Assembly: GCF_006716865.1 (NCBI RefSeq)
Contig: NZ_VFPT01000001.1
Location: 2,723,001-2,787,000, forward strand
Length of the DNA stretch: 64,000 nucleotides
Reading direction: 5' to 3'
From: Roseinatronobacter monicus
Lineage (GTDB): Bacteria; Pseudomonadota; Alphaproteobacteria; Rhodobacterales; Rhodobacteraceae
Part shown: piece after piece, positions 1 to 64,000 of the stretch
How the letters are laid out: every line of letters starts with the position of its first letter
How positions within the stretch are numbered: position 1 is the first letter of the stretch
Translations under genes and position numbers: made by a program
Notes under the pieces: model-generated
What the model saw: the letters and a program-made list of their open reading frames with translations, nothing else
What the model was told of the DNA's origin: nothing
Databases searched by the model: none

Positions 1-1
1 C

Positions 2-1114
2 GGGGCCGATATTGTCTACCTTGCGCATCGCTATCTCAGTTGGGGGGCAGTCGGGTTGATGCTGGCGCATTTTGCGCTGCTCTATGTGTTTCACCAAGAC
101 ATGCTGGGCGTTCTCAACCCGCTAGAGGCTCGCTGGGAACTGACTGCGGGGCGCGTCGGGCTGGTGTGTTTTCTGGCGCTGATCGTGACATCCGAGTTCC
201 GCAAACGCCTGCATTTGCGTCACGAGTGGTGGCGCAGCCTGCATCTGGGGCTGGCGCTGTGCGGCATGATCGCCGCCACTGCACATGTGCTGGGCGTGGG
301 CAATCTGACCGACACACCCGCAAAGCGCGCGCTATGGCTGGGCGTGACCTTCGGCTTTGTTGCGATTTTGGTTTATACGCATCTGATCCGCCCTTGGATA
401 TCGGCCCGCAATCCGTGGCGTGTTGTGGCCAACACCCAAGAACGGGGCGGCGTCCACACGCTGGAGTTGGAGCCACAGGCCCGCGCCCTGCACCGCTGGA
501 AACCCGGTCAGTTTGCGTGGCTCAAGGTAGAGCGGTCGCCCTATTCGCTGATCGAGCATCCTTTCACCATCTCGACGGCACCGGAAAAAGGGCCAAATTT
601 GACATTCTCGGTGAAACCGCTAGGGGATCACTCGGCAGAGTTGGCCAACACCGCTGTCGGCGCACGTGCCTATGTGGACGGCCCTTACGGTGCGTTTTCG
701 ATTGACCGTCTGGCCAAGGCCCCCGGCCTTGTCATGATCGCAGGCGGTGTCGGGATCACGCCCATTCTGGCCAATTTACATGCTTTAGAGGCCCGCTCCG
801 ATCCGCGGCCGATCATCCTGATCTATGGCAATGCCACTTGGGAAGACGCCAGCTTTCGTGAAGAGTTGGGCAATATGAAACGGCATCTGAACCTGACGCT
901 GGTGCATGTCATTGAAAACCCACCAGAAGGGTGGGATGGTGCAACTGGCAGGGTGGACCGCGAGACGCTGATCGAGCATTTGCCCGCCGACACGCGCAAC
1001 TGGCCGCATCTGCTATGTGGCCCCGCCCCTATGGTGCAGGCCGTACGTCGGGAGTTGGATAAGCTTGGCGTCAAATCCCGCCATATCGACCACGAAATTT
1101 TTGAGTTGGTCTGA
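2..1114 (+). CDS. Ferric-reductase-like transmembrane / FAD-NAD oxidoreductase (5' truncated by window edge)
   Basis: The reading frame is open from base 2, so the start lies outside the window. The N-terminal part is a helical membrane region of the ferric-reductase-like haem b type (several hydrophobic segments over roughly the first 140 residues). A soluble ferredoxin-reductase module follows: an FAD-binding HPFTIS motif around codon 180 and an NAD-binding GGVGITP motif, ending in the family-typical CGPAPM and C-terminal region. Such proteins move electrons from NAD(P)H through FAD and haem across the inner membrane. The electron acceptor cannot be read from sequence. A TTG at 56 could serve as an internal start, but sequence upstream of it continues the membrane helix. 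Confidence 0.85.
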   Translation, partial: GADIVYLAHRYLSWGAVGLMLAHFALLYVFHQDMLGVLNPLEARWELTAGRVGLVCFLALIVTSEFRKRLHLRHEWWRSLHLGLALCGMIAATAHVLGVGNLTDTPAKRALWLGVTFGFVAILVYTHLIRPWISARNPWRVVANTQERGGVHTLELEPQARALHRWKPGQFAWLKVERSPYSLIEHPFTISTAPEKGPNLTFSVKPLGDHSAELANTAVGARAYVDGPYGAFSIDRLAKAPGLVMIAGGVGITPILANLHALEARSDPRPIILIYGNATWEDASFREELGNMKRHLNLTLVHVIENPPEGWDGATGRVDRETLIEHLPADTRNWPHLLCGPAPMVQAVRRELDKLGVKSRHIDHEIFELV

Positions 1115-1117
1115 GAG

Positions 1118-1207
1118 ATGCGCACCAAACTTGCCGTCTATTTCGCCATTTTCCTAACGCTGCTGGCCATTGCTCTGGCAGCAACGATGGCGCTTCCCTT
1201 AGTGTAG
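1118..1207 (+). CDS. Possible 29-residue single-span membrane peptide
   Basis: An ATG four bases after the stop of the oxidoreductase opens a 29-codon frame. It has a basic N terminus (MRTK) followed by an almost uninterrupted hydrophobic stretch, as in a one-helix membrane peptide. The ribosome-binding site is poor (GAGAG directly against the ATG), so translation could depend on coupling to the upstream gene. It matches no family I recognise. It could be a real subunit-like peptide or a chance frame. Confidence 0.3.
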   Translation: MRTKLAVYFAIFLTLLAIALAATMALPLV

Positions 1208-1260
1208 ACGGTGGACACGCGGTCGGCCCGCCGCAGGAATTTGGGACAAGGGCACATGAA

Positions 1261-1293
1261 AAACGCTGTGCTGCTAGGTGCAACACAGCGTTT
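1261..1293. terminator. Bidirectional hairpin between convergent genes
   Basis: AAACGCTGTG and CACAGCGTTT form a perfect 10-bp stem around a 13-base loop. It lies between the plus-strand oxidoreductase and the minus-strand holin-like gene, where a shared terminator is expected. There is no long T run on either side. Confidence 0.55.
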
Positions 1294-1312
1294 CAAATTA
1301 GCGATCTTGCGA

Positions 1313-1687
1313 TCACTTCTTGCGGTTTTTGATCTGTGCGTAAATGCTGACGCCAAACAGGAACGCTTCCATCAGGGCGGGAAAGTCACCTTTTGGCCGG
1401 TATCCTTCGCCACGCGCCGATTGCGCGCGCAACTGCTGATCCAGTGTCGGGATTACTGGCGCTCTGCGCCCGCGAAATGCCAACACAATCAGGCCCAGAC
1501 CACATAGAATTGCCCCGCAGGCAAAATTTGCAATCAGCGGAGAAAATTCCTCAGCAAGGATAAGCCACCCTGCCGAGACCAGAAAGCCACCGCCCACCGC
1601 CAGAAGCGCGCCGCCCAATGCGGCGATGACAATCTGGCGCATTTGCCATTGCAGCCTCAGCCGGATTTGATGGTACGGAACCAGCAT
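1313..1687 (-). CDS. Holin-like / phage_holin_3_6-type small membrane protein
   Basis: The protein has 124 residues with two hydrophobic segments, roughly residues 17-42 and 49-70, separated by a short polar loop. A basic C terminus ends in KNRKK. This fits the holin superfamily III-like membrane proteins that many alphaproteobacteria carry next to a DUF883 gene, where they act as envelope stress proteins and are not phage-derived. Its ATG overlaps the stop of the DUF883 gene by one base (TGATG), so the two are co-translated. The EcfG-like promoter upstream of the DUF883 gene should serve both. Confidence 0.7.
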   Translation of the reverse strand: MLVPYHQIRLRLQWQMRQIVIAALGGALLAVGGGFLVSAGWLILAEEFSPLIANFACGAILCGLGLIVLAFRGRRAPVIPTLDQQLRAQSARGEGYRPKGDFPALMEAFLFGVSIYAQIKNRKK

Positions 1688-2100
1688 CAGCGCCGCGACA
1701 TGAGCATGGCCAGAAGGAAGCCCGCGCCTGCCGCAATGCCCAAAGCAACGGCCGGGCGGTCTTTTGCGAAATCTTCCGCCGTGCCAAGGGCCTCTTCAAC
1801 CTGATCGGCTGCGTATTCATACCCGTCTTCGGCTGTTTCATATGCCTTGCGGCCCCGGCGACGGGCAGATTGTGCAGCGTGGCGCGCGGTGTTCTGTCCT
1901 GCCCGCTTCACGGCAGAGGTCAGTTCGGCAAGATCGGATTTCACCAATTCAAGCTGCTCGCGCAACTCGTCATAGGTCAGTTCTGCCAATTCCTCGACAT
2001 CCTGCGCGGTGCGCGCGGCATTGTCTTTGGCCTGCGCCGCTTTCGCGCTTGCGGCGGATTGGGAATTGCTCTGGGATTTATCGGTGGTTTGTCGTGACAT
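1687..2100 (-). CDS. DUF883 / ElaB-YqjD family membrane-anchored protein
   Basis: The protein has 137 residues. The N-terminal half is polar and Gln/Ala/Ser rich. A helical, probably coiled-coil middle follows (about residues 33-75), then an amphipathic segment and a C-terminal glycine-rich hydrophobic anchor ending in MSRR. This is the layout of ElaB/YqjD/DUF883 proteins, which tether to the inner membrane by the C-terminal segment and accumulate in stress or stationary phase. It is the first gene of a two-gene unit with the holin-like gene and lies about 135 bases downstream of a GGAAC-N16-CGTT promoter. A ribosome site (AGGAGAGACC) precedes the ATG. Confidence 0.8.
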   Translation of the reverse strand: MSRQTTDKSQSNSQSAASAKAAQAKDNAARTAQDVEELAELTYDELREQLELVKSDLAELTSAVKRAGQNTARHAAQSARRRGRKAYETAEDGYEYAADQVEEALGTAEDFAKDRPAVALGIAAGAGFLLAMLMSRR

Positions 2101-2243
2101 GGTCTCTCCTATGGCGCGCAGGGATGGTGGCGCGCCGCTTGCAATTATGTGTAGGTGTCTTGTGGTTGCGCCTTAGAACGGGCACCGGCATACAGCACAG
2201 GTCATCAAAATCTCCTTATGTACGAGACGTGTTCAATATCTAT

Positions 2244-2268
2244 AACGCACTGGCCAGCGCAGGGTTCC
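2244..2268 (-). promoter_or_regulatory. EcfG-type general-stress promoter for the DUF883 operon
   Basis: On the minus strand the site reads GGAAC, a 16-base spacer, then CGTT. This is an exact match to the alphaproteobacterial EcfG consensus. It points toward the DUF883 and holin-like genes with a predicted leader of about 135 bases. Confidence 0.7.
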
Positions 2269-2603
2269 GACTGCGGCGCGACATGGGCGAATTATCTGAT
2301 GTCCCTGACAGCGCGATTGCGCCGCAAATGTAAATCTTGCACGACACGGGCTGTGATCGGGCATCGGCGCGGCGAACTGCCCTCAAAGAAGCGGTATTTC
2401 GCCAGAAATTAAAGTGTCGCTACGACACTGGTACAAAGCGCTTGCCACTGGGTTCAGACTGCGTCACATACTTTACAACCGTAAGCAGAGAATGCGCATG
2501 CGGTCCTCGCACTGGAATATTGTCTGTTTTAAGAACGGGGCGCCGCTTGCTTTTCGACACGAACTCAACCTCCCTCAACAATGGCGGATTATTCAAACGG
2601 TTC

Positions 2604-3710
2604 ATGAATGGGCTGAGCTCGGCGCTGATGGCGCAGCGCAGCTTGCGGTATCAGCTTGTCTTCAGCCTGTGTGCCGTGACCATCGCCACCGCGTTGCGCT
2701 TTGGCCTCGATGGCGTATTGCCAGCGGGCTTTCCGTTTCTGACATTCTTTCCTGCGGTGATGCTGACACTGATCTTTGCCTCGATCCGGTGTGGAATCGC
2801 GGTCGCGGTCGTTTGTGGCTTCATCGCGTGGTTCTGGTTTTTGGAACCTGCGGGGCAATTCGGGCTGACCAGTGGCACGCTTCTGGCAATCGGGTTTTAT
2901 GTGCTGATTACGACCACAGATGTGCTGTTTGTTTCGGCAGCAGTCTGGGCGCTGCGCGAGTTGAATGTCTCGCGCGTTCGGGCAAATGGGCTGGCGCATT
3001 CGCGCAGTCTTATGTTCTCGGAATTGCAGCACCGCGTGTCCAACAATCTGGCAACGATTGTCGCCCTGTTGCGGCTGCAAACTGCCAAAACAAAAGATGA
3101 TGGCGCGCGCCGCGCCCTGTCGGCGTCGCAAGCGCGGATCAAGTCGATCTCGCGCCTGCAACGCCGCCTGCATTCCGTCGATATGCAAAGTGTCGATGTG
3201 GCCGAGTATTTGCGCGAAGTGTTGCAAGACACGCTGGATGTCGCAGAGCTGGAAAAGCCGGTGGATCTGTCGATACAGGCCAGCAGACTGGTTGTGCCCA
3301 ATGATGTGGCGGTGCCACTGGGCCTTATTGCCAGCGAATTGATGATGAACTCGATCGAGCATGGCGCGGGCTTTGACCGCGAAATTTCCATTCAGGTCAC
3401 GCTTCGTTCCGAACCAGATGGAGACACAGGCGCGGTACTTGCCAGCCTGGAGTTGCGCGATAATGGCCCCGGCCTGCCGGATGATTTTGATCTGGCACAG
3501 ACCGACAGCCTTGGCCTGTCGGTTGCCAGCCAGTTTGCCACCACGCTTGACGGTGAACTGACATTGCGCAATGGCGCGGCGGGCGGCACATGGGCCATGC
3601 TGCGGTTTTCGGTGGCCCCGCTGGGAGTGCGCGAATTTGACGTCACCCCTGCGGATGAAACGCAGTCATTGCCCAACACCACATCTGAAAAGCTGCAACA
3701 GATCGGGTAG
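2604..3710 (+). CDS. DUF4118 / HisKA_2 membrane sensor histidine kinase
   Basis: The kinase has about 368 residues from the chosen ATG. Hydrophobic segments over residues ~15-110 resemble the four-helix DUF4118 membrane domain. They are followed by the HisKA_2 phospho-acceptor motif ELQHRVSNNL and a HATPase with N box (ELMMNSIEHG), DNGPGLP and GLGLS-like segments. Kinases of this HWE/HisKA_2 class often feed the PhyR-NepR-EcfG general stress pathway, which suits the EcfG-type promoters nearby. The start is uncertain: the frame is open further upstream to 2337, but the ATG at 2604 places the membrane domain directly at the N terminus. The gene is divergent from the DUF883 operon and convergent with opgG. 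Confidence 0.75.
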   Translation: MNGLSSALMAQRSLRYQLVFSLCAVTIATALRFGLDGVLPAGFPFLTFFPAVMLTLIFASIRCGIAVAVVCGFIAWFWFLEPAGQFGLTSGTLLAIGFYVLITTTDVLFVSAAVWALRELNVSRVRANGLAHSRSLMFSELQHRVSNNLATIVALLRLQTAKTKDDGARRALSASQARIKSISRLQRRLHSVDMQSVDVAEYLREVLQDTLDVAELEKPVDLSIQASRLVVPNDVAVPLGLIASELMMNSIEHGAGFDREISIQVTLRSEPDGDTGAVLASLELRDNGPGLPDDFDLAQTDSLGLSVASQFATTLDGELTLRNGAAGGTWAMLRFSVAPLGVREFDVTPADETQSLPNTTSEKLQQIG

Positions 3711-3731
3711 TTTACCGGCTGGCAAACGCCC

Positions 3732-5300
3732 TCAGATCCCGCCCTCTGACGTGCGGGTCCACCGATACAGCCAGACAGGTGATACCGCAGCGCCCGCGCT
3801 GTCGCGCAACTGCAAGCGCAATTCAGCGCTGGCGGTGTCTGCCTCTGGCGTCAGCAGGAAACTGGTGCGCAAAACATCCGTTGCCCCAGCAAGCGGATAG
3901 ATCGCGGCGTCGCCCATCTCGGCCCCGGAGCCTGAGGTCATATCCAGAACCAGCGCCCCGGCCAATTCCCCGATATCGGCCTGTGCCGCCGGATCAAGCT
4001 GGAAATCCACAACAAACAGACGCCCCTGCCGCGCATTCGGCTCCACCCCAGAGGCGCTGTGCACGGGGGTGAGCGCAAAGTCTTGTGGCGCGGCAGGCAG
4101 ATTGACAGTCGCGGGGGCAAGCCAACTTAGCCGATAGTCAAACCGATGCGCACCGGGTGCAAGGGGGGCCGCCGGACGCCAGAACGCCACGATATTGTCC
4201 GCAAACTCGTTTTCCGTCGGGATTTCCAGCAGCATGACGGCCCCCTGCCCCCAGTCGCCTTGCGGCGTGACCCACCCTGATGGGCGGCGGTGATAGGCGG
4301 CTTCTGCGTCGCGGTAGCGCTCAAATTCTACCGGGGCTTGCAGCAGGCCAAACCCGCGCACGCCCTCATCCGCGAAAGCAGACACCTGAACCGCAGCCGG
4401 ATTGGCGAGGGGCCGCCACAACCGCTCGCCCGCGCCATTGTCGATGACCAGCACATCACTATCATGCACAGCAGGCCGGAAGTCATCGATGCGGGCGGGA
4501 CCAAGGTCATTATGCTGAAACATCGACGTCAGCGGCGCAATACCGGCATCCGGTATCTCTTGCCGCGCGAACAGGTGCAGCGCGCAGTCCATCACCGTTT
4601 CGCGCCCCGGTCGCAAGGTCGCAATCAGAGCAGCACTGGCACGCGGGCTGTCGATCAGGCAGCCGAAGGACAAATCCGCGTCCGCCGCGAAAACCGAGAT
4701 ATGGCGTGTAACCGGAAACTCCTCAGGCGCAGTTCCGCCCGTCCCCAAGGACAAAGCGCGCGCCGACAGCCCATATACCGTGTCTTGCGCCAAGGCGCGG
4801 AAATAGCTGGCCCCTTGCAGCACCAACACATCATCCCACCGATCTGGCGCATTCAGGCGCGTGCGCAACCGCAACCCTGAAAAACCCATATCAGAATAAT
4901 CGACCGGCGCATCGGGGGGCGTGACAAGCCGTTCATCAAAAGCGAATAAATCGGCTGAGAAATCGATATCATGCCCCGGCAAATCGACTGAGACGGGGTC
5001 AGGAAACAGCCACCCCGGCGGCAACAGGTCTGCACGGTAATTGTCACCCAGCGCAAGGGCGGCGGCCTTGCCTTCTTTCGGCGTGACGCCGCGATAGCTG
5101 TCATAATCCAACCCGTCGAATGGCGGTGCCAATGTGCCGCCTTGGGGCTGATAAGGGGATTGCGCAAGCGCGCGGGCGGCCGCGATCACCCCCTCAGGGT
5201 GGGACAGGTCACTTGCCGTGGCTTTTGCCGGACGTAGCCCGAGAGTGAGGGATGGCAGCATTGCCGCACTCATCGCCAGTAGCGCGCGACGTGTCATCAT
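3732..5300 (-). CDS. opgG: Periplasmic glucan biosynthesis protein OpgG/MdoG
   Basis: The protein has 522 residues with an N-terminal export signal (MMTRRALLAMSAAM, Tat-like twin arginine) and the OpgG fold throughout. The family signature region GVRGFGLLQ, followed by ERYRDAEAAYHRRPSGWVTP and DNIVAFW, is clear around residues 310-370. OpgG acts in the periplasm to shape or branch the beta-glucan backbone extruded by OpgH. Its ATG overlaps the stop of the upstream glucosyltransferase gene (ATGA), so it is the last gene of a cytochrome b561 - glucosyltransferase/methyltransferase - opgG operon. Confidence 0.9.
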   Translation of the reverse strand: MMTRRALLAMSAAMLPSLTLGLRPAKATASDLSHPEGVIAAARALAQSPYQPQGGTLAPPFDGLDYDSYRGVTPKEGKAAALALGDNYRADLLPPGWLFPDPVSVDLPGHDIDFSADLFAFDERLVTPPDAPVDYSDMGFSGLRLRTRLNAPDRWDDVLVLQGASYFRALAQDTVYGLSARALSLGTGGTAPEEFPVTRHISVFAADADLSFGCLIDSPRASAALIATLRPGRETVMDCALHLFARQEIPDAGIAPLTSMFQHNDLGPARIDDFRPAVHDSDVLVIDNGAGERLWRPLANPAAVQVSAFADEGVRGFGLLQAPVEFERYRDAEAAYHRRPSGWVTPQGDWGQGAVMLLEIPTENEFADNIVAFWRPAAPLAPGAHRFDYRLSWLAPATVNLPAAPQDFALTPVHSASGVEPNARQGRLFVVDFQLDPAAQADIGELAGALVLDMTSGSGAEMGDAAIYPLAGATDVLRTSFLLTPEADTASAELRLQLRDSAGAAVSPVWLYRWTRTSEGGI

Positions 5301-7756
5301 GCCGGTATCCCAGATGCAGCATCGGCATGATCAAGGCGCACATGACTTGCTAGCCCACGGCGCTGCAACACCACAAAGCTGTAGCACATCACACCGGCAC
5401 GATAACCTTCGGTCAGCGCATTGCCGCCAATCATGTTGCCAAATAGCGGAACCTGCGCCAGCCCCAGCCGGTCTGCCACGGGGCCGACAAAGCGCAGCGC
5501 GTGGTCGCGCAGGCGGTCCAGTTTCAACAACGGGGTCAGATCAAGGCTTTGGACTGCGTCAAAGCCGATTTCTCGTGCCGCATCCAGCAGACTGCTGCGC
5601 GCAGGCACGTGACCCAGCCGCCAGCCCCTGCGAAACGCCTCCAGCCGTGCGGCGTCGGGGTCCGACAGCGCATTGGGCGGCAGGGCCAGCATGTCATCCA
5701 CAACGATCAACACCCCGTCCGGCAGCACATGGCGCTGCGCGGCTGCAAGAAACTGCGCAGCACTGCGGGCATGGACATGGCTTTCAACCGCAATAACCAG
5801 CTCTGCCCCCGGCAAGGTCATGGGCAGAGTGAAATCCGAGCGGATGAAACGGCAGCGCTGTGCAAGCCCCCGCTCTGTCGCCACGTGCTGCGCGATCTGC
5901 ACCTGTTCTTCGCTGATCGTAATGCCGCACAGATCCGCATCCGGCCAGCGCTGTGCGAGGTGAAACACACTGCCCCCAACCCCGCATCCCATATCGCGTA
6001 CCGAGCGTGGCGGATGGCCCAGCGCCCCCTCTGCGGCGTCGGCAATCAGATCGTTGACATGGTGCGAGGCCTGCTCGATGGTGCTGACCCCCTCGGCCCA
6101 AAGCGGGCGATGAATGGCAAGGGCGGCACCACTGCCGCCGACATTCAGGAACCGCCGCGTGCTGGCGTCGTAATAGGCGGCCACCGCATTGCACCCACCC
6201 ACGCGGTCAAACCAGCGATAGAGCAGCGGCGCGAACAGCAGCGGGAACGCGACGGGCATGACCAGAAGCCCCGACATCTGCGCCGCCGAAAGCGAACTGA
6301 TCAACGCTTGCGGCAAGGTTACCATCGCCACGATGACCAGCCCGACCAACGATTCCGCCATGCCTTGCAGACGCGGGGTGCGCACTGCCAGACCCGAAGG
6401 CACCCACCCTTGCGCCCGCCCCATCAGAACCGCTACCACAAATCCGGTCCGGCGCACCATGCTGATGGGCGCGAATAGGGTTGTCAGCGCCAGTTCGGTC
6501 CACAGGGCACGCATCATAATTCCGCGCCGCCAGTGATGCCGCCACAGATCGCGGCGGGCAAGAACAGCAACCAGTTTCGGCACCAGAAGCGCGATCAAGA
6601 CCCCGAGCAGCGGGAAAATGACTCCTGCCGTGGCATGGACCGCGCCAGAGCCGGTCATGACCACCAGCAACAACCAGATCGGCGCCGAGAGATAGGATTG
6701 AATGCCCGCCAGCAGATGCAGGCGGCTGGAGGGGTGCAGCCCTGCCGCCCCGATCATGCGCAGATGTTGCAGATTGCCTTGCGCCCAGCGACGGTCACGG
6801 CGCAGATGTGCGGCCAGTGTTTCAGGCGCATCCTCGAAACTGCCGCGATGATCGGCGTCTATGACAATCTTCCAGCCTGCGCGGCGCAGATAGGCCGCCT
6901 CGATGAAGTCATGGCTCAGGACCGGCCCGCCAAAGGGCGGTGGCCCCGACAGGTCGGGCAAATTGGCCACCTGTTCAAAGGCACGCACCCGCAACAAGGC
7001 GTTATGCCCCCAGTAATTGCCCGCATCCCCGCTAAGGCGCGACAGGCCATTGGCAAAGACCGGCCCCGACAGGCGCGATGACAGGCGCTGCATCTGACCA
7101 AACCGTGTGGCTGCTGGACGCAGGCTGATACCAGACTGGACCAGCCCCAGCTTGGGGTCTGCGGCCATCCGTTGGCGCAACTGTGCCAAGCGTTCATTGC
7201 TGAAGCCGCTATCGGCATCCAGCACCAGCATCGTGTCGAAATCCGCGCCATAAACCGTCAGCCAATCCTGAAGATTGCCCGGTTTACGGCCCTTCGCTTG
7301 CGTCCGCCTGCGATAGATCAACAGCCCGTCCATGCCCCTGAACGCGGCCTGTTCACGGGCCACAGCCTCTGGCTCGGTTGTGTCGGACAGAACGAAAATC
7401 TGCGTGCGCGCGCCTTGGCCCGCGCGGTCAAGCGCGCCGCGCAAGGCTGCGGCGCGCAGCGCAACAGGCTCTGGCGGCTCGCCACATAGCAACCACAAGA
7501 CCGCGCAGCGATCCTCGGGCGGGGGGGGCGTGGTGACATCGCGCGAAGGCGCGCGCGCCAACCCGACCACGGTGACACCCGCAGCCGAGATCAGCATATA
7601 GCTGTTGATCACAAACAAGACGAGCACAAGCGCCGACAACGCAGGATGCGTGGCTCCCAGATCAAGCCCGTTCAACAACAACACGCCCAGCGCGGCTGTC
7701 AGGCCTGTGGTCACGTAGATGTGCCGCAGGCGCGCGCGGGTAAGCGCGTGTCTCAT
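5297..7756 (-). CDS. opgH: OpgH-like glucan glucosyltransferase fused to a SAM-dependent methyltransferase
   Basis: The protein has 819 residues in two parts. Residues 1-~520 are an OpgH/MdoH-type membrane GT2 glycosyltransferase: N-terminal helices, LDADSG (179-184), SHDF (281-284), RRDRRWAQGN (319-328), then several transmembrane helices. Residues ~523-819 are a class I methyltransferase resembling the cyclopropane synthase/SAM family, with motif I VRDMGCGVGG at 586-595 and acidic and post-motif strands after it. Classical OpgH is about 850 residues, and here its C-terminal part is replaced by the methyltransferase. This suggests glucan synthesis and O-methylation, or lipid-linked methylation, in one chain. 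The gene overlaps both neighbours by ATGA. The glucosyltransferase call is firm; the methyl acceptor is unknown. Confidence 0.85.
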   Translation of the reverse strand: MRHALTRARLRHIYVTTGLTAALGVLLLNGLDLGATHPALSALVLVLFVINSYMLISAAGVTVVGLARAPSRDVTTPPPPEDRCAVLWLLCGEPPEPVALRAAALRGALDRAGQGARTQIFVLSDTTEPEAVAREQAAFRGMDGLLIYRRRTQAKGRKPGNLQDWLTVYGADFDTMLVLDADSGFSNERLAQLRQRMAADPKLGLVQSGISLRPAATRFGQMQRLSSRLSGPVFANGLSRLSGDAGNYWGHNALLRVRAFEQVANLPDLSGPPPFGGPVLSHDFIEAAYLRRAGWKIVIDADHRGSFEDAPETLAAHLRRDRRWAQGNLQHLRMIGAAGLHPSSRLHLLAGIQSYLSAPIWLLLVVMTGSGAVHATAGVIFPLLGVLIALLVPKLVAVLARRDLWRHHWRRGIMMRALWTELALTTLFAPISMVRRTGFVVAVLMGRAQGWVPSGLAVRTPRLQGMAESLVGLVIVAMVTLPQALISSLSAAQMSGLLVMPVAFPLLFAPLLYRWFDRVGGCNAVAAYYDASTRRFLNVGGSGAALAIHRPLWAEGVSTIEQASHHVNDLIADAAEGALGHPPRSVRDMGCGVGGSVFHLAQRWPDADLCGITISEEQVQIAQHVATERGLAQRCRFIRSDFTLPMTLPGAELVIAVESHVHARSAAQFLAAAQRHVLPDGVLIVVDDMLALPPNALSDPDAARLEAFRRGWRLGHVPARSSLLDAAREIGFDAVQSLDLTPLLKLDRLRDHALRFVGPVADRLGLAQVPLFGNMIGGNALTEGYRAGVMCYSFVVLQRRGLASHVRLDHADAASGIPA

Positions 7757-8310
7757 CCGCGCCCCACAGGCGGCCAGATGCGGCTAAAAACTCCGTCACG
7801 CGCAAAAGCATGGCGCAGCGCTGCGCCCACATGCACAAGGATCAGCGCAACCAGCACAAACCGCGCGTTGGAGTGAATGGTCTGCGCTGTTTCCGCCAGC
7901 GGGTCGGATTGCGGCACGAAACTGGGCACATTCAACGCATCAAGCATCTCGATCGGAAAACCGCCTGCGCGCACACGGACATACCCGCTGATCGCCATCA
8001 CCAGCAACATCAGATACAGCCCCCATTGCACCGTGAACGCTGCCTTCACCTGCCAATGCGGCAAATGCGCGGGCGGCGGCGGGGCGGGGGTCACGCTGCG
8101 CCAGAGCAGGCGCGCCAGAACAAGCACCAACAAGATCACACCGCCATTCTTGTGCAGAATGAACATGAAATCCTGCGTGGCCCTTTCCAGCCCGTCTTGC
8201 TGCATGATTACCCCGATCGGGATCATGCCCACGACCATAAGTGCGGTGACCCAATGCAAAAGTCGCGTAAAACTTGCGTATTTAACTGGTCTGATCGCGT
8301 CGGCGCTCAT
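7753..8310 (-). CDS. Cytochrome b561-family membrane protein
   Basis: The protein has 185 residues and four predicted transmembrane helices. Histidines sit in the usual b561 positions (TRLLHWVTA near residue 19, ILHKNGG near 53, TIHSN near 145, ILVHVGAALRH near 158-167), giving two haem b ligand pairs. It is likely an inner-membrane electron carrier. It heads the minus-strand unit that continues, with a 4-base ATGA overlap, into the glucosyltransferase-methyltransferase and opgG. Why a b-type cytochrome is coupled to glucan synthesis is not evident. Confidence 0.85.
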   Translation of the reverse strand: MSADAIRPVKYASFTRLLHWVTALMVVGMIPIGVIMQQDGLERATQDFMFILHKNGGVILLVLVLARLLWRSVTPAPPPPAHLPHWQVKAAFTVQWGLYLMLLVMAISGYVRVRAGGFPIEMLDALNVPSFVPQSDPLAETAQTIHSNARFVLVALILVHVGAALRHAFARDGVFSRIWPPVGRG

Positions 8311-8449
8311 GTGTCTATCCGCTCAAGCAAAAGATTTCAGCCTGATAATAGTGCTTCTGCGGGCAAGGCAAGGTCGCATGGCGATCATCAATTCGTGTGT
8401 TTGGTGCAAATTCGATTGACCTTTGGGCGCAGGCACTAAGATCACAGCG

Positions 8450-9223
8450 ATGTTGAACCCGCAATCCCCTTCCAAATTGGCGCCCACAGTGGCGCAGCGC
8501 TCTGTCATGGTACAAGCGCTTGGCACCTTGGTTGTGCTTGTTCCAATGGCGACATGGCTGAGTTATAATCTTGCAGAGCTTGGCGGCTCGACCATGCCAA
8601 AAGACGCCGCCATGGCCACGGCAACGCTTTTGGGGCTGGGCAGTATGGGTGTATTGATGGGGCTATCGCGGGGCGCGTATCCGCATGACCGGCTGGGGCT
8701 GTGCAATGTGGTGACGGTCACGCGCGGCGCAGGCATCTGCATTCTCGCCGGTCTGATCTTTGTTCCCCACGCCCTGATCGGTCTGGGATGGCTGCTGGTG
8801 GTTCTTGCTGGCCTGACACTTGCGCTGGACGGGCTGGATGGGTGGCTTGCGCGGCGCAGCGGGCTTCGCTCGGATTTCGGGGCGCGGTTTGACGTGGAAT
8901 CAGATGTGGCCTTTGCGCTGGTGCTGGCCTTGCTGGCGTGGCAGGCAGACAAGGTCGGGTTGTGGTTTGTCGCACTTGGGCTGTTGCGACCCGCATTTCT
9001 GGCGGCAAGCATGGTCTGGCCTGCGTTGCGCGCGCCCCTGCCCGATGCGTATTGGCGCAAGGCAATGGCGGCCATGCAGATGAGTGTGCAGGTGGCGCTG
9101 CTGGCGCCGCTTGTCCAGCCGCCCGTATCAAGCCTGATCGCAGGCGCGCTTCTATTGGCGATGGTGTTGTCCTTTGCGGTCGATATTCGCTGGCTGCTGG
9201 GCCAGAAAGGCCAACGCCAATGA
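8450..9223 (+). CDS. CDP-alcohol phosphatidyltransferase family membrane protein
   Basis: From the ATG at 8450 the protein has 257 residues and several transmembrane helices. It contains the CDP-alcohol phosphotransferase signature: DGLDGWLARRSGL followed by SDFGARFD and VESD (DG-x2-AR ... G-x3-D-x3-D). Such enzymes condense a CDP-linked lipid with an alcohol, for example glycerol 3-phosphate or inositol. The next gene starts inside its stop codon (ATGA), forming a three-gene unit with the sulfatase-like and flippase-like proteins. That unit is divergent from the opg operon, and the context suggests phospholipid headgroup supply for glucan decoration. A TTG 27 bases upstream is an alternative start. 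Confidence 0.8.
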   Translation: MLNPQSPSKLAPTVAQRSVMVQALGTLVVLVPMATWLSYNLAELGGSTMPKDAAMATATLLGLGSMGVLMGLSRGAYPHDRLGLCNVVTVTRGAGICILAGLIFVPHALIGLGWLLVVLAGLTLALDGLDGWLARRSGLRSDFGARFDVESDVAFALVLALLAWQADKVGLWFVALGLLRPAFLAASMVWPALRAPLPDAYWRKAMAAMQMSVQVALLAPLVQPPVSSLIAGALLLAMVLSFAVDIRWLLGQKGQRQ

Positions 9224-10839
9224 CACTGGCGCGCTATCTGATCGCAACTTTGATCCTGTTTCTGGTGCTGATCCAGCCCAACCATCCGCAGGCGATGACA
9301 TGGGGCGCATTGCGGATGTTTCCGCTGGAACTGCCCGCCCTTCTGGCCGTGCTGGTCCTGTTTGGGCGCAGTGCGGTCGGGGTCGCCTTGCGCATAGTGT
9401 TGGTCGCGGCACTGGCGTTGATCGTGCTGTTGAAGCTGGCCGATTTCGGCACATTCATCGCCTTCAACCGGGGCTTTAACCTGCTGGTGGACCTGAGCCT
9501 TGTCCATGCGGGCTGGACATTGCTGCAAGGCAGTGTCGGCCTGCCGCTGGCGGGGCTGGCAGTGTTTGGCGTGCTGGTCGGGTTTGTGGCGCTGGTCGCG
9601 GCCCTGTGGTGGGCGATGGGGGTCTGGGCGGCGCTGCCTGCTGGTCGCATGGGCCAATTTGTTGCAGCTATCGCACTGGTGCCGACCGTTGCCCTAGCCG
9701 TGGCCGAAATCGGACAGGCCCGACGCGCATGGAGCCTGCCAGAACCTGTGCGCGCCAATCTGCCCGGAGCGGCCTTTACCGCGCGGGTTGCGGTTGAACG
9801 GGTCGAGCAATTTCGTGACACCCGCGCCGATCTGGCAAGTTTTCGAGAGGCCGCGCTGCAAGACCCGATGCGCGGGGCTGGCCCCTTGCTGGACCTGCTG
9901 GACGGGCGCGATCTGATTATCGTTTATGTCGAAAGCTATGGGCGGTCCAGCTTCGAGAACCCGCTATATGTTCCAACCCACACAAGCACCCTGCAAGAGA
10001 TTGAGGACGATTTGAGCGGCCGTGGCCTGTCCATGCGGTCAGGCTGGGCCACAGCGCCGATGGTCGGCGGGCAAAGCTGGCTTGCGCATGGTTCGGTTGC
10101 TTCGGGCATGTGGCTGAATACCCAAGGGCGCTACCGCGCGCTGCTGGCCAGCCCGCGCAAGACCCTGTTCCATTTCGCACAACAGTCCGGTTTGCGCACA
10201 GTTGCGATCAAGCCTGCGCATATTTTTCCGTGGCCCGAAGGAGGTTATTTCGGCTTTGATGCGATCTATAATGCCGCCGATCTGGGCTATGAGGGTGAGC
10301 CGTTCAACTGGGTAACAATGCCTGACCAGTTCACCCTGCACGCGCTGGACAGGCTGGAGCGTGACCAGCCGGACCGCGATGCGCAAGTGGCGCAGGTGGC
10401 ACTTGTTTCCTCCCACGCGCCTTGGGTACCGATCCCCGAATTGGTGGAGTGGGACGAGATTGGCGATGGCACCATCTTCAACCAATGGGCCTTGTCAGGC
10501 GATCCGCCAGAGGTTGTCTGGCGCGACCATGACCGCGTGCGCGACCAGTTCCGCTTGGCGATAGACTACAGCCTGCAAGCGGTGGGGGCATGGGCCGCGC
10601 GCCATGCCGATGACCCGCCGCTGATCGTCATGTTGGGCGATCACGAGCCTGCGCGTTTTGTGTCCGGTGTGCAGGGGTATGATGTGCCGGTGCATATCAT
10701 CGGGCCGGATGATCTGGTCAACCGCTTTGCCGAAATCGGCTGGAGCGCGGGGATGCAGCCTGCGCCCGACCTGCCCGCCCTGCGCATGGACGCCTTGCGC
10801 GATCTGTTGCTGGAGCGGCTGAGCACGACCATACCATGA
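9220..10839 (+). CDS. Membrane-anchored sulfatase / phosphoglycerol-transferase-like enzyme (OpgB/LtaS superfamily)
   Basis: The protein has 539 residues. Residues 1-~175 contain about five transmembrane helices and the rest is a periplasmic alkaline-phosphatase-superfamily domain. Metal-site motifs are visible: YVESYGRS near the domain start, a GQSWLAHGS segment where the nucleophile would sit, SSHAPW, and MLGDHEP near the C terminus. Enzymes of this group (MdoB/OpgB, LtaS) transfer phosphoglycerol from phosphatidylglycerol. Its place beside opgG/opgH supports a role in anionic substitution of periplasmic glucans. Start and stop overlap both neighbours by ATGA. Hydrolysis of sulfate esters cannot be excluded. 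Confidence 0.75.
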   Translation: MTLARYLIATLILFLVLIQPNHPQAMTWGALRMFPLELPALLAVLVLFGRSAVGVALRIVLVAALALIVLLKLADFGTFIAFNRGFNLLVDLSLVHAGWTLLQGSVGLPLAGLAVFGVLVGFVALVAALWWAMGVWAALPAGRMGQFVAAIALVPTVALAVAEIGQARRAWSLPEPVRANLPGAAFTARVAVERVEQFRDTRADLASFREAALQDPMRGAGPLLDLLDGRDLIIVYVESYGRSSFENPLYVPTHTSTLQEIEDDLSGRGLSMRSGWATAPMVGGQSWLAHGSVASGMWLNTQGRYRALLASPRKTLFHFAQQSGLRTVAIKPAHIFPWPEGGYFGFDAIYNAADLGYEGEPFNWVTMPDQFTLHALDRLERDQPDRDAQVAQVALVSSHAPWVPIPELVEWDEIGDGTIFNQWALSGDPPEVVWRDHDRVRDQFRLAIDYSLQAVGAWAARHADDPPLIVMLGDHEPARFVSGVQGYDVPVHIIGPDDLVNRFAEIGWSAGMQPAPDLPALRMDALRDLLLERLSTTIP

Positions 10840-11732
10840 GCGCACGCGTCAAGGTTCTGTTGCGCGCGCTTGCCTCACTCGCGTTGATTGCGGCTGTGTT
10901 CTGGCAAATCGGTGCAGGCGATATCTTTACCGATTTGCAGGGCATGTCGGGGCCGTGGTTCATGCTGGCCTGCCTATCTCTGGCGGTGCAAATCCCGCTT
11001 TCTGCCTTGCGTTGGCGCGTCACGGCGCAGGCGCTTGATTTGGGGCTGTCACGCAGTCTGGCGCTTAGTGAATATGGGCTGTCTGTTCTGGTGAACACGT
11101 TTCTGCCCGGTGGCGTGCTGGGCGATCTGGGGCGCGTCTTGCGGATGCGCCATTTGCGCGGCTGGCAGATGGCGGCGGCAACTGTGGTGATTGAACGGCT
11201 TGCGGGCCAGATCGCGCTGGCCGCGATTGCGGCGGTCGGGCTGGGCCTGTGGTATGGCCCGCTGATTGGGCTTGCACTGCTGGGCGGGATGGGCGCGTTG
11301 GGAGCCCTGTCCTATGCGCTGGGGCGGGTAATGCCAAAGCTGCTGGACGCCGTGCAGCGCGCATGGTTTGCGCCGCAGGTCTGGCGCGCGCAACTGGGGC
11401 TGAGCGCGGCCATTCTGACATGCAACCTGCTAGGGTTCTGGGCGGCAGCGCGGGCAGTCGGGGTGGCCCTGCCGTTTGAGGTGGCGATCTTTGTGCTGCC
11501 GGTCACGCTGATGGTGATGCTGGTGCCGGTCACGCTAAACGGGTGGGGCCTGCGCGAAGGGGCGGCGGCGCTTTTGTGGCCCGTTGTGGGCATTGGCGCG
11601 CAAACAGCCGTTGCGGCCAGCATCGTGTTTGGTGCCGCAATCGCCTGCGCGGCCCTGCTTGGGGCCGTGCCTTGGGTGCTGTACGCGTGGCGCAACCGCG
11701 CACAGGTTGCCCCCAAAGCGCAGGGCAGGTGA
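10836..11732 (+). CDS. Lysylphosphatidylglycerol-synthase-TM-like (UPF0104 type) membrane protein
   Basis: The protein has 298 residues with about eight hydrophobic helices and the conserved N-terminal pattern of this family: a helix, then SALRWRVTAQALG-like, then NTFLPGGVLGDLGRVLRM. The flippase-like half of MprF belongs here, and members without the synthase domain are thought to be lipid or polyprenol flippases. It is the third gene of the ATGA-linked unit with the CDP-alcohol transferase and the phosphoglycerol-transferase-like enzyme, so it may move a phospholipid donor across the inner membrane. That role is inferred from neighbours only. Confidence 0.7.
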   Translation: MSARVKVLLRALASLALIAAVFWQIGAGDIFTDLQGMSGPWFMLACLSLAVQIPLSALRWRVTAQALDLGLSRSLALSEYGLSVLVNTFLPGGVLGDLGRVLRMRHLRGWQMAAATVVIERLAGQIALAAIAAVGLGLWYGPLIGLALLGGMGALGALSYALGRVMPKLLDAVQRAWFAPQVWRAQLGLSAAILTCNLLGFWAAARAVGVALPFEVAIFVLPVTLMVMLVPVTLNGWGLREGAAALLWPVVGIGAQTAVAASIVFGAAIACAALLGAVPWVLYAWRNRAQVAPKAQGR

Positions 11733-11740
11733 TCCTGCCG

Positions 11741-12412
11741 TCACCCAAGCGTCAGATTGCGCACATGCGCGACCACGCGCGTTGGTGTGTTTTCGCTGTT
11801 GGATGACACGGCAACCGCAACCAGCTTTTCCAAAGGCGTATTGAACACGCGCGGAAAATCACGGGTCAGATCGACCGATTCAGAAAAGCGCCCGGTTTCA
11901 GGCCGCCGTGTAATCAGATTGCGCAGACGGTCCGGCGCATGTGGGCTGGGCACAACGGTGCCCGGTGCCTGATTGCCGCCCCACGTATACATCAACACCC
12001 GTGCCGAGCGGTTGCGCAACAGCCGCGCGATGCTAGAGCCTTCGCGCACACCGGCTGCATCCTGTTCGGGCATACTGACAAAGAAAACGCCCAGATTCCT
12101 GTCATCATTGCCGATCTGCGACAGGTCCGACGGCGGCGCAGAGCTTTCCACTTCCCATGACCAGCTTGCACTTGTCTGGTCACGCAAACCCGCAGGCAGA
12201 ATACGGTAGAGAATAGACGAGGCCCCCTCCGAGATGACAGTCAGCGAGCTTTGGCGCAACTCGAACCGGTTGGGGGTCAGACGCCGGAATGTCAGATGGT
12301 CCCAGTCATTGTCGAAAGCCACGCTATTGGCGCTTGCAATGGAAGGGATAAGTGCACCCGCTCCAAGTGTCGTCGCGGAACCTGTCAGGAAAACTCTGCG
12401 TGTCAGGGCCAT
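11741..12412 (-). CDS. Tat-exported DUF3047 family protein
   Basis: The protein has 223 residues from an ATG behind a strong GGAGGTAAC ribosome site. The N terminus carries a twin-arginine signal (TRRVFLTGSATT) ending in an ASA cleavage motif. The mature part has the DUF3047 pattern of a W-x-W strand (SWSWEVES), a RN-x-GVFFV strand and MYTWGG. DUF3047 proteins are periplasmic beta-sandwich-like proteins of unknown role. The gene ends 8 bases from the convergent flippase-like gene. It lies about 100 bases downstream of the interrupted hybrid kinase on the same strand, so read-through transcription is possible. Confidence 0.75.
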   Translation of the reverse strand: MALTRRVFLTGSATTLGAGALIPSIASANSVAFDNDWDHLTFRRLTPNRFELRQSSLTVISEGASSILYRILPAGLRDQTSASWSWEVESSAPPSDLSQIGNDDRNLGVFFVSMPEQDAAGVREGSSIARLLRNRSARVLMYTWGGNQAPGTVVPSPHAPDRLRNLITRRPETGRFSESVDLTRDFPRVFNTPLEKLVAVAVSSNSENTPTRVVAHVRNLTLG

Positions 12413-14921
12413 GTTACCTCCAAACCTTGAGAAAATATTACACATGGATACGTGGGTTGTGACGCAAAGTTTCAATCGCGCCCTTCACAAGACCGCGACA
12501 AGCGCGGCGCGCCACGTCATGCGCGCTGCAAGGCGATTGCAGACAAGCCCGCTTCCAGATCGGCGCGCTTGAAAGGTTTGGCAATATGCGACGTGAACCC
12601 TGCGGCAATATATTCGGCCACCTGATGCGTCATGGCATTCGCCGACACAGCCAGCGCAGGGGTCATGGCGACACCTTGTGCATCGGCGCGCGCGCGAATT
12701 TGGGCCAATGCGCTGATCCCGTCCAGTTCCGGCATGGAAATATCCAGCAAAATGGCATCGAACCGGCCCGGTTCCCACGCCTCGACCGCGGCGCGGCCAT
12801 CGCTGACCGATACCGATGTGACCCCCAGACTGGACAGCATGGTTTTCAGGATCAGCAGGTTGGTCGCATTGTCGTCTGCGATCAGCACCCGCATTCCGGT
12901 CAGGGCGCGCGTGACTGTCGCAGGGTCTTTTTCCGAGGAATGCGACGCGCGCGACAGCGGCAGCGCAATATGCACCGTCGTTCCGCGCCCCAAGGCACTT
13001 TCCACTGTGATCTCGCCCTCCATAAGGCCGATCAGCCGCCGCACAATTGCCATGCCCAGTCCCGTGCCTCCAAAGCGCCGCGTGACTGTTCCGTCGGCCT
13101 GCTCGAAATCATCGAACATCCGCGTCTGTTGTTCCGGCGTCATTCCAATGCCGGTATCTTGCACCGAAATATCTACACTGTCTTCGCAACTTGCCGATAG
13201 CGTCACAGTGACACCGCCATGCTCTGTGAATTTAACGGCATTGCTGACCAGATTATGCAGGATCTGGCTCAGGCGGTTTGGATCACCGCAGCGGGGCAAA
13301 TGCGCATCTTTTCCAAGGCGTAGGTCGAAACTCAGCCCTTTTTCCACGGCTGCAAGCTTGTGCATACTCTCGACACGGGTCAGAATATCAACCGGAGCGA
13401 AGGCCACCTCCTCAAGGATTAGCTTGCCAGCCTCGATCTTGGACATATCCAGCAAGTCATTCAGAATGCTTAGCAGCGTTTGACCGGAATCGCGGATGAT
13501 GCCCAACATATGCTTGTGGGCGGGCTCATTCAGTTCACCCTCTAGAATTTGCGCCATCCCCAGAACACCATTCAGCGGTGTACGGATTTCATGACTCATA
13601 TTGGCCAGAAAGTGGGATTTGGCGCGGTTCGCGGCCTCTGCCTGACGGGCTGCAACGCGCAATTCATTTTCGGCGGCGGCTTGTTCGGTAATGTCGCTGA
13701 TGGAGACGACGACCCGCACTTCCAGACCCTCGGTACTGATCGGGGCGGCATTGACAGACAAGACACGGCGCATCCCGTCGGGCCGGATGATCGAGAAGCG
13801 GACATTGCGCACAATCTGCTGTTCTGTAATCGCGCGTGCAAAGGGCAGATCATTCGTATCAAACGGGCCACCATCCAGCGCCTCGATCTTCCAGTTCGCG
13901 ACATCGTAGGTCATACCTTGCATTTCTCTGGCGCTGCGCCCGAGGATGCGCTCTGCCTCGCGGTTGGCGAAGATTATCCGGCCCTGGGCATCCAAAGCAG
14001 CAATCCCTGATGCAGAGGTGTCCATCAATCGAGAAAGGTAATCACGCTCGACCACCAGTTGCGATTCAAGGTGTTTTCGCTCCGTAATATCTAGATGTAT
14101 GCCCGCCAGCTTGCGGGCCGCCCCCCTGTCGTCGCGCGCAATTACGCGCCCGCGCGACAATATCCAGACCCAATGCCCCTGTTTATGTCGCATGCGGATC
14201 TCATTGCCGAAACTGTCGCAGCCCATCAACACCGCATCCCTTTGCTGCTGGTTAAGCATGGCCGAATCTGACGGATGCAAAAGCGCTCTGAACCCGAAAT
14301 CCGGGCTGTCTGACAGCTCCGCACGGCTATATCCCAGCATCTCTGCCCAACGGTCGTTCACATGTTGCGCGCCAGTTGCAAGATCATATTCCCATGTGCC
14401 CGCAGACGCCGCGTCGATAATCTGCTCCAGCCGTTCCTCGACCCGCTTGAGGGCTGTGATATCAATATGCACACCGGCCATGATTTCCGGTGCCCCTTCG
14501 GGCGACCAGCGCGCAACACGGCCCCGCGACAACACCCAGACCCAATGCCCCTGTTTGTGGCGCATGCGCAGTTCATACTCAAAGCGATCAATCTCTCTGG
14601 AAAAAACCTGCGCCAGTTTCGCTTCTGCGGCAGCAAGATCGTCCGGATGGACCAGCCTGCGCCAAACCTGAATATCATTCGTCCCAAGCTCTGACAGCGT
14701 ATACCCCACCATCTCGGCCCAGCGCGGGTTCACAAGGTTGACGCCGGTCACAAGGTTCCATTCCCATGTTCCGGCTTGCGCGCCGTGGATGATATCTGCC
14801 TGCCTGCGCTCTGCCTCTTTCAGTTCGGTGATGTCGACTTCCATCGCCACGCGCCCGCCATCTGGCGTGGCATGTTCAATGACCCGCAGCCAGCGCCCCG
14901 CCGCCATGCGTGTTTTAGTAT

Positions 14922-15973
14922 GGCTCAATTAGCGTTTGTTATGCGTGCCCATGTGCGATAGAACATATAGTGAACATACTGTGTGGAGGGGTATATATGG
15001 ACCACGACATCTTTCTGGTTTGGCTCAATGAGACGGATAACCTCTCGCCGGACCAGCGCGCCGAGGCGAGTCGGATCCTTTCTGGGTCTCCGTCATTGCA
15101 GGCGGTGGTCGATCTCCTTGAGGCAAAGGTTCGTGAGGACCGTATCTGCCCGCACTGCGCTTCAGAAGGAGCTATCATCAGGGGTCATGCAAGTGGCCTT
15201 TCCCGGTTCTTTTGCAAAGGCTGCGGCAAAACCTTCAACGCGTTGACCGGTACTCCGCTGGCGCGCCTGCGCCACAAGGGCCGTTGGGCAGAGTTCGCTG
15301 CTTCGTTACGTGACGGCGAAACGGTAAAGGTATCCGCTGAGCGTTGCATGGTGGCGCGCACGACCGCTTTTCGTTGGCGTCATCGTTTTCTTCGGGCGGT
15401 GACGGCTGGGGCGATCAAGTTGCGCGGCATCGTCGAAGCCGACGAGACCTTCTTTCTGAGCAGCCGAAAAGGTGAACGAAACCTTGATCGTAAGGCCCGT
15501 AAACGTGGCGGCAAGGCCGCCAAACGCGGCTTGTCGGAGGAGCAGGTTCCGGTCTTGGTCGCAGCCGACCGATCCGGCACCACCATAAGTGCTGTCTTGC
15601 CAGCAGTGACGGCCGCACATCTGCAGGCGGTTTTGCAGCCGCTTCTCGATCCTGATGCGCTCTTGGTCACTGATGGCTGCACCAGTTACCCGCCTTGCGC
15701 AGCAGCAATGGGCATCAGCCATGAAAGCCTCAACCAGACTGCAGGACAACGTGTTCGCGGGGAGTTGCACATTCAAACCGTGAACAGTCGACATGAGCGG
15801 CTCAAGACATTCCTGCGGCGCCATCGCGGCATCGCAACCAAGTACTTGGACAGCTACCTGCGCTGGTTTCAACTTGCAGTCATTCCAAAACACCAAACTC
15901 CCCGCGCGATACTCGCCGCCGCCGCAGGAATCCTGCCTATCTCAAGGCACGCATAATTAACGCCAATTGAGCC
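14922..15973 (+). mobile_element. IS1595-family insertion sequence, copy 1
   Basis: The element is 1052 bp with imperfect terminal inverted repeats beginning GGCTCAATT(A/G)GCGTT and sharing TTATGCGTGCC. It is flanked by the 8-bp direct duplication TTTAGTAT (14914-14921 and 15974-15981), the duplication length typical of IS1595. It appears identical along its length to the copy at 34339-35390, so transposition was recent. Confidence 0.95.
14997..15956 (+). CDS. IS1595-family (ISXO2-like) transposase, copy 1
   Basis: The protein has 319 residues from the ATG behind GGAGGGG. A zinc ribbon (CPHC ... CKGCGKTF, residues ~44-75) precedes an ISXO2-type DDE/N catalytic domain: EADETFF (first acidic residue), LVTDGC (second), and HIQTVNSRHERLK, where the third catalytic residue of the N type lies. 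It is complete with no disrupting mutation visible, so the element should be active. It is transcribed opposite to the kinase it interrupts. Confidence 0.92.
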   Translation: MDHDIFLVWLNETDNLSPDQRAEASRILSGSPSLQAVVDLLEAKVREDRICPHCASEGAIIRGHASGLSRFFCKGCGKTFNALTGTPLARLRHKGRWAEFAASLRDGETVKVSAERCMVARTTAFRWRHRFLRAVTAGAIKLRGIVEADETFFLSSRKGERNLDRKARKRGGKAAKRGLSEEQVPVLVAADRSGTTISAVLPAVTAAHLQAVLQPLLDPDALLVTDGCTSYPPCAAAMGISHESLNQTAGQRVRGELHIQTVNSRHERLKTFLRRHRGIATKYLDSYLRWFQLAVIPKHQTPRAILAAAAGILPISRHA

Positions 15974-18020
15974 TTTAGTATAGGCCCCCTGCCCTGCAAA
16001 CTGTGGCCCCAAACAATAGGTCATCGCGGCATCTATGCCAGCGATGCTCTCTGACAGGTCATTCAGGCGCGCGCCGGTCGACACTTCGGCGTTTGGATAT
16101 AGGTCACGGTGGCGCTGGTTGCACAGCACCAGATGATTTTCTGCATCATAATATGCGAAGGCATCCGGCAGTGCCTCGACCGCCATTTCCAGCCGCGCGC
16201 GCGCCTCATTGGCGTCATGCGCCAATCTCTCAAGGGCGGCGTCCTGTCGCTTTCGCTCTGTAATATCGGTTTCTACAGACACATAGCCAACATGCGCCCC
16301 GTCGCTGCCCAACAAAGGATAGACCTGCACATCGACCCAATAGGGTGTGCCATCGCGGGTGTAGTTCAGGATTTCGTCGCGGACGGGTTCCAGTGCCGCA
16401 AGAGCTGTGTCGATGCGCATCTTTGTCGTGCTGTCGGTTTCCGGCCCTCGGGATATTTCTTGCGGGTGCCTGCCGCGCACATCTTCCAAAAGCCAGCCCG
16501 TGCGGGCCTCAAATGCGGGGTTAACCCATTCTATGCGCTGCTCGGTATCGGCAATCAGCACCAGATTGGTCATATGCCGCGCGATCAGACTCAGGCGCTC
16601 CGTCTCGCGTTGCAGGCGCCATTCTTCGGTCATGTCGCGGGCGATAAAGACATAACCCGGTTTCTCGTCAGACTTGTTGGCGGCGCGCGTGGTGACCGTC
16701 AGAACGTAGCGGCGGCGGCCGCGCGGTGTGTCGATATCGAACGGATGTGGCCCCGACCGCCCCTTAAGCCGCGCTTCTGCCATTGCCTGACGGTTCAGCG
16801 CCACGATGTCTGGCGGCATCAGTTCTTCATCCGTATGGCCAATCAACGCCTCTGGTGACAGCATCATCTGGCCGGGATCTCTGGTATGGACACTGCGATA
16901 GCGCCCTTCTGCGTCCACTTCCAAGATCAGGTCTGGCAGCGCGTCGAGGGTTGCTTGCAAACGGTTGCGTGCCGCAGCCAACGAGTCGCGCGTGCGCGCA
17001 ATTTCGGATTCGGCATCCACCCGCGCCAACAAGTTGCCAACAGCATCCGCAACAGTCTTGAGCAACTGAACCTCTGCCCCGTCAAAGGGCTGACGGCTGG
17101 AGGAGGCAGTGAAACCGATGAAGCCCGTGCACCGCCCCCCAGCCTGCATCGGCAACGCCAACAAAGCCCCAATACCATACGCCGAAAACAGTTTCTTTTC
17201 CGGCACAGTCGCGGGCAGTGCTGACACATCCAGCATGTCAATCACAGTGTCACAATCGGCGACAAACCTTGTGCGCAACGCATCAATGATCTGCGGCAAC
17301 AGCACATCGCCCATCGCGGTGCGTGCTGTGTTTTGCGGGCTGCGCCAAGCATGTGTCGTGTCGGCACACGCGCTCCCGTCCTTGTGGCGCAGGCGAACAA
17401 GACAGGCTTGGTCCATGTCGCAAAACGCACCCAGCCGCGACAGCACGCGGTCAATAGCGGCATCGGTTTGGCACAAAGGGGCGCGGATCAGATCACTCAG
17501 CAGTTCAATGACCAAAGCATGGTTCTGCACAGTTCGCGCTTCAGCGGCTGACCCTGATGATGAGACTGACACTTTCGACCCTACCACCCGTTTCCTGCAA
17601 ACCGTCGTATATGCTGCTCGCTGTGTCGAGCTTTCATTTGCCGTTGAAAAAAGTCACAGCGGTTCAGGCATGACGAGAGGGGCGAATAGACGCGTCCGGT
17701 AGTTGCCCCACCGACAACGATCTGTAGCAACTCTGCTGCCAATGTAAACCAGCCGAATGCAACGCAAACGTGTGAATTTGTCGATTCAGCAGTACACACA
17801 GCCCAGCCAACGTGGTGACCATCTTTCGCAGCCGGGTTACCAGAACATCGATCCTGAGCGCTACAATTTATAATACCTGAATATATTTGAAACAATATTA
17901 CTGCTCACGTCTTGGTAAACTTAGACGAGGGTCACAAGGTTTGACGCGGCAATTCAACAAGAATGTTATATACAGATTTGGCAATGAACCTTTAGACTTC
18001 TAAATAATATGTTCTTGAAT

Positions 18021-18045
18021 GGAACAGTTTCGCCTGAAGAGCGTT
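18021..18045 (+). promoter_or_regulatory. EcfG-type promoter upstream of a small ORF
   Basis: GGAAC, a 16-base spacer, then CGTT is an exact consensus match. The predicted transcription start is near 18052, just after the ATG at 18048. The transcript would therefore be leaderless, start at a later codon, or be non-coding until the small frame at 18130. Confidence 0.65.
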
Positions 18046-18129
18046 GTATGCACAAGCTGAAAGAAATAAACAGTAGCTCATCCAAAAAATTTCCGAACGA
18101 CTTCGCAGAGGACGCTCTCAAAAGACGCG

Positions 18130-18330
18130 TTGAAGCTGAAGCAGAAAAACGCAACAGATGAAGTGCCTTATCCAATCGAAGAGACGCCTGATCTGGGAAC
18201 GCAGCGCATCGAGCATGTCGATCAAGCCCCGTCTGGTGCGCAGGCTGACGTAGGCGACAAACCCGCGCGAGAGCGGTCGCGCGAGCGCAGACAAGGCGCG
18301 GTCAACTTAGTTATCCCCTCTAAAATCTGA
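18130..18330 (+). CDS. Small acidic/basic ORF, possibly frameshifted (18048-18330)
   Basis: A 66-codon frame starting TTG has no good ribosome site of its own. A second frame opens at the ATG 18048 (GAAGAG eight bases upstream) and runs 37 codons in an Ala/Glu/Lys-rich helix style until a TGA at 18159. Removing one A from the A5 run at 18145-18149 would join the two into one polar protein of about 93 residues. The joined protein has a helical N terminus and a Pro/Asp-rich, then Arg-rich, C terminus. I recognise no family. Either this is a stress-induced small protein with a sequencing or real frameshift, or neither frame is translated. The EcfG-type promoter just upstream argues that the segment is transcribed. 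Confidence 0.35.
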   Translation: MKLKQKNATDEVPYPIEETPDLGTQRIEHVDQAPSGAQADVGDKPARERSRERRQGAVNLVIPSKI

Positions 18331-18333
18331 AAA

Positions 18334-18371
18334 CTCCACGCTTACTTACTCACGCCTGCGCGGAGATTTTT
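18334..18371 (+). terminator. Rho-independent terminator candidate
   Basis: CTCCACGC and GCGCGGAG form an 8-bp stem with one mismatch, followed by ATTTTTA. It lies just after the small ORF and before the next EcfG-type promoter, so it separates two transcription units. Confidence 0.5.
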
Positions 18372-18408
18372 ATTCCCGAATTTAAGTTGGTCTTATTTCA
18401 AAACTTCT

Positions 18409-18433
18409 GGAACCCAATCTGATCTCACCTGTT
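18409..18433 (+). promoter_or_regulatory. EcfG-type promoter for the PRC-barrel gene
   Basis: GGAAC, 16 bases, then TGTT (equivalently GGAAC-N17-GTT) lies about 50 bases upstream of the PRC-barrel start codon. Confidence 0.65.
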
Positions 18434-18482
18434 TATCTGGCAGAGCCTTTTAGGAGGCCGAGTGAATGATAGGAGTAGTGTT

Positions 18483-19433
18483 ATGAACAAGTTTATGCTT
18501 ACAACCGCGATTGTCGCAGTCACCTCGATGGGGGCCGTTGCACAAACAGCTGATACGGACACAGCACAGTCATCAGAGAATGTTCCGGCGTTTCTGGCCA
18601 CAGACTTTACTGGCAAGGACCTGTATACGCTGGATACTGAAGAAACACGCGCTCTGACAGAGGGCGAGATGGCTGAAGATCAGAGTGCCTGGGAACGCAC
18701 CAGCGCACGCTGGGGCAGTGGCGAGGTCTTTACCTCTGGACGCGAGTCTTGGGAAAATGTCGGTAATATCGACGACATCATCATGACGATGGACGGTGAA
18801 ATCCGGGGCATCCTGATCGACGTGGGTGGCTTTCTGGGCATCGGTGCACGCAGCGTGATGGTTGATATTGATGATCTGTATTTCGTCAATGACGATCCTG
18901 AGGCCGAAGGTATTGATGACTTCTTCGTTGTGGCGACCATGACAGAAGAGCAGTTGGAAGCGCTGCCCGAATGGAGCGAAGACCAACTCACAATGGGCTT
19001 TGAACAACGCGCTCATCAGGACGCCAGTGTCGGGGCAGGCGCAACTATGGGGCATGATGACGATGTCGCCATGGATGCCACAGGCACCGAGCCAACTGAC
19101 ATGCAGACCCAGCACGAAGCCCGCACAGAAGTGCCGGATGGATATCAGGTAATGGGCGCAGAAGAGCGCACCGCTGACCGCCTGCTTGGAGCCGATGTGT
19201 ATGGCCGCGAAGGTGAAAACGTCGCCACTGTGGACGATCTTGTCCTTGGTGACACTGGCGAAGTGACACATGCAGTTATTGACGTGGGTGGTTTCCTTGG
19301 AATGGGAGAACACACTGTCGCACTGGAGATTGATGATATCGACATTCTCTGGAACGACGCCGATGGCGATGTCCGCGTTCAACTGCCGATGACACAGGAA
19401 GAGCTGGAAAGCCTGCCCGAATACGAGAGCTGA
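18483..19433 (+). CDS. Exported protein with two PRC-barrel domains
   Basis: The protein has 316 residues from the ATG behind GGAG. An N-terminal Sec signal peptide ends at AVAQ. Two PRC-barrel domains follow, each with a DVGGFLG(I/M)G strand-turn: residues ~80-145 and ~230-305. Between them is an acidic linker with Met, Thr and His. PRC-barrel proteins of this exported alphaproteobacterial group are highly acidic and often stress-induced; the fold binds partners or RNA in other contexts, but the role here is unknown. An EcfG-type promoter lies upstream and a strong terminator downstream, so it is a single-gene unit. Confidence 0.8.
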   Translation: MNKFMLTTAIVAVTSMGAVAQTADTDTAQSSENVPAFLATDFTGKDLYTLDTEETRALTEGEMAEDQSAWERTSARWGSGEVFTSGRESWENVGNIDDIIMTMDGEIRGILIDVGGFLGIGARSVMVDIDDLYFVNDDPEAEGIDDFFVVATMTEEQLEALPEWSEDQLTMGFEQRAHQDASVGAGATMGHDDDVAMDATGTEPTDMQTQHEARTEVPDGYQVMGAEERTADRLLGADVYGREGENVATVDDLVLGDTGEVTHAVIDVGGFLGMGEHTVALEIDDIDILWNDADGDVRVQLPMTQEELESLPEYES

Positions 19434-19473
19434 TCTTTCCGCGCCTGTAACGAGTGTTGCGTAACGAGTATCA

Positions 19474-19500
19474 AGGCCCGCCGAAAGGCGGGCCTGTTTT
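19474..19500 (+). terminator. Strong Rho-independent terminator after the PRC-barrel gene
   Basis: AGGCCCGCC-GAAA-GGCGGGCCT forms a perfect 9-bp stem with a GAAA tetraloop, followed by GTTTT. Confidence 0.9.
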
Positions 19501-19529
19501 ACGTGCAGGGCATCGCATCAAATTCTGTT

Positions 19530-19554
19530 GGAACCAACTGATCTGGACCGCGTT
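19530..19554 (+). promoter_or_regulatory. EcfG-type promoter for a 25-residue peptide gene
   Basis: GGAAC, a 16-base spacer, then CGTT is an exact match. It lies just after the PRC-barrel terminator and about 50 bases before the ATG of the small peptide. Confidence 0.7.
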
Positions 19555-19604
19555 GTATCGACAGACTTGCATTTCTGCCGCTTGGGAACAGAAAAGGATC
19601 AGAT

Positions 19605-19682
19605 ATGCGCGGTGTTTTGTTATGGTTTGTGGGGGTTCCCATCCCCGTAATTATCCTGTTGTTCCTTTTTGGGTTGCTATGA
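19605..19682 (+). CDS. 25-residue hydrophobic membrane peptide under an EcfG-type promoter
   Basis: The frame of 25 codons begins MRGVLLWFVG and ends LLFLFGLL. It is almost entirely hydrophobic, with one arginine near the N terminus and a Pro-Ile-Pro kink in the middle, so it should span the inner membrane once. AAGGA lies seven bases before the ATG. The gene has its own EcfG-type promoter at 19530-19554 and sits between a terminator and the cytochrome oxidase operon. I cannot assign a family name. Tiny stress-induced membrane peptides of this type are widespread, and the promoter plus ribosome site make chance unlikely. Confidence 0.6.
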   Translation: MRGVLLWFVGVPIPVIILLFLFGLL

Positions 19683-19794
19683 GTTTTGCGGCGACCCCTG
19701 CAAGCGGCCCGTAGAGACAGCGCGTTGCGGCTGCATTTAACCGACACTTATGGGACCATCATAACGAAATGAGACCAAGAATATTTTACCAGAC

Positions 19795-20511
19795 ATGACC
19801 AGTATGACACCATATTGCGGCCCTGCACCCGAGCGGACTGATTGGTTTGGGGCATGGAATTTTGACCCTTATCTGCTGACTGCGCTACTTGTATTGTGTC
19901 TATGGGGCGCATTAACCCTGCGCCATCAGCAACGGGACCGAAAAGGCGCGGCGACACTCGCTATGGGTGCAGCGCTGCTTGCCTTCGTATCGCCCTTATG
20001 TGCGATGACGGTTGCGTTGTTCTCGGCGCGCACATTGCATCATCTGGTGGTGTTCGGGCTTCTTGCACCGGCCTTGGCGCTGGCCTTTCCCATTCGCAAG
20101 GTCCCGGTTGTGGCCAGCTTTGCAGCTCTGTCAGCCGCGCTGTGGTTGTGGCATATCCCGCAGGTATACAGCGCCGCATGGGACAGTGCGCTGGTTTACT
20201 GGGCCATGCAGGCGGCGCTGATCTTGCCCGCTTGGGCCTTCTGGTCGGTTATTCTTGGCCGCAGCAAGCTGGAACATGTGGTCTGGCTGGTTCCGCTGGT
20301 GGGGCAAATGGGCCTGCTTGGGGCGCTATTGACCTTTGCGCAGCGCCCGTTTTACCTTGAACATCTGACCCATGCCGAGCGCTTCGGGCTGTCAGCGCTG
20401 CAGGACCAACAGCTTGCGGGCCTGATCATGTGGGTGCCCGGCATGATCCCTGTGGCCATTCTGGCCGGAATTATGGCGCAGCGCGTGTTGCGCCGGGACA
20501 TGCACATATGA
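19795..20511 (+). CDS. ctaG: CtaG/caa3-type cytochrome c oxidase assembly membrane protein
   Basis: The protein has 238 residues and about six to seven transmembrane helices. It shows the family pattern HHLVVFGLLAPALALAFP, WLWHIPQVYSAAW and a final DQQLAGLIMWVPG. The caa3_CtaG family supports assembly of the CuB centre of haem-copper oxidases. It starts the five-gene unit ctaG-copD-coxB-coxA/C-orf, in which every junction is a 4-base ATGA overlap, so all are co-translated. The ATG follows an AT-rich stretch without a strong ribosome site. Confidence 0.85.
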   Translation: MTSMTPYCGPAPERTDWFGAWNFDPYLLTALLVLCLWGALTLRHQQRDRKGAATLAMGAALLAFVSPLCAMTVALFSARTLHHLVVFGLLAPALALAFPIRKVPVVASFAALSAALWLWHIPQVYSAAWDSALVYWAMQAALILPAWAFWSVILGRSKLEHVVWLVPLVGQMGLLGALLTFAQRPFYLEHLTHAERFGLSALQDQQLAGLIMWVPGMIPVAILAGIMAQRVLRRDMHI

Positions 20512-21014
20512 TTGCGGCATTGAAGGCGGCGCATATCATCGCCTTGTCCATCTGGTGTGCCGGACTGATCCTGCTGCCGATCCTGCTGCATATCTATGGG
20601 CGCAGGCCAGAGATGCGCAGTCAGGCCGGATTCACCGAATTTCGATGGCTGACGCATTACAGTTATATCGCTGTCATCACCCCTGCGGCGGTGATCGCTG
20701 TGTCAGTCGGAACAGTCCTGATCTTCGCATTGGAGGTGCTGAACGCCTGGATGCTGGCCAAGCTGATCGCGGTGGCGGGCATGGTGCTGCTGCATGCGTG
20801 GATGGGGCATCTGATCGTGCAGGCCGGCGAGGGGCGCGGTGACTTTCACTTGCCGATGGCGGGGCTTTCGCTGCTGGCGCTGGTGCCGCTGATCGGCTTG
20901 GTGCTGTGGCTGGTGCTTGCCAAACCATCCTTGGAGGAGCTGATCGCACTGCTGCCGTCAATCCTGCAAGAGCCGCGTGGCAACCCGATACCCGCAAGGT
21001 TTAATCCCCTATGA
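20508..21014 (+). CDS. CopD-like membrane protein of the oxidase operon
   Basis: The protein has 168 residues and four predicted helices with conserved histidines (AAHIIALSIWCAGL, THYSYIAVITPA, LLHAWMGH). These resemble the CopD/YcnJ copper-resistance membrane domain. Between ctaG and coxB it most plausibly handles copper delivery or maturation for the oxidase. The start codon overlaps the ctaG stop, and the stop overlaps coxB (ATGA). Confidence 0.75.
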   Translation: MIAALKAAHIIALSIWCAGLILLPILLHIYGRRPEMRSQAGFTEFRWLTHYSYIAVITPAAVIAVSVGTVLIFALEVLNAWMLAKLIAVAGMVLLHAWMGHLIVQAGEGRGDFHLPMAGLSLLALVPLIGLVLWLVLAKPSLEELIALLPSILQEPRGNPIPARFNPL

Positions 21015-21694
21015 CCCGCCCTGCCCTGTTATTGCTTGCAACCACTTTGCTGGCCGCCTGCGATGGCCCGCTATCAACGCTGCGCCCCTCTGGCCCGATT
21101 GCAGCCGATATTGCGTGGCTGTGGTGGGTGATGCTGGCGGGGGCTGTGCTGATTACGGTTTTTGTGCTGGTCTTGCTGGTCCTCGCATTCGGTGCGCCGC
21201 GCCGTGTGCAGGCACGGATCTGGACGCATGGGCTGGGCCTGTGGTTCTCGCTGGTGATCCTGAGCGCGGTTCTGGGGGCTGGTCTGTGGGTGGGCGAGCG
21301 TATTTTGCCGCGCGATGATGGCGCGGTCACAGTGCAGGCCCATGCGTTTCAATGGGGGTGGGAGTTCACGCATACCGATGCAGACGGGCAAGAGGTGCAG
21401 ACAGCCAATCTGCTGCACATCCCCGCGGGCCAGCCCGTTGATGTGCTGATCACATCAGAGGATGTGATCCATTCCTTCTGGGTGCCACAGCTTGCAGGCA
21501 AGATGGACGCCATCCCTGGCCGCACCAACCGCACCCGGATCGAGGCCGATGCCCCTGGCGTTTATGAAGGCCTATGCGCCGAGTTTTGCGGCATCGGGCA
21601 CGCGCGCATGCGCTTTTCCGTGCAGGCGCATACGGACTGGCCGCCCGACTGGTCCGAGGAAGCTGACACCGACACGCAGGAGGGCGCGCCATGA
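21011..21694 (+). CDS. coxB: Cytochrome c oxidase subunit II
   Basis: The protein has 227 residues. The N terminus is a lipoprotein signal with lipobox LLAAC (Cys near residue 17), followed by two transmembrane helices. A periplasmic cupredoxin domain contains the CuA site (CAEFCGIGHARM, plus an upstream His in VIHSFWVP). There is no C-terminal haem c motif, so this is an aa3/ba3-like subunit and not the caa3 form. The CuA ligands indicate cytochrome c, not quinol, as donor. Confidence 0.92.
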   Translation: MTRPALLLLATTLLAACDGPLSTLRPSGPIAADIAWLWWVMLAGAVLITVFVLVLLVLAFGAPRRVQARIWTHGLGLWFSLVILSAVLGAGLWVGERILPRDDGAVTVQAHAFQWGWEFTHTDADGQEVQTANLLHIPAGQPVDVLITSEDVIHSFWVPQLAGKMDAIPGRTNRTRIEADAPGVYEGLCAEFCGIGHARMRFSVQAHTDWPPDWSEEADTDTQEGAP

Positions 21695-24225
21695 CCGATG
21701 CCACCACCCCGACTGTGGCCCCAGAGCGTGCGGCACCCGTCACGCTTGCGCGCAACCCGTCCCAGCGCGCCTTGGGGCTGCACCGGGAATTGACGCGGGT
21801 CTGGCGCAATGATCGCGGACTTTGGGGGCAGATAACAGCGGTGAACCACACCACGCTGGGGCTGCGCTTTATGGGCACCGCGCTGATCTTTTTTGCCATT
21901 GGCGGCATTCTGTCCATGCTGATCCGCGCTCAGCTTGCCACGCATGAAGGCGCGTTTCTGGATACTGACCTGTATAACCAGATCTTCACCATGCATGGCA
22001 GCATCATGATGTTTCTCTTCGCCATTCCCATGCTGGAAGGGCTGGGCATCTGGCTGTTGCCAAAACTGCTGGGCACCCGCGACATGGCTTTTCCGCGTCT
22101 GACAGCCCTTGGCTACTGGTGCTATCTGTTTGGCGGGCTGATCATGCTGACCGCGCTTTTATTCGGCGTGGCGCCGCATGATGGCTGGTTCATGTACACG
22201 CCGCTGTCAGATGCCACCCATTCCCCCGGCATAAATGCCGATGTCTGGCTGCTGGGCGTCACCTTTGTGGAAATTTCGGCCGTTGCGGCGGCGGTCGAGA
22301 TTACCGTCACCATTCTGCGCCAGCGCGCGCCGGGAATGCGGCTGACCGAAATGCCGCTATTTGCGTGGTATATGCTGGGCACAAGCGTGATGATGCTGGT
22401 GGGCTTTCCGCCCCTGATTGCGGGCTCGGTCCTGCTGGAGTTGGAGCGCGCCTTTGGCTGGCCGTTCTTTGACCCGACACGCGGGGGTGATCCGCTGCTG
22501 TGGCAACACCTGTTCTGGCTGTTTGGCCACCCGGAGGTGTATATTATTTTTCTGCCTGCTGCGGGCGCGATGTCGATGATCATTCCCGTCATGTGCCGCA
22601 CGACGATTCTGGGATACGGGGCGATAGTCGCGGCCATATTGGCGCTGGTCTTTCTGTCTTTCGGGCTGTGGGTGCATCACATGTTCACGGTCGGCATTCC
22701 GCATATGGCGCTGGCGTTTTTCTCGGCGGCGTCCGTGCTGGTGGCCGTGCCCACGGCAGTGCAGGTTTTCGCGTGGATCGGCACCATGTGGAAGGGACGG
22801 CCAGAGATGCATCTGCCGATGTATCACATCCTTGGCTTTTTCCTGACCTTCGTGATGGGCGGGCTGACAGGCGTGATGCTGGCCATCGTGCCGTTCAACT
22901 GGCAGGCCCATGACACGGCCTTTGTCACAGCCCATCTGCATTATGTGCTGATCGGCGGCTTTGTCTTTCCGATGATGGCGGCAGCAACCTATTGGTTGCC
23001 CCTGATTTCGGGCAAGCGCCGCATCAAGGGCTTGGGCGAAGCAGCGTTCTGGGTGATCCTGCTGGGGTTTCACGGCACGTTCTTCATCATGCATCTGACC
23101 GGATTGCTGGGGATGCCGCGCCGGATAGATGTCTATCCTGACAACCCCGAATGGGTCTGGCTGAACCTGACCTCGTCCATCTTCAGTTTCGTGCTGACCA
23201 TCGGGTTTGCAATGTTCGTGCTGGACTTGATCCTGCAAGTGACGCTTGGCAAACGCGAACGCCGCGATCCGTGGCGCGCACCGACGCTGGATTGGGCCAT
23301 GCCGATCCCGTCGCCCAGCTATAACTTCGCCTCGATCCCGACACCGCAGCAACTTGGCCACACGGCGCACAACACCGTCTTGTCTTTGGCGCGCGGTGAA
23401 GGGGCGCTGCCGGGTGCCCCAAGGGGGCGGCGGGAATTGCTGGTCACATCCGTGGGCGATGCGCAGCCCCATCACGTGGCCCTCCTGCCCGGCAATACGG
23501 CCCTGCCCTTGGGGCTGTCGGCAAGTATCGGGGTGTTTGTGGTCCTAATGCTGGCCGGCCAATATGCGCTTGCCGGATTGGCGCTGGTGCCTGTGGCGGT
23601 GCTGATCTGGGTCTGGGCGCGCGGCATGGCCCCTGCGGGCGATCTGGGGCGGGTGCTTGTCGCACCTGACCTGCGCCTGCCGGTTCACCACCGTGTGCAT
23701 CCCAGCCTTGGCAGAACCGGCCTGAGTGCGTTTTTGGTGGCAAATGGCACGTTGTTCGTCTCGTTGATGTTCGGGGTAGCGTTCTTGTCTGTCGTCACCC
23801 CCGCGAGCGTGCCGCCAGGTGCAGGGGCGCAAACCCTGCCCGGCGCGCTTGGCCTTGGCCTCATAGCCATCGCGCTGGCACTGGCCGCAGGGGTTGCGCG
23901 CACGCCCACGCGCGGCGCTGTTGCCCTGACACTGGGCTTGAACCTTGTGGGGCTGCTGGCGTTGTTATGGCTCGCGCTCAGCCAGATGGATGACCCCACG
24001 CGCCATGCGCGCGATGCCTTGCGCGCGGTTCTTGCGGGCTATGTCGGGCTGCATATACTAGTGGCAGCGGCGATGGCGGCGTTTGTGCTGGACCAGTTCC
24101 GGCGCAGGGAAATTGACGCGCAAACCCAAGGTGCGCTGAGCGCGTGGCAACTTTGGCAAGGCTTCACGACGGCTGTCGCGCTAATCTCGGTGGTGGTGCT
24201 TGGCGCGCAGGTGGTGCTGTCATGA
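21691..24225 (+). CDS. coxA: Fused cytochrome c oxidase subunit I-III (CoxA-CoxC)
   Basis: The protein has 844 residues. Residues ~45-560 are subunit I with twelve helices and haem-copper motifs: FTMHGSIMMF (low-spin haem His), LFGHPEVYI (CuB His cross-linked Tyr region), WVHHMFTVG (two CuB His) and TAHLHYVLIGG (haem a3 and a His). After a polar linker, residues ~595-844 carry about seven more helices typical of a fused subunit III-like domain. It reduces O2 to water in the inner membrane and pumps protons. A separate CoxC gene is absent here, consistent with the fusion. Confidence 0.9.
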   Translation: MTDATTPTVAPERAAPVTLARNPSQRALGLHRELTRVWRNDRGLWGQITAVNHTTLGLRFMGTALIFFAIGGILSMLIRAQLATHEGAFLDTDLYNQIFTMHGSIMMFLFAIPMLEGLGIWLLPKLLGTRDMAFPRLTALGYWCYLFGGLIMLTALLFGVAPHDGWFMYTPLSDATHSPGINADVWLLGVTFVEISAVAAAVEITVTILRQRAPGMRLTEMPLFAWYMLGTSVMMLVGFPPLIAGSVLLELERAFGWPFFDPTRGGDPLLWQHLFWLFGHPEVYIIFLPAAGAMSMIIPVMCRTTILGYGAIVAAILALVFLSFGLWVHHMFTVGIPHMALAFFSAASVLVAVPTAVQVFAWIGTMWKGRPEMHLPMYHILGFFLTFVMGGLTGVMLAIVPFNWQAHDTAFVTAHLHYVLIGGFVFPMMAAATYWLPLISGKRRIKGLGEAAFWVILLGFHGTFFIMHLTGLLGMPRRIDVYPDNPEWVWLNLTSSIFSFVLTIGFAMFVLDLILQVTLGKRERRDPWRAPTLDWAMPIPSPSYNFASIPTPQQLGHTAHNTVLSLARGEGALPGAPRGRRELLVTSVGDAQPHHVALLPGNTALPLGLSASIGVFVVLMLAGQYALAGLALVPVAVLIWVWARGMAPAGDLGRVLVAPDLRLPVHHRVHPSLGRTGLSAFLVANGTLFVSLMFGVAFLSVVTPASVPPGAGAQTLPGALGLGLIAIALALAAGVARTPTRGAVALTLGLNLVGLLALLWLALSQMDDPTRHARDALRAVLAGYVGLHILVAAAMAAFVLDQFRRREIDAQTQGALSAWQLWQGFTTAVALISVVVLGAQVVLS

Positions 24226-24521
24226 GGTGGCTTGCGCATCTGATCGCAGGCCCGACACTTTGGGCACTCGTGTTCAGCCTTGTCTATGGCGCGCATGGTT
24301 GGGCCTGTGCCGCCCAAACCAGCCCAGAGGGGCTTGGTTCCGCAAGCCGTATGATGCTGGTTTCGCTTTGGGTGCTGGGGCTGATTGCCTTCATTCCCTT
24401 GTTGCGTATTGCCCCCACTGGGCCGCACCTGCGCCACAAATTGCCGCGCGCCGCCACTTGGATCGGGCTGGGGGCCACAGTTTTCACCCTGTTCCCCGTG
24501 GTTGCCATCACAAGCTGCTAA
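24222..24521 (+). CDS. Small membrane protein of the oxidase operon
   Basis: The protein has 99 residues and about three predicted helices, with Cys residues in GWACAAQT and at the C-terminal ITSC. It is the last gene of the ATGA-linked oxidase operon. Small helical proteins in this position often stabilise the complex or complete the subunit III/IV module, but no family was recognised. Confidence 0.65.
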   Translation: MRWLAHLIAGPTLWALVFSLVYGAHGWACAAQTSPEGLGSASRMMLVSLWVLGLIAFIPLLRIAPTGPHLRHKLPRAATWIGLGATVFTLFPVVAITSC

Positions 24522-24530
24522 AAGAAAGAA

Positions 24531-24563
24531 CCCGCCTTGCCACGAGGGAACGAGCAAGGCGGG
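24531..24563. terminator. Hairpin after the oxidase operon
   Basis: CCCGCCTTGC and GCAAGGCGGG form a perfect 10-bp stem ten bases after the last stop codon. There is no T run on the plus strand; on the minus strand it is followed by TTCTTTCTTTT. Confidence 0.55.
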
Positions 24564-24721
24564 CCAGTCAGGTCTGAGAGGTATCGGGAGGAATAGATAC
24601 GCCCCAATAACCGAACGGGAACATTAGCCTAACAAACGCAGAAACCAATGGTTCCGCCACTTTTGAAAATTTCTTAAGATCAACAGTCATATGCTTGTGA
24701 ACTCATGCACGTGACCGCAGC

Positions 24722-24752
24722 AAACCCCGCGCCCTGATGGGCGCGGGGTTTT
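24722..24752. terminator. Bidirectional Rho-independent terminator
   Basis: AAACCCCGCGCCC-TGAT-GGGCGCGGGGTTT is a near-perfect hairpin followed by T (plus strand) and by TGCTG after GGGGTTT (minus strand). It most likely ends the minus-strand membrane protein gene at 24788. The 190 bases before it (24564-24721) contain no gene I can see. Confidence 0.8.
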
Positions 24753-24787
24753 GCCTTTGGCGGTCAGAACAATCGGGTTGCGGGCGT

Positions 24788-25075
24788 TCAGTCCCCTGCC
24801 GGTGGCACCGGATCTTCCTCTAACGCAGGGTCCGGCTCCTCAATCTGGGGGGCACCTGTGTCATCTGGCCCAGAAACAGACCCTTCAGCAGGAATACCTG
24901 TTGCGTCTTGGGCTTGCTCAGGGGGGGCCTGATCCGCTTCAGGCGTTCCCATCATAGTCTGGCTGATAAACCAGCCCAAAAGCAGGACCGCCACAGTGAC
25001 ACCAAGCGCCATACCGATCAGCGGACCCTTGTGGCGCTTTTTCTGCTTTTTCAGGTTTGTGTCGGGAGGGGTCAT
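24788..25075 (-). CDS. Small single-span membrane protein with acidic Pro-rich tail
   Basis: The protein has 95 residues from an ATG behind GGAAAGGAAAA. A basic N terminus (NLKKQKKRHKG) precedes one transmembrane helix (~residues 17-37). A periplasmic tail follows that is rich in Pro, Asp, Glu and Gly and low in complexity. I recognise no family. An EcfG-type promoter (25170-25194) lies about 90 bases upstream and a bidirectional terminator downstream, so it appears to be a single stress-regulated gene. It is divergent from the NepR-like ORF. Confidence 0.65.
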   Translation of the reverse strand: MTPPDTNLKKQKKRHKGPLIGMALGVTVAVLLLGWFISQTMMGTPEADQAPPEQAQDATGIPAEGSVSGPDDTGAPQIEEPDPALEEDPVPPAGD

Positions 25076-25169
25076 AAATTTTCCTTTCCCCGCCACCTGT
25101 GTCCAACCCAAAAATTACTGTGATGGAAATGGCAGGCGGCGTGTTTCCGCATGTGGGTTTCACAATCTA

Positions 25170-25194
25170 AACGCAGAACCCACGATCAGGTTCC
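25170..25194 (-). promoter_or_regulatory. EcfG-type promoter for the small membrane protein
   Basis: On the minus strand the site reads GGAAC, a 16-base spacer, then CGTT (exact match). A weaker plus-strand site, GGAAC-N16-CATT at 25247-25271, faces the NepR-like ORF. Confidence 0.7.
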
Positions 25195-25320
25195 GTGCCG
25201 CGCTATGGCAGGAATGTCGCAAATTGCGAAAACCACCTCTGGCGGCGGAACCGAATGACCGGCCAGCCATTTTGTAAGCTCAACCGCAGCATGAAACCCA
25301 CCTGCAAGACAGAAAGACAC

Positions 25321-25614
25321 ATGAGTACCCCTATGACCCAGATGCAGCAAATTGACGCGAATTTGCGTCGCTCGTATCAGCTCGACCCAACGGGCGGGTT
25401 GCCAGATACGCTGGCGGACCTGCTGGACCGCTTCGATGAGGTGGATCGCGGGGTGGCTAAAGATGTGGGCGCAACCACCCCAGAACAGCCGTCTGCGCAT
25501 GTTCCAGCCAGCCAATCCTATCAAGATCAGCCTCGCTCACCAATGGGGCAACTGCGCAATCTGTTTCAAAGATACGGATTTGCTCGGCCACGAAACCAGC
25601 GTCGTACACGTTAA
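25321..25614 (+). CDS. NepR-like anti-sigma factor candidate
   Basis: The protein has 97 residues. Residues 8-40 contain IDANLRRSYQ ... LPDTLADLLDRFDE, closely following the NepR pattern (IDxNLRRxY ... xPDRFxDLLxxL) of two helices that bind EcfG sigma factors and PhyR. The rest is polar and unlike NepR. Its last 158 bases overlap the 3' end of the convergent cardiolipin-synthase-like gene, which is unusual and means the true protein could be shorter. The ATG at 25321 has a weak ribosome site. A GGAAC-N16-CATT site lies about 50-75 bases upstream. A NepR homologue inside a cluster of EcfG-type promoters is consistent with feedback control. No ecfG or phyR gene is in the window. Confidence 0.5.
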   Translation: MSTPMTQMQQIDANLRRSYQLDPTGGLPDTLADLLDRFDEVDRGVAKDVGATTPEQPSAHVPASQSYQDQPRSPMGQLRNLFQRYGFARPRNQRRTR

Positions 25615-26605
25615 GGTTCGCCTCGTCATTCAACCGGAAAGAGCGTTCATCGAAATTGGCTGACCCGACCGAAGCCCAGCAGTCATCTACAATTATCAGC
25701 TTGGCATGCAGAAATGTCGGCGCATATTCGTGAATCTGAACGCCTGCGGCCAGCAATTTGCGCCAAGCCAAACGTGACACGCGACGCACCAGCCAAGAAT
25801 CCGTGTGTTTGCCCGCAATCAGCAAGTCGACTTTGACCCCCCGCGCGCGCGCCTCAAGCAATTGCGCGATGGCCACCTTGTCAGGCACAAAATACGGCGT
25901 CGAGATGCGGATATGGTTTCGGGCAGCGGCCAGCGCCGTCATGAACATCAGGTGAATTTCATTGCGACTGCCGGTGTTGCTTTTGACCATCTGCACCTCG
26001 GCCTCGCCGACCTCGCGCAACAGCGGATAGAATGCTGGCCCGCGCAAGACCTCGCCACTGGCCTCGACCCAGTTATGCGCAAAGGCATTTTGCAACAGCG
26101 CCACCACTGGCCCTGTGACGCGGTAATGCGTGTCGCGCCATTCCTGCGCGTTGCGCGCATCGCCCATCCAGACATCGGCAATACCGACACCGCCGATAAA
26201 GCCTGCCTTGCCATCCACGACCAGCACCTTGCGATGCGTTCTGTTGTTCAGCCGCGACAGGGTGCGCGGGCGCATTGGGCGGAACATGCGCAGGTCCACA
26301 CCGCCCTGATGCATCCGCTCAATCAGGTCATCATCCATCGGCAGGCCGCCGACCCAATCGATCAGCACCTTTACCGGAACCCCTGCCTGCGCACGCTCAA
26401 TCAGCAGATCACAAAACCGGTTTGCGATCTGGCCACTCCAGTAAATATAGGTTTCAAACGTAATCGAATGCTGCGCCTGACTGATCGAGAACAGCATATC
26501 ATCGAAGATGGCATCCCCGTTTATCAATGTCTCGATATGGTTGCCGCCAAGGATCGGGCTTCCGTACAGACCGGCCATGTCACGCTTGAACTGCGGGTCA
26601 TTCAC
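25457..26605 (-). CDS. cls: Cardiolipin synthase / phospholipase D-like protein (GTG start)
   Basis: The protein has 382 residues with two PLD repeats: HRKVLVVDGKAGFIGG (HKD-type, first half) and HAKLIIVDDCWASVGSAN (second half). N-terminal IETLINGDAIFDDM and ETYIYW are typical of ClsB-like enzymes. It would condense phosphatidylglycerol to cardiolipin or transfer a phosphatidyl group at the membrane. I place the start at the GTG 26605 because it overlaps the stop of a 45-codon membrane-anchor ORF by four bases (GTGA). Further upstream the same frame is open but non-protein-like. A minus-strand EcfG-type promoter (26772-26797) drives the pair. Confidence 0.82.
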   Translation of the reverse strand: MNDPQFKRDMAGLYGSPILGGNHIETLINGDAIFDDMLFSISQAQHSITFETYIYWSGQIANRFCDLLIERAQAGVPVKVLIDWVGGLPMDDDLIERMHQGGVDLRMFRPMRPRTLSRLNNRTHRKVLVVDGKAGFIGGVGIADVWMGDARNAQEWRDTHYRVTGPVVALLQNAFAHNWVEASGEVLRGPAFYPLLREVGEAEVQMVKSNTGSRNEIHLMFMTALAAARNHIRISTPYFVPDKVAIAQLLEARARGVKVDLLIAGKHTDSWLVRRVSRLAWRKLLAAGVQIHEYAPTFLHAKLIIVDDCWASVGSANFDERSFRLNDEANLNVYDAGFVAEQIRIFETDCAVAPLVSEADLDRIGWLEHAQTAVLGWLRPHL

Positions 26606-26739
26606 AGCGGCACCGGGCGGCGCAGCTCTCGACGATAGGGCATCAGCGCGATCAGAAAGAACCAAAACAGAAACAGCCCCAGCACCGCAGCAACTCCCGC
26701 GCGGATCTTCCGACGAAAACGATGCGGCAGTCGGGGCAT
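26602..26739 (-). CDS. 45-residue membrane-anchor peptide coupled to cls
   Basis: The peptide starts MPRLPHRFRRKIRAG, a strongly basic N terminus, then one long hydrophobic helix, and ends RRELRRPVPL. Its TGA overlaps the GTG start of the PLD gene (GTGA). Many PLD-type synthases carry exactly such an N-terminal anchor in the same chain. Here it is a separate reading frame: either a genuine split gene with translational coupling or the result of a one- or two-base frameshift in a once-continuous gene. The ribosome site is weak (GAGACC). The EcfG-type promoter lies about 30 bases upstream. Confidence 0.5.
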   Translation of the reverse strand: MPRLPHRFRRKIRAGVAAVLGLFLFWFFLIALMPYRRELRRPVPL

Positions 26740-26771
26740 GAAGGTCTCGCGCTTTGGAAATACTTTGGGAT

Positions 26772-26797
26772 AACGCCAACCGCATCGGGTTGGTTCC
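26772..26797 (-). promoter_or_regulatory. EcfG-type promoter for the anchor-cls pair
   Basis: On the minus strand the site reads GGAAC, a 17-base spacer, then CGTT. It is back to back with the plus-strand site at 26817-26841. Confidence 0.65.
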
Positions 26798-26816
26798 CGT
26801 AATAATTTGTCACTAC

Positions 26817-26841
26817 GGAACCTTACACGCATTCATGCGTT
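26817..26841 (+). promoter_or_regulatory. EcfG-type promoter for the AI-2E family gene
   Basis: GGAAC, a 16-base spacer, then CGTT (exact match) lies 41 bases before the TTG start at 26882. The site rules out starts further upstream in the same frame. Confidence 0.7.
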
Positions 26842-26881
26842 AGACAAATCACACACGTGCTTTTTAGCTCTGGAAAACACA

Positions 26882-28054
26882 TTGCCCCCTTCCACGCCGA
26901 ATTTCAAACCCCCTGACGCTTTGCGCGCAGCGCGGCATCCACCGGTGCCTGCGGGCGCAGTGGTTGGTATCTTCATCATCCTGCTGCTTGCGGCTGTGCA
27001 ACATGCCCGCGAGTTTTTATTGCCCGTCGTCGTGGCGCTTTTGTTGTTCTTCGTCTTTGTGCCGGTGCAGCGCCGCCTGCAACGCATCGGATTGCCGGGG
27101 GCCGCGATTGCTGCGGTTCTGGTGCTGGGCCTTTTGGTGGGGATTGCGGCCATATTCTTCTTGCTGAGTGGCCCGGTTATGGAAGTGGCGAATAACCTGC
27201 CGGATATAGTGCAGGACATCACCGCCCGGATCGAAGCCGCGCGCGATGTTTTTCTGGCAATCGTCCAAGGGTTTCGCGCGGGCGAAGAGACGGACATCCC
27301 GCAATTGCGCCCTGCCCCTGCCGAGGCAATCGCAGAGAATGGCGAAAGTCAGGAAAGCGATCTGCTGATGAGCACTGTCAGCGGCGCGCTGGTCTATCTG
27401 GCCGAAACCCCCGCGATGGTCGCGCAGGTCATTTTCGCGCTGGTCCTGTTGTTCTTTTTGCTGTCATCCAGCGATTTAATCTATCTGAAGATCATCCAGA
27501 GCTTTGACGGCTTCGGAGAGAAGCGCGCCGCCTATAATGCGCTGCGCGAGGTGGAACAGAACCTTGGCGGCTATCTGGGCACAGTGTCATTTATCAATGC
27601 GGGCCTTGGCGTCAGCATAGGACTGGCAATGTGGGCGCTGGGTATGCCCGTGCCGTTGCTGTTCGCGGTGCTGGCATTTTTGCTGAACTTCATTCCCTAT
27701 CTGGGCGCTGTGATGGGTGTTGTGCTGGCATCATTGGTGGCGCTGCTGTGGTACGATACATTGTTGAGCGTGTTAATGGTGGCAGGCGTCTATATGATGC
27801 TGACGACATTTGAAGGACAGTTGATAACCCCCAGCCTGCTGGCCAGACGGTTGCGCATGAACACGGTGCTTGTGTTTCTGTCGGTCGCGTTTTGGGCGTG
27901 GATGTGGTCATTTCTAGGAATGCTGATCGCGGTGCCGCTGCTGGTTGCCTTGCGTGTCATCTCGGAACAGATCCCCGGCTGGCGCAAATTCGCAAACCTC
28001 TTGTCGGGAGAGGCGCCGCCTGTCCCGGCCCCCCCGGAAATAGAAACGCTCTGA
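26882..28054 (+). CDS. AI-2E family transporter / PerM-like membrane protein
   Basis: The protein has about 390 residues with roughly eight hydrophobic helices in the AI-2E (UPF0118, PerM/TqsA/YdiK) arrangement: three N-terminal helices, a periplasmic/cytoplasmic domain at ~105-205, then helices with FLLNFIPYLGAVMGVV and a final LIAVPLLVALRV. Members export small molecules or act as Na+/H+ antiporters; the substrate here is unknown. I choose the TTG at 26882 because it follows GGAAA and lies downstream of the EcfG-type promoter. Its expression is probably stress-linked, together with the divergent cls unit. Confidence 0.8.
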   Translation: MPPSTPNFKPPDALRAARHPPVPAGAVVGIFIILLLAAVQHAREFLLPVVVALLLFFVFVPVQRRLQRIGLPGAAIAAVLVLGLLVGIAAIFFLLSGPVMEVANNLPDIVQDITARIEAARDVFLAIVQGFRAGEETDIPQLRPAPAEAIAENGESQESDLLMSTVSGALVYLAETPAMVAQVIFALVLLFFLLSSSDLIYLKIIQSFDGFGEKRAAYNALREVEQNLGGYLGTVSFINAGLGVSIGLAMWALGMPVPLLFAVLAFLLNFIPYLGAVMGVVLASLVALLWYDTLLSVLMVAGVYMMLTTFEGQLITPSLLARRLRMNTVLVFLSVAFWAWMWSFLGMLIAVPLLVALRVISEQIPGWRKFANLLSGEAPPVPAPPEIETL

Positions 28055-28138
28055 TATTGGTGCGCGCGGTCGGATGGGCGTGCGTGAACCGCCTTGATTC
28101 CAGAATAACCTGTAAAATGGGTATCGTTTAATAGAAAA

Positions 28139-28163
28139 CCGGCGCTGCAAGTTGCAGCGCCGG
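28139..28163. terminator. Bidirectional terminator between AI-2E and csbD genes
   Basis: CCGGCGCTGC-AAGTT-GCAGCGCCGG forms a perfect 10-bp stem. On the minus strand, the csbD direction, it is followed by TTTTC. Confidence 0.85.
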
Positions 28164-28171
28164 ATAATCAT

Positions 28172-28369
28172 TCAGCTCTTGGACGACCATTCGTCAACTT
28201 GCTTTTCAGCTTCGTCCTTGGCGATGCCGTATCTTTCCTGAATCTTGCCAACAAGCTTGTCGCGCTTGCCTGCGGCTTGATCCAGATCGTCATCGGTCAG
28301 CTTGCCCCATTGGTCTTTCGCGGAGCCCTTGATTTGCTTCCATTTACCTTCAATTTGATCCCAGTTCAT
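28172..28369 (-). CDS. CsbD family stress protein
   Basis: The protein has 65 residues starting MNWDQIEGKWKQIKG, the hallmark of the CsbD family. It is small, charged and helical, with GKxxDDDLDQAAGKRDKLVGKIQ and a C-terminal EVDEW-like segment. CsbD proteins are induced by general stress in many bacteria, but their function is unknown. The ATG at 28369 follows GGGGAAAG. An EcfG-type promoter lies 35 bases upstream and a terminator just after the stop, so it is a compact single-gene unit. Confidence 0.9.
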   Translation of the reverse strand: MNWDQIEGKWKQIKGSAKDQWGKLTDDDLDQAAGKRDKLVGKIQERYGIAKDEAEKQVDEWSSKS

Positions 28370-28403
28370 GATCTTTCCCCTTTCAAAATGAGTATGCATC
28401 TAC

Positions 28404-28428
28404 AACGCTCTGAACGGGTCAAGGTTCC
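28404..28428 (-). promoter_or_regulatory. EcfG-type promoter for csbD
   Basis: On the minus strand the site reads GGAAC, a 16-base spacer, then CGTT (exact match). The predicted leader is about 28 bases. Confidence 0.75.
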
Positions 28429-28532
28429 CGCCTACATTGCGCTGTGGCAGACGTAACGCCGCGACAGGCAGCGCTCGTATCGGGGCGTGATCTCTGGTAG
28501 CGATGCTGTCTTGAGCATATCAGCGAGGCACC

Positions 28533-29417
28533 ATGCGCCAGATCGTAACATTGAACGCACGGGAAACACCTTTGGCAATTCTGGCCATCTGTGCGGGCGT
28601 TGCGTTTCTTGTCGCCAATGATGCCGTCGCCAAAGTGTTGACCGACAGATACCCCCCCATCCAGATCGTCTTTTTGCGCAATCTTATCGCGGTGCCGATT
28701 ATTGCCGCGTTGATTTTCGCCATGCTCGGCCCGCAGGCTATGCGCAGCAATCATTTGCGCCTGCATGCCCTGCGCGGGTTGCTGATGACGGCCGGGGCGT
28801 GGATGTATTTCACCGGTCTGATCTATCTGCCATTGGCCGTGGCCACGGCCCTTGTGTTTTCCGCGCCCATTTTCATCACCGCATTATCTGTGCCGCTGTT
28901 GCGCGAGCATGTGGGCTGGAAACGCTGGTCGGCGGTCCTGCTTGGGTTTGTGGGGGTGCTGGTGATTGTGCAACCCGGTGGCGCGACATTCCAGATGGCC
29001 GCGATCCTGCCGGTCGGAACGGCGCTGTGCTACGCCATATTCATGATAAGTGCCCGCTGGATCGACCGTGGCGAGCGGCTTTGGACGATGATGCTGTTCG
29101 CCATGCTCTTTCCGATGATCTATGCCGCCCCCATGGCTATAGCCTTTTGGGAACCCGTGCAGACAGCCGATATTGGCCTGTTCCTTGCGATTGCGGCCTT
29201 TGGCAGCCTTGGGCTGGCGCTGATCGGTCAGGCCTTTCGGCTGGCCCCGGCTGCCCTGGTCGCTCCGTTCGATTATACCGCACTGATCTGGGCCACCGGA
29301 CTGGGCTGGCTGATCTGGAAAGACATTCCCGGCGTGACGACAATTGCCGGTGCGGCGATCATTGTTCTGAGCGGCGTCATCATCATCCTGCGCGAGTCCC
29401 GCCAAAGCGCAAACTGA
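28533..29417 (+). CDS. EamA/DMT-superfamily transporter
   Basis: The protein has 294 residues and ten predicted transmembrane helices arranged as two EamA repeats (residues ~10-145 and ~155-290). The family turns LPLAVATALVFSAPIF and LAPAALVAPFDYTALIWA are present. Such proteins export metabolites or amino acids; the substrate is not predictable. It appears monocistronic, with no EcfG-type site upstream. Confidence 0.85.
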   Translation: MRQIVTLNARETPLAILAICAGVAFLVANDAVAKVLTDRYPPIQIVFLRNLIAVPIIAALIFAMLGPQAMRSNHLRLHALRGLLMTAGAWMYFTGLIYLPLAVATALVFSAPIFITALSVPLLREHVGWKRWSAVLLGFVGVLVIVQPGGATFQMAAILPVGTALCYAIFMISARWIDRGERLWTMMLFAMLFPMIYAAPMAIAFWEPVQTADIGLFLAIAAFGSLGLALIGQAFRLAPAALVAPFDYTALIWATGLGWLIWKDIPGVTTIAGAAIIVLSGVIIILRESRQSAN

Positions 29418-29609
29418 TCACCGGACCGCGCAAGTCTATCGGTTTATTTCCGGCGCCCCCCTTGCAATGCGTCTCGATACAAGTCATATGCAGGGTGCAA
29501 AGCTTCTTCATTCGATCTTCTGTCTCCTTTAGGCTTCAGTTGCGACTCTGACGACACTGAGCCAAGTCATCGCAATTCGCGGATGGCACTATCACAAGGA
29601 GATATCACG

Positions 29610-29816
29610 ATGGCTAAAGGCACCGTGAAATGGTTTAACGCAACTAAAGGTTTCGGCTTCATCGCGCCCGAGCATGGTTCCAAGGACGTTTTCGTCCATG
29701 TTTCCGCTCTGGAGCGCGCTGGCATTCGCCAGTTGGATGACGGTCAGGCTGTACAGTTTGATCTGGAAAGCGACCGTAACGGCCGTGAATCTGCGACGAA
29801 CCTGGTTCTTGCCTGA
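29610..29816 (+). CDS. Cold-shock protein
   Basis: The protein has 68 residues of CspA type with RNP1 KGFGFIAP and RNP2 VFVHVSAL motifs. It binds single-stranded nucleic acid as a small OB-fold RNA chaperone. The ATG at 29610 has a strong AAGGAG ribosome site. Upstream lies a gap of nearly 200 bases (29418-29609) that may hold its promoter and a structured leader; no other gene is seen there. A strong terminator follows. Confidence 0.95.
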
Positions 29817-29846
29817 ACATATGTTCAGACAATGTGACTTTGAAAG

Positions 29847-29878
29847 TGGGGGTGACGCAAGTCGCCCCCATTTTTTTT
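29847..29878 (+). terminator. Rho-independent terminator of the cold-shock gene
   Basis: TGGGGGTGAC-GCAA-GTCGCCCCCA hairpin followed by eight T. Confidence 0.92.
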
Positions 29879-29926
29879 ATGGCCTTCGCGGCCCAATCCC
29901 TTGGAAATCATGCCCCACAGGCAGGA

Positions 29927-32161
29927 TCATTCCGCGACCTCAGCTTTTAGCACCTTGCTCAAGATGGCCTGCAATTCTGAACTTTTATAGGGTTTGCCAA
30001 GCACGGCGCTAAATCCCTTGCGCATATACTCTGCAATCTGGTCTTGCATGACATTGGCCGTAGCCGCGACAGCCAGCGGCGGGGCAACGCCCAAATCCAA
30101 GGCACGCTGCCGGATGGTGGCAAGCGCATCAATCCCGTCCATGACCGGCATTGATATATCGAACAAAAGCAGATCGAACGTGTCTGGCTGCCAACGCTCA
30201 CACGCGTCTTGCCCATTGGTCGCAAATTCAGCCGTTAACCCCAGCTTCGTAAGCATCGCCGCCAATATCGCCGTATTCGTGCGGTTATCTTCGGCCACAA
30301 GCAGATGCAGACCCGTCCGCAAGCCCGTTGGTGCGGTCATGCTTTCAACCTGTACAGGGCCATCGCATTCCGCAAGCGGCAGTGGAATTTTCAGCTCCAC
30401 CTGTGTGCCAAGGCCGGGTGTGCTGGATATCTTCAAGTCTCCATCCATCAATTCAACCAGCTTGCGCACGATAGACAGCCCCAGACCAGAGCCGCCAAAG
30501 CGACGGGTCACAGAATTGTCGGCTTGTTCAAACTCCTCAAATACACGGCCCAATTGGCCTTCGGTCATACCAAGCCCCGTATCATGGATACAGACCCGCA
30601 GCGTTTGCGCATCCGGCGCCTCTGCCTTGATGTTTACGCTGCCCGCTTCCGTGAACTTGACCGCATTCCCGATCAGATTTTCAAGAATCTGGCCCAGACG
30701 GTCACGATCCCCCATGCGCGCCCGATCCAGACCCGGACCCAAAGACAGCGTCAGATCAAGCCCCTTCATACGCGCGCTGGCACCATGCAAGCGCTCCATC
30801 CGCCGCAAAAGATCGATGGCGGCAAAGGGTTTGGAAGTTAGCGCCAGTTTCCCCGCCTCAATCCGCGCGAGATCCAAGATATCGTTTATAACCGTCAGCA
30901 GCGCATCGCCAGATTCGCGGATGGTGTCCAGCATCTGGATCTGGTCCTTGTTTAACGACGTTTGCGACAGCAACTCCGCCATCCCGAGGATTCCGTTCAT
31001 CGGCGTTCGGATCTCGTGGCTCATATTGGCCAGAAACGCAGATTTGGCGCGGCTTGCGGCCTCGGCCTGCTCGCGCGCGGCATAAAGGCCGGTGACATCG
31101 GTGCGCAGGCCCACGCGCCCGCCATCCGCCGTTGGCTTTTCGTAATAGCGGATATAGCGCCCATCTGCGGTGCGCTGCTCGGCAGTGCCTTCGGCGCGGC
31201 GAAACTGCGCAAGGCGTTTTTCGATCCAATCCTGTTTCTGATCCAATGCCTCTGGAATCTGGCCGGTGCGCGCGGCGTATTCGACAATTTCGCGGAACGT
31301 GACGCCGGGTTTCAGGATGGACGACAGTTTCGAAAAGATTTCCCGATACCTGCTATTCGTCGCAACCAGACGTTCATCCGCATCAAAGATAACAAAGCCA
31401 TCCTCGAGCGCCTCGATCGCCGATAGCAGTTGCTCTCTTGCTTGTTTGGTTTCCTGCTCGGACGCTTGCAATTGCCGATTGCGCTGCGTCAACAAAGCTT
31501 CTGCCTGCACACGGCGATGCAGTTGAAGCGCAAGTGCGGCCGTCATAAGTGCGAAAGCGACCACCACGAAATAGGTCACATTTCTTGCGTTTTGTTGCAG
31601 CAGCGCCAGGCTTTCGCGCTTTTCATCCGCTTCGGCGTTGAAAAAATGCAGCACATGCAGCGCAAATTCGCGCGTATCTTGGGACAAGTGCCGCAATTCT
31701 TCCTGCATCTGCGGCAATGCGGCCAAAAGCGCATCATCCGGCCCGTCGATCAAGGCGATATAGGTGTCAAGAAATGGCGGAAGCGGAAAATCAACCATGC
31801 CTTGAACGGTGGCACCATTCAGCGCGCGCCCGACAGCGCCAGCACTCATGATCTGGCTGCGACTGTACAGAACATCATATCTCAGGCGAACCTCGGCAAT
31901 ATGCTCTGCCGAGGGATCATGAAGTGCGCCAATCACAGCGACATGCAGACGGTGCACATCAACCTCGGCCTGACTGGAAGACCAATAGGCATTGTCAGCG
32001 CCGGTTGTCCTGAGGTCGTCAAACTTGTTGTCGATCAGATGGGCAAGCCAGATCAAGACCAGCACGCTGCTGACCAAAAACACCGGGATTAAGACCCACA
32101 GACCAACTTTCGTCAGCCTGTCCGGCATCAGTCCTTGCAGGCGTGCGGCATGTTTTTTCAT
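29927..32161 (-). CDS. Membrane hybrid histidine kinase with PAS and receiver domains
   Basis: The protein has 744 residues. Two transmembrane helices (~19-42 and ~197-215) flank a periplasmic sensor of about 150 residues. A coiled coil and a PAS domain (EDGFVIFDADERLVATNSRYREIF) follow, then HisKA (ANMSHEIRTPMNG), HATPase (NLIGNAVKF, DTGLGM, GGSGLGLSIVRKL) and a C-terminal receiver (VAEDN, LLFDISMPVMDG, GKPYKSSEL). It signals through an internal phosphorelay. It is divergent from the molybdopterin-binding-like protein at 32601, a pairing that may mark sensor and accessory protein. Its kinase-receiver half resembles the IS-split kinase at 12.5 kb. Confidence 0.9.
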   Translation of the reverse strand: MKKHAARLQGLMPDRLTKVGLWVLIPVFLVSSVLVLIWLAHLIDNKFDDLRTTGADNAYWSSSQAEVDVHRLHVAVIGALHDPSAEHIAEVRLRYDVLYSRSQIMSAGAVGRALNGATVQGMVDFPLPPFLDTYIALIDGPDDALLAALPQMQEELRHLSQDTREFALHVLHFFNAEADEKRESLALLQQNARNVTYFVVVAFALMTAALALQLHRRVQAEALLTQRNRQLQASEQETKQAREQLLSAIEALEDGFVIFDADERLVATNSRYREIFSKLSSILKPGVTFREIVEYAARTGQIPEALDQKQDWIEKRLAQFRRAEGTAEQRTADGRYIRYYEKPTADGGRVGLRTDVTGLYAAREQAEAASRAKSAFLANMSHEIRTPMNGILGMAELLSQTSLNKDQIQMLDTIRESGDALLTVINDILDLARIEAGKLALTSKPFAAIDLLRRMERLHGASARMKGLDLTLSLGPGLDRARMGDRDRLGQILENLIGNAVKFTEAGSVNIKAEAPDAQTLRVCIHDTGLGMTEGQLGRVFEEFEQADNSVTRRFGGSGLGLSIVRKLVELMDGDLKISSTPGLGTQVELKIPLPLAECDGPVQVESMTAPTGLRTGLHLLVAEDNRTNTAILAAMLTKLGLTAEFATNGQDACERWQPDTFDLLLFDISMPVMDGIDALATIRQRALDLGVAPPLAVAATANVMQDQIAEYMRKGFSAVLGKPYKSSELQAILSKVLKAEVAE

Positions 32162-32481
32162 GCATCACCCCGTGAATAACGGATATGGCAAGTGCATATC
32201 CGCCTGCCAGACTGGCAACTTTTCATGAACCCATATCAGCTTTGCAAACCTTCCCCGACAGTCAAAAGCATACTCAAGAAAACCGATTACGATTTACAGC
32301 AATATCCGTCCAAGCCACCACGCTGGGCTAGTTTGGCACCAGTAACCTGCATATGACACCACCCTCGGTGGCACATTTGCGGATAATTCCACCCGAACCG
32401 CCCCCATCTAACAAACACGTGCGTCAGAGATAGCACAAAAACATTACCCAACAAATAATCCATACGCGTGGACAGCCACAT

Positions 32482-32496
32482 AACTGGCCGCCAGTT
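32482..32496. promoter_or_regulatory. Small palindrome in the divergent kinase/oxidoreductase-like promoter region
   Basis: AACTGG-CCG-CCAGTT is a perfect 6-bp inverted repeat about 105 bases before the exported protein gene. It could be an operator. The remaining ~440-base gap (32162-32600) shows no gene. Confidence 0.3.
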
Positions 32497-32600
32497 TCTG
32501 AACCAGAATAATCTGTTTTTAACACTTTGCGCATAGTAGTAAGTAAGGATAGAAACTTTGCGGTGCTCGACGCTTGGACAGAACAAAGGAAAACCGTGCA

Positions 32601-33104
32601 ATGCAGGCATGGGTGAAATTGAACGATCATATACTTGCGCGCGTGAAAGCGGCATGCCTGTGTTTGATGGCCGTGTTCTTGCTGCCGGCAATGGCCGAGG
32701 TGTATGACCTTTCGGTCACGGGTCCAGATGCCGAAACAACCGCTACCTATGACCTGAACACCCTACGCGCGCTTGAGACGGTTGTGGTGCGCACCACAAC
32801 CACCTGGACCGAGGGCGTGCAGGAGTTTGTGGGAGTGCCGCTTGTCACCTTGCTGCCAGACATACCAGGCGCATTTGACATGCGGATGACAGCCATAAAT
32901 GACTATGTGGTCACCATGTCGTCAGAGGTTCTGACTGACCGCTACCCGATCGTGGCCTATGAACGCAACGGTGCGCTGATGTCGGTGCGCGACAAGGGGC
33001 CATTCTGGCTGATCTTTCCCTTCGACGAGGATGAGGCTTTCACAACCGAGGCCATGTTGTCGCGCAGCATATGGCAACTCGTCAGGATCGAGATTATGCG
33101 CTGA
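32601..33104 (+). CDS. Exported oxidoreductase molybdopterin-binding-like domain protein
   Basis: The protein has 167 residues from the ATG 32601, behind AAGGA. A signal peptide covers residues ~14-32. The rest resembles a stand-alone fragment of the sulfite-oxidase/oxidored_molyb fold: YDLSVTGPDAETTATYDLNTLRALETV, GVPLVTLL, NDYVVTMSSEVL and RDKGPFWLIFP. It lacks the cofactor-ligating cysteine region of full enzymes. Stand-alone periplasmic members often sit beside sensor kinases, as here, and may be ligand-binding partners. That functional link is inference. Confidence 0.7.
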   Translation: MQAWVKLNDHILARVKAACLCLMAVFLLPAMAEVYDLSVTGPDAETTATYDLNTLRALETVVVRTTTTWTEGVQEFVGVPLVTLLPDIPGAFDMRMTAINDYVVTMSSEVLTDRYPIVAYERNGALMSVRDKGPFWLIFPFDEDEAFTTEAMLSRSIWQLVRIEIMR

Positions 33105-34338
33105 CGCGTGGCCCCAACAGCCGCGCCGCCAACCATACCGGCAAAACCCCATCAGCGTGATGCGGGCATTTGCACTGGCCAACCCGCGCGCGTGGTGATG
33201 CCGGTCTTGCTACTTAATGCATGATCGCAACCACCCGACACCTGCGCGCGCCCCGCGCGCAGAACCGGGGCGAGACGCGCTACTCTGCGGCGTTGACGAA
33301 AAACTTGTCACCTCGCGGTCCGGTTACTGTGCCGTCGTCGAACAGCGATGCAATCTCGCCCGCTGTCAGGCCCGCAACATCGGCCAGCACTTCTTCGGTA
33401 TCCGCGCCCAGTTTCGGGGCCGCAACAGGTGCTTGCCGCGCGATCCGCGAGAAATCCAAAGGTGAGGCAGGCGTCGGATAGGTGCCAATTCCGGGCTGCT
33501 CGATCATGTGGAACATCGGGTTCTCGGGCGACAGGTCGGGGTCTTCGTGAACCGCTTGCGCGAAGCTGCGGAACTGCGACCATGTCACACCCTTGCTGTC
33601 AAACTCCTTGGCGAAGGCATCGACGCTGTGGCGCGCGAAAAACGGGGACAGCAAATCCGTAATCGCAGCACGATGCCGAAAGCGTGCACCTTCATCGGAC
33701 AGGCTTTCGCCAAGGCGCGCCTCTAATTGGGCCATTGCATCTTGTGTGCCGGTCGCCTTCAGCAACCCGCGCCATTGGCGGTCGGTCAGCCCGATCACCA
33801 TGACACGCGCACCATCTGCGCATATAAAATCCTGCCCATAGCCGCCATAAAGGGCGTTGCCGTATTTGGGCCGGTCCGTGCCATTCACACAAACCTCGCC
33901 AATAATGCCCAGATTGCCCAACATCGCCGCGGCCGCATCTTTCAACGAGAACAGCACTTCTTGCCCCTGCCCTGTGCGCAGCCGGTGCCGCTCGGCGGCC
34001 AGTAGCGCCGTGACCGCCATATTGCCCGCGATACAATCCCAAGCGGGCAGCACATGCGAGACAGGCTGGGTCGAGCCTTCGGGTCCGGTCGCATCGGGAA
34101 AGCCAAGCGCGGGGTTCACCGAATAATCCACCGCCGCGCGTCCGTGCCTGTCGCCCAACAGTGCGACCATGACCAGATCGGCACGGTGCTTTGCCAGCGT
34201 CTCGTGGTCCATCCAGCCACGTACGCGCAGATTGGTCAGAAACAGGCCCGCGTCGTCACCCGGTGCTGTGATGACGCGGGTAATCAATTCGCGCCCCTTG
34301 GGGGATTTCATATCAACCGCAACCGACTTTTTGCCTTT

Positions 34339-35390
34339 GGCTCAATTAGCGTTTGTTATGCGTGCCCATGTGCGATAGAACATATAGTGAACATACTGTG
34401 TGGAGGGGTATATATGGACCACGACATCTTTCTGGTTTGGCTCAATGAGACGGATAACCTCTCGCCGGACCAGCGCGCCGAGGCGAGTCGGATCCTTTCT
34501 GGGTCTCCGTCATTGCAGGCGGTGGTCGATCTCCTTGAGGCAAAGGTTCGTGAGGACCGTATCTGCCCGCACTGCGCTTCAGAAGGAGCTATCATCAGGG
34601 GTCATGCAAGTGGCCTTTCCCGGTTCTTTTGCAAAGGCTGCGGCAAAACCTTCAACGCGTTGACCGGTACTCCGCTGGCGCGCCTGCGCCACAAGGGCCG
34701 TTGGGCAGAGTTCGCTGCTTCGTTACGTGACGGCGAAACGGTAAAGGTATCCGCTGAGCGTTGCATGGTGGCGCGCACGACCGCTTTTCGTTGGCGTCAT
34801 CGTTTTCTTCGGGCGGTGACGGCTGGGGCGATCAAGTTGCGCGGCATCGTCGAAGCCGACGAGACCTTCTTTCTGAGCAGCCGAAAAGGTGAACGAAACC
34901 TTGATCGTAAGGCCCGTAAACGTGGCGGCAAGGCCGCCAAACGCGGCTTGTCGGAGGAGCAGGTTCCGGTCTTGGTCGCAGCCGACCGATCCGGCACCAC
35001 CATAAGTGCTGTCTTGCCAGCAGTGACGGCCGCACATCTGCAGGCGGTTTTGCAGCCGCTTCTCGATCCTGATGCGCTCTTGGTCACTGATGGCTGCACC
35101 AGTTACCCGCCTTGCGCAGCAGCAATGGGCATCAGCCATGAAAGCCTCAACCAGACTGCAGGACAACGTGTTCGCGGGGAGTTGCACATTCAAACCGTGA
35201 ACAGTCGACATGAGCGGCTCAAGACATTCCTGCGGCGCCATCGCGGCATCGCAACCAAGTACTTGGACAGCTACCTGCGCTGGTTTCAACTTGCAGTCAT
35301 TCCAAAACACCAAACTCCCCGCGCGATACTCGCCGCCGCCGCAGGAATCCTGCCTATCTCAAGGCACGCATAATTAACGCCAATTGAGCC
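34339..35390 (+). mobile_element. IS1595-family insertion sequence, copy 2
   Basis: The 1052-bp element appears identical to copy 1, with the same GGCTCAATT/AATTGAGCC termini and the 8-bp direct duplication TTGCCTTT (34331-34338 and 35391-35398). It is in direct orientation relative to copy 1, with 18.4 kb between them. Confidence 0.95.
34414..35373 (+). CDS. IS1595-family (ISXO2-like) transposase, copy 2
   Basis: The 319-residue protein is the same as in copy 1, with zinc ribbon CPHC ... CKGC and catalytic motifs EADETFF, VTDGC and NSRHERLK. It is complete. It lies antisense within the interrupted mct gene. An upstream in-frame extension reaches into mct but has no meaning. Confidence 0.92.
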   Translation: MDHDIFLVWLNETDNLSPDQRAEASRILSGSPSLQAVVDLLEAKVREDRICPHCASEGAIIRGHASGLSRFFCKGCGKTFNALTGTPLARLRHKGRWAEFAASLRDGETVKVSAERCMVARTTAFRWRHRFLRAVTAGAIKLRGIVEADETFFLSSRKGERNLDRKARKRGGKAAKRGLSEEQVPVLVAADRSGTTISAVLPAVTAAHLQAVLQPLLDPDALLVTDGCTSYPPCAAAMGISHESLNQTAGQRVRGELHIQTVNSRHERLKTFLRRHRGIATKYLDSYLRWFQLAVIPKHQTPRAILAAAAGILPISRHA

Positions 35391-35588
35391 TTGCCTTTGT
35401 TCAAGCCTGCCCAGAACAGGCTTTTGCCCGTATTGGTGACAGGCCAGCGCTTGGCGTCCAAGCCCCCTTCGATCCGGTCAAAGCGGATCACCTCGGCCCC
35501 CATTTGCGCCAAGGTCATGCCCGCCAGTGGAATCGCCACGAAAGCAGAGCCTTCGATGACCCGCATCCCCTTTAGAATTCCCATCGGC

Positions 35589-36473
35589 TTATCCTTCCCA
35601 TTCAAAGCGGGCTTGCAGCCCTTGGTGACCCTCGGGGGCCACAGTGCAAAGCCGCAACGCGGTTGGCCCATCGGCCTCGGCCTGAAGATGCAGATGTCCG
35701 TCAAACATCGGATGCACGCCGCGAAAGCTGAAGCGCGTGGGCGTGGCGCCCGTGTGGCGCATGGCCGCTTCCATCAGCAGCGTCGCCTGCATCGGGCCAT
35801 GCACGACCAGACCGGGGTAGCGTTCGGCGCCGGTGGCATAGTCGCGGTCATAATGGATACGGTGCGCGTTATAGGTCGCGGCAGAATAGCGAAACAGCCG
35901 CACCGGGCCGACCTCAACAGCTTCCGAGAAAACCGGCGATTCGGGGGCCGCGATGGCGCGGGGCGCACGGAATTGATCGGGGATCGGCAGATAAACGATG
36001 TCTTGTTCTTCGCGGATCTGCGCGCCCCCTTCCCCGCGCAAATCATGGCCCACGCGCACGAAGGCCATGTCGCCGGTGTGGCCGGTCTTGAAATCGACGC
36101 TCAGGATTTCCGAGCGCTTGGTGATCGCCTCACCCACTGCGAAACGGCCCTTGAAGGACAGCTTGCCCCCCGCCCACATGCGCCGGCCAAACGGCAAGGG
36201 CGGCAGGAAGCCACCCAGTTTGGGGTGACCGTCAGTTGCAATTTCCGAGATTGGCACAAATTCGGGGAATGCCACCCAGTGCCACAGAACCGGCAGGGGT
36301 GCGCCTGTGTGTATGGGCGGTTGGGGGGCGGCTGGATGCCCCAGCGCCCCCATGACCATGCCTGCAAATTCCGGGCTGACAGCCCCTGTGCGGCTGTCCA
36401 CCCGCCCGACCCAGTCTTGTGCCTGCTCTGGTGTGGCCGCTTCGCCCTGCATCGGGCCTTGCGATTTACTCAT
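35589..36473 (-). CDS. meh: Mesaconyl-C4-CoA hydratase (MaoC/FAS1-like dehydratase family)
   Basis: The protein has 294 residues with a double hot-dog fold: an N-terminal FAS1-dehydratase-like half with GGFLPPLPFGRRMWAGG, and a C-terminal MaoC half with RYSAATYNAHRIHYDRDYA and GLVVHGPMQA. This matches 3-methylfumaryl-CoA (mesaconyl-C4-CoA) hydratase, which yields (S)-citramalyl-CoA for cleavage by Mcl to acetyl-CoA and pyruvate. Its ATG overlaps the mtkB stop (ATGA). It sits just upstream of mct. Confidence 0.8.
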   Translation of the reverse strand: MSKSQGPMQGEAATPEQAQDWVGRVDSRTGAVSPEFAGMVMGALGHPAAPQPPIHTGAPLPVLWHWVAFPEFVPISEIATDGHPKLGGFLPPLPFGRRMWAGGKLSFKGRFAVGEAITKRSEILSVDFKTGHTGDMAFVRVGHDLRGEGGAQIREEQDIVYLPIPDQFRAPRAIAAPESPVFSEAVEVGPVRLFRYSAATYNAHRIHYDRDYATGAERYPGLVVHGPMQATLLMEAAMRHTGATPTRFSFRGVHPMFDGHLHLQAEADGPTALRLCTVAPEGHQGLQARFEWEG

Positions 36474-37366
36474 GCGGCCTGCCTCACGCCCAAGACGCGC
36501 GCGATGGTTTCGCCCATGGCCGAGGGCGTCGGCGCGACCGTGATCCCGGCAGCGGACAGGATTTCCACCTTTTCCTGCGCACTTTCGCCAAAGGCCGAGA
36601 TGATCGCGCCCGCATGGCCCATCTTGCGGCCCTTGGGTGCGGACAGACCGGCGATATAGGCGACAACCGGCTTCGACATATGATCGCGCGCATAGGCAGC
36701 GGCCTCGGCCTCTTGCGGGCCACCGATTTCGCCAATCATCATCACGGCGTCGGTGTCCGGGTCATTTTCAAACAGTTCCAGAATATCGCGGAAGCTAGAG
36801 CCGTTGATCGGATCGCCGCCAATGCCGACCGAGGTGGACACGCCGATCCCCAGCGCCTTCATCTGGCTGGCTGCTTCATAGCCCAGCGTGCCCGACCGCC
36901 CCACAATGCCCACACGGCCCGGCAGGTAAATCGCGGGCGGCATGATCCCCATGAAGCCCTTGCCGGGGCTGATGATGCCTGCGCAATTGGGGCCAATGAA
37001 GCGCATTTTGCGCGCGGCAGGGAAGCGGCGCAAAAAGCGTTTGACCCGCATCATATCTTGCGACGGAATGCCATCTGTCACGCAAACTGCGAATTTCAGC
37101 CCTGCTTCGGCGGCTTCCATAATCGCATCTGCTGCGCCGGGGGGCGGGACGAAAACCAGCGACGCTTCTGCGCCCACGGCCTCGACTGCTTCTTTAACCG
37201 TGTTGAAGATCGGGCGGCCCAGCGCGGTTTCACCACCCCGCCCCGGCGTCACACCGCCGACAACATTTGTGCCGTGCTTGATCATGTCTTCGGCATGAAA
37301 TTTGCCAATGCGTCCGGACATGCCCTGCACGATAACGCGGGTGTTCTCATCAATCAGAATCGTCAT
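36470..37366 (-). CDS. mtkB: Malate-CoA ligase / succinate-CoA ligase alpha subunit
   Basis: The protein has 298 residues from the ATG behind AAGGAGCAATCACC. The CoA-binding Rossmann domain ([26 protein letters not shown]) is followed by the ligase domain with phospho-histidine region GHAGAII (His near 250) and GPNCAGI. The alpha subunit carries CoA and the phosphohistidine. The operon with malyl-CoA lyase and serine-glyoxylate aminotransferase favours malate thiokinase over succinyl-CoA synthetase; sequence alone cannot fully separate them. It lies 13 bases after mtkA. Confidence 0.8.
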
Positions 37367-37379
37367 GGTGATTGCTCCT

Positions 37380-38549
37380 TCAGGCGGCCATGCGGGGGCG
37401 TGCGGCGACCGCTGTGGCGGCAGCTTCGGCAAGGGTATCGGCGGAAAGCAGTGGCAGGCCGGATTGGGTGATGATGCGCCGCCCCTCCTCGACATTCGTG
37501 CCAGCCAGACGCACCACCACGGGCAGCGACAGGTTCAATTCGCGGTAAGCCTGCACCACGCCAGCCGCGACCCAGTCGCAGCGGTTGATCCCTGCGAAGA
37601 TGTTGACAAGGATCACCGACACATTCGGGTCTGACAGAACGGTGCGAAAGGCTGCGACCACGCGTTCGGCACTCGCCCCGCCCCCGATATCAAGGAAGTT
37701 GGCAGGCTGGCCGCCCGCAAGCTGGATCATATCCATCGTGGCCATCGCCAGCCCCGCGCCGTTGATAATGCAGCCAATGTCGCCCTCAAGGCCCACATAA
37801 CTCAGGCCATGCTCCGCAGCGGCATCCTCGCGCGGGTCTTCTTGCCCCGGATCGCGCAAAGCTGCGACTTCGGGGCGGCGGAACAGCGCGTTGGTGTCGA
37901 AACTCATCTTGGCATCGAGCGCCACCAGATCGCCGCTGCCGGTGATGACCAGCGGGTTGATTTCGACCATCGTTGCGTCCTGATCGCGGAAAGCGCGGTA
38001 GCAGGCGCGCAGGATTGTGGCGAATTGCGCGACCTGCGCGCCCGCCATGCCCAGCCTGAACGCCAGTTCGCGCGACTGAAAGGGCGCAAGGCCGACGGCG
38101 GGGTCGATGACCATGCGGATCAGCGCGTCGGGCTGTTCTTCGGCCAGATCCTCAATCTCCATGCCCCCTTCGCGCGAGGCGACGATCATGATGCGTTCAG
38201 ATTTGCGGTCCAGCACAAGGCCCAGATACAATTCCTTGCCAATATCCGTGGCCTGTTCGACCAGCAGTCGGTGGACGGGTTTGCCATTGGCGTCGGTCTG
38301 CTTGGTCACCAGATTGCGACCCAGCAGCGAGGACGCAAAGGCGCTGACTTCGGCCTCGGACTGGCACAGTTTGACGCCGCCCGCAGCCCCGCGCCCACCT
38401 GCATGGACCTGCGCCTTGACGACGACCGGAAAGCCCAGTTTGCGGGCCTCGTGCATGGCCTGTTCGGGGGCAAAGGCAATGCCGCCATCCGGCACCGGCA
38501 TGCCAAAGCGCTTCAACAAATCCTTGGCCTGATGTTCATGAATATCCAT
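37380..38549 (-). CDS. mtkA: Malate-CoA ligase / succinate-CoA ligase beta subunit
   Basis: The protein has 389 residues beginning [16 protein letters not shown]. It has an ATP-grasp domain ([30 protein letters not shown]) and a C-terminal ligase domain ([23 protein letters not shown]). It uses ATP to activate malate, or succinate, for the partner alpha subunit. It follows mcl by 13 bases with an AGGGGGAACCG ribosome site. Given its neighbours, the likely product is (S)-malyl-CoA, cleaved by Mcl to glyoxylate and acetyl-CoA or formed in the reverse direction. Confidence 0.8.
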
Positions 38550-38562
38550 CGGTTCCCCCTCT

Positions 38563-39537
38563 CTATTCGGCCGCTTGGGCAGACGTGCCGCGTGCATTGA
38601 TCGCCTCGGCCAGTGACAGCACATTCATCGCCATCTTCTCGGATGCCGCGTCGATCATCTTTCCATCCAATGCGGCGGCACCCTTGCCTTGGGCTTCGGC
38701 CTTGCGCAGTTCTTCGATGATGCGGCGCGCGCGCGTGACTTCGGCCTCTGGCGGGCTGAAGACGGTGTTCGCCATTTCGATCTGGCTGGGATGGATCGCC
38801 CATTTCCCTTCAAACCCAAGGGCTGCGGCGCGTTCAGCGGCCAGAATGTAGCCGTCTGGGTCTGCGAAATCGCCAAACGGGCCATCGAGTGCGCGCAGGC
38901 CGTAAGCACGACACGCTATAATCATGCGCGACAGCGACGCATGCCACTGGTCGCCCGGATAGGCGGGGTTCAACCCGCCGATATTGACGGTGCGGGCGCG
39001 CATGGATGCGGCATAGTCGGCCACCCCGAAATGCAACGCCTCCAGCCGCGAGTCAGATGTGGCGGCATAGCGGGCAATTTCCTCGACATTGGCCATGCCA
39101 AGGGCTGTTTCGATCAACGCCTCGATCCCCACACGGCGGGTCAGCCCGCAGGCCTGCTCGATCTGGTTGACCAATGCTTCGACCATATACAGATCAGCCA
39201 CCACGCCCAGTTTCGGCACAAGTAGCATATGCACGCGGTCGCCCGCCTGCTCCATGATGTCGACCACATCGCGGTACATATATTGCGTGTCCAGCCCGTT
39301 GATCCGCACGCTGACAGTCTTGCCGCGCGCTTCCCAGTCGATGCGGTTAAGCGCCTCGATCGCGTTCTTGCGGGCCTGCGCCTTTTCAGGGGGGGCGACG
39401 GCATCTTCCAGATCCAGAAACACCACATCGGCAGCACTTTCGGCGGCCTTGTCGATCATGGTGACGTTTGATGCAGGCACCGCAAGCGTCGAGCGTTGCA
39501 GTCGCTGCATGCGCAGCGGGTACAGAGAGTGGCTCAT
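38563..39537 (-). CDS. mcl: L-malyl-CoA / beta-methylmalyl-CoA lyase
   Basis: The protein has 324 residues of the CitE-like aldol lyase family: N-terminal [20 protein letters not shown], metal/CoA region [26 protein letters not shown], and [13 protein letters not shown]. The group reversibly cleaves malyl-CoA or beta-methylmalyl-CoA to glyoxylate plus acetyl- or propionyl-CoA, and some members also cleave citramalyl-CoA. It lies 12 bases after sgaA in the operon. The meh/mct neighbours point to a glyoxylate plus propionyl-CoA assimilation route. Confidence 0.88.
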
Positions 39538-39549
39538 TTCGGGGAATCC

Positions 39550-40749
39550 TTATTCGGCGGCTATGGAAAAAGCGGGCGCGTGGCTTGTGCCCGCGTAGAT
39601 ATTTTGCGCGGCGGTGATGCCTGCGCCCAGCGTGACAGGCGCGCCTGCGGCTTTCAGCGCCAGTTCAGCAATACCAAGGGCAGTCAGGCACATGCCTTCA
39701 TTCAGGTCGCCCAAGTGGCCGATGCGGAACGCGCGGCCCGCAAGCGGTCCAAGCCCGCCGCCGAAATGCGTGTTGTAGCGGTCGCGGGCAATCGCAATCA
39801 CTTCTCGCGCGTCAATGCCGTGAGGGGTGCGGATCGCTGTCACAGTGTCCGAGGCGAAACTGCGATGCTCGGCCACGGTCGCCAGCCCAAGGGCTGCGAC
39901 ACCTGCGCGCACCCCTTCGGCAAGGCGGTGATGGCGGGCAAAGACATGTTCCAACCCTTCGGTGTGCAACCGCGCCAGCGAGGCGCGCAGCCCGTGCAGA
40001 AGTTGCGCAGGCGGGGTAAAGCAGAACGAGCCGCCCTCATGCGCGGCCAGCATAGCGCGCAGGTCCAGAAAGCTGCGCGACAGGTGGCTGTTGTCTATCG
40101 CAGCCAAAGCGCGGGGGCTGGCGGCCAGTATGCCTAGACCTGCCGGACACATCAGCCCTTTCTGGCTGCCCGCCACGGCCATATCAACACCCCAAAGGTC
40201 CATCTCGAACGGGATCGATCCGATGGACGACACCCCGTCCACGAACAAAAGCGCATCATGAAAACAAGCATCCAGCGCATGGCGCACAGCGCCCACATCC
40301 GAAGTAACTCCGGTCGCCGTTTCATTATGGGTGACGAACACTGCCTTGATTTCACCGTGCCTGTCCGCCCCCAGACGGCGCTCGACCTCGCGCACCGGAC
40401 AGGGCGCGCCCCATGCAACATCAATGATCTCGACCTGTAGGCCCAATGCAGTGGCCATATCGGCCCAGAGCGCCGAAAACTGCCCGTGGCGCGCCATCAG
40501 CACCTTGTCGCCGGGGTTCAGCGTGTTGGTGATCGCCGCCTCCCACGCGGCGGTGCCAGAGCCGGGCAGAAGCGCGATGCGCCCCGCTTGCGTGCCGAAA
40601 ACAGGCTTCAACCCGTCCAGCACCGGCTGCAACAATGCGGCAAATTCTGGCGCACGGTGGTCTTGCATCGGCACGATCATGGCGCGCTGAACATCAGCGG
40701 GCACATTGGTCGGGCCGGGAATGAAAAGATGGGCAGTGCCGGTCAACAT
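39550..40749 (-). CDS. sgaA: Serine-glyoxylate aminotransferase
   Basis: The protein has 399 residues, a class V PLP aminotransferase: FIPGPTNVPADVQRAM at the N terminus, LLPGSGTAAWEAAI, HNETATGV, VDGVSSIG, and the PLP lysine in AGSQKGLMCPAGLG (about residue 200). It converts glyoxylate and serine to glycine and hydroxypyruvate. It is the first gene of the minus-strand operon sgaA-mcl-mtkA-mtkB-meh-mct, downstream of the divergent regulator and its palindrome. Confidence 0.9.
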   Translation of the reverse strand: MLTGTAHLFIPGPTNVPADVQRAMIVPMQDHRAPEFAALLQPVLDGLKPVFGTQAGRIALLPGSGTAAWEAAITNTLNPGDKVLMARHGQFSALWADMATALGLQVEIIDVAWGAPCPVREVERRLGADRHGEIKAVFVTHNETATGVTSDVGAVRHALDACFHDALLFVDGVSSIGSIPFEMDLWGVDMAVAGSQKGLMCPAGLGILAASPRALAAIDNSHLSRSFLDLRAMLAAHEGGSFCFTPPAQLLHGLRASLARLHTEGLEHVFARHHRLAEGVRAGVAALGLATVAEHRSFASDTVTAIRTPHGIDAREVIAIARDRYNTHFGGGLGPLAGRAFRIGHLGDLNEGMCLTALGIAELALKAAGAPVTLGAGITAAQNIYAGTSHAPAFSIAAE

Positions 40750-40820
40750 AACGAATCCTCCCTCGTTAAACTGACCATGACAGACGCTAACACGATGCTG
40801 CGAATGAAAGCGGGTTCTGC

Positions 40821-40840
40821 TGTAAACGCGAGAGTTTACA
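40821..40840. promoter_or_regulatory. Candidate ScfR-type operator palindrome
   Basis: TGTAAAC-GCGAGA-GTTTACA is a perfect 7-bp inverted repeat in the 150-base gap between sgaA and the divergent regulator. A second, AT-rich palindrome (TGTTAA/TTTAACA) follows at about 40861-40873. Position and symmetry suit a dimeric XRE-type regulator controlling both directions. Confidence 0.65.
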
Positions 40841-40901
40841 CATATACATTTTTGTAATATTGTTAATTTAACATTTGCGGGTGCTGACTGGGGAGGGCAG
40901 A

Positions 40902-42308
40902 ATGCGCAAGACCTTTATCGGACCTCATCTGCGCCGTTTGCGACAGGACGCCGAAGAAACACAGGCGCAAATGGCCCGACGACTGGGAATCAGCGCCGCC
41001 TATGTGAACCTGCTGGAAAACAATCAGCGCTCGGTTTCGGTCGCAATCCTGTTGCGCCTGTTCGAGCATTACGGCGTGGACTGGCACGACATTGCCGAAG
41101 ATGGCGCGGGTGCGCGGCTGGCAGATATGCGCGGTGCGCTGCAAGACCCGCTATTTGACGGCACACGCCCTGATCTGCATGAATTGCGCGGCGCACAGAC
41201 GCATGGGCCCACCGTGATCGAGGCGTTCTTGCGGTTGCACCGCGCCTATATGACCACATCTGACCAATTGCTGGCCCTTGCCGCCCAACCCGGAGAGCTG
41301 GAACCGATTTTCAGCGCCTCGCCCGAAGGGGCGGTGCACCATTTTTTCCGCCGCCAGCGCAACCATTTCCCCGTTCTGGAACAGGCCGCCGCTGATATCT
41401 GGGCCGAGGGGCCGCCCGCGACAGATGACCTGTATCCCGCCCTCAAGGCGCGGCTGCACGCGCGCCATGGCATTTCGGTCAGGCTGGTGCAGGTCAACGA
41501 CCTGCCCCGCACCCTGCGCCAATATGACCAGACACGCGCCGAGGTGCTGTTGTCCGAAGCGCTCGACCATCCCAACCGCGTCTTTCAACTGGTGCATGTT
41601 CTGGGCCTGATCGAATGCCGCGACCAGATCGAGGGGTTGCTGAACACCTCTGGCATTGACGACAAGCAGGGGCGTGCGCGCTGTCTGGTTGAACTGGCCA
41701 ATTACTTCGCCGCTGCCGTGCTGATGCCCTATGACGCCTTTCTGCGCGAGGCGCGCGCCTCGAAATATGATTTCGACCATCTGGCCACGCGCTTTGGTGT
41801 CAGCTTCGAGCAGGCTTGCCACCGCGCCACCACCATGCAGCGCGAGGGAGCGCAGGGTGTGCCCTTCTTCTTTCTGCGCGTCGATAAGGCAGGCAATGTC
41901 ACCAAGCGGTTCAACGCAACCGATTTTCATCTGGCCGAATATGGCGGGGCGTGCCCCAAGCTGGATGTGCATATGACCTTTCGCTTGCCGGGGCGGATTG
42001 TCCCGCAACTGGTGGAGATGCCTGATGCGTCGCAATATTTCGTGTTCGCGCGCACGGTGGACCGCCCGACATTCGAGCGCCACGGACAAGATAACCGGCT
42101 GGCTGTTGCCATGGGCTGCACCATCCAGCACGCGCCCGAAATCGGCTATGCGGATGGCATTGCACTGCAAGGGGCCGCCGCGACCCCGATCGGAATCAAT
42201 TGCCGGATCTGCCCGCGTGCAAGCTGCGATCAGCGCGCACATCAGGCCAGCGTGCTGAAAACCCCTGTCGATGAAAGCCGCCGGGGTGCCACGCGCTATG
42301 ACGCATAA
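40902..42308 (+). CDS. ScfR/RamB-type short-chain acyl-CoA regulator (XRE + ImmA/IrrE-like domain)
   Basis: The protein has 468 residues from the ATG behind GGGAGGGCAG. The N-terminal HTH_3 domain covers residues ~7-62 (RRLRQDAEETQAQMARRLG, AAYVNLLENNQRSVS). A middle domain and an IrrE/DUF955-like segment follow (LVELANYFAAAVLMPYDAFL). The C-terminal ScfR domain has cysteines in GINCRICPRASCDQRA and AMGCTIQHA. This family controls propionate, acetate and glyoxylate-shunt genes, often sensing acyl-CoA. It is divergent from the glyoxylate/mesaconyl-CoA operon, the probable target. Confidence 0.85.
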   Translation: MRKTFIGPHLRRLRQDAEETQAQMARRLGISAAYVNLLENNQRSVSVAILLRLFEHYGVDWHDIAEDGAGARLADMRGALQDPLFDGTRPDLHELRGAQTHGPTVIEAFLRLHRAYMTTSDQLLALAAQPGELEPIFSASPEGAVHHFFRRQRNHFPVLEQAAADIWAEGPPATDDLYPALKARLHARHGISVRLVQVNDLPRTLRQYDQTRAEVLLSEALDHPNRVFQLVHVLGLIECRDQIEGLLNTSGIDDKQGRARCLVELANYFAAAVLMPYDAFLREARASKYDFDHLATRFGVSFEQACHRATTMQREGAQGVPFFFLRVDKAGNVTKRFNATDFHLAEYGGACPKLDVHMTFRLPGRIVPQLVEMPDASQYFVFARTVDRPTFERHGQDNRLAVAMGCTIQHAPEIGYADGIALQGAAATPIGINCRICPRASCDQRAHQASVLKTPVDESRRGATRYDA

Positions 42309-42422
42309 GCACGGCTTGGCCCCGCGATGTGCGCCTTAGCACAGCAGCTGTTGGCGCATAGCACATGCCCGACGCGGTGAAGCGCGCTATATCTGTAGTA
42401 ACCAAGCGCAAAGGATGCCGCC

Positions 42423-43331
42423 ATGACCACCGCTTATGCCCCGATTGCCGGGCTGCACCATGTCACCGCCATTTCCGGCCCTGCCCAAGAGAATCTGGAT
42501 TTCTACACCCGGATGATCAAGACACGGCTTGTAAAGCAGACGGTCAATTTCGACGCGCCAGAGATGTATCACCTCTATTATGGCGCGCAAAATGCCACGC
42601 CCGGCTCGGTGCTGACATTTTTCAACAGCGAGACGCGGGCGCGCGGACAGGCGGGCGTGGGGGCCACGCAAGCCTTTGCCTATGCGATTGCACCGGACGA
42701 TCTGGCGCAATGGCACGACACTCTTGGCGGCACGCGCACGTCGCGCTTTGGCGCAGAGGTGCTGTCGCTGACCGACCCGCACGGCCAAGCGTTTGAGATG
42801 GTAGCCGACCCGGATGCGGGCACATGGGGGGAATTTCATTCTGTCACCCTGTGGGTTGCAGACCCCGAGCCTACCGCGCGGATTCTGACAGAGGTGTTCG
42901 GCTACAGCTTAGCAGGCGAAGAACGCGGAACGGATGGCACGCGCACCCGCTACACCCTGCCCGGCGATGCGCCGGGGCGTGTGGTGGACCTGTGGCGCGC
43001 GGACGCGCCCGTCAAGGCACGTCCCGGTCCGGGCACGATCCATCATGTGGCCTTTCGCGCCCGCGACGCCGCGCATCAACAGGCGCTGCGAGAGGTGCTT
43101 CTGGCACGCGGCGAGACTGTCACCGAGGTAAAGGACCGCCAGTATTTCAAAGCAATCTATTTCCGCGAACCCGCTGGAATATTGTTTGAGATCGCCACAG
43201 ACGGACCGGGGTTTGACATTGATGAACCCATGGCCACACTTGGCCAAAGCCTGAAACTGCCCCCCCAGCACGAGGCGCGCCGCGCAGAGTTGGAATCGCG
43301 CTTGCCCCCGCTGGACCTGCACCACGCCTGA
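42423..43331 (+). CDS. VOC-family ring-cleaving dioxygenase-like protein
   Basis: The protein has 302 residues with two vicinal-oxygen-chelate modules. Metal-ligand candidates are GLHHVTAISG (His near residue 12), GTIHHVAFRA (His near 208) and a Glu in ILFEIATDGPGF (near 256). This arrangement matches the MhqO/LinE-like extradiol dioxygenase family, often linked to quinone or glyoxal detoxification. The start is an ATG behind AAGGA. The substrate is unknown. A hairpin follows the stop and it is the last gene before the accessory island. Confidence 0.8.
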   Translation: MTTAYAPIAGLHHVTAISGPAQENLDFYTRMIKTRLVKQTVNFDAPEMYHLYYGAQNATPGSVLTFFNSETRARGQAGVGATQAFAYAIAPDDLAQWHDTLGGTRTSRFGAEVLSLTDPHGQAFEMVADPDAGTWGEFHSVTLWVADPEPTARILTEVFGYSLAGEERGTDGTRTRYTLPGDAPGRVVDLWRADAPVKARPGPGTIHHVAFRARDAAHQQALREVLLARGETVTEVKDRQYFKAIYFREPAGILFEIATDGPGFDIDEPMATLGQSLKLPPQHEARRAELESRLPPLDLHHA

Positions 43332-43344
43332 CGCAACAAATAAC

Positions 43345-43372
43345 GCGACGCACCCAAAAAGGGGGGCGTCGC
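43345..43372. terminator. Hairpin at the island boundary
   Basis: GCGACGCACCC-AAAAA-GGGGGGCGTCGC forms a long, slightly imperfect stem 14 bases after the dioxygenase stop. There is no T run. The following 244 bases (43373-43616) hold no gene; short CAAGT-containing repeats there might belong to a transposon end. Confidence 0.5.
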
Positions 43373-43616
43373 CGCTATGTCAAAACATATCAACAGTGTC
43401 GAGCGTCACCAAGTTCTTCCATTCAAGAAATTGCAAGTCATTGATTTCAAGTACTTTCATATACCGTGCACGTCAAAGGTTTTTCCTTTTCCGTCAGCAA
43501 TTTCTTCCTTTCGAAAAAGTTGGGAGCCGTCGGACAAGCTGATGCAGAATTTGGCCGTCGTGACACAGCGTTCCTGATAGAAGAGATGAAATTAGCGCCC
43601 TGCTTGCGACGGGGCA

Positions 43617-46058
43617 CTACTCCAATACATAGCCGAGCGCCCGATAACCTGTCCGTCGCTTGGCAGCCATTCTGGAAAGGACCGGCACCGAGCTGTCAAC
43701 ATAGTCAACCACCAGAACGTCTTTCTTCCCGTGATGTTGTCGGTGCAACCTGCCAACATATTGCGCCAGCGTGCCTTTCCAGGCGATCGGCATCGTCAGG
43801 AACAGGGTGTCGAGCCGGGCGTCATCGAAGCCCTCGCCGATATAGCGCCCTGTCGCAAGGATCAGCCGCTCTTCATCGTCATTGACATTCAGCGCCGCAT
43901 GCGCGTCCTGCCGATCCCTCGCTGACATGCCGCCACGGAGCACGACAATGTTCTTTGCAAATCGGGAGAACCGCTGCTTGAGATATTCAAGGTGATCCTT
44001 CCGCTCGGTCAGTACGATTGGCGAGCGTTTGGCCTCCAGTGATTTCAGCACGTCATTAAAGATCAGATCGTTTCGAGCTTCGTCTTCCGCCAGAGCTGCA
44101 TAGATCGCAGGCATTGACGGGCGTTCGGCCATGGTGAGTGCCTCTGGCAATCGAAACCGCGTGTGACGTTCGCGCGCCCGATGGCGAATGCCGCTTTCTG
44201 CGGCCTGTGATTTGGCGCTCACCTGATGGCGGACGGGGCCACATTGCATGAAGATGATCGGATGATGTCCATCTTTCCGAGCGACGGTTGCCGACAATCC
44301 GGCGATGTAGCGCGCCTTCGATCTGCGGGCGACAAGCTCAAAGCTTGCAGCGGACAGGTGATGGCACTCATCGACGACAAGATGACCGTAGTCGGCAACA
44401 ATATCGTCAACTTCGCCATTGCGAACCAAGCTCTGGATCAGCGCCACGTCGATTACACTGGTGGGTTTGCGTTTTCCTCCACCAATGGTGCCAATCAGCT
44501 TTGGGTCGATCCGCAGGAAGGATCCAAGGCGCTCGACCCACTGGCTAAGGAGTTCGCGACGGTGGACCAGAACCAGCGTATTACAGGCACGATGTGCGAT
44601 CAGCGCCGAGGCTACGACCGTCTTGCCAAATGCAGTCGTGGCAGCAAGCACGCCGGTATCGTGTTCGGCCAACGCGTTAAATGCGCGCGATTGTTGCGCG
44701 CGAAGTTCGCCGCGGAAGCGAACCGTCTCCGGCAAGCGAGTTCCGTTTTCGCGCAAATCGTCCAAATCTGCAGTCACGCCGTGATCGAACAGAAATCCCA
44801 ACGCTTCGTCTAAGCAGCCGCGCGGCAGGGCGACGTGTCGGGGATGCAATTCGGCACAGGATACAATTCGCGGCTTTCCGAATGTCGGCAGCCGCATCGC
44901 CTGAGCACGATAGAATTCGGGATTCTGGAACGCAGCAAACCGAACCAGTTGCGCAATCATGGCCGAAGGCAGCTCCGAACGGTCAATATAGATCTGATCT
45001 GCGACCGTTACCTTGATGGTCGATGGAGCGGGCGCATCGAGGCGTTGCGGAGTGCTCCGGCGTGACGGAGGCATCTTCCAGGGTTCGGCCGCCTGCTCGT
45101 CATCCACCGGCATGCGCACGCCCAGCACCCTTCCAGAAAGCTCCGCCGCTTCGACGAGGTCGGTCACCGCCGCCGCTGACAATCTTGGCAAGGAAGATAA
45201 ATAGGCCCACTGATCGTCATATGGCCGCATATCCTCGTCCACAAAGGCGCTGTTGCCAGCTTTGCGCGCAGTGTTCTGAAGCGGCAGTGCGATCAGATTG
45301 CCGAAGCCGCCGAGCGGCATGATATCCTGATTTGGGAACAGCCGATCATAGGAAGCAAATCCGATTTCCGGCCGCCGTTCCATCGTTTCCGTAATCAGAA
45401 CTGACCCGAGCTGGCGTGCCAAGCGGGCAGATACTGGTTCGGAGAAGAATATCCATATATGACCACCGTTCCCAGACCTCGATCGTTCCAGCGCTGCGGG
45501 AACTCCCTTTGCCCGGCAGGTTTCCAGCAGCGCGCTCGCGTCATCCACCCAGGACGTCTTGTCAAAATCTGCCGCGAGGAACCAGCAAGTATCGTCGGGC
45601 AGCAGCGGATAGACGCCTGCGACAAAATCCCCGTTTCGGCCATCATCACCGCGCAGGTGCTTTTCAATGACGCTTTCGTCCGGCGGTATGAACTTCTGAT
45701 TGGGGCATTCGCTGCATTTGACCTTCGGCTTGCCGCAGATGCCCTTCACCCATTCGTTGGCACAAGCGGGCGAATATCCTGATCGGCCAGTCTTCCTGTT
45801 GTCCCAGCGCACAGGAAATACGTCAGGCCGACCGGCGAATAGGCTTCGGAACAGGTCGACCTTTTCATGCGATGGCGAGGCATTCGTGACGGGGGCGTTC
45901 CTGGAGGCCGGCTGTTTCACAGCTGGCGCGCGGTCTTCGACGAGGCAATCTTCAAGGGAAGCCATCTCGCGCTGAAGCTGCTGCCGTTCGGCATCCAGAT
46001 CGGCCAGACGTGCTCGAACCCGCGCCAGCTCCGCCTCAATGTCACTCTTTTCAGTCAC
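43617..46058 (-). CDS. TOTE-type archaeo-eukaryotic primase fused to SF2 helicase
   Basis: The protein has 813 residues. Residues 1-40 are a charged coiled coil. Residues ~65-300 are an AEP-family primase/polymerase-like domain of the TOTE type: a CSECPNQKF zinc-knuckle region, the catalytic FLAADFDK, and SRSGNGGHIWIFF. Residues ~440-800 are a superfamily 2 helicase: Walker A ATTAFGKTVV, DEAH-type VVDECHH, motif III GLSATVARKDG, motif V/VI RYIGEGFDDARLD and YVGRLHRQHHGKKD. Such proteins belong to conflict systems thought to act against invading nucleic acids. It lies beyond the disrupted tniQ on the same strand, so it is probably cargo of the Tn7-like element. Confidence 0.82.
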   Translation of the reverse strand: MTEKSDIEAELARVRARLADLDAERQQLQREMASLEDCLVEDRAPAVKQPASRNAPVTNASPSHEKVDLFRSLFAGRPDVFPVRWDNRKTGRSGYSPACANEWVKGICGKPKVKCSECPNQKFIPPDESVIEKHLRGDDGRNGDFVAGVYPLLPDDTCWFLAADFDKTSWVDDASALLETCRAKGVPAALERSRSGNGGHIWIFFSEPVSARLARQLGSVLITETMERRPEIGFASYDRLFPNQDIMPLGGFGNLIALPLQNTARKAGNSAFVDEDMRPYDDQWAYLSSLPRLSAAAVTDLVEAAELSGRVLGVRMPVDDEQAAEPWKMPPSRRSTPQRLDAPAPSTIKVTVADQIYIDRSELPSAMIAQLVRFAAFQNPEFYRAQAMRLPTFGKPRIVSCAELHPRHVALPRGCLDEALGFLFDHGVTADLDDLRENGTRLPETVRFRGELRAQQSRAFNALAEHDTGVLAATTAFGKTVVASALIAHRACNTLVLVHRRELLSQWVERLGSFLRIDPKLIGTIGGGKRKPTSVIDVALIQSLVRNGEVDDIVADYGHLVVDECHHLSAASFELVARRSKARYIAGLSATVARKDGHHPIIFMQCGPVRHQVSAKSQAAESGIRHRARERHTRFRLPEALTMAERPSMPAIYAALAEDEARNDLIFNDVLKSLEAKRSPIVLTERKDHLEYLKQRFSRFAKNIVVLRGGMSARDRQDAHAALNVNDDEERLILATGRYIGEGFDDARLDTLFLTMPIAWKGTLAQYVGRLHRQHHGKKDVLVVDYVDSSVPVLSRMAAKRRTGYRALGYVLE

Positions 46059-46199
46059 ACGCGATTTCCACCCAAACCTTTTCTGTCCTACACAGCATAG
46101 AGCGGGAAAGCGGCTGGCGTAAGCAGCTCTGCCTGATCGTCGACCCGACGGCTAACGGAGAGTTCATGGGTGGATGTCCTTCTGCGGTCGAGTGAAGCA

Positions 46200-46354
46200 T
46201 CAGCACACCAAGCCCAAATTTCCCATGGGCGGTTTCTCTGATGCGGCGCTCCCGTTATGCCTGTCAATCAAGGTGCTGTTCAAGCTTCCGCTCAGGCAGA
46301 AAGGCAGAATGGTAGCGAGCCTGCTGCGCGTGGCAGGGCGGGCCGGTTCCTGAT
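46200..46354 (+). pseudogene. Remnant of an IS5-family transposase N terminus
   Basis: The plus-strand frame ending in TGA at 46352-46354 reads GGFSDAALPLCLSIKVLFK followed by LPLRQ and SLLRVAG. This matches the N-terminal region of IS5/IS4-type transposases (FSDAAIxxCLTLKxLFxLPLRQ). No downstream catalytic domain is present, so only a fragment survives. It lies in the 339-base gap between the TOTE gene and tniQ, which otherwise shows no gene. Confidence 0.55.
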
Positions 46355-46843
46355 CACTCCACGCTATGCCGGAGTCGAAAGATCCTGAAAGTTCAGGTCA
46401 GATAAAGTCGATATCCTCACGCCGGTAGATTTTGCTGCAGAGGCCTCGCGCGGGCAAAGGGTGGATGCCGCGTACGCGCAATCTGGCGGCTGCGTGTTTG
46501 GGCAAGGTATTCAGTCGGGTCGCGACATGGCTCAATGAGATGTATTTTCGCTGAAACTCCCCGAGATCCTCTGGCGTGAACGTTCTGACCTTGCGGCCCG
46601 TATGCGGATCACGCTGTTCCTCGTAGTTGATGAGATTGTTTGTCGTGATCAGAGCGATACCTGATGCGTTGATCGCGAGAATGCGCATCAGATCGGCGCT
46701 GTGATATCCGCCCAGTCTTGGCCTGGGGCATGCGTTCAACACGTCTTGTGGGCGGATGATCAGGCTCGCTACACCATTTGTTCCAACCAGCCGGCCAACG
46801 AATGGGAGTTCGCACGCGAGAATGAGGCGCAGCAAGCCGCTAA

Positions 46844-48024
46844 TACCAAGTCTCGCGAAATCTGACTCTTCTGAGGGTTTTGGGATTCCCAAATCTATGA
46901 AGATCTGACTCAATGGCGTCAGATTTTCTGGGGAGGGCCTCTCTATGGGCGCAGCGCTCGCGTTACGGACAGACTACGACGGCATGAAGTTGAGAGAACT
47001 TGCGCGAAAGACAAAGGATGCCAACCAAGCCCGCAGGCTTTTGGCGCTGGCGGAGATCTATGATGGCGGTCGGCGCAGCGATGCTGCTCGGATTGGTGGT
47101 GTTGGCCTACAAATTGTCCGTGACTGGGTGGAGCGGTTTAATGCCCGCGGGCCTGACGGCTTGATCAACGGCAAAGCTCCTGGTCAGCAGTCTAAGCTTA
47201 ACGATGAGCAGCGCAGGGCGCTTGCTGCAATTGTTGAGAGCGGTCCGACCTTATCGGTCCATGGGGTCGTCCGCTGGCGCCTGAGTGATCTGAGGAAATG
47301 GATTGCAGACACATTTGGGATTTCACTTCACGAGACGTCGATAAGCCGGGAACTCAGGGCGCTTGGTTATGTCAAACTCACAGCACGCCCGCGCCATCAC
47401 GCGCAAGATACAGCCGCACTGGAGGACTTTAAAAAAAAGGGTTTGCAGCCGCAGTAGCAAAGCTCCGCGCACGGCTCCTGCAAGGCACTGTGATCGAAGT
47501 CTGGTTCCAAGATGAAGCGCGTGTCGGCCAGAAAAACAAGATCACGCGCCGATGGGCGAAGCGCGGTACGCGACCTTCCGCCCCACATGATCAGCGCACG
47601 AGTTCAAGCTACATCTTTGGAGCGATTTGCCCAGCCCTCGGGAAAGCTGCAGGTCTTGTGCTGCCAGCGTGCAATACCGAAGCGATGGCCCTGCATCTTG
47701 CTGAAATCTCCCAAACTGTCGCACCCAAAGCACATGGGGCTGTGCTCGTGGATCAAGCCGCATGGCACATGACTGACAAGCTGGTCATTCCGGACAACAT
47801 CACCATCATCCCGATCCCCGCAAAATGCCCAGAACTCAATCCAGTCGAAAACATCTGGCAATTCATGCGAGACAACTGGCTATCAAACCTCATCTTCGAA
47901 ACCTATGAAGACATCGTAGATCATTGCTGCAAGGCTTGGAACAAATTGGTCAGCATGCCCGACACAATCACCTCCATTGGAACCCGCGACTGGGCTCAAG
48001 AGTTCTGATCAATGCTGATTGGTA
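46844..48024 (+). mobile_element. IS630-family insertion sequence
   Basis: Imperfect termini start TACCAA on both sides (46844-46849 and the complement at 48019-48024), with further similarity inside. IS630 elements insert at TA, which fits the TA at each edge; the exact ends are uncertain by two bases. It carries a two-phase transposase reading frame and splits tniQ. Removing the segment restores the tniQ frame. Confidence 0.8.
46945..48008 (+). CDS. IS630-family transposase made by programmed frameshift
   Basis: The first frame (46945-47457) encodes the N-terminal HTH domains (ARKTKDANQARRLLALAEIYDG, winged helix to ARPRHHAQD). The second phase, ending at 48008, encodes the DDE domain (VWFQDEARVG, VLVDQAAWH, AKCPELNPVENIW). 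The phases meet at A8GG (47431-47440), a slippery run containing A-AAA-AAG, and a -1 slip gives a full-length protein of about 354 residues. Such frameshifting is common in IS630-type elements. Without it, only the DNA-binding part is made. Confidence 0.82.
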
Positions 48025-50195
48025 TAAGGTCCTGCCCGCAGCGCGCATGGGCTGTCAGGGCCATCGCCATGTCCGGCTCGAGCTGATCGACCGGCTTGGC
48101 GCGCTCGAATAGCCTTGCGAGAAGCGCGTCGATCTCGACCGGATCGAAACGATCAACAAGACCGGGGAGCGACGCAACCGGTTGAAGGATCCCGCTTTTC
48201 ACCATCCGTGTGAACGGGCCGGTCTTCAGCCCCAGCCGTTTCGCGGCCTTTTTGGGGTTGAGCGCGCGGGCGTAGCGTCGAAGCCATGGCGACCAGGCGT
48301 CTGCCTGCACCCACAGGTGGGCTGTTGGCGCAGGCAGACCAAGATGACCGGGCGTATCGGCAATGGCTTGGAAAAGTCGCTGCATGCGGATCCAATCAAC
48401 ACCGAATTCCCGAGATGCGGTCTGCACGGAATGGACATGGCGCTGCGCGCAAGGGCGCCCCATGACATCCTCTCCATCCCCAATGGGGTAGGTTCTCTCG
48501 ATGAAATCACGCACTGCGTCAAGCAAAGGTTTGGTTTCGTTGGTTTTCTCAAGCTTTTGCAGGAAGCGCGCGAACATGACGAATTCGGTGTAGAATCCAC
48601 CCACGTCAATTGACTGATTTTCGCGACTTGTCTTCATGGCCGCATGCAGTGCGTGAGGCCCTGCCGCCAAGACTTTGAAACCTGCGTCGAGCGCAGCTGA
48701 CAGCTCTTGATCGGACAAACTATCAGCCCTTGCTCTGGTCCCGTGTCTGATGCGAACACCCAGCGATTCACTTGCGCGCCAGACGATAGAAACATTGAAC
48801 TGATCGAGCCAAGTTGGCGGGTGTTCTGCTCCGAGCGCTCTTGCTGCAAAGTATCGTTCAAACGCGGTTACCGCCATCGGCCGGGGACGCATCGCGGCCG
48901 CGTCAATCATCCTGCGGTGGTCGAGGATTCGCCCTGAAAGATCATAGGGCGAGCGTGGAAATTTGCTGGCGGGCAATTCGACCAATGCGACCGCGTGTTC
49001 CGGACACGCCAGAACAGGCTCGAACTGCCAAAGCACCGAGCCAGCTGCGGGCACCGGCCCGTCTTGCGCAAGGCAGAGCGGGCAGACGCGCTGATTTGTG
49101 ACACGCAGCATGCGAATCGGGACAATTTCGCCGCCAAGGCGTCGCGCGCGCCCTGCGGCGCGCCTGAAGGAGCAGCGCTCCAAATCGGACATCTCGATGC
49201 CGCCCAGTTCGGCAAGGACGGAAAGTGCCTCAGCATCGCCGCTGATAACACTCTGCCATGTGATGCCCATGTCCTGCACGAAATCCTGCACGAATTGGCT
49301 GTTGTTTCTGCAAGCGAGGCGAGACGCAAAGCCTGTCGCGGTTTCGGTGGCCCCCAACGGCACTGTCAAAGCAAGTTTCATCAGCGTACCCTCGTTTGAG
49401 GTCCAGACGCGGGCGCAAATTCATCCCCCGCCTGCATGAGCAGCCGCGCATCAATCGCCTGCCAGTCATCGGCGACAAATGGGTTGAGCGCGTCGGGCAC
49501 TCCGGCGCGCCGCTCGAAGGCCCGTCGGAATACGTCTGCATCGAGCTCAGTGGCGCGTGACAGAAGGGCCTCTTCGATGCCCGCGACCACTGTTTCGATC
49601 ACGAGCCCCAGTTCATCTGCGCCCGCGTGGATCAGGCGGCTGATGAAGTCGCTGTTTTCTGCCAAGTTGGATGCCAGCGGCAGCTCGGATCTGGCAGCAT
49701 AGCGTGCCAAAACAGTTGCGATTTCCCGGCCATGTGCAACCGCCGAGATTGGTGCCAACTCAATTGGGAGCAGGCGCCGCGACAGTTGCGGATCGAGATT
49801 GACCAAGTCTTTCAGCGGGGTGGTACCGCTCAGGATCAGCCCGACCGGCCAGGTTGCATTCTGCATCACCGATTTTAACGTGTTGACGACGGCCTGACGT
49901 TCACTTGCCGCGCGGTTCACATGAAGATCCTGGACTTCGTCGAGATGCAAAAAGAGCACGCGGCGGCTGCGCAGATGCGTCTGCACCAGATCCCAGATCA
50001 TCATGGCCGTTCGTTCGCGACGGAGCGGATAACCAAGGCCTGAAAGACAAGCGAGGCCAACGGATTTCAGTGTCGCTGGGGATGGAATCAAAAAACTTGC
50101 AACATCTGCTTCAAGCCGATCGGGCGACAGAAATTCGGCGTCGGGATGCTTGCGCAGCAGTCGCTGGATCGCGGTGGACTTGCCAGATCCTGACG

Positions 50196-51596
50196 GAGCT
50201 ATGCTTGAATTTGGGTGACGCGCATTTTCAGGCGGCGCGGCTTGGTGCGTCAAAAATCACTTCGACGCCGTCGTTGAATGTGATTCCTTCGATGACTTTT
50301 GGCAACTGATTTCTGCCATTGAGGCGCAACCATTTCTTGGACGCGGCCTGAATGAGGGTAAAGACCATCAGTTTCGCGGTCTTTTGCGAGAGCGCACCCT
50401 TTGTGCGAACCGTTCTGTGCCGAACCGTGGCGAAGACGCTCTCAATGGGGTTCGTCGTGCGCAGATGGCCCCAGTGATCAGCCGGGAAGTCGAAGAAAGC
50501 CAGCAAGGCGTCACTGTCCTTGGTCAGGCAATTCACGCCTTTTTCGTATTTCTGCTTATATTTCTCACTGAACAGATCCATTGCGGCCTTCGCTTCCGCT
50601 TTCGTAGCGGCATGCTGGATATCATCGAGATCAGATTTCACGGCTGCGGCCATCTGCTTGGGAAAACAGTTCAGCACATTCTTCACCTTATGAACCCAGC
50701 AGCGCTGGTGCTTCGTGCTGCCAAATGCCTTGTCCAATGCATTCCAGAACCCCAAGGCGCCATCGCCCACCGCGATCTTGGGGGCGACAGACAGGCCCCG
50801 AGCCTTGAGATCGCTCAGCAATTCATGCCAGCTCTGCGAGCTTTCCCGAAGCCCAACCTGAAAGCCGATCAGTTCCTTCTTGCCCTCCGGTGTGGCTCCG
50901 ATGATCACCAGCATGCATTCGGCATTTTCTTCCATGCGCGCCTGCAGATAGACGCCATCTGCCCATATGTAGACGTAATTGCGCGCAGACAAATCACGCC
51001 GCGCCCAGGCATCATATTCTGCCTGCCAACCTGCGGTCAGGCGGGATATGACACTCGGAGACAGGTTGGGTGCATCGGGGCCCATAATGGCTGACAGCGC
51101 TTCCTGGAAATCGCCCGTGGAAATGCCCTTCAGGTAGAGAACGGGCAACAGCGCGTCCAAGCTGACCGAGCGGCGCGCCCATTTCGGCAGTATATTCGAG
51201 GTGAAGCGGATCTTTTGCGCAGGATCGAGTGCCGCCATCCGGTCACGCACTTTGGGGCGCTGCACATTCAGAGCGCCAATGCCCGTCTGGATCTGACGTT
51301 CAGGGCCAAGTCCATGGCGGACGATCCGCTGGCGGCCATCGTCCAGCTTCTCGTCCGCAAAGCTGGCCACAAATGCATCAGCTTCGGCTTTCAGCGCTTC
51401 CGCCAGCATCCGGCGTGCGCCTTCCCGTGCCAGTTCTGTCAGCGGGTCGACGATAGTTTCTGATTGGCGAAACGGTAGAATGGTTGTATCGTTCTTCATA
51501 GGCGTATTGCTCCTCGTGAGGTTCTGGCTGGCTTTGACACCCGCCACAATACGCCGCCTTTCAATTCATGCCATCACCCAAATTCCCGCATAGCTC
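50196..51596 (-). mobile_element. IS256-family insertion sequence
   Basis: The element is 1401 bp. Terminal inverted repeats start GAGCTATGC(T/G)(T/G)GAATTTGGGTGA on both ends. It is flanked by the direct duplication ATCCTGACG (50187-50195 and 51597-51605), nine bases, as is usual for IS256. It carries one complete transposase gene. Confidence 0.92.
50228..51499 (-). CDS. IS256-family transposase
   Basis: The protein has 423 residues from the ATG 51499 (MKNDTTILPFRQSE). The Mutator-like DDE domain is complete: VYIWADGVYLQAR (first Asp), AVGDGALGFWNAL (second Asp), CWVHKVKNVLN, and a C-terminal NPIESVFATVRHRTVRTKG (Glu). No stop or frameshift is visible, so it is likely functional. It lies within tnsC, same strand, and reads through the terminal repeat. 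Confidence 0.93.
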   Translation of the reverse strand: MKNDTTILPFRQSETIVDPLTELAREGARRMLAEALKAEADAFVASFADEKLDDGRQRIVRHGLGPERQIQTGIGALNVQRPKVRDRMAALDPAQKIRFTSNILPKWARRSVSLDALLPVLYLKGISTGDFQEALSAIMGPDAPNLSPSVISRLTAGWQAEYDAWARRDLSARNYVYIWADGVYLQARMEENAECMLVIIGATPEGKKELIGFQVGLRESSQSWHELLSDLKARGLSVAPKIAVGDGALGFWNALDKAFGSTKHQRCWVHKVKNVLNCFPKQMAAAVKSDLDDIQHAATKAEAKAAMDLFSEKYKQKYEKGVNCLTKDSDALLAFFDFPADHWGHLRTTNPIESVFATVRHRTVRTKGALSQKTAKLMVFTLIQAASKKWLRLNGRNQLPKVIEGITFNDGVEVIFDAPSRAA

Positions 51597-51790
51597 ATCC
51601 TGACGCTCCGACAAGTACGATTCCGCGTGCCTCCGCTGCCCTGCCCGCTGCCAGATCTGCACGCCTGCGATGCAGCAGGACGTCAAATTCATGCCGCAAT
51701 CGCTCATAACCGTCATGCACCACAAACTGTGCACGGAGTTCGGAGACAATCTGGCCCACCGCAACAAGGCGCTCTGCGTCTGCTCGGTAA

Positions 51791-53929
51791 TCACTCATCT
51801 TCGATCCTCCAGCTCGGCTGCGCAGGTGGACGCACGGAAGATTGATCGCTTCGCACCGACGGCTGTGGAGTGCGTTGCTTTGGCTCAATTGCGGGTTCTG
51901 ACTGAACTGGCCTGATCTCGGTGCCAAAGGTTGTTGTTTCGCCCAGCATTTTGTCAATGGCTGGAGGCGGGGCGAAAGTCAGACCTCGAAACAATGTCCT
52001 TTCGAGTTGGTCAATTTTCTTCGCGCTGGGGTCGAGTGAACTGGGCAGCAGCGACGCAACTCTGCCGTCAACGATCGATTTGATAGTGCGCAAAGCATTG
52101 TCGCGAATATCCGCGCTCAACGCCGCTTCCGCCCTATGTGATTGTCGCAGCTTCACGCACGCCGCTTTCCATGCCTCCAGAGAGACACCATCAAGGCCGC
52201 CTTCCACGCAGCTTGCCGCATGCCACTTACCCTCGATTTGCACTGAAATCTCGCCGAGATCGTCGGGATCAACGCGGATGACCATGTCGCGCGCTTTACG
52301 CGTCCGAAAATGCGCGTGGAGGGCCTCGCAAGAGTAATGGTTTGAAGCGAAACAGACCCCTAACTTGTTGATTTTGCGTGTGACCTCTAGGCCTGTCGCG
52401 GTTCGCAGCGTGTGGCGGTCCGGGGGCTCGGGGACAAAACGCTCGTTTTCCAATTGCCGCCAGCGTGCTGCTGGCGTCTGACCACTGAGCCCGCCGTGGG
52501 GGGTGTTGTGATAGACATCAATGATCCACAGGAGCAAGATGCGGAGCAGATCACCGTCGTCGAGCACAGCGCGCGCATCTGATGCATAATCACCTTTCGC
52601 AACCACATTCGAAAAGGTGCGGCCAGAAATGCGCGGCATCAGATTAGTGCTCAGGGACCCAAAGAAACGTTCAATCGTCCCGCGCATTTCCGGTACGCGT
52701 ACCGGACCGTATTCGAGCCTGGCATGCAGTGCGTGCGCAGCGGCCTGAAACGCATCGCTTTGAAATGCCGTTCCCGCGTCCGTCGCGATCGCCGCTAGCC
52801 CGCCGTGCTGGTTCCAGCTCCCCTCTGCGCCGATCTCGCGGGCGATACCAGTTTTGTCCTGTACCACCATCCGCAGCAGTTCGATGGCCGCTTGGGCACT
52901 CGGTTCGCTTGCGAGAACCAGCCCAACGACGCAGCGCGTGGCAGCATCGATCGCGACACAAATCCATCGCCTGCCGCGCGGTATCCTCGCTTTGACATGA
53001 TCAGGCAAGCTTTGCAGCACCCCGATCTGCTGCAGAAGTGAAATGACATCGACCTTCCATTCGTCGATCTCGATCCTTTCCATGGGTGCGGATGAGGTCA
53101 AACCGCTGCCATAGCTGGAGAATTTTCTGCGCGCAGCGTCAGGGCCTTCGCGAAAGCATGCAACCTGGAACGGATCGAGGCGATCAATTCGCCGCTCGAT
53201 TGTGCGCCGCGATGGGACTGGCAAAGAATGGCGTCCGTCCGCTTGGCGACGCTTGTTTTCCTCATTGAAACGCAGCCTCGTTTCTTCCGCCACGATGGCT
53301 TTGGTCGGCTGCTCGGCGCGAGCGTAGCCTTGGACGCATTCTGTAAGAAGTTCAGAGACCTCGTAGTTGCGCTCCGCCCGCGCATTTCTTGCATAGCGTG
53401 GTCTGAGAACTCCAGCATCACGATATGTCTGATTATAAATGCGGAACTTTTTTCGGATGGTGCGCGAACTTGGCAGATGGCGCATGACGAACGGCTTGCC
53501 GCCACGCGGCGATTGGCCAGCGCTGTTTCTTGTTTTTTCGCGCTCGTAAACCATCTGTTCGATCAGCGCGCGGTGCTCGGTGAGCGAGTCGTCAGTCAGT
53601 CGCAACGCGCCTTGATCCTTGAGCTCTCGTATCACTTCGCAAACACATGCATCGAAAAAGACCTTGCGCCGCTGCTCCGTAGTGAGGTGATCGAGCGGGA
53701 ACTGCGACTTCTGGAGGTCTTTATCGAGCGGCCCGACAGCATAAAAATCACGCTCAAAGCGCCAGTTGCGCGCTGATTTCAGCTCCTGGATCTGCGCCCA
53801 TGTGAAGCGCTCGACCGCACCGGTATTGTCCATCCGAGCGAATTGGACCCCATCTGCATGCTCGCCCACAGGCTTGTAGTGGATGCCGCCGATTGTGATC
53901 CGGTCAAATTGTGAAAACCGCGTCCGCAT
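51791..53929 (-). CDS. tnsB: TnsB/TniA DDE transposase of the Tn7-like element
   Basis: The protein has 712 residues from the ATG 53929 (MRTRFSQFDRITIGG). DNA-binding helical domains at the N terminus (PSSRTIRKKFRIYNQ; VPSRRTIERRIDRL) precede an rve integrase core: EIDEWKVDVIS and CVAIDAATRCVVGLVL (Asp), ATDAGTAFQSDAF (Asp), and PEMRGTIERFFGSL (Glu). The C-terminal beta-barrel and a proline-rich tail (QPSWRIEDE) would contact TnsC. It cuts and joins the transposon 3' ends. The gene is intact and overlaps tnsA by one base and tnsC by eight. Confidence 0.92.
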   Translation of the reverse strand: MRTRFSQFDRITIGGIHYKPVGEHADGVQFARMDNTGAVERFTWAQIQELKSARNWRFERDFYAVGPLDKDLQKSQFPLDHLTTEQRRKVFFDACVCEVIRELKDQGALRLTDDSLTEHRALIEQMVYEREKTRNSAGQSPRGGKPFVMRHLPSSRTIRKKFRIYNQTYRDAGVLRPRYARNARAERNYEVSELLTECVQGYARAEQPTKAIVAEETRLRFNEENKRRQADGRHSLPVPSRRTIERRIDRLDPFQVACFREGPDAARRKFSSYGSGLTSSAPMERIEIDEWKVDVISLLQQIGVLQSLPDHVKARIPRGRRWICVAIDAATRCVVGLVLASEPSAQAAIELLRMVVQDKTGIAREIGAEGSWNQHGGLAAIATDAGTAFQSDAFQAAAHALHARLEYGPVRVPEMRGTIERFFGSLSTNLMPRISGRTFSNVVAKGDYASDARAVLDDGDLLRILLLWIIDVYHNTPHGGLSGQTPAARWRQLENERFVPEPPDRHTLRTATGLEVTRKINKLGVCFASNHYSCEALHAHFRTRKARDMVIRVDPDDLGEISVQIEGKWHAASCVEGGLDGVSLEAWKAACVKLRQSHRAEAALSADIRDNALRTIKSIVDGRVASLLPSSLDPSAKKIDQLERTLFRGLTFAPPPAIDKMLGETTTFGTEIRPVQSEPAIEPKQRTPQPSVRSDQSSVRPPAQPSWRIEDE

Positions 53930-54636
53930 CAGACTGCCCCCCCAGGCTTCAGGAAGGAATGAGGGGCAATGATGCCGGGCGAGACGAGCGCAAGTTTGCC
54001 ATTGCCGATGGCGCGCAGAATTGCGCCGTGGGCGCGGCTCCCAGGACCGGTCAAGCGATGCAGGTCTGCTATGGAGACAGTCCCCTGGAGCGTTCTGATT
54101 GCGGCTTCGAGCAGCGCGTCCGCAGCTGAGTCTGGTGCCTTGCGCGCTTCGTGAAGCATGCCTGCGTTGGCTGCCTGCCAAGGAGAATATTGCGCATCAG
54201 TGAACAGGCGGAATTCATCCGCATGCTCTGGCACGAGCATGGCCTCAACCGCCGATAGCTTTTCTATAAGGGCTGGATCTTGTGCTCTGTGGGCAGGCTT
54301 GACCTCCACGGCGATCTTTTTGCCGTCCGCAAGTGTGACGAGAAAATCGACCGTGTATTTCGCGAGGCGGCCGCGACAGTCGGTGTAGCGAAGGGACACC
54401 GACTGCTCCTCGACATTGACGACGTCTTGCCGTGCCAGAGTGAGCAAAATGAAATTGCGCTCCAAGCCGCTCTCGAAGAAGATCTGACGCCCTTCGGGCG
54501 CACTTGGGAGCTTTGCAACGAGAAAGCCTCGAACGCTGATCGGCGACTTCATCGCAGGCCGCCGCAGCGCGCTGCTTGGAAGCGGCAAACGTGTCGGGGC
54601 AGTTGTTTGGGCGAGATCGCCAATTTGGTTATGCAT
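53929..54636 (-). CDS. tnsA: TnsA-type endonuclease
   Basis: The protein has 235 residues from the ATG 54636, behind GGAAGGAAAAAA. The restriction-endonuclease-like core has FFESGLERNFILL (Glu), KYTVDFLVTLADG (Asp) and KIAVEVKP (Glu-x-Lys). A C-terminal winged-helix domain follows. TnsA cleaves the 5' ends during cut-and-paste Tn7 transposition, which makes this a Tn7-like and not a Tn5053-like system. The gene is intact. Confidence 0.9.
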   Translation of the reverse strand: MHNQIGDLAQTTAPTRLPLPSSALRRPAMKSPISVRGFLVAKLPSAPEGRQIFFESGLERNFILLTLARQDVVNVEEQSVSLRYTDCRGRLAKYTVDFLVTLADGKKIAVEVKPAHRAQDPALIEKLSAVEAMLVPEHADEFRLFTDAQYSPWQAANAGMLHEARKAPDSAADALLEAAIRTLQGTVSIADLHRLTGPGSRAHGAILRAIGNGKLALVSPGIIAPHSFLKPGGAV

Positions 54637-54810
54637 GTTTTTTCCTTCCACAACAAAGTGTGAGACATCAGCCGTCGCGCCCATGGGCGCACGGCGGGGT
54701 TGACTTTCGATGCGGGAAGGAGGATCGTGACGCTAATAACTGCGGGTCAGCGACCCTCCTGAAGAGCTCGGCGCGCCAACGCCGGGCTTTTCTTTTTCCC
54801 ATGTGCTTTG

Positions 54811-55053
54811 TCAGTTTCTGGGTGTGTGCATCTCCTCCTGTTTGTCATACCGCTCCGGGAATAGCTCTGAGGGCGTTACACCGAGCGTCTCGGCAATGGC
54901 CGTCTGGACGCGATGAGATTTCCGATAGCCCTGCGAAACAATCGTAACCGTTTCGGGCGCGACCGAAAGCTCGCGCGCGAGTGCGCTGATCGAGCTGCCT
55001 GCATCGCGGAGCCGCTTGCGAATCAAGAGATGTCGGATCAAGTCAATATGCAT
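54811..55053 (-). CDS. Ner/Nlp-like HTH regulator
   Basis: The protein has 80 residues. The helix-turn-helix (SISALARELSVAPETVTIVSQGY) and the closing AIAETLGVTPSELFPERY match the Ner/Nlp DNA-binding family of phage Mu-like and Tn7-like elements. It is the first gene of the minus-strand transposition module, 174 bases before tnsA (that gap shows no gene), and probably represses it. A tandem HTH of this kind in front of tnsA is common in Tn7-like elements. Confidence 0.8.
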   Translation of the reverse strand: MHIDLIRHLLIRKRLRDAGSSISALARELSVAPETVTIVSQGYRKSHRVQTAIAETLGVTPSELFPERYDKQEEMHTPRN

Positions 55054-55710
55054 TTGCGGCTCCCGATCTAGTCTAGAATCGTCGCCGAGATTAGCGGCTG
55101 ATCCTGTCCTTCAAGTGTCCCTGCGAATCACCTGTGCCCTCATGTTTGCCCGCAACCGAATCAGTAAGCAAGCCTGTTTTATTTTTATTAAGCCATTGGT
55201 TTAATTACGAAATCCTAACTTTACCGGACAAAACAAGCACATCTTAAAGGAGGCGAATCGGTTCTGAAAATAGCCAAAGGAATTCAAACGCCTGGAGTGG
55301 TTTCTTCTGATTCGGCCCTGTGGTGTCAGATCAGGTTTCGCGCGCGCCCCAAGCGTTCACAAATTCGTGATCGGTTGCGCCGCATCGATATCTCTTCGAC
55401 ATTTAGTATCGCCTTCGCTGGAAATCACCTCTGGTAGTGGTCGCGGGGCCAGCCAAAAACTGATTTTCTCAGCCATGATCGCATTCGCGATAGCCCATCA
55501 GCGACATTCACGAAGAAGGCTGCATAGAAGCAACTTGCGCAGTCGCAGCAACGTGCTCGGCCCTTGGACGGCCATCTGCCTCCGATCCTTATGCTGCGCC
55601 GCCGCCCGTCGTTCCGGAGATTCGACACAGTCGCAAATCCGGGCGGTGAACAAATCTGTGTCGTACTGAGTGTACACTATTGACGCAGCGTTGACCGGGC
55701 CGAACAGGAA
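55054..55710. other. 657-base gap without recognisable gene
   Basis: This stretch upstream of the HTH gene should contain the promoter of the Tn7-like module and possibly one transposon end. I see short AT-rich segments (55180-55250) and a TGTACAC palindrome near 55670, but no convincing terminal repeats, coding frame or CRISPR repeat. Confidence 0.4.
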
Positions 55711-56250
55711 CTACGCTTGCGAAGACCTGAGGTCTTCAAGGTAGCTTCCAAGTTCTTCGCCATAGCCCCAGCCGGTACTGGCAACGCGTTGATATTCTTT
55801 CTCCAGCCGATCCAGCCAAGTTGCCGTGAGCTCCGGGTCGGCTTGCACGGAAATTTTCTTCACGATCGAGCCAAACATCGACCCCATGCTGCTGTAGAAC
55901 GTCTCACCCAGATCGCCGAACTCCAGCGTGACGTCATTGCCGCATTTGACGTAGTAGAACATTAGCTCCAGCGTTTCGCCGAGCTGTCCCCTTGCCTTGT
56001 TGTAATCGGATATGGCACGTCTGGCGTCGCGGTACTTGATTGGTGCGTCCCAGCGGCTTGGATTGATGGCGGCCTTGATCCGCTTCTTGTAGGGCGAAAG
56101 GTCGGTGCCTTCATCCGAAACCAGGAATCTCGCATGCAGGAAATCCTGGTTGTTCGGGTCGGCACGATACAGGTCCTGTACGAGGCCTAGGAGCTGCACC
56201 CTAGAAAACCCCGACAACGCCCCCTTTATCGCAGTCCAGTTCTTTGTCAC
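55711..56250 (-). CDS. DUF6155-like protein
   Basis: The protein has 179 residues and starts with GTG. The all-helical sequence has the DUF6155-type opening (ALSGFSRVQLLGLVQDLY) and RFLVSDEGTDLSPYKKRIKAAINPSRWDAP, then YNKARGQLGETLELMFYYVKCGND. Function is unknown; the family often sits beside toxin-antitoxin or nucleotidyltransferase genes. The GTG overlaps the stop of an upstream 16-codon frame (MSLEKTLERSWKGLKP), which could be the tail of a truncated partner. That partner appears to have been lost where the dispersed repeat begins. Confidence 0.6.
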   Translation of the reverse strand: MTKNWTAIKGALSGFSRVQLLGLVQDLYRADPNNQDFLHARFLVSDEGTDLSPYKKRIKAAINPSRWDAPIKYRDARRAISDYNKARGQLGETLELMFYYVKCGNDVTLEFGDLGETFYSSMGSMFGSIVKKISVQADPELTATWLDRLEKEYQRVASTGWGYGEELGSYLEDLRSSQA

Positions 56251-56337
56251 GGCTTGAGCCCCTTCCAGCTTCTCTCCAGCGTCTTTTCTAGCGACATTGT
56301 GGGAAGGATGAAATCTTCAAGCACAGTGTGGCGCGAG

Positions 56338-56402
56338 CGGCCCTTTGCCGCCGGTCGGGTTGACCACTGCGCCGCGGTGCAGCTTCCCCGAACCGGTCAC
56401 TA
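56338..56402. repeat. ~65-bp dispersed repeat, copy A
   Basis: The core starts CGGCCCTTTGCCGCCGGTCG and ends GAACCGGTCACT. Related copies lie at 58984-59048, 62000-62070 and 62593-62658. All are intergenic and contain GC-rich inverted segments. Confidence 0.65.
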
Positions 56403-56446
56403 GATCCAAACGGGGACCCGATTGCAAAGTGACAATAATTTCTGCA

Positions 56447-56614
56447 ACCGAGCTGGACGTGATCGGCAAGCTTCTGGGCCACAGCCAGATGCAGACCACC
56501 CAGCGCTATGAGCATCTGATGGATTCGCCCCTGCGCGCAGGGGTCGATGCGGTGGCCAAAGCGTTCAGGCCCCGGCCCCGGCTGGTGCACGTCAATCATC
56601 CGCGCAGCGCCTGA
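56447..56614 (+). pseudogene. C-terminal remnant of a tyrosine recombinase (integrase)
   Basis: The frame reads DVIGKLLGHSQMQTTQRYEHL followed by a short Arg/Pro-rich tail. It contains the integrase box II motif LGHxxxxTTxRYxHL, including the catalytic His and Tyr. Only the last ~50 residues of an integrase are present. It marks a former integrative element and lies between a dispersed repeat and the autotransporter gene. Confidence 0.7.
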
Positions 56615-56701
56615 TGGAGGGGAGTGGCGCGGATGCCACGCCGCCGGGCGTTACCGCGCCCGGGCGGTGCAATCGCCGCGTGCAAGGTTGACGAAAGGTA
56701 A

Positions 56702-56711
56702 GGGGGGGGGG
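56702..56711 (+). repeat. G10 homopolymer upstream of the autotransporter gene
   Basis: Ten consecutive G about 50 bases before the start codon. Tracts of this length slip readily and, in promoter or leader regions of surface-protein genes, can vary expression. Confidence 0.5.
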
Positions 56712-56760
56712 TAGCGACGTTCAAAGGCAAAGATTTCAGGTCAAGATATTGGGGGTGGCA

Positions 56761-58827
56761 ATGGGTCCGACACAGCAGCGCGTAGTGCGGGGTGGGCGTC
56801 TGGTGAAAACCGCGCGGGGCGTGGTGAATTTGGCGGCGGTGGTCGGGTTCGGCATGGCCGGCGGCGCGGCGGCGCAGGGGCTGGATTGTATCAGCCCACC
56901 CGTCGGCGGGCCAGCAGACAGCGAGATCTGCGATCTCGGCACGCTGGCGGGCGGGACCAATAGCATTGCTTGGGGTGTCAGTGCCGATGGCAGTGTGGTG
57001 GTGGGCGTGCGCTACAGCAGCGCGGGCGACCGTGCCTTTCGCTGGGTCGCGGGCGCGGGTATGGAAAACCTCAGCACGCTGACGGGCGGGGGCCATAGCT
57101 ATGCTGACGGCGTCAATGCCGATGGCAGCGTGGTGGTGGGCCAGAGCAGCAGCAGCGCGGGCAACCGCGCTTTTCGCTGGGTCGCGGGCGCGGGTATGGA
57201 AAACCTCGGCACGTTGACGGGCGGAAGCCGGAGCTTTGCCCGGGGTGTCAATGCCGATGGCAGCGTAGTGGTGGGCCAAAGCGGCAGCAGCGCGGGCAAC
57301 CGCGCTTTTCGCTGGGTCGCGGGCGCGGGTATGGAAAGCCTCGGCACGCTGACTGGCGGGAGCTCGAGCTGGGCCCATCGCGTCAATGCCGATGGCAGCG
57401 TTGTGGTGGGATGGAGCGGCAGCAGCGCGGGCGACCGCGCGTTTCGCTGGGTCGCGGGCGCGGGTATGGAAGACCTCGGCACGCTGACGGGCGGGAACTG
57501 GAGCGAGGCCCATGGCGTCAATGCCGATGGCAGCGTGGTGGTGGGCCGGAGCGGCAGCAGCGCGGGCAACCGTGCCTTTCGCTGGGTCGCAGGCGCGGGT
57601 ATGGAAAGCCTCGGCACGCTGACGGGCGGAAGCTATAGCCGTGCCCACGGCGTCAATGCCGATGGCAGCGTAGTGGTGGGCCGGAGCGGCAGCAGCGCGG
57701 GCGACCGCGCCTTTCGCTGGGTCGCGGGCGCGGGTATGGAAAGCCTCGGCACGCTGACGGGCGGGAGCTCGAGCTGGGCCTGGGGCGTCAATGCCGATGG
57801 CAGCGTTGTGGTGGGCACGAGCGGCAGCAGCGCGGGCGACCGCGCGTTTATCTGGCGTGCCACGGACAGCGGCGGGGAAATGGAGGACCACGAGAACCTC
57901 ATCACCTCATTCCCCGTTCTAGGCAATGACAGCGCGGTGATGCAGGCCGAACAGCAATTCGCCCTTGGCGCGCTGATGAGGCCGGGCGCGTTGGCACAGG
58001 CGGGGGGATGGTCTGTTTCGGCCCAGCTTGGCGCGCAATCGACCGGGCGCAACCCGACCACGGTGGGCGCGCGCACGACGTCGCTGGCCGCGCTCAGCTT
58101 TGGCCGGGGGATCACCGATAGCTTCACCCTCGGCGCGACGATCAGTGCGCAGGGGTCCAGCCTGCAAAACAACGCCTTCAGCATGGATACCGGGTTCGCT
58201 GGGGCGATCTGGGGGACCTACAGCGCGGGCGGCGCAGACCAGACGGGGTTGCAGGCCAGCGGCAGCCTTGGCTATGCGCGCAATTCCGGCGATATTTCGC
58301 GCGGGCGGCTGTTGACCGATGTTGTGCTGGCGACCGGGCAATCGGCCGTGGAAACCCGCGCGGTGCAGGCGAGCCTTGGTTATGGCATGATGCAGGGGGA
58401 CTGGCTGGTGACGCCCAGCCTCGGGGTGGCGCATTACGACACCACCCGCGCGGCCTATACCGAAACGGGTGCGGCCTTTAACGCAAGCTATGACGCGATG
58501 ACCACCAGCCGCACGGTCGCGACCCTGGGGGTGGCGGGCGACATGAAACTGGGCGAGCAAGGCCGTCTGTCGCTGGGCGCGGGGGTGGAGCATGACCTGT
58601 CGGTCACCGCGCCGCGCCTGACCGGCACCTCGGACATTCCGGGGCTGGCGACCTTTGACATCGGCAGCACGTTCCAGACCAACAAGACACGCGGTTTCCT
58701 GACGGCGGGCTATACCCATGACTTCGGGAATGGCCAAAGCCTGAGCGGCACTGTGCGCGTGGGTCAGGCGGTTTACGGCAGCACGCCGTCGGTCGGTGTT
58801 GGCCTGAACTACGGGATGCGGTTCTGA
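56761..58827 (+). CDS. HAF-repeat autotransporter
   Basis: The protein has 688 residues from the ATG 56761, behind a G-rich site. The signal peptide covers residues ~1-38 (MAGGAAAQG). Seven HAF-type repeats of about 45 residues follow (LGTLTGG ... GVNADGSVVVG ... AFRWVAGAGME), likely a beta-propeller passenger. The C-terminal ~260 residues form a type V autotransporter beta-barrel ending in aromatic-rich VGVGLNYGMRF. It should be exposed on the outer membrane. Variable residues cluster at fixed places in each repeat. The sequence is GC-rich and repetitive, unlike neighbouring genes. Confidence 0.85.
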   Translation: MGPTQQRVVRGGRLVKTARGVVNLAAVVGFGMAGGAAAQGLDCISPPVGGPADSEICDLGTLAGGTNSIAWGVSADGSVVVGVRYSSAGDRAFRWVAGAGMENLSTLTGGGHSYADGVNADGSVVVGQSSSSAGNRAFRWVAGAGMENLGTLTGGSRSFARGVNADGSVVVGQSGSSAGNRAFRWVAGAGMESLGTLTGGSSSWAHRVNADGSVVVGWSGSSAGDRAFRWVAGAGMEDLGTLTGGNWSEAHGVNADGSVVVGRSGSSAGNRAFRWVAGAGMESLGTLTGGSYSRAHGVNADGSVVVGRSGSSAGDRAFRWVAGAGMESLGTLTGGSSSWAWGVNADGSVVVGTSGSSAGDRAFIWRATDSGGEMEDHENLITSFPVLGNDSAVMQAEQQFALGALMRPGALAQAGGWSVSAQLGAQSTGRNPTTVGARTTSLAALSFGRGITDSFTLGATISAQGSSLQNNAFSMDTGFAGAIWGTYSAGGADQTGLQASGSLGYARNSGDISRGRLLTDVVLATGQSAVETRAVQASLGYGMMQGDWLVTPSLGVAHYDTTRAAYTETGAAFNASYDAMTTSRTVATLGVAGDMKLGEQGRLSLGAGVEHDLSVTAPRLTGTSDIPGLATFDIGSTFQTNKTRGFLTAGYTHDFGNGQSLSGTVRVGQAVYGSTPSVGVGLNYGMRF
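56932..57890 (+). repeat. Seven tandem 135-bp repeats coding for HAF units
   Basis: Near-identical DNA units of 135 bp encode 45-residue repeats. Bases for LGTLTGG, NADGSVVVG and AFRWVAGAGM are almost invariant, while two short windows differ in each copy (for example SRSFAR, SSSWAH, NWSEAH, SYSRAH). Confidence 0.85.
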
Positions 58828-58983
58828 CAATATTGTCTGAAAGAGATACTGCGCCCGGCCATTTGGTTGGGCGTTTTCTTTGAAGCCTGGCCATCCGCTT
58901 TCGCAAGATGCCGCGGGGGCATTGCTGCAAGGTCACAGTCCGCTTTCCGCCCGTTGCGAAGTCGACCCGCGGTTCGACGTGGT

Positions 58984-59048
58984 CGGCCCTTTGCGGTCAG
59001 TCAGCGTCGGTGGCACGCTGCAGTGCGGCTTCACCAAACCGGCCAATC
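58984..59048. repeat. ~65-bp dispersed repeat, copy D
   Basis: Resembles copy A: GGCCCTTTGCGG ... CTGCAGTGCGGCTTC ... AAACCGGCCAATC. It is followed, as copy C is, by a segment ending GTCGCTGATGCGG. The 310-base gap 58828-59137 contains only this repeat. Confidence 0.5.
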
Positions 59049-59137
59049 GTGCATCGCGCAGCATTTTTTGCTATTGAACGTCGCTGATGCGGACGATGCG
59101 GACTTTCGTTCCATTCGGGTTGGGCTATCATGACCGC

Positions 59138-59602
59138 ATGTACAAACTGAAGCCGGGCATCAAGCAAGACCCGCAGCGCCGGTGGCAGCTGCCTGACCGC
59201 ATTTTCTTCGGACACGGCGCATGTCATATCTTGGCGGGCATCTATCTTGAAGCTGCACCTCTCGCTGGTTTTTACGCCGAGAGAATCATTCCGGGCAAAG
59301 GCCATGCCGGCAACCACATTTTCGTAACCGATGGCGTCCTTGCCTTTGATTTCCGTGGGTATTCCTGCAGAAAAAACCTCCTTGCTCATCACATTTCGGG
59401 ATGGTCAAAGGTTTCGGCCCCCGGTTGGCACTGCAAAATCGTAGGCGTGGACTTCGACCTTCTTGAAACTAAAGACTTAAATGCAAGGAAGATGCTTGGT
59501 CCGGAGCAGTACCTGATGGACCCACGACCACGCGCACACTCATTTCTCGGCCGTTTCAATCACATGGCTTCAGCCGTGCAGTCGCGCAGTTTCCCCGGTT
59601 GA
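59138..59602 (+). CDS. Unknown protein with candidate papain-like Cys-His-Asp triad
   Basis: The protein has 154 residues from the ATG 59138 (MYKLKPGIKQDPQ); the frame is open upstream to 59087. I see FFGHGACHILAGIYLEA near the N terminus and KGHAGNHIFVTDGVLAFDFRGYS in the middle. A Cys at the head of a helix, then a His at the start of a strand, then Asp two strands later is the order seen in papain-like peptidases and deamidating toxins. I know no named family with this sequence. It stands alone between dispersed repeats and a large unknown protein, so it may be an effector or phage-derived. Function is not assigned. Confidence 0.5.
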   Translation: MYKLKPGIKQDPQRRWQLPDRIFFGHGACHILAGIYLEAAPLAGFYAERIIPGKGHAGNHIFVTDGVLAFDFRGYSCRKNLLAHHISGWSKVSAPGWHCKIVGVDFDLLETKDLNARKMLGPEQYLMDPRPRAHSFLGRFNHMASAVQSRSFPG

Positions 59603-59605
59603 GCG

Positions 59606-59836
59606 GTGGCAGCTAAGGGCTCGAAGCCGCCCTGCGGCGGTGCAGCATGGCCCGCCGACTCTTCGAGGTCGACCATCGACACACTCGGCCCACAGTTGCC
59701 GGGCCCAGTCGATTTCACACTGCCTACGAACGAAGCCGACTTTTGGACGGCACTTGTCCGTGTTAATCTGAATTTAGAATGGCGACGCGCTAAAGCCTTT
59801 GACGCGGTTGGCAGTTTAATTAGGGGGCAGAGGTGA
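59606..59836 (+). CDS. Small ORF coupled to the UPF0149-domain gene, possibly a truncated gene
   Basis: This 76-codon frame has a TGA that overlaps the GTG of the next gene (GTGA). The last ~40 residues (PTNEADFWTALVRVNLNLEWRRAKAF ...) look protein-like. The first ~35 are Gly/Pro/Ala-rich and come from repeat-like DNA, suggesting a truncated gene whose 3' end survives. No family was recognised. Confidence 0.35.
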   Translation: MAAKGSKPPCGGAAWPADSSRSTIDTLGPQLPGPVDFTLPTNEADFWTALVRVNLNLEWRRAKAFDAVGSLIRGQR

Positions 59837-61917
59837 CTGAAATCGTCGAAACTTGTCTTATGGATCTTCCAACCACAGATGATCCAAGAGAAATGCTGTT
59901 TTGGGTAGATCGTTGGGCGGCGGCTCTTTCGGATGATCCGGAAACTGTTCTGGAGCTCGTTGACACGCTGTCCGACGCTGACACAGAAAGCACCGATAAC
60001 TGTCTTGCCCTTTTGTCGCGCATCCTGGACGAGGCGCGAATGAACCGTGAAAACGAGGGGTCGGGGCCGCGCGACTTTTTTCAGATCCTTGCTGAGGGCC
60101 TGGCAGAACGGACTGAGGAAGGTAAGCTTGGCGCTGAGACCTGCTTCCAACTTTGCCAGGCTTACCTGCGCTCCGGCCTCACACCCCCCGACCAGTTGCG
60201 CACGGCACCCGACGCTTTCGAGGCGCTTGCGGAAGACGAGATACCCGAGCTTCCGGATGTCGCGGACCTCGCGGAAGCGCTTGTCCCAGAGGGGTCCACG
60301 CCTTTTGAGACCTATACCGGGCTTCGTGAAATTGTCGGCGCCATGCCCGCTCAGATGACAACGGCATTTCTGACGCAGATGATTGGGCAAGGCGATCCAC
60401 GCATGATTGCCGTGGGGCGGTACTTTCTACTTGATCCAGTTGCTGAGATGCGCGGGGCGGCCATCGCCGGGTTCGAGCTGCTTGCCGGAAACGCAAATGT
60501 GGATGCTGCCCTGCTGTCCGACCTTATCCTGATCCGTAACTGGCTGCCAAACGGCAAAGCGCTCGATACACTGATCAAGGCTGCGCTGCGACGGGAACCG
60601 TCAGGTGGAAATGTCCCGCGACCGTGGCAGCTTCACCGGGTGATGACGTCGCTTCCCGACGGCACCGGCTCGCAAAGCATTTTGGGCGTTTGTAGCCGTG
60701 GAGGTACGCGCGCGGTGGCCGCCGTAATGATCAAGGAAGGGCACGGGATAAAGGACGCGTATGTTATTCCTTGTACAAGCAGAGGGGATCAGAAAACCAT
60801 CGTTGAGCAAATTGAACAAGTAATGACGATGCATGACGTGTTGCCTGCATACATCACCCCCGCCATTCGCTGCGCCCTTGCCGATGGGCAGGCGCGCGGT
60901 GCGGTAACCGCACAAGGTTTCTTGGATGTCGCACCGATGTTCGGCATTGGCGATGTAACGCCTCAACCAGGAGGGAACACGGCACTTTTCGCAGCTGTTG
61001 ATCCGGACGGTGAGCTTGCGGCTCTATCAGACAACCGCCGAAGCCGGTTGATAAACAAGAGCAGAGACTGGTTCTCTGAGCACGACATCTCTAGCAGCTG
61101 GTTCGCCTCTGATGCCACTTTGATGGCAGCGCTAGAAGAGGCATCAAGCACCCACAGCGCAAATAAGATCGTCGCAGGGCGTCTTGAGGAGGGGCGTGAA
61201 CGCTGGGCAAAACTCTTTGCCCGATCAGCGCTGATCTTGCGCCACGACCGCAGCGCTCCGCCTGAGGCGTGGATGAGCTTTGCCGTTGTTGCTCAGGCGC
61301 TGGAGGCTGGACAAGAGATCAAGAAAATACCCGTCTTTGAGGATATCTTGGGGCAAACGCTGGAAGTGGCGGCGGCGCGCGCGATGGACGATCTCGACGA
61401 AGATTTGGAATGGGATAACGGAGATTTTGAAACGCCTGAAATCGAGCCCGAACGACCGGGAGAACTGACCAAGTTGCTCAAGGGTAGCCCGCTCAAACCG
61501 GATCAGATCGATGGCTACCTCACCGCAGTTCTGATCGCGCCGGAATTCACGCCACCAAATGAGTGGCTGATGCCGCTGATGGACGGAATCGAGGTGAAGG
61601 GTCACGGCTCCATTCAGCGCATCCTCGACATCCTTATGTTGCGGTATGGCGCGCTGAACGAGGCTGTTATCCTCGGCGTGGTCGGCGTAGAGGTCACAGA
61701 CTTGCCCCTGAAGCGCTTCCAGGCCTGGACCGAGGGCTTCGCGCAAGCGGTAGATGGCATCAAGGGCGCCTGGCCGAAACGAGCACTCAGCCGCAATGAC
61801 AAGTCGGTTCTCAATCTGATTCGAAACGCCGCCACTGAGGACCTAACACCGACCTTGAAACCGTTCTTGCCCAGCTGGCTACAGATGACTGCCGTTAAAT
61901 GGCGGGAAGATTTGTGA
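59833..61917 (+). CDS. Large unknown protein with C-terminal UPF0149 domain
   Basis: The protein has 694 residues beginning GTG (MTEIVETCLMDLP). It is mostly helical, with an acidic stretch near residues 535-560. The C-terminal ~150 residues contain LKPDQIDGYLTAVLIAPEFTPPNEWLMPL, the YecA/YgfB (UPF0149) signature. The N-terminal 500 residues match nothing I know; several TPR/HEAT-like helical pairs are plausible. It is translationally coupled to the small ORF upstream. Codon use is less GC-biased than in the core genes, suggesting transfer. Role unknown. Confidence 0.65.
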   Translation: MTEIVETCLMDLPTTDDPREMLFWVDRWAAALSDDPETVLELVDTLSDADTESTDNCLALLSRILDEARMNRENEGSGPRDFFQILAEGLAERTEEGKLGAETCFQLCQAYLRSGLTPPDQLRTAPDAFEALAEDEIPELPDVADLAEALVPEGSTPFETYTGLREIVGAMPAQMTTAFLTQMIGQGDPRMIAVGRYFLLDPVAEMRGAAIAGFELLAGNANVDAALLSDLILIRNWLPNGKALDTLIKAALRREPSGGNVPRPWQLHRVMTSLPDGTGSQSILGVCSRGGTRAVAAVMIKEGHGIKDAYVIPCTSRGDQKTIVEQIEQVMTMHDVLPAYITPAIRCALADGQARGAVTAQGFLDVAPMFGIGDVTPQPGGNTALFAAVDPDGELAALSDNRRSRLINKSRDWFSEHDISSSWFASDATLMAALEEASSTHSANKIVAGRLEEGRERWAKLFARSALILRHDRSAPPEAWMSFAVVAQALEAGQEIKKIPVFEDILGQTLEVAAARAMDDLDEDLEWDNGDFETPEIEPERPGELTKLLKGSPLKPDQIDGYLTAVLIAPEFTPPNEWLMPLMDGIEVKGHGSIQRILDILMLRYGALNEAVILGVVGVEVTDLPLKRFQAWTEGFAQAVDGIKGAWPKRALSRNDKSVLNLIRNAATEDLTPTLKPFLPSWLQMTAVKWREDL

Positions 61918-61999
61918 GTCTTGGCCGTCGACGGCTCACTTCGGACTACTGATGCGCCTTGGCAACCTTGCGTAGCGCCGCCTGTACCAACATCACTTA

Positions 62000-62070
62000 C
62001 GGCCCAAAGCGGCCGGTCGGGATGACTACTGGGCCGCGGTGCAGCTTCCCTTGACCGGTCACTCAGGAGC
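62000..62070. repeat. ~65-bp dispersed repeat, copy B
   Basis: ACGGCCCAAAGCGGCCGGTCG ... CGCGGTGCAGCTTCCC ... GACCGGTCACTCAGG. It fills most of the otherwise empty gap 61918-62126. Confidence 0.65.
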
Positions 62071-62126
62071 GCCGTAGCGATTCTCACATGCCGGCCAAAG
62101 TCGCTGGTGAAAGACTTTGCGGTCGC

Positions 62127-62489
62127 TCAGATTGGATCTGAGCCGAAACGGTTTTCACCCTTGCTACCAGATGTTGCCCACCAGACAATCAACACAATCC
62201 ACCCAATGATGGGCACAAACAATAGAAGTTGCCACCAACCACTGCGGTCAATGTCGTGCAAGCGACGAGCTCCAACCGCGATCGCCGGTAAGAAGGTTGC
62301 AAGCGAGAACACTGCGCTGATGGGGCCAAGCACTCCCCAATGGAAGCCCAAGATCATCGTGATAAGATCAGCTACGATGCCAGCAAGTGTCAAAAACAAC
62401 ATGAACCACCAGAATTCCGCTCGCCGCGCGCGTCCCCGAAATTGTGCGTATTTGGTAAAACAAACTTTTGTGGCATCAATCATATTCAT
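62127..62489 (-). CDS. DUF805 family small membrane protein
   Basis: The protein has 120 residues with the DUF805 hallmark YAQFRGRARRAEFWWFMLF at the N terminus, then about three more helices, including VGARRLHDIDRSGWWQLL and a final GENRFG. DUF805 proteins are inner-membrane proteins of unknown function, frequent in accessory regions. The ATG at 62489 is chosen as in the family. It stands alone between dispersed repeats. Confidence 0.9.
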   Translation of the reverse strand: MNMIDATKVCFTKYAQFRGRARRAEFWWFMLFLTLAGIVADLITMILGFHWGVLGPISAVFSLATFLPAIAVGARRLHDIDRSGWWQLLLFVPIIGWIVLIVWWATSGSKGENRFGSDPI

Positions 62490-62592
62490 TGCAAAGGTGT
62501 CCTGAGTGGCGCTGTGATTTTTATCAGTGCGTTACTCAAAGAAATTACAAGTTACAATGGAGACATCCATGAGGGTCAACCTCCAACGTTCC

Positions 62593-62658
62593 CGGCCCAT
62601 TCCGGCCGATCGAGACGACCACTGCGGCGCGGTTTTCGCTGAACCGGTCACTCAGGAG
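62593..62658. repeat. ~65-bp dispersed repeat, copy C
   Basis: CGGCCCATTCCGGCCGATCG ... GAACCGGTCACTCAGG, followed by a segment ending AATGTCGCTGATGCGG that resembles the one after copy D. The gap 62490-62781 contains nothing else recognised. Confidence 0.6.
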
Positions 62659-62781
62659 AGATATGTCGCGCTGACTCTTGCAGAACAATGTCGCTGATGC
62701 GGGGCCTTCCGGTCGGTCGCTGCATCAGAAGCTACGAGTACGCCTGACAAGTATGATACTCCCTTCATGTATTGGCTTACT

Positions 62782-63777
62782 TTATTTGAGCACCAACTCT
62801 ACCCGACGATTTAGTTCGCGCCCTTCTTCGCTGGTATTGCTGGCGACGGGGGCCATAAAGCTCGCGCCTTTGGCCACCATGCGGTTCGTGGTAATACCAT
62901 AATCACTGGCTAGTGCGCGACGCACGGCTTCGGCACGCCGCAAGGACAAGTCAGCATTATAATCAAAGCTACCCTGATTGTCGGTATGACCAACGACCAG
63001 TACGTTGATGTCGGGATTGTTCTCCAGTAGTTGCGCCATCTGCGCCAGGGCATCTATCGATTCAGGCCGAATATCGGCGCTGTCGTGCTCAAAGAAGATG
63101 CCATCAATAATCGCCTTACCCACGGTAGTCAGTGATGCCTGAAGTTCATCGGCGCTACGCACGCCGGTCTCTACCAGACCAGCCTGCATGGCTACCCCTT
63201 CGACGACCACCTTATGAATGACCGGTTGATCCATATCCATAATAAACAGAAACACATGGGCGCTGCCCGCTTGGTTTTCACGCCCTGCCAGCGATGCTCG
63301 CCCGTGAAAGGACGTGGGCGGTACCATTGAACGACGCAGTTGTCGCTGGTAACTACGAGGCATAACCATATCGCGGACGTACTTGCTCATCCAACTGCCG
63401 CAGCCTGTTCGATCAACGCACTCGAACTGTAGGTCAAAACCGTCCGCTACCAGCGCCTGTTGATAATTGCGCAGGATTTCCAGTACGCTTCTATTTTCAG
63501 GTGCTTGATAAGTAATCCACGTCACGCGTCCCTCAAGGGGTATTTCGACAGCCTGAAGAATCTCGGCATCCCAACCTCGCCGATTATGGTAAGCCTCAAT
63601 GTGCAAGGGGCCGGAAGGCAGGGAAACCGCATCATATTCGCGCTCCAGATAGCCATGCATGACGGCACCACTGTAACGACTGACCAGCGGATTGTCGGTA
63701 CCCGGTTCATCCGCGTAGACCGGCAAGGCTATGATAAAAATCCCGATAATTTGGCTAAGGATGCGATGCTTTTTCAT
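62782..63777 (-). CDS. DUF4892 / OmpA-like periplasmic protein
   Basis: The protein has 331 residues. A signal peptide (~1-22) ends at VYA. An N-terminal DUF4892 domain (~25-205) has Cys pairs in FECVDRTGCGSW. The C-terminal OmpA-like peptidoglycan-binding domain (~215-331) has INVLVVGHTDNQG and NxxLSLRRAEAVRRAL. It should anchor to peptidoglycan in the periplasm. DUF4892-OmpA proteins are mainly known from gammaproteobacteria, and the AT-richer codon use contrasts with the core genes, indicating transfer. Confidence 0.85.
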   Translation of the reverse strand: MKKHRILSQIIGIFIIALPVYADEPGTDNPLVSRYSGAVMHGYLEREYDAVSLPSGPLHIEAYHNRRGWDAEILQAVEIPLEGRVTWITYQAPENRSVLEILRNYQQALVADGFDLQFECVDRTGCGSWMSKYVRDMVMPRSYQRQLRRSMVPPTSFHGRASLAGRENQAGSAHVFLFIMDMDQPVIHKVVVEGVAMQAGLVETGVRSADELQASLTTVGKAIIDGIFFEHDSADIRPESIDALAQMAQLLENNPDINVLVVGHTDNQGSFDYNADLSLRRAEAVRRALASDYGITTNRMVAKGASFMAPVASNTSEEGRELNRRVELVLK

Positions 63778-63809
63778 AATCTTATCACGCTACAGAGTTA
63801 AATCACTGC

Positions 63810-64000
63810 CACGCACTATGGGTATATCCAGTCCGTAGCAGCACCTTGTGATGTCACCCGGCTTCCCCCACGTGGCCTGCCGTCTGACGTCAAGATCGCC
63901 TGATTGCGCCAGTTGAGCAAGCGTTTTTCGCCACGAGCGGCGTCTGTGGTGACATAAACGCTTCGAGCTGGGCGAATCGGCACGTGGGGGGTAGTGCGTG
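63810..64000. repeat. Nested inverted repeats at the window end
   Basis: CACGCACTA (63810-63818) pairs with TAGTGCGTG (63992-64000), and CCCCCACGTG (63865-63874) pairs perfectly with CACGTGGGGG (63981-63990). This looks like the end of a mobile unit or a large stem structure. The right side continues past the window. Confidence 0.45.

Follow-up and report, generated by a model that had tools for sequence, protein, structure and literature searches.

A 64-kb stretch of the genome of Roseinatronobacter monicus, a soda-lake relative of Rhodobacter, lies across a dense cluster of sites that are very probably promoters for the EcfG (ECF15) general-stress sigma factor. Judged from sequence and its conservation, they appear to form a compact regulon built around its own regulator.

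EcfG-type sites and their regulator

An exact scan of this stretch (the window) for GGAAC-N16/17-YGTT returned 11 matches, whereas 100 dinucleotide shuffles gave a mean of 1.53 and a maximum of 5. An earlier note on this DNA had listed eight such sites, at a density thought to exceed chance; all eight were recovered in position and strand, and the excess is borne out by the shuffles. The three further matches are 24631 (-), within the cluster, and 52749 (-) and 60974 (+), both far outside it; 60974 sits in a called gene and 52749 in a long ORF (51791-54181) that a simple gene caller rejected. Genome-wide (4.725 Mb), the pattern occurs 103 times, and the density scan proposed in the earlier note finds 13 of these sites concentrated in 35.1 kb (C1:2716302-2751428), nine within the window and four to its left. 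When 103 sites were placed uniformly 20,000 times, the fullest 35.1-kb stretch held 10. A wrong-spacing control (N22/23) gave 67 matches genome-wide, one of them inside the cluster.

The sites had also been described as all intergenic and as pointing into stress-gene starts. Twelve of the 13 cluster sites do lie outside called ORFs, the exception being 28404, which is covered by a single ORF, antisense to csbD. Most of the listed sites face the expected starts (Table 1), but behind 18021 no gene start is clear, and the cls gene that follows 26772 is frame-split.

An EcfG-class sigma factor, on which the whole assignment depended, is encoded just left of the window, and the search for ecfG-nepR-phyR suggested earlier places all three genes there, phyR being interrupted. 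These genes lie 3.9-6.6 kb from the window edge; together with a PhyK-like HRXXN kinase, the locus occupies 2-7 kb to its left. The ecfG product (L031:15529-16104; window -4471 to -3896) matches Sigma70_r2 (60.7 bits), PhyR_sigma2 (57.7 bits) and Sigma70_r4_2 (54.7 bits), and its class is assigned from these three domain models, none of which is ECF15-specific. Its relatives beside phyR are 63-89% identical. Directly before it is nepR (PF18557, 38.5 bits, C1:2718404-2718505), whose frame overlaps the first four bases of ecfG. The kinase scores 78.9 bits for HisKA_2 and carries the HRXXN motif VHHRVKNN; among NCBIfam models PhyK scores highest, with 222 bits, short of its cut-off of 750. Two overlapping, divergent EcfG sites (C1:2718237, +; 2718244, -) separate phyR from nepR-ecfG; beyond this pair, two more sites lie left of the window and nine run through it.

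Following the known pathway, the kinase would sense stress and phosphorylate PhyR, which would remove NepR from EcfG, and EcfG-RNA polymerase would start transcription at the listed sites. The predicted products are small membrane and stress proteins (DUF1328, CsbD, PRC-barrel, DUF883 and AI-2E family), cardiolipin synthase and the ctaG-coxB-coxA terminal oxidase.

Table 1. Sites and genes of the cluster within the window, in window positions.
Feature	Position	Strand	Details
124-aa ORF after DUF883-family gene	1313-1687	-	No Pfam match
DUF883-family gene	1687-2100	-	PF19029, 32.1 bits; start 143 bases after -10 of site 2244
EcfG-type site, N16, CGTT	2244-2268	-	Before DUF883-family gene
Second HisKA_2/HWE kinase with DUF4118	2604-3710	+	Pfam; HRXXN motif LQHRVSNN
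EcfG-type site	18021-18045	+	Before small ORF
66-aa frame behind site 18021	18130-18330	+	No clear start in this genome
EcfG-type site, TGTT variant (not CGTT)	18409-18433	+	Before PRC-barrel gene
PRC-barrel protein, 316 aa	18483-19433	+	PF05239, 58.8 bits
EcfG-type site	19530-19554	+	Before tiny25 and ctaG-cox operon
tiny25, 25-aa membrane protein	19605-19682	+	ORF with Shine-Dalgarno
ctaG	19795-20511	+	Pfam, NCBIfam
UPF0093 membrane protein	20505-21014	+	Pfam, NCBIfam
coxB	21011-21694	+	Pfam, NCBIfam
coxA, 844 aa	21691-24225	+	Pfam, NCBIfam
EcfG-type site, TGTT	24631-24655	-	No convincing gene downstream; nearest ATG frame 18 aa
MP24788, small membrane protein	24788-25075	-	No Pfam match
EcfG-type site	25170-25194	-	Before MP24788
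NepR2	25321-25614	+	PF18557, 27.2 bits (cut-off 25.7); domain at codons 9-40
cls/PLDc protein	25457-26677	-	PF13091, 140.5 bits (frame 25457-26785)
EcfG-type site, N17	26772-26797	-	Before cls
EcfG-type site	26817-26841	+	Before AI-2E family gene; divergent from cls site
AI-2E family transporter	26882-28054	+	PF01594, 159.1 bits
CsbD-like protein, 65 aa	28172-28369	-	PF05532, 82.1 bits
EcfG-type site	28404-28428	-	Before csbD; right end of cluster

Conservation of the sites across the genus and family

Among 37 Roseinatronobacter/Natronohydrobacter genomes, 19 carry PhyR and 18 do not. The median density of strict sites was 4.69 per Mb in the former versus 1.98 in the latter, a 2.4-fold difference (p=3.3e-6); the same comparison for wrong-spacing sites gave p=0.07. 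Six assembled clusters together take in 56 of the 145 strict sites and none of the 57 with wrong spacing.

The layout of the cluster and its sites are conserved in other PhyR-positive species. Counting only loci already retrieved, and leaving out matches with less than 40% query coverage, below set identity limits, without the N-terminal part or with less than 120 bases of room, a site lies upstream of DUF1328 at 13 of 13 loci, tiny25 at 7 of 7, nepR at 18 of 19, MP24788 at 12 of 13, CsbD at 12 of 14, phyR at 17 of 20, and PRC-barrel and cls at 6 of 7 each. Not every gene retains its site in every species: AI-2E has one at 8 of 10 loci, ORF78 at 9 of 15 and DUF883 at just 2 of 13, the last because several other species have that gene downstream of csbD. 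No upstream site occurs in any of 96 cases of internal operon genes (DUF2231, FNR-type reductase, coxA, coxB, DUF2383 and HK1), and wrong spacings, unlike the EcfG-type sites, are not conserved before orthologous genes. Several of the smaller features recur as well: tiny25 is 80-92% identical in G010, G020, G021 and G012; in both G021 and G012 a 45-aa part of the 66-aa ORF is matched at 60-62%, again behind a site; and the second kinase keeps its location in G010 and G020. The proximity of ecfG, the tracking of PhyR by site number and the conservation of sites before the same genes all support the assignment to EcfG first made from the consensus.

Sites surround ecfG in other genera too, in a comparison of matches with at least 50% coverage from which five queries (two for kinases, two for transposases and one for a glycosyltransferase) were dropped. 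At 5 of 40 loci from other genera no strict site lies within 10 kb of phyR. The PhyR model scores above its cut-off in 205 of 295 genomes of the family, though low-scoring ones among these can be other sigma factors.

Outside the clusters the strict motif gives no detectable excess, with ratios of correct to wrong spacing of 89:57 in six PhyR-positive genomes versus 110:72 in the 18 PhyR-negative ones (p=1.0). A looser motif gives 90 sites outside the cluster versus 66 in the wrong-spacing control (p=0.065), which leaves room for about two dozen further sites and weakens the idea that all EcfG targets are confined to the cluster, a restriction that depends on the strict motif. The 89 classified rows outside the cluster represent 87 distinct sites, two being counted twice (two of the 90 outside sites lie in the window and one is unclassified); 57 rows fall inside called ORFs and 32 do not, and of these 32, 23 lie no more than 350 bases upstream of a called start. 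Several outside sites precede plausible stress genes, four of which, judged by their sequences, encode putative YciE/DUF892-like, PLDc_N-like, CarD-like and DJ-1-like proteins.

Could the sites be chance matches enriched through base composition? The motif is short, each of the 18 PhyR-less genomes holds 1-12 strict matches and most outside rows lie within ORFs. Such an origin is nonetheless extremely improbable for the cluster as a whole, for which we reject it: 0 of 100 shuffles reach 11, the clustering exceeds all 20,000 placements, the clusters are not enriched in wrong spacings, and across species the sites recur solely ahead of orthologous first genes. A chance origin may hold for individual sites such as 24631. 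Many ECF factors share GGAAC-like -35 boxes, and the genome has 22 Sigma70_r4_2 matches, PhyR's own included, so another ECF sigma factor sharing the box might recognise the sites. We consider this very unlikely and reject it as the main reading, since site number tracks PhyR, placement is conserved and the sites surround ecfG itself, in other genera included. Moreover, GGAAC-N16-CGTT and GAAC-N16,17-C/GGTT are the EcfG consensus given in passages of PMC7083833 and PMC4814048.

A broken switch, a second NepR and an oxidase operon

Although phyR is present and divergent from nepR-ecfG, it is split by an IS4/5-type (DDE) transposase gene and so is not intact. The fragment scores 48.7 bits for PhyR_sigma-like; all 225 of its residues align within a 320-aa open frame in G010, and an intact 264-aa allele elsewhere is 98% identical. 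No second PhyR was found in the genome: five of the other matches are weak and fall on the receiver part, and the remaining one is a sigma factor scoring 27.6 bits. A 6-base insertion-site repeat flanking the element was spotted by eye and then placed; a 7-base match from the repeat search is not this repeat. Around the ends, no inverted match exceeded 5 bases, so the limits of the element are not firmly set.

As phyR is split, the PhyR switch is probably stuck off in this genome and, with no second PhyR found, the promoters may be silent here; we infer that the regulon is not normally inducible in this strain. It is less probable, though worth weighing, that the regulon is not locked off, with truncated PhyR, leak or NepR turnover letting EcfG work. 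The promoters and ecfG are intact, and the C-terminal PhyR piece still has its receiver and a portion of the sigma-like region, but it lacks the PF22029 sigma-2 part present in the 98%-identical allele (P0002 versus P0003), and the genome has an intact nepR as well as a second NepR. Further, a hybrid kinase in the cluster is also split by a transposase gene and the N-terminal segment of cls is in a different frame from its PLD domains (it is one continuous frame in G010, G020 and G031), which together suggest relaxed selection.

The second NepR-like gene, NepR2, has homologues at the same location in G010 and G020, and its tail overlaps the 3' end of cls. Compared with G010 over codons 8-44, identity is 0.70, 0.68 and 0.38 at first, second and third positions, the third-position divergence falling solely outside the cls overlap. 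The apparent conservation of the C-terminal tail tracks the cls antisense frame. The exact scan finds no site of the searched pattern before NepR2. A protein search returned one homologue, 98% identical, in a search that relatives sharing few 5-residue words escape. Domain score and protein-level conservation place NepR2 in the NepR family, and it may bind EcfG or PhyR.

The ctaG-coxB-coxA respiratory oxidase operon is a likely EcfG target. A site lies within 220 bases upstream of ctaG at 14 of 19 loci and before tiny25-ctaG at two more, and coxA of this type occurs in 18 of 19 PhyR-positive versus 1 of 18 PhyR-negative genomes. No oxidase under EcfG appears in passages of open-licence papers that mention EcfG and cytochrome c oxidase along with general stress response and regulon, and the main text of PMC7083833 has no word beginning oxidase or cytochrome.

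Tentatively, and with slightly less than even confidence, we suggest that the stress response of the genus may be a self-contained 16-35 kb module, comprising the switch and most high-consensus targets, oxidase included, which is retained or discarded whole, and that this genome may be early in loss, with the promoters and second NepR remaining. We think it rather unlikely that the block is an island gained by horizontal transfer and not an old module with many losses. The distribution of the block in the genus is patchy (19 of 37), the oxidase accompanies it, and its genes are shared while its flanks are not: 0 of 14 flank genes exceed 45% identity in the stretches from G021, G012, G018 and G013, all stretches compared extending a few kb to ~30 kb past the cluster. 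Yet G010 shares five right-flank genes at 86-96%, but no left-flank genes, and the flank matches number one in G031 and two in G011, at 49-51%, possibly paralogues. PhyR is also common across the family, and EcfG sites gather around phyR in other genera, in keeping with an old module that was lost repeatedly.

Relation to known stress-response systems

The kind of system is known (EcfG/NepR/PhyR); its variant features are the compact regulon, the oxidase target and the broken switch. With the EcfG-NepR-PhyR (ECF15) systems of Alphaproteobacteria it shares phyR divergent from nepR-ecfG and an adjacent kinase, a layout described in passages of PMC8103513, together with autoregulatory EcfG-type sites and csbD-like targets; in Sphingopyxis granuli EcfG is reported to act on csbD directly (PMC7083833). 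It differs in that detectable strict sites concentrate beside the regulator and phyR is broken. Published regulons are larger than the compact set here, with 104 genes in 79 transcriptional units in S. granuli (PMC7083833) and 490 genes in M. extorquens (PMC8103513), a contrast drawn from the regulon sizes in those papers. Among the open-licence papers listed, a set that leaves subscription journals mostly outside, no title or abstract opening mentions a cluster of EcfG promoters around phyR in Rhodobacteraceae.

A genus with high-consensus targets around the regulator, in which about half of the species are without the set, offers a natural experiment on the assembly and loss of such regulons. 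Testable predictions come with it, namely an EcfG-controlled terminal oxidase operon and a strain with standing EcfG promoters and a broken switch.

The phyR locus of Rhodobacter sphaeroides (RSP_1271, RSP_1272 and RSP_1274) likewise joins sigma factor, phyR and kinase, and includes a NepR-like protein of 68 aa (PMC5830050). In that species PhyR is described as specialised for membrane stress, and the passages of PMC5830050 do not mention a target cluster or an oxidase operon, both of which are found here. A second NepR-like protein per genome is also known from passages of PMC4814048 on Methylobacterium extorquens, where two NepR paralogues bind PhyR, and on Sinorhizobium meliloti, whose RsiA1 and RsiA2 both bind the sigma factor and PhyR proteins. 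Unlike those paralogues, NepR2 has no site of the searched pattern before it and lies inside the target cluster, overlapping the 3' end of cls.

EcfG sites and the regulator locus

The earlier note listed eight GGAAC-N16/17-YGTT sites, judged their density far above chance and assigned them to EcfG, the general-stress sigma factor. All eight lie at the coordinates and on the strands it gave, and the window holds 11 such sites compared with 1.53 expected from shuffling. The window spans C1:2723001-2787000. An exact scan of the genome (4.725 Mb, 6 contigs) returned 103, including 13 in C1:2716302-2751428 (9 within the window and 4 left of it); when 103 sites were placed uniformly 20,000 times, no stretch as long as this one received more than 10, and a control spacer of N22/23 gave 67 matches in the genome and 1 in the cluster. 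A search for the regulators bore out the EcfG assignment: ecfG, nepR (encoding the anti-sigma factor) and an interrupted phyR (the master switch) lie left of the window. The genes there follow an order typical of general stress response loci in Alphaproteobacteria, and the phyR/nepR interval carries two overlapping EcfG sites, one per strand.

Features in and left of the window (window coordinates; negative numbers are L031 positions minus 20000, L031 being the fetched stretch that covers the left flank)
Feature	Position	Remark
DUF2383 and DUF1328 genes	-7488 to -6730	left of window
phyR	-6588 to about -4647	interrupted
DDE transposase gene, IS4/5 type	L031:14165-14989	splits phyR
6-base direct repeat	L031:14132 and 15066	
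nepR	about -4653 to -4468	left of window
ecfG	-4471 to -3896	left of window
HisKA_2 kinase with HRXXN motif	-3879 to -2134	left of window
DUF2231	-2079 to -1570	left of window
PAS/GAF-rich hybrid histidine kinase	12517-17587	cut
Hybrid kinase pieces	15869-17587 and 12517-14928	IS1595-type transposase gene at 14970-15956
Second IS1595-type transposase gene	about 34387-35370	identical copy
NepR2	25321-25614	NepR domain
cls	25457-26785	frame change
813-aa protein	43617-46058	presumably resembles a TOTE-type primase/helicase
Transposon enclosing IS256-like transposase gene	47996-54181	presumably TniA/TniB/TniQ-like
Repeat-rich protein	56749-58827	C-terminal part presumably resembles an autotransporter barrel

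A proposed regulon kept with its regulator

For each conserved gene in the fetched loci of the genus, we asked whether a same-strand site lies upstream, counting misses. Sites precede the regulator genes phyR (17/20) and nepR (18/19); the phyR of the window genome is scored as a miss although its site is in place, because the query was a fragment from which the insertion has separated the start. They also precede DUF1328 (13/13), tiny25, which encodes a 25-aa membrane protein (7/7), ctaG (14/19), the small membrane protein MP24788 (12/13), CsbD (12/14), AI-2E (8/10), cls (6/7), PRC (6/7), the small ORF78 (9/15) and DUF883 (2/13). The internal genes DUF2231, FNR-type reductase, coxA, coxB, DUF2383 and the kinase gene HK1 had a site upstream in 0/96 cases, and four wrong-spacing controls pooled over all tested genes gave 10/1012.

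Of 37 genomes in the genus, 19 carry a true PhyR, taken as a match of at least 45.5 bits to PF22233 (the remaining matches, at 29.9 or below, being taken as other sigma factors). Among 35 relatives in the genus, NepR matches occur in exactly the 18 that are PhyR-positive, and in three of these the match falls under the family cut-off. By their EcfG loci the relatives fall under Roseinatronobacter, Natronohydrobacter and Rhabdonatronobacter, which are soda-lake organisms. One genome bin, G013, carries two phyR-nepR-ecfG loci (C85 and C225), which might stem from a duplication or from more than one genome in the bin.

The 19 PhyR-positive genomes contain 322 matches to the strict motif GGAACC-N15/16-CGTT and the 18 PhyR-negative ones 110 (medians of 4.69 versus 1.98 per Mb; Mann-Whitney p=3.3e-6), whereas the wrong spacing N19/20 gives 126 versus 72 (p=0.07). 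In the six genomes with a cluster readable in one piece, 56 of the 145 strict sites and none of the 57 wrong-spacing sites fall in these clusters, which total 130 kb. Outside them correctly and wrongly spaced matches stand in the same ratio as in PhyR-negative genomes (89:57 versus 110:72, p=1.0), so no strict-site excess is detectable there, by a test that is blind to true sites if each genome has only a few, and with a looser motif leaving more room.

The cluster also contains a ctaG-UPF0093 protein-coxB-coxA operon (CoxA, 844 aa). In the relative G010 the counted ctaG site precedes tiny25, itself upstream of ctaG, and two of the five ctaG misses (the window genome and G020) likewise have a site before tiny25. 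The remaining three, in G014, G016 and the second copy in G021, belong to another operon version, which includes DUF2231; G014 has no PhyR. At 70% identity or more, coxA is found in 18/19 PhyR-positive and 1/18 PhyR-negative genomes (Fisher p=2e-8), a count in which the two exceptions, G016 and G014, have the alternative operon and contig ends truncate several of the matches. We infer that a terminal oxidase would be driven by EcfG in this genus. The operon lies within 10 kb of phyR in 0 of 40 loci from other genera. Separately, the second cox copy of G021 (C3, L167) is on another contig, lacks an EcfG site and has CsbD, DUF883 and a 124-aa ORF nearby. An A-type cytochrome c oxidase of Pseudomonas aeruginosa is reportedly expressed under starvation, as the title of one study (PMC5436846) has it, and may be a parallel for a stress-controlled oxidase.

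A cut switch and a second NepR

In the window genome the phyR piece that remains after the insertion is 225 aa. The insertion is probably recent, because a 264-aa allele 98% identical to this piece exists, standing for six sequences on six contigs in a large protein set. Profile matches revealed no second PhyR in the window genome. Because PhyR removes NepR from EcfG in the published pathway (excerpt of PMC8103513), we predict that this strain could not switch on the stress response normally. Two further genes in the cluster look damaged. One open frame in G010 matches both pieces of the hybrid kinase, and the N-terminal membrane segment of cls is out of frame with its PLD domains in the window genome, while the frame is continuous in G010, G020 and G031; this change is either a mutation or a sequencing error. 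The damage to kinase and cls would be consistent with relaxed selection.

Overlapping cls, NepR2 encodes a NepR domain slightly above the Pfam cut-off. Its homologues in G010 and G020 occupy the corresponding position next to cls, as does a weaker one in G011. Outside the overlap, identity between the window genome and G010 is 0.38 at third versus 0.70 and 0.68 at first and second codon positions (the two remaining pairs give 0.43 and 0.30 at third positions), a divergence that looks as expected of a protein under selection; inside it, the codon-position pattern tracks cls. Excerpts of PMC4814048 describe NepR paralogues in M. extorquens and S. meliloti, and by analogy NepR2 may serve as a second anti-sigma factor or compete for PhyR.

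Other genera and known systems

The 20 kb surrounding phyR was also read in 40 PhyR-positive genomes of 40 other genera, 39 from the same family, picked because they combine a high PhyR score with long contigs, and one (G047) from another family. These loci hold 128 strict sites, whereas each of four wrong spacings yields 2-5 and the remainder of the same genomes predicts 3.6 (sizes rounded); the looser motif gives 217 versus 28. Autoregulation of phyR and nepR-ecfG accounts for part of this excess. Recurring genes with a site are CsbD (15/17), DUF1328 (17/25) and AI-2E-like genes (8/17); none was found at DUF883 (0/9) or cls-like genes (0/6) in these loci, and 5 of the 40 lack a strict site. 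Given the excess, EcfG targets in this family tend to gather near phyR, and the genus is a strong case of that trend. One sequence titled Pseudomonas reidholzensis (L118) carries a gene for an EcfG relative with 42% identity; because EcfG is said to occur exclusively in Alphaproteobacteria (excerpt of PMC3892343), it may be a different ECF factor, a transfer or contamination.

Both the observation of clustered sites and its EcfG interpretation stand, and the system belongs to a known type. Among the literature searched, what appears novel is a compact regulon kept or lost together with its regulator, an operon for an oxidase that EcfG is likely to control, and a genome in which the switch is cut while the promoters still stand.
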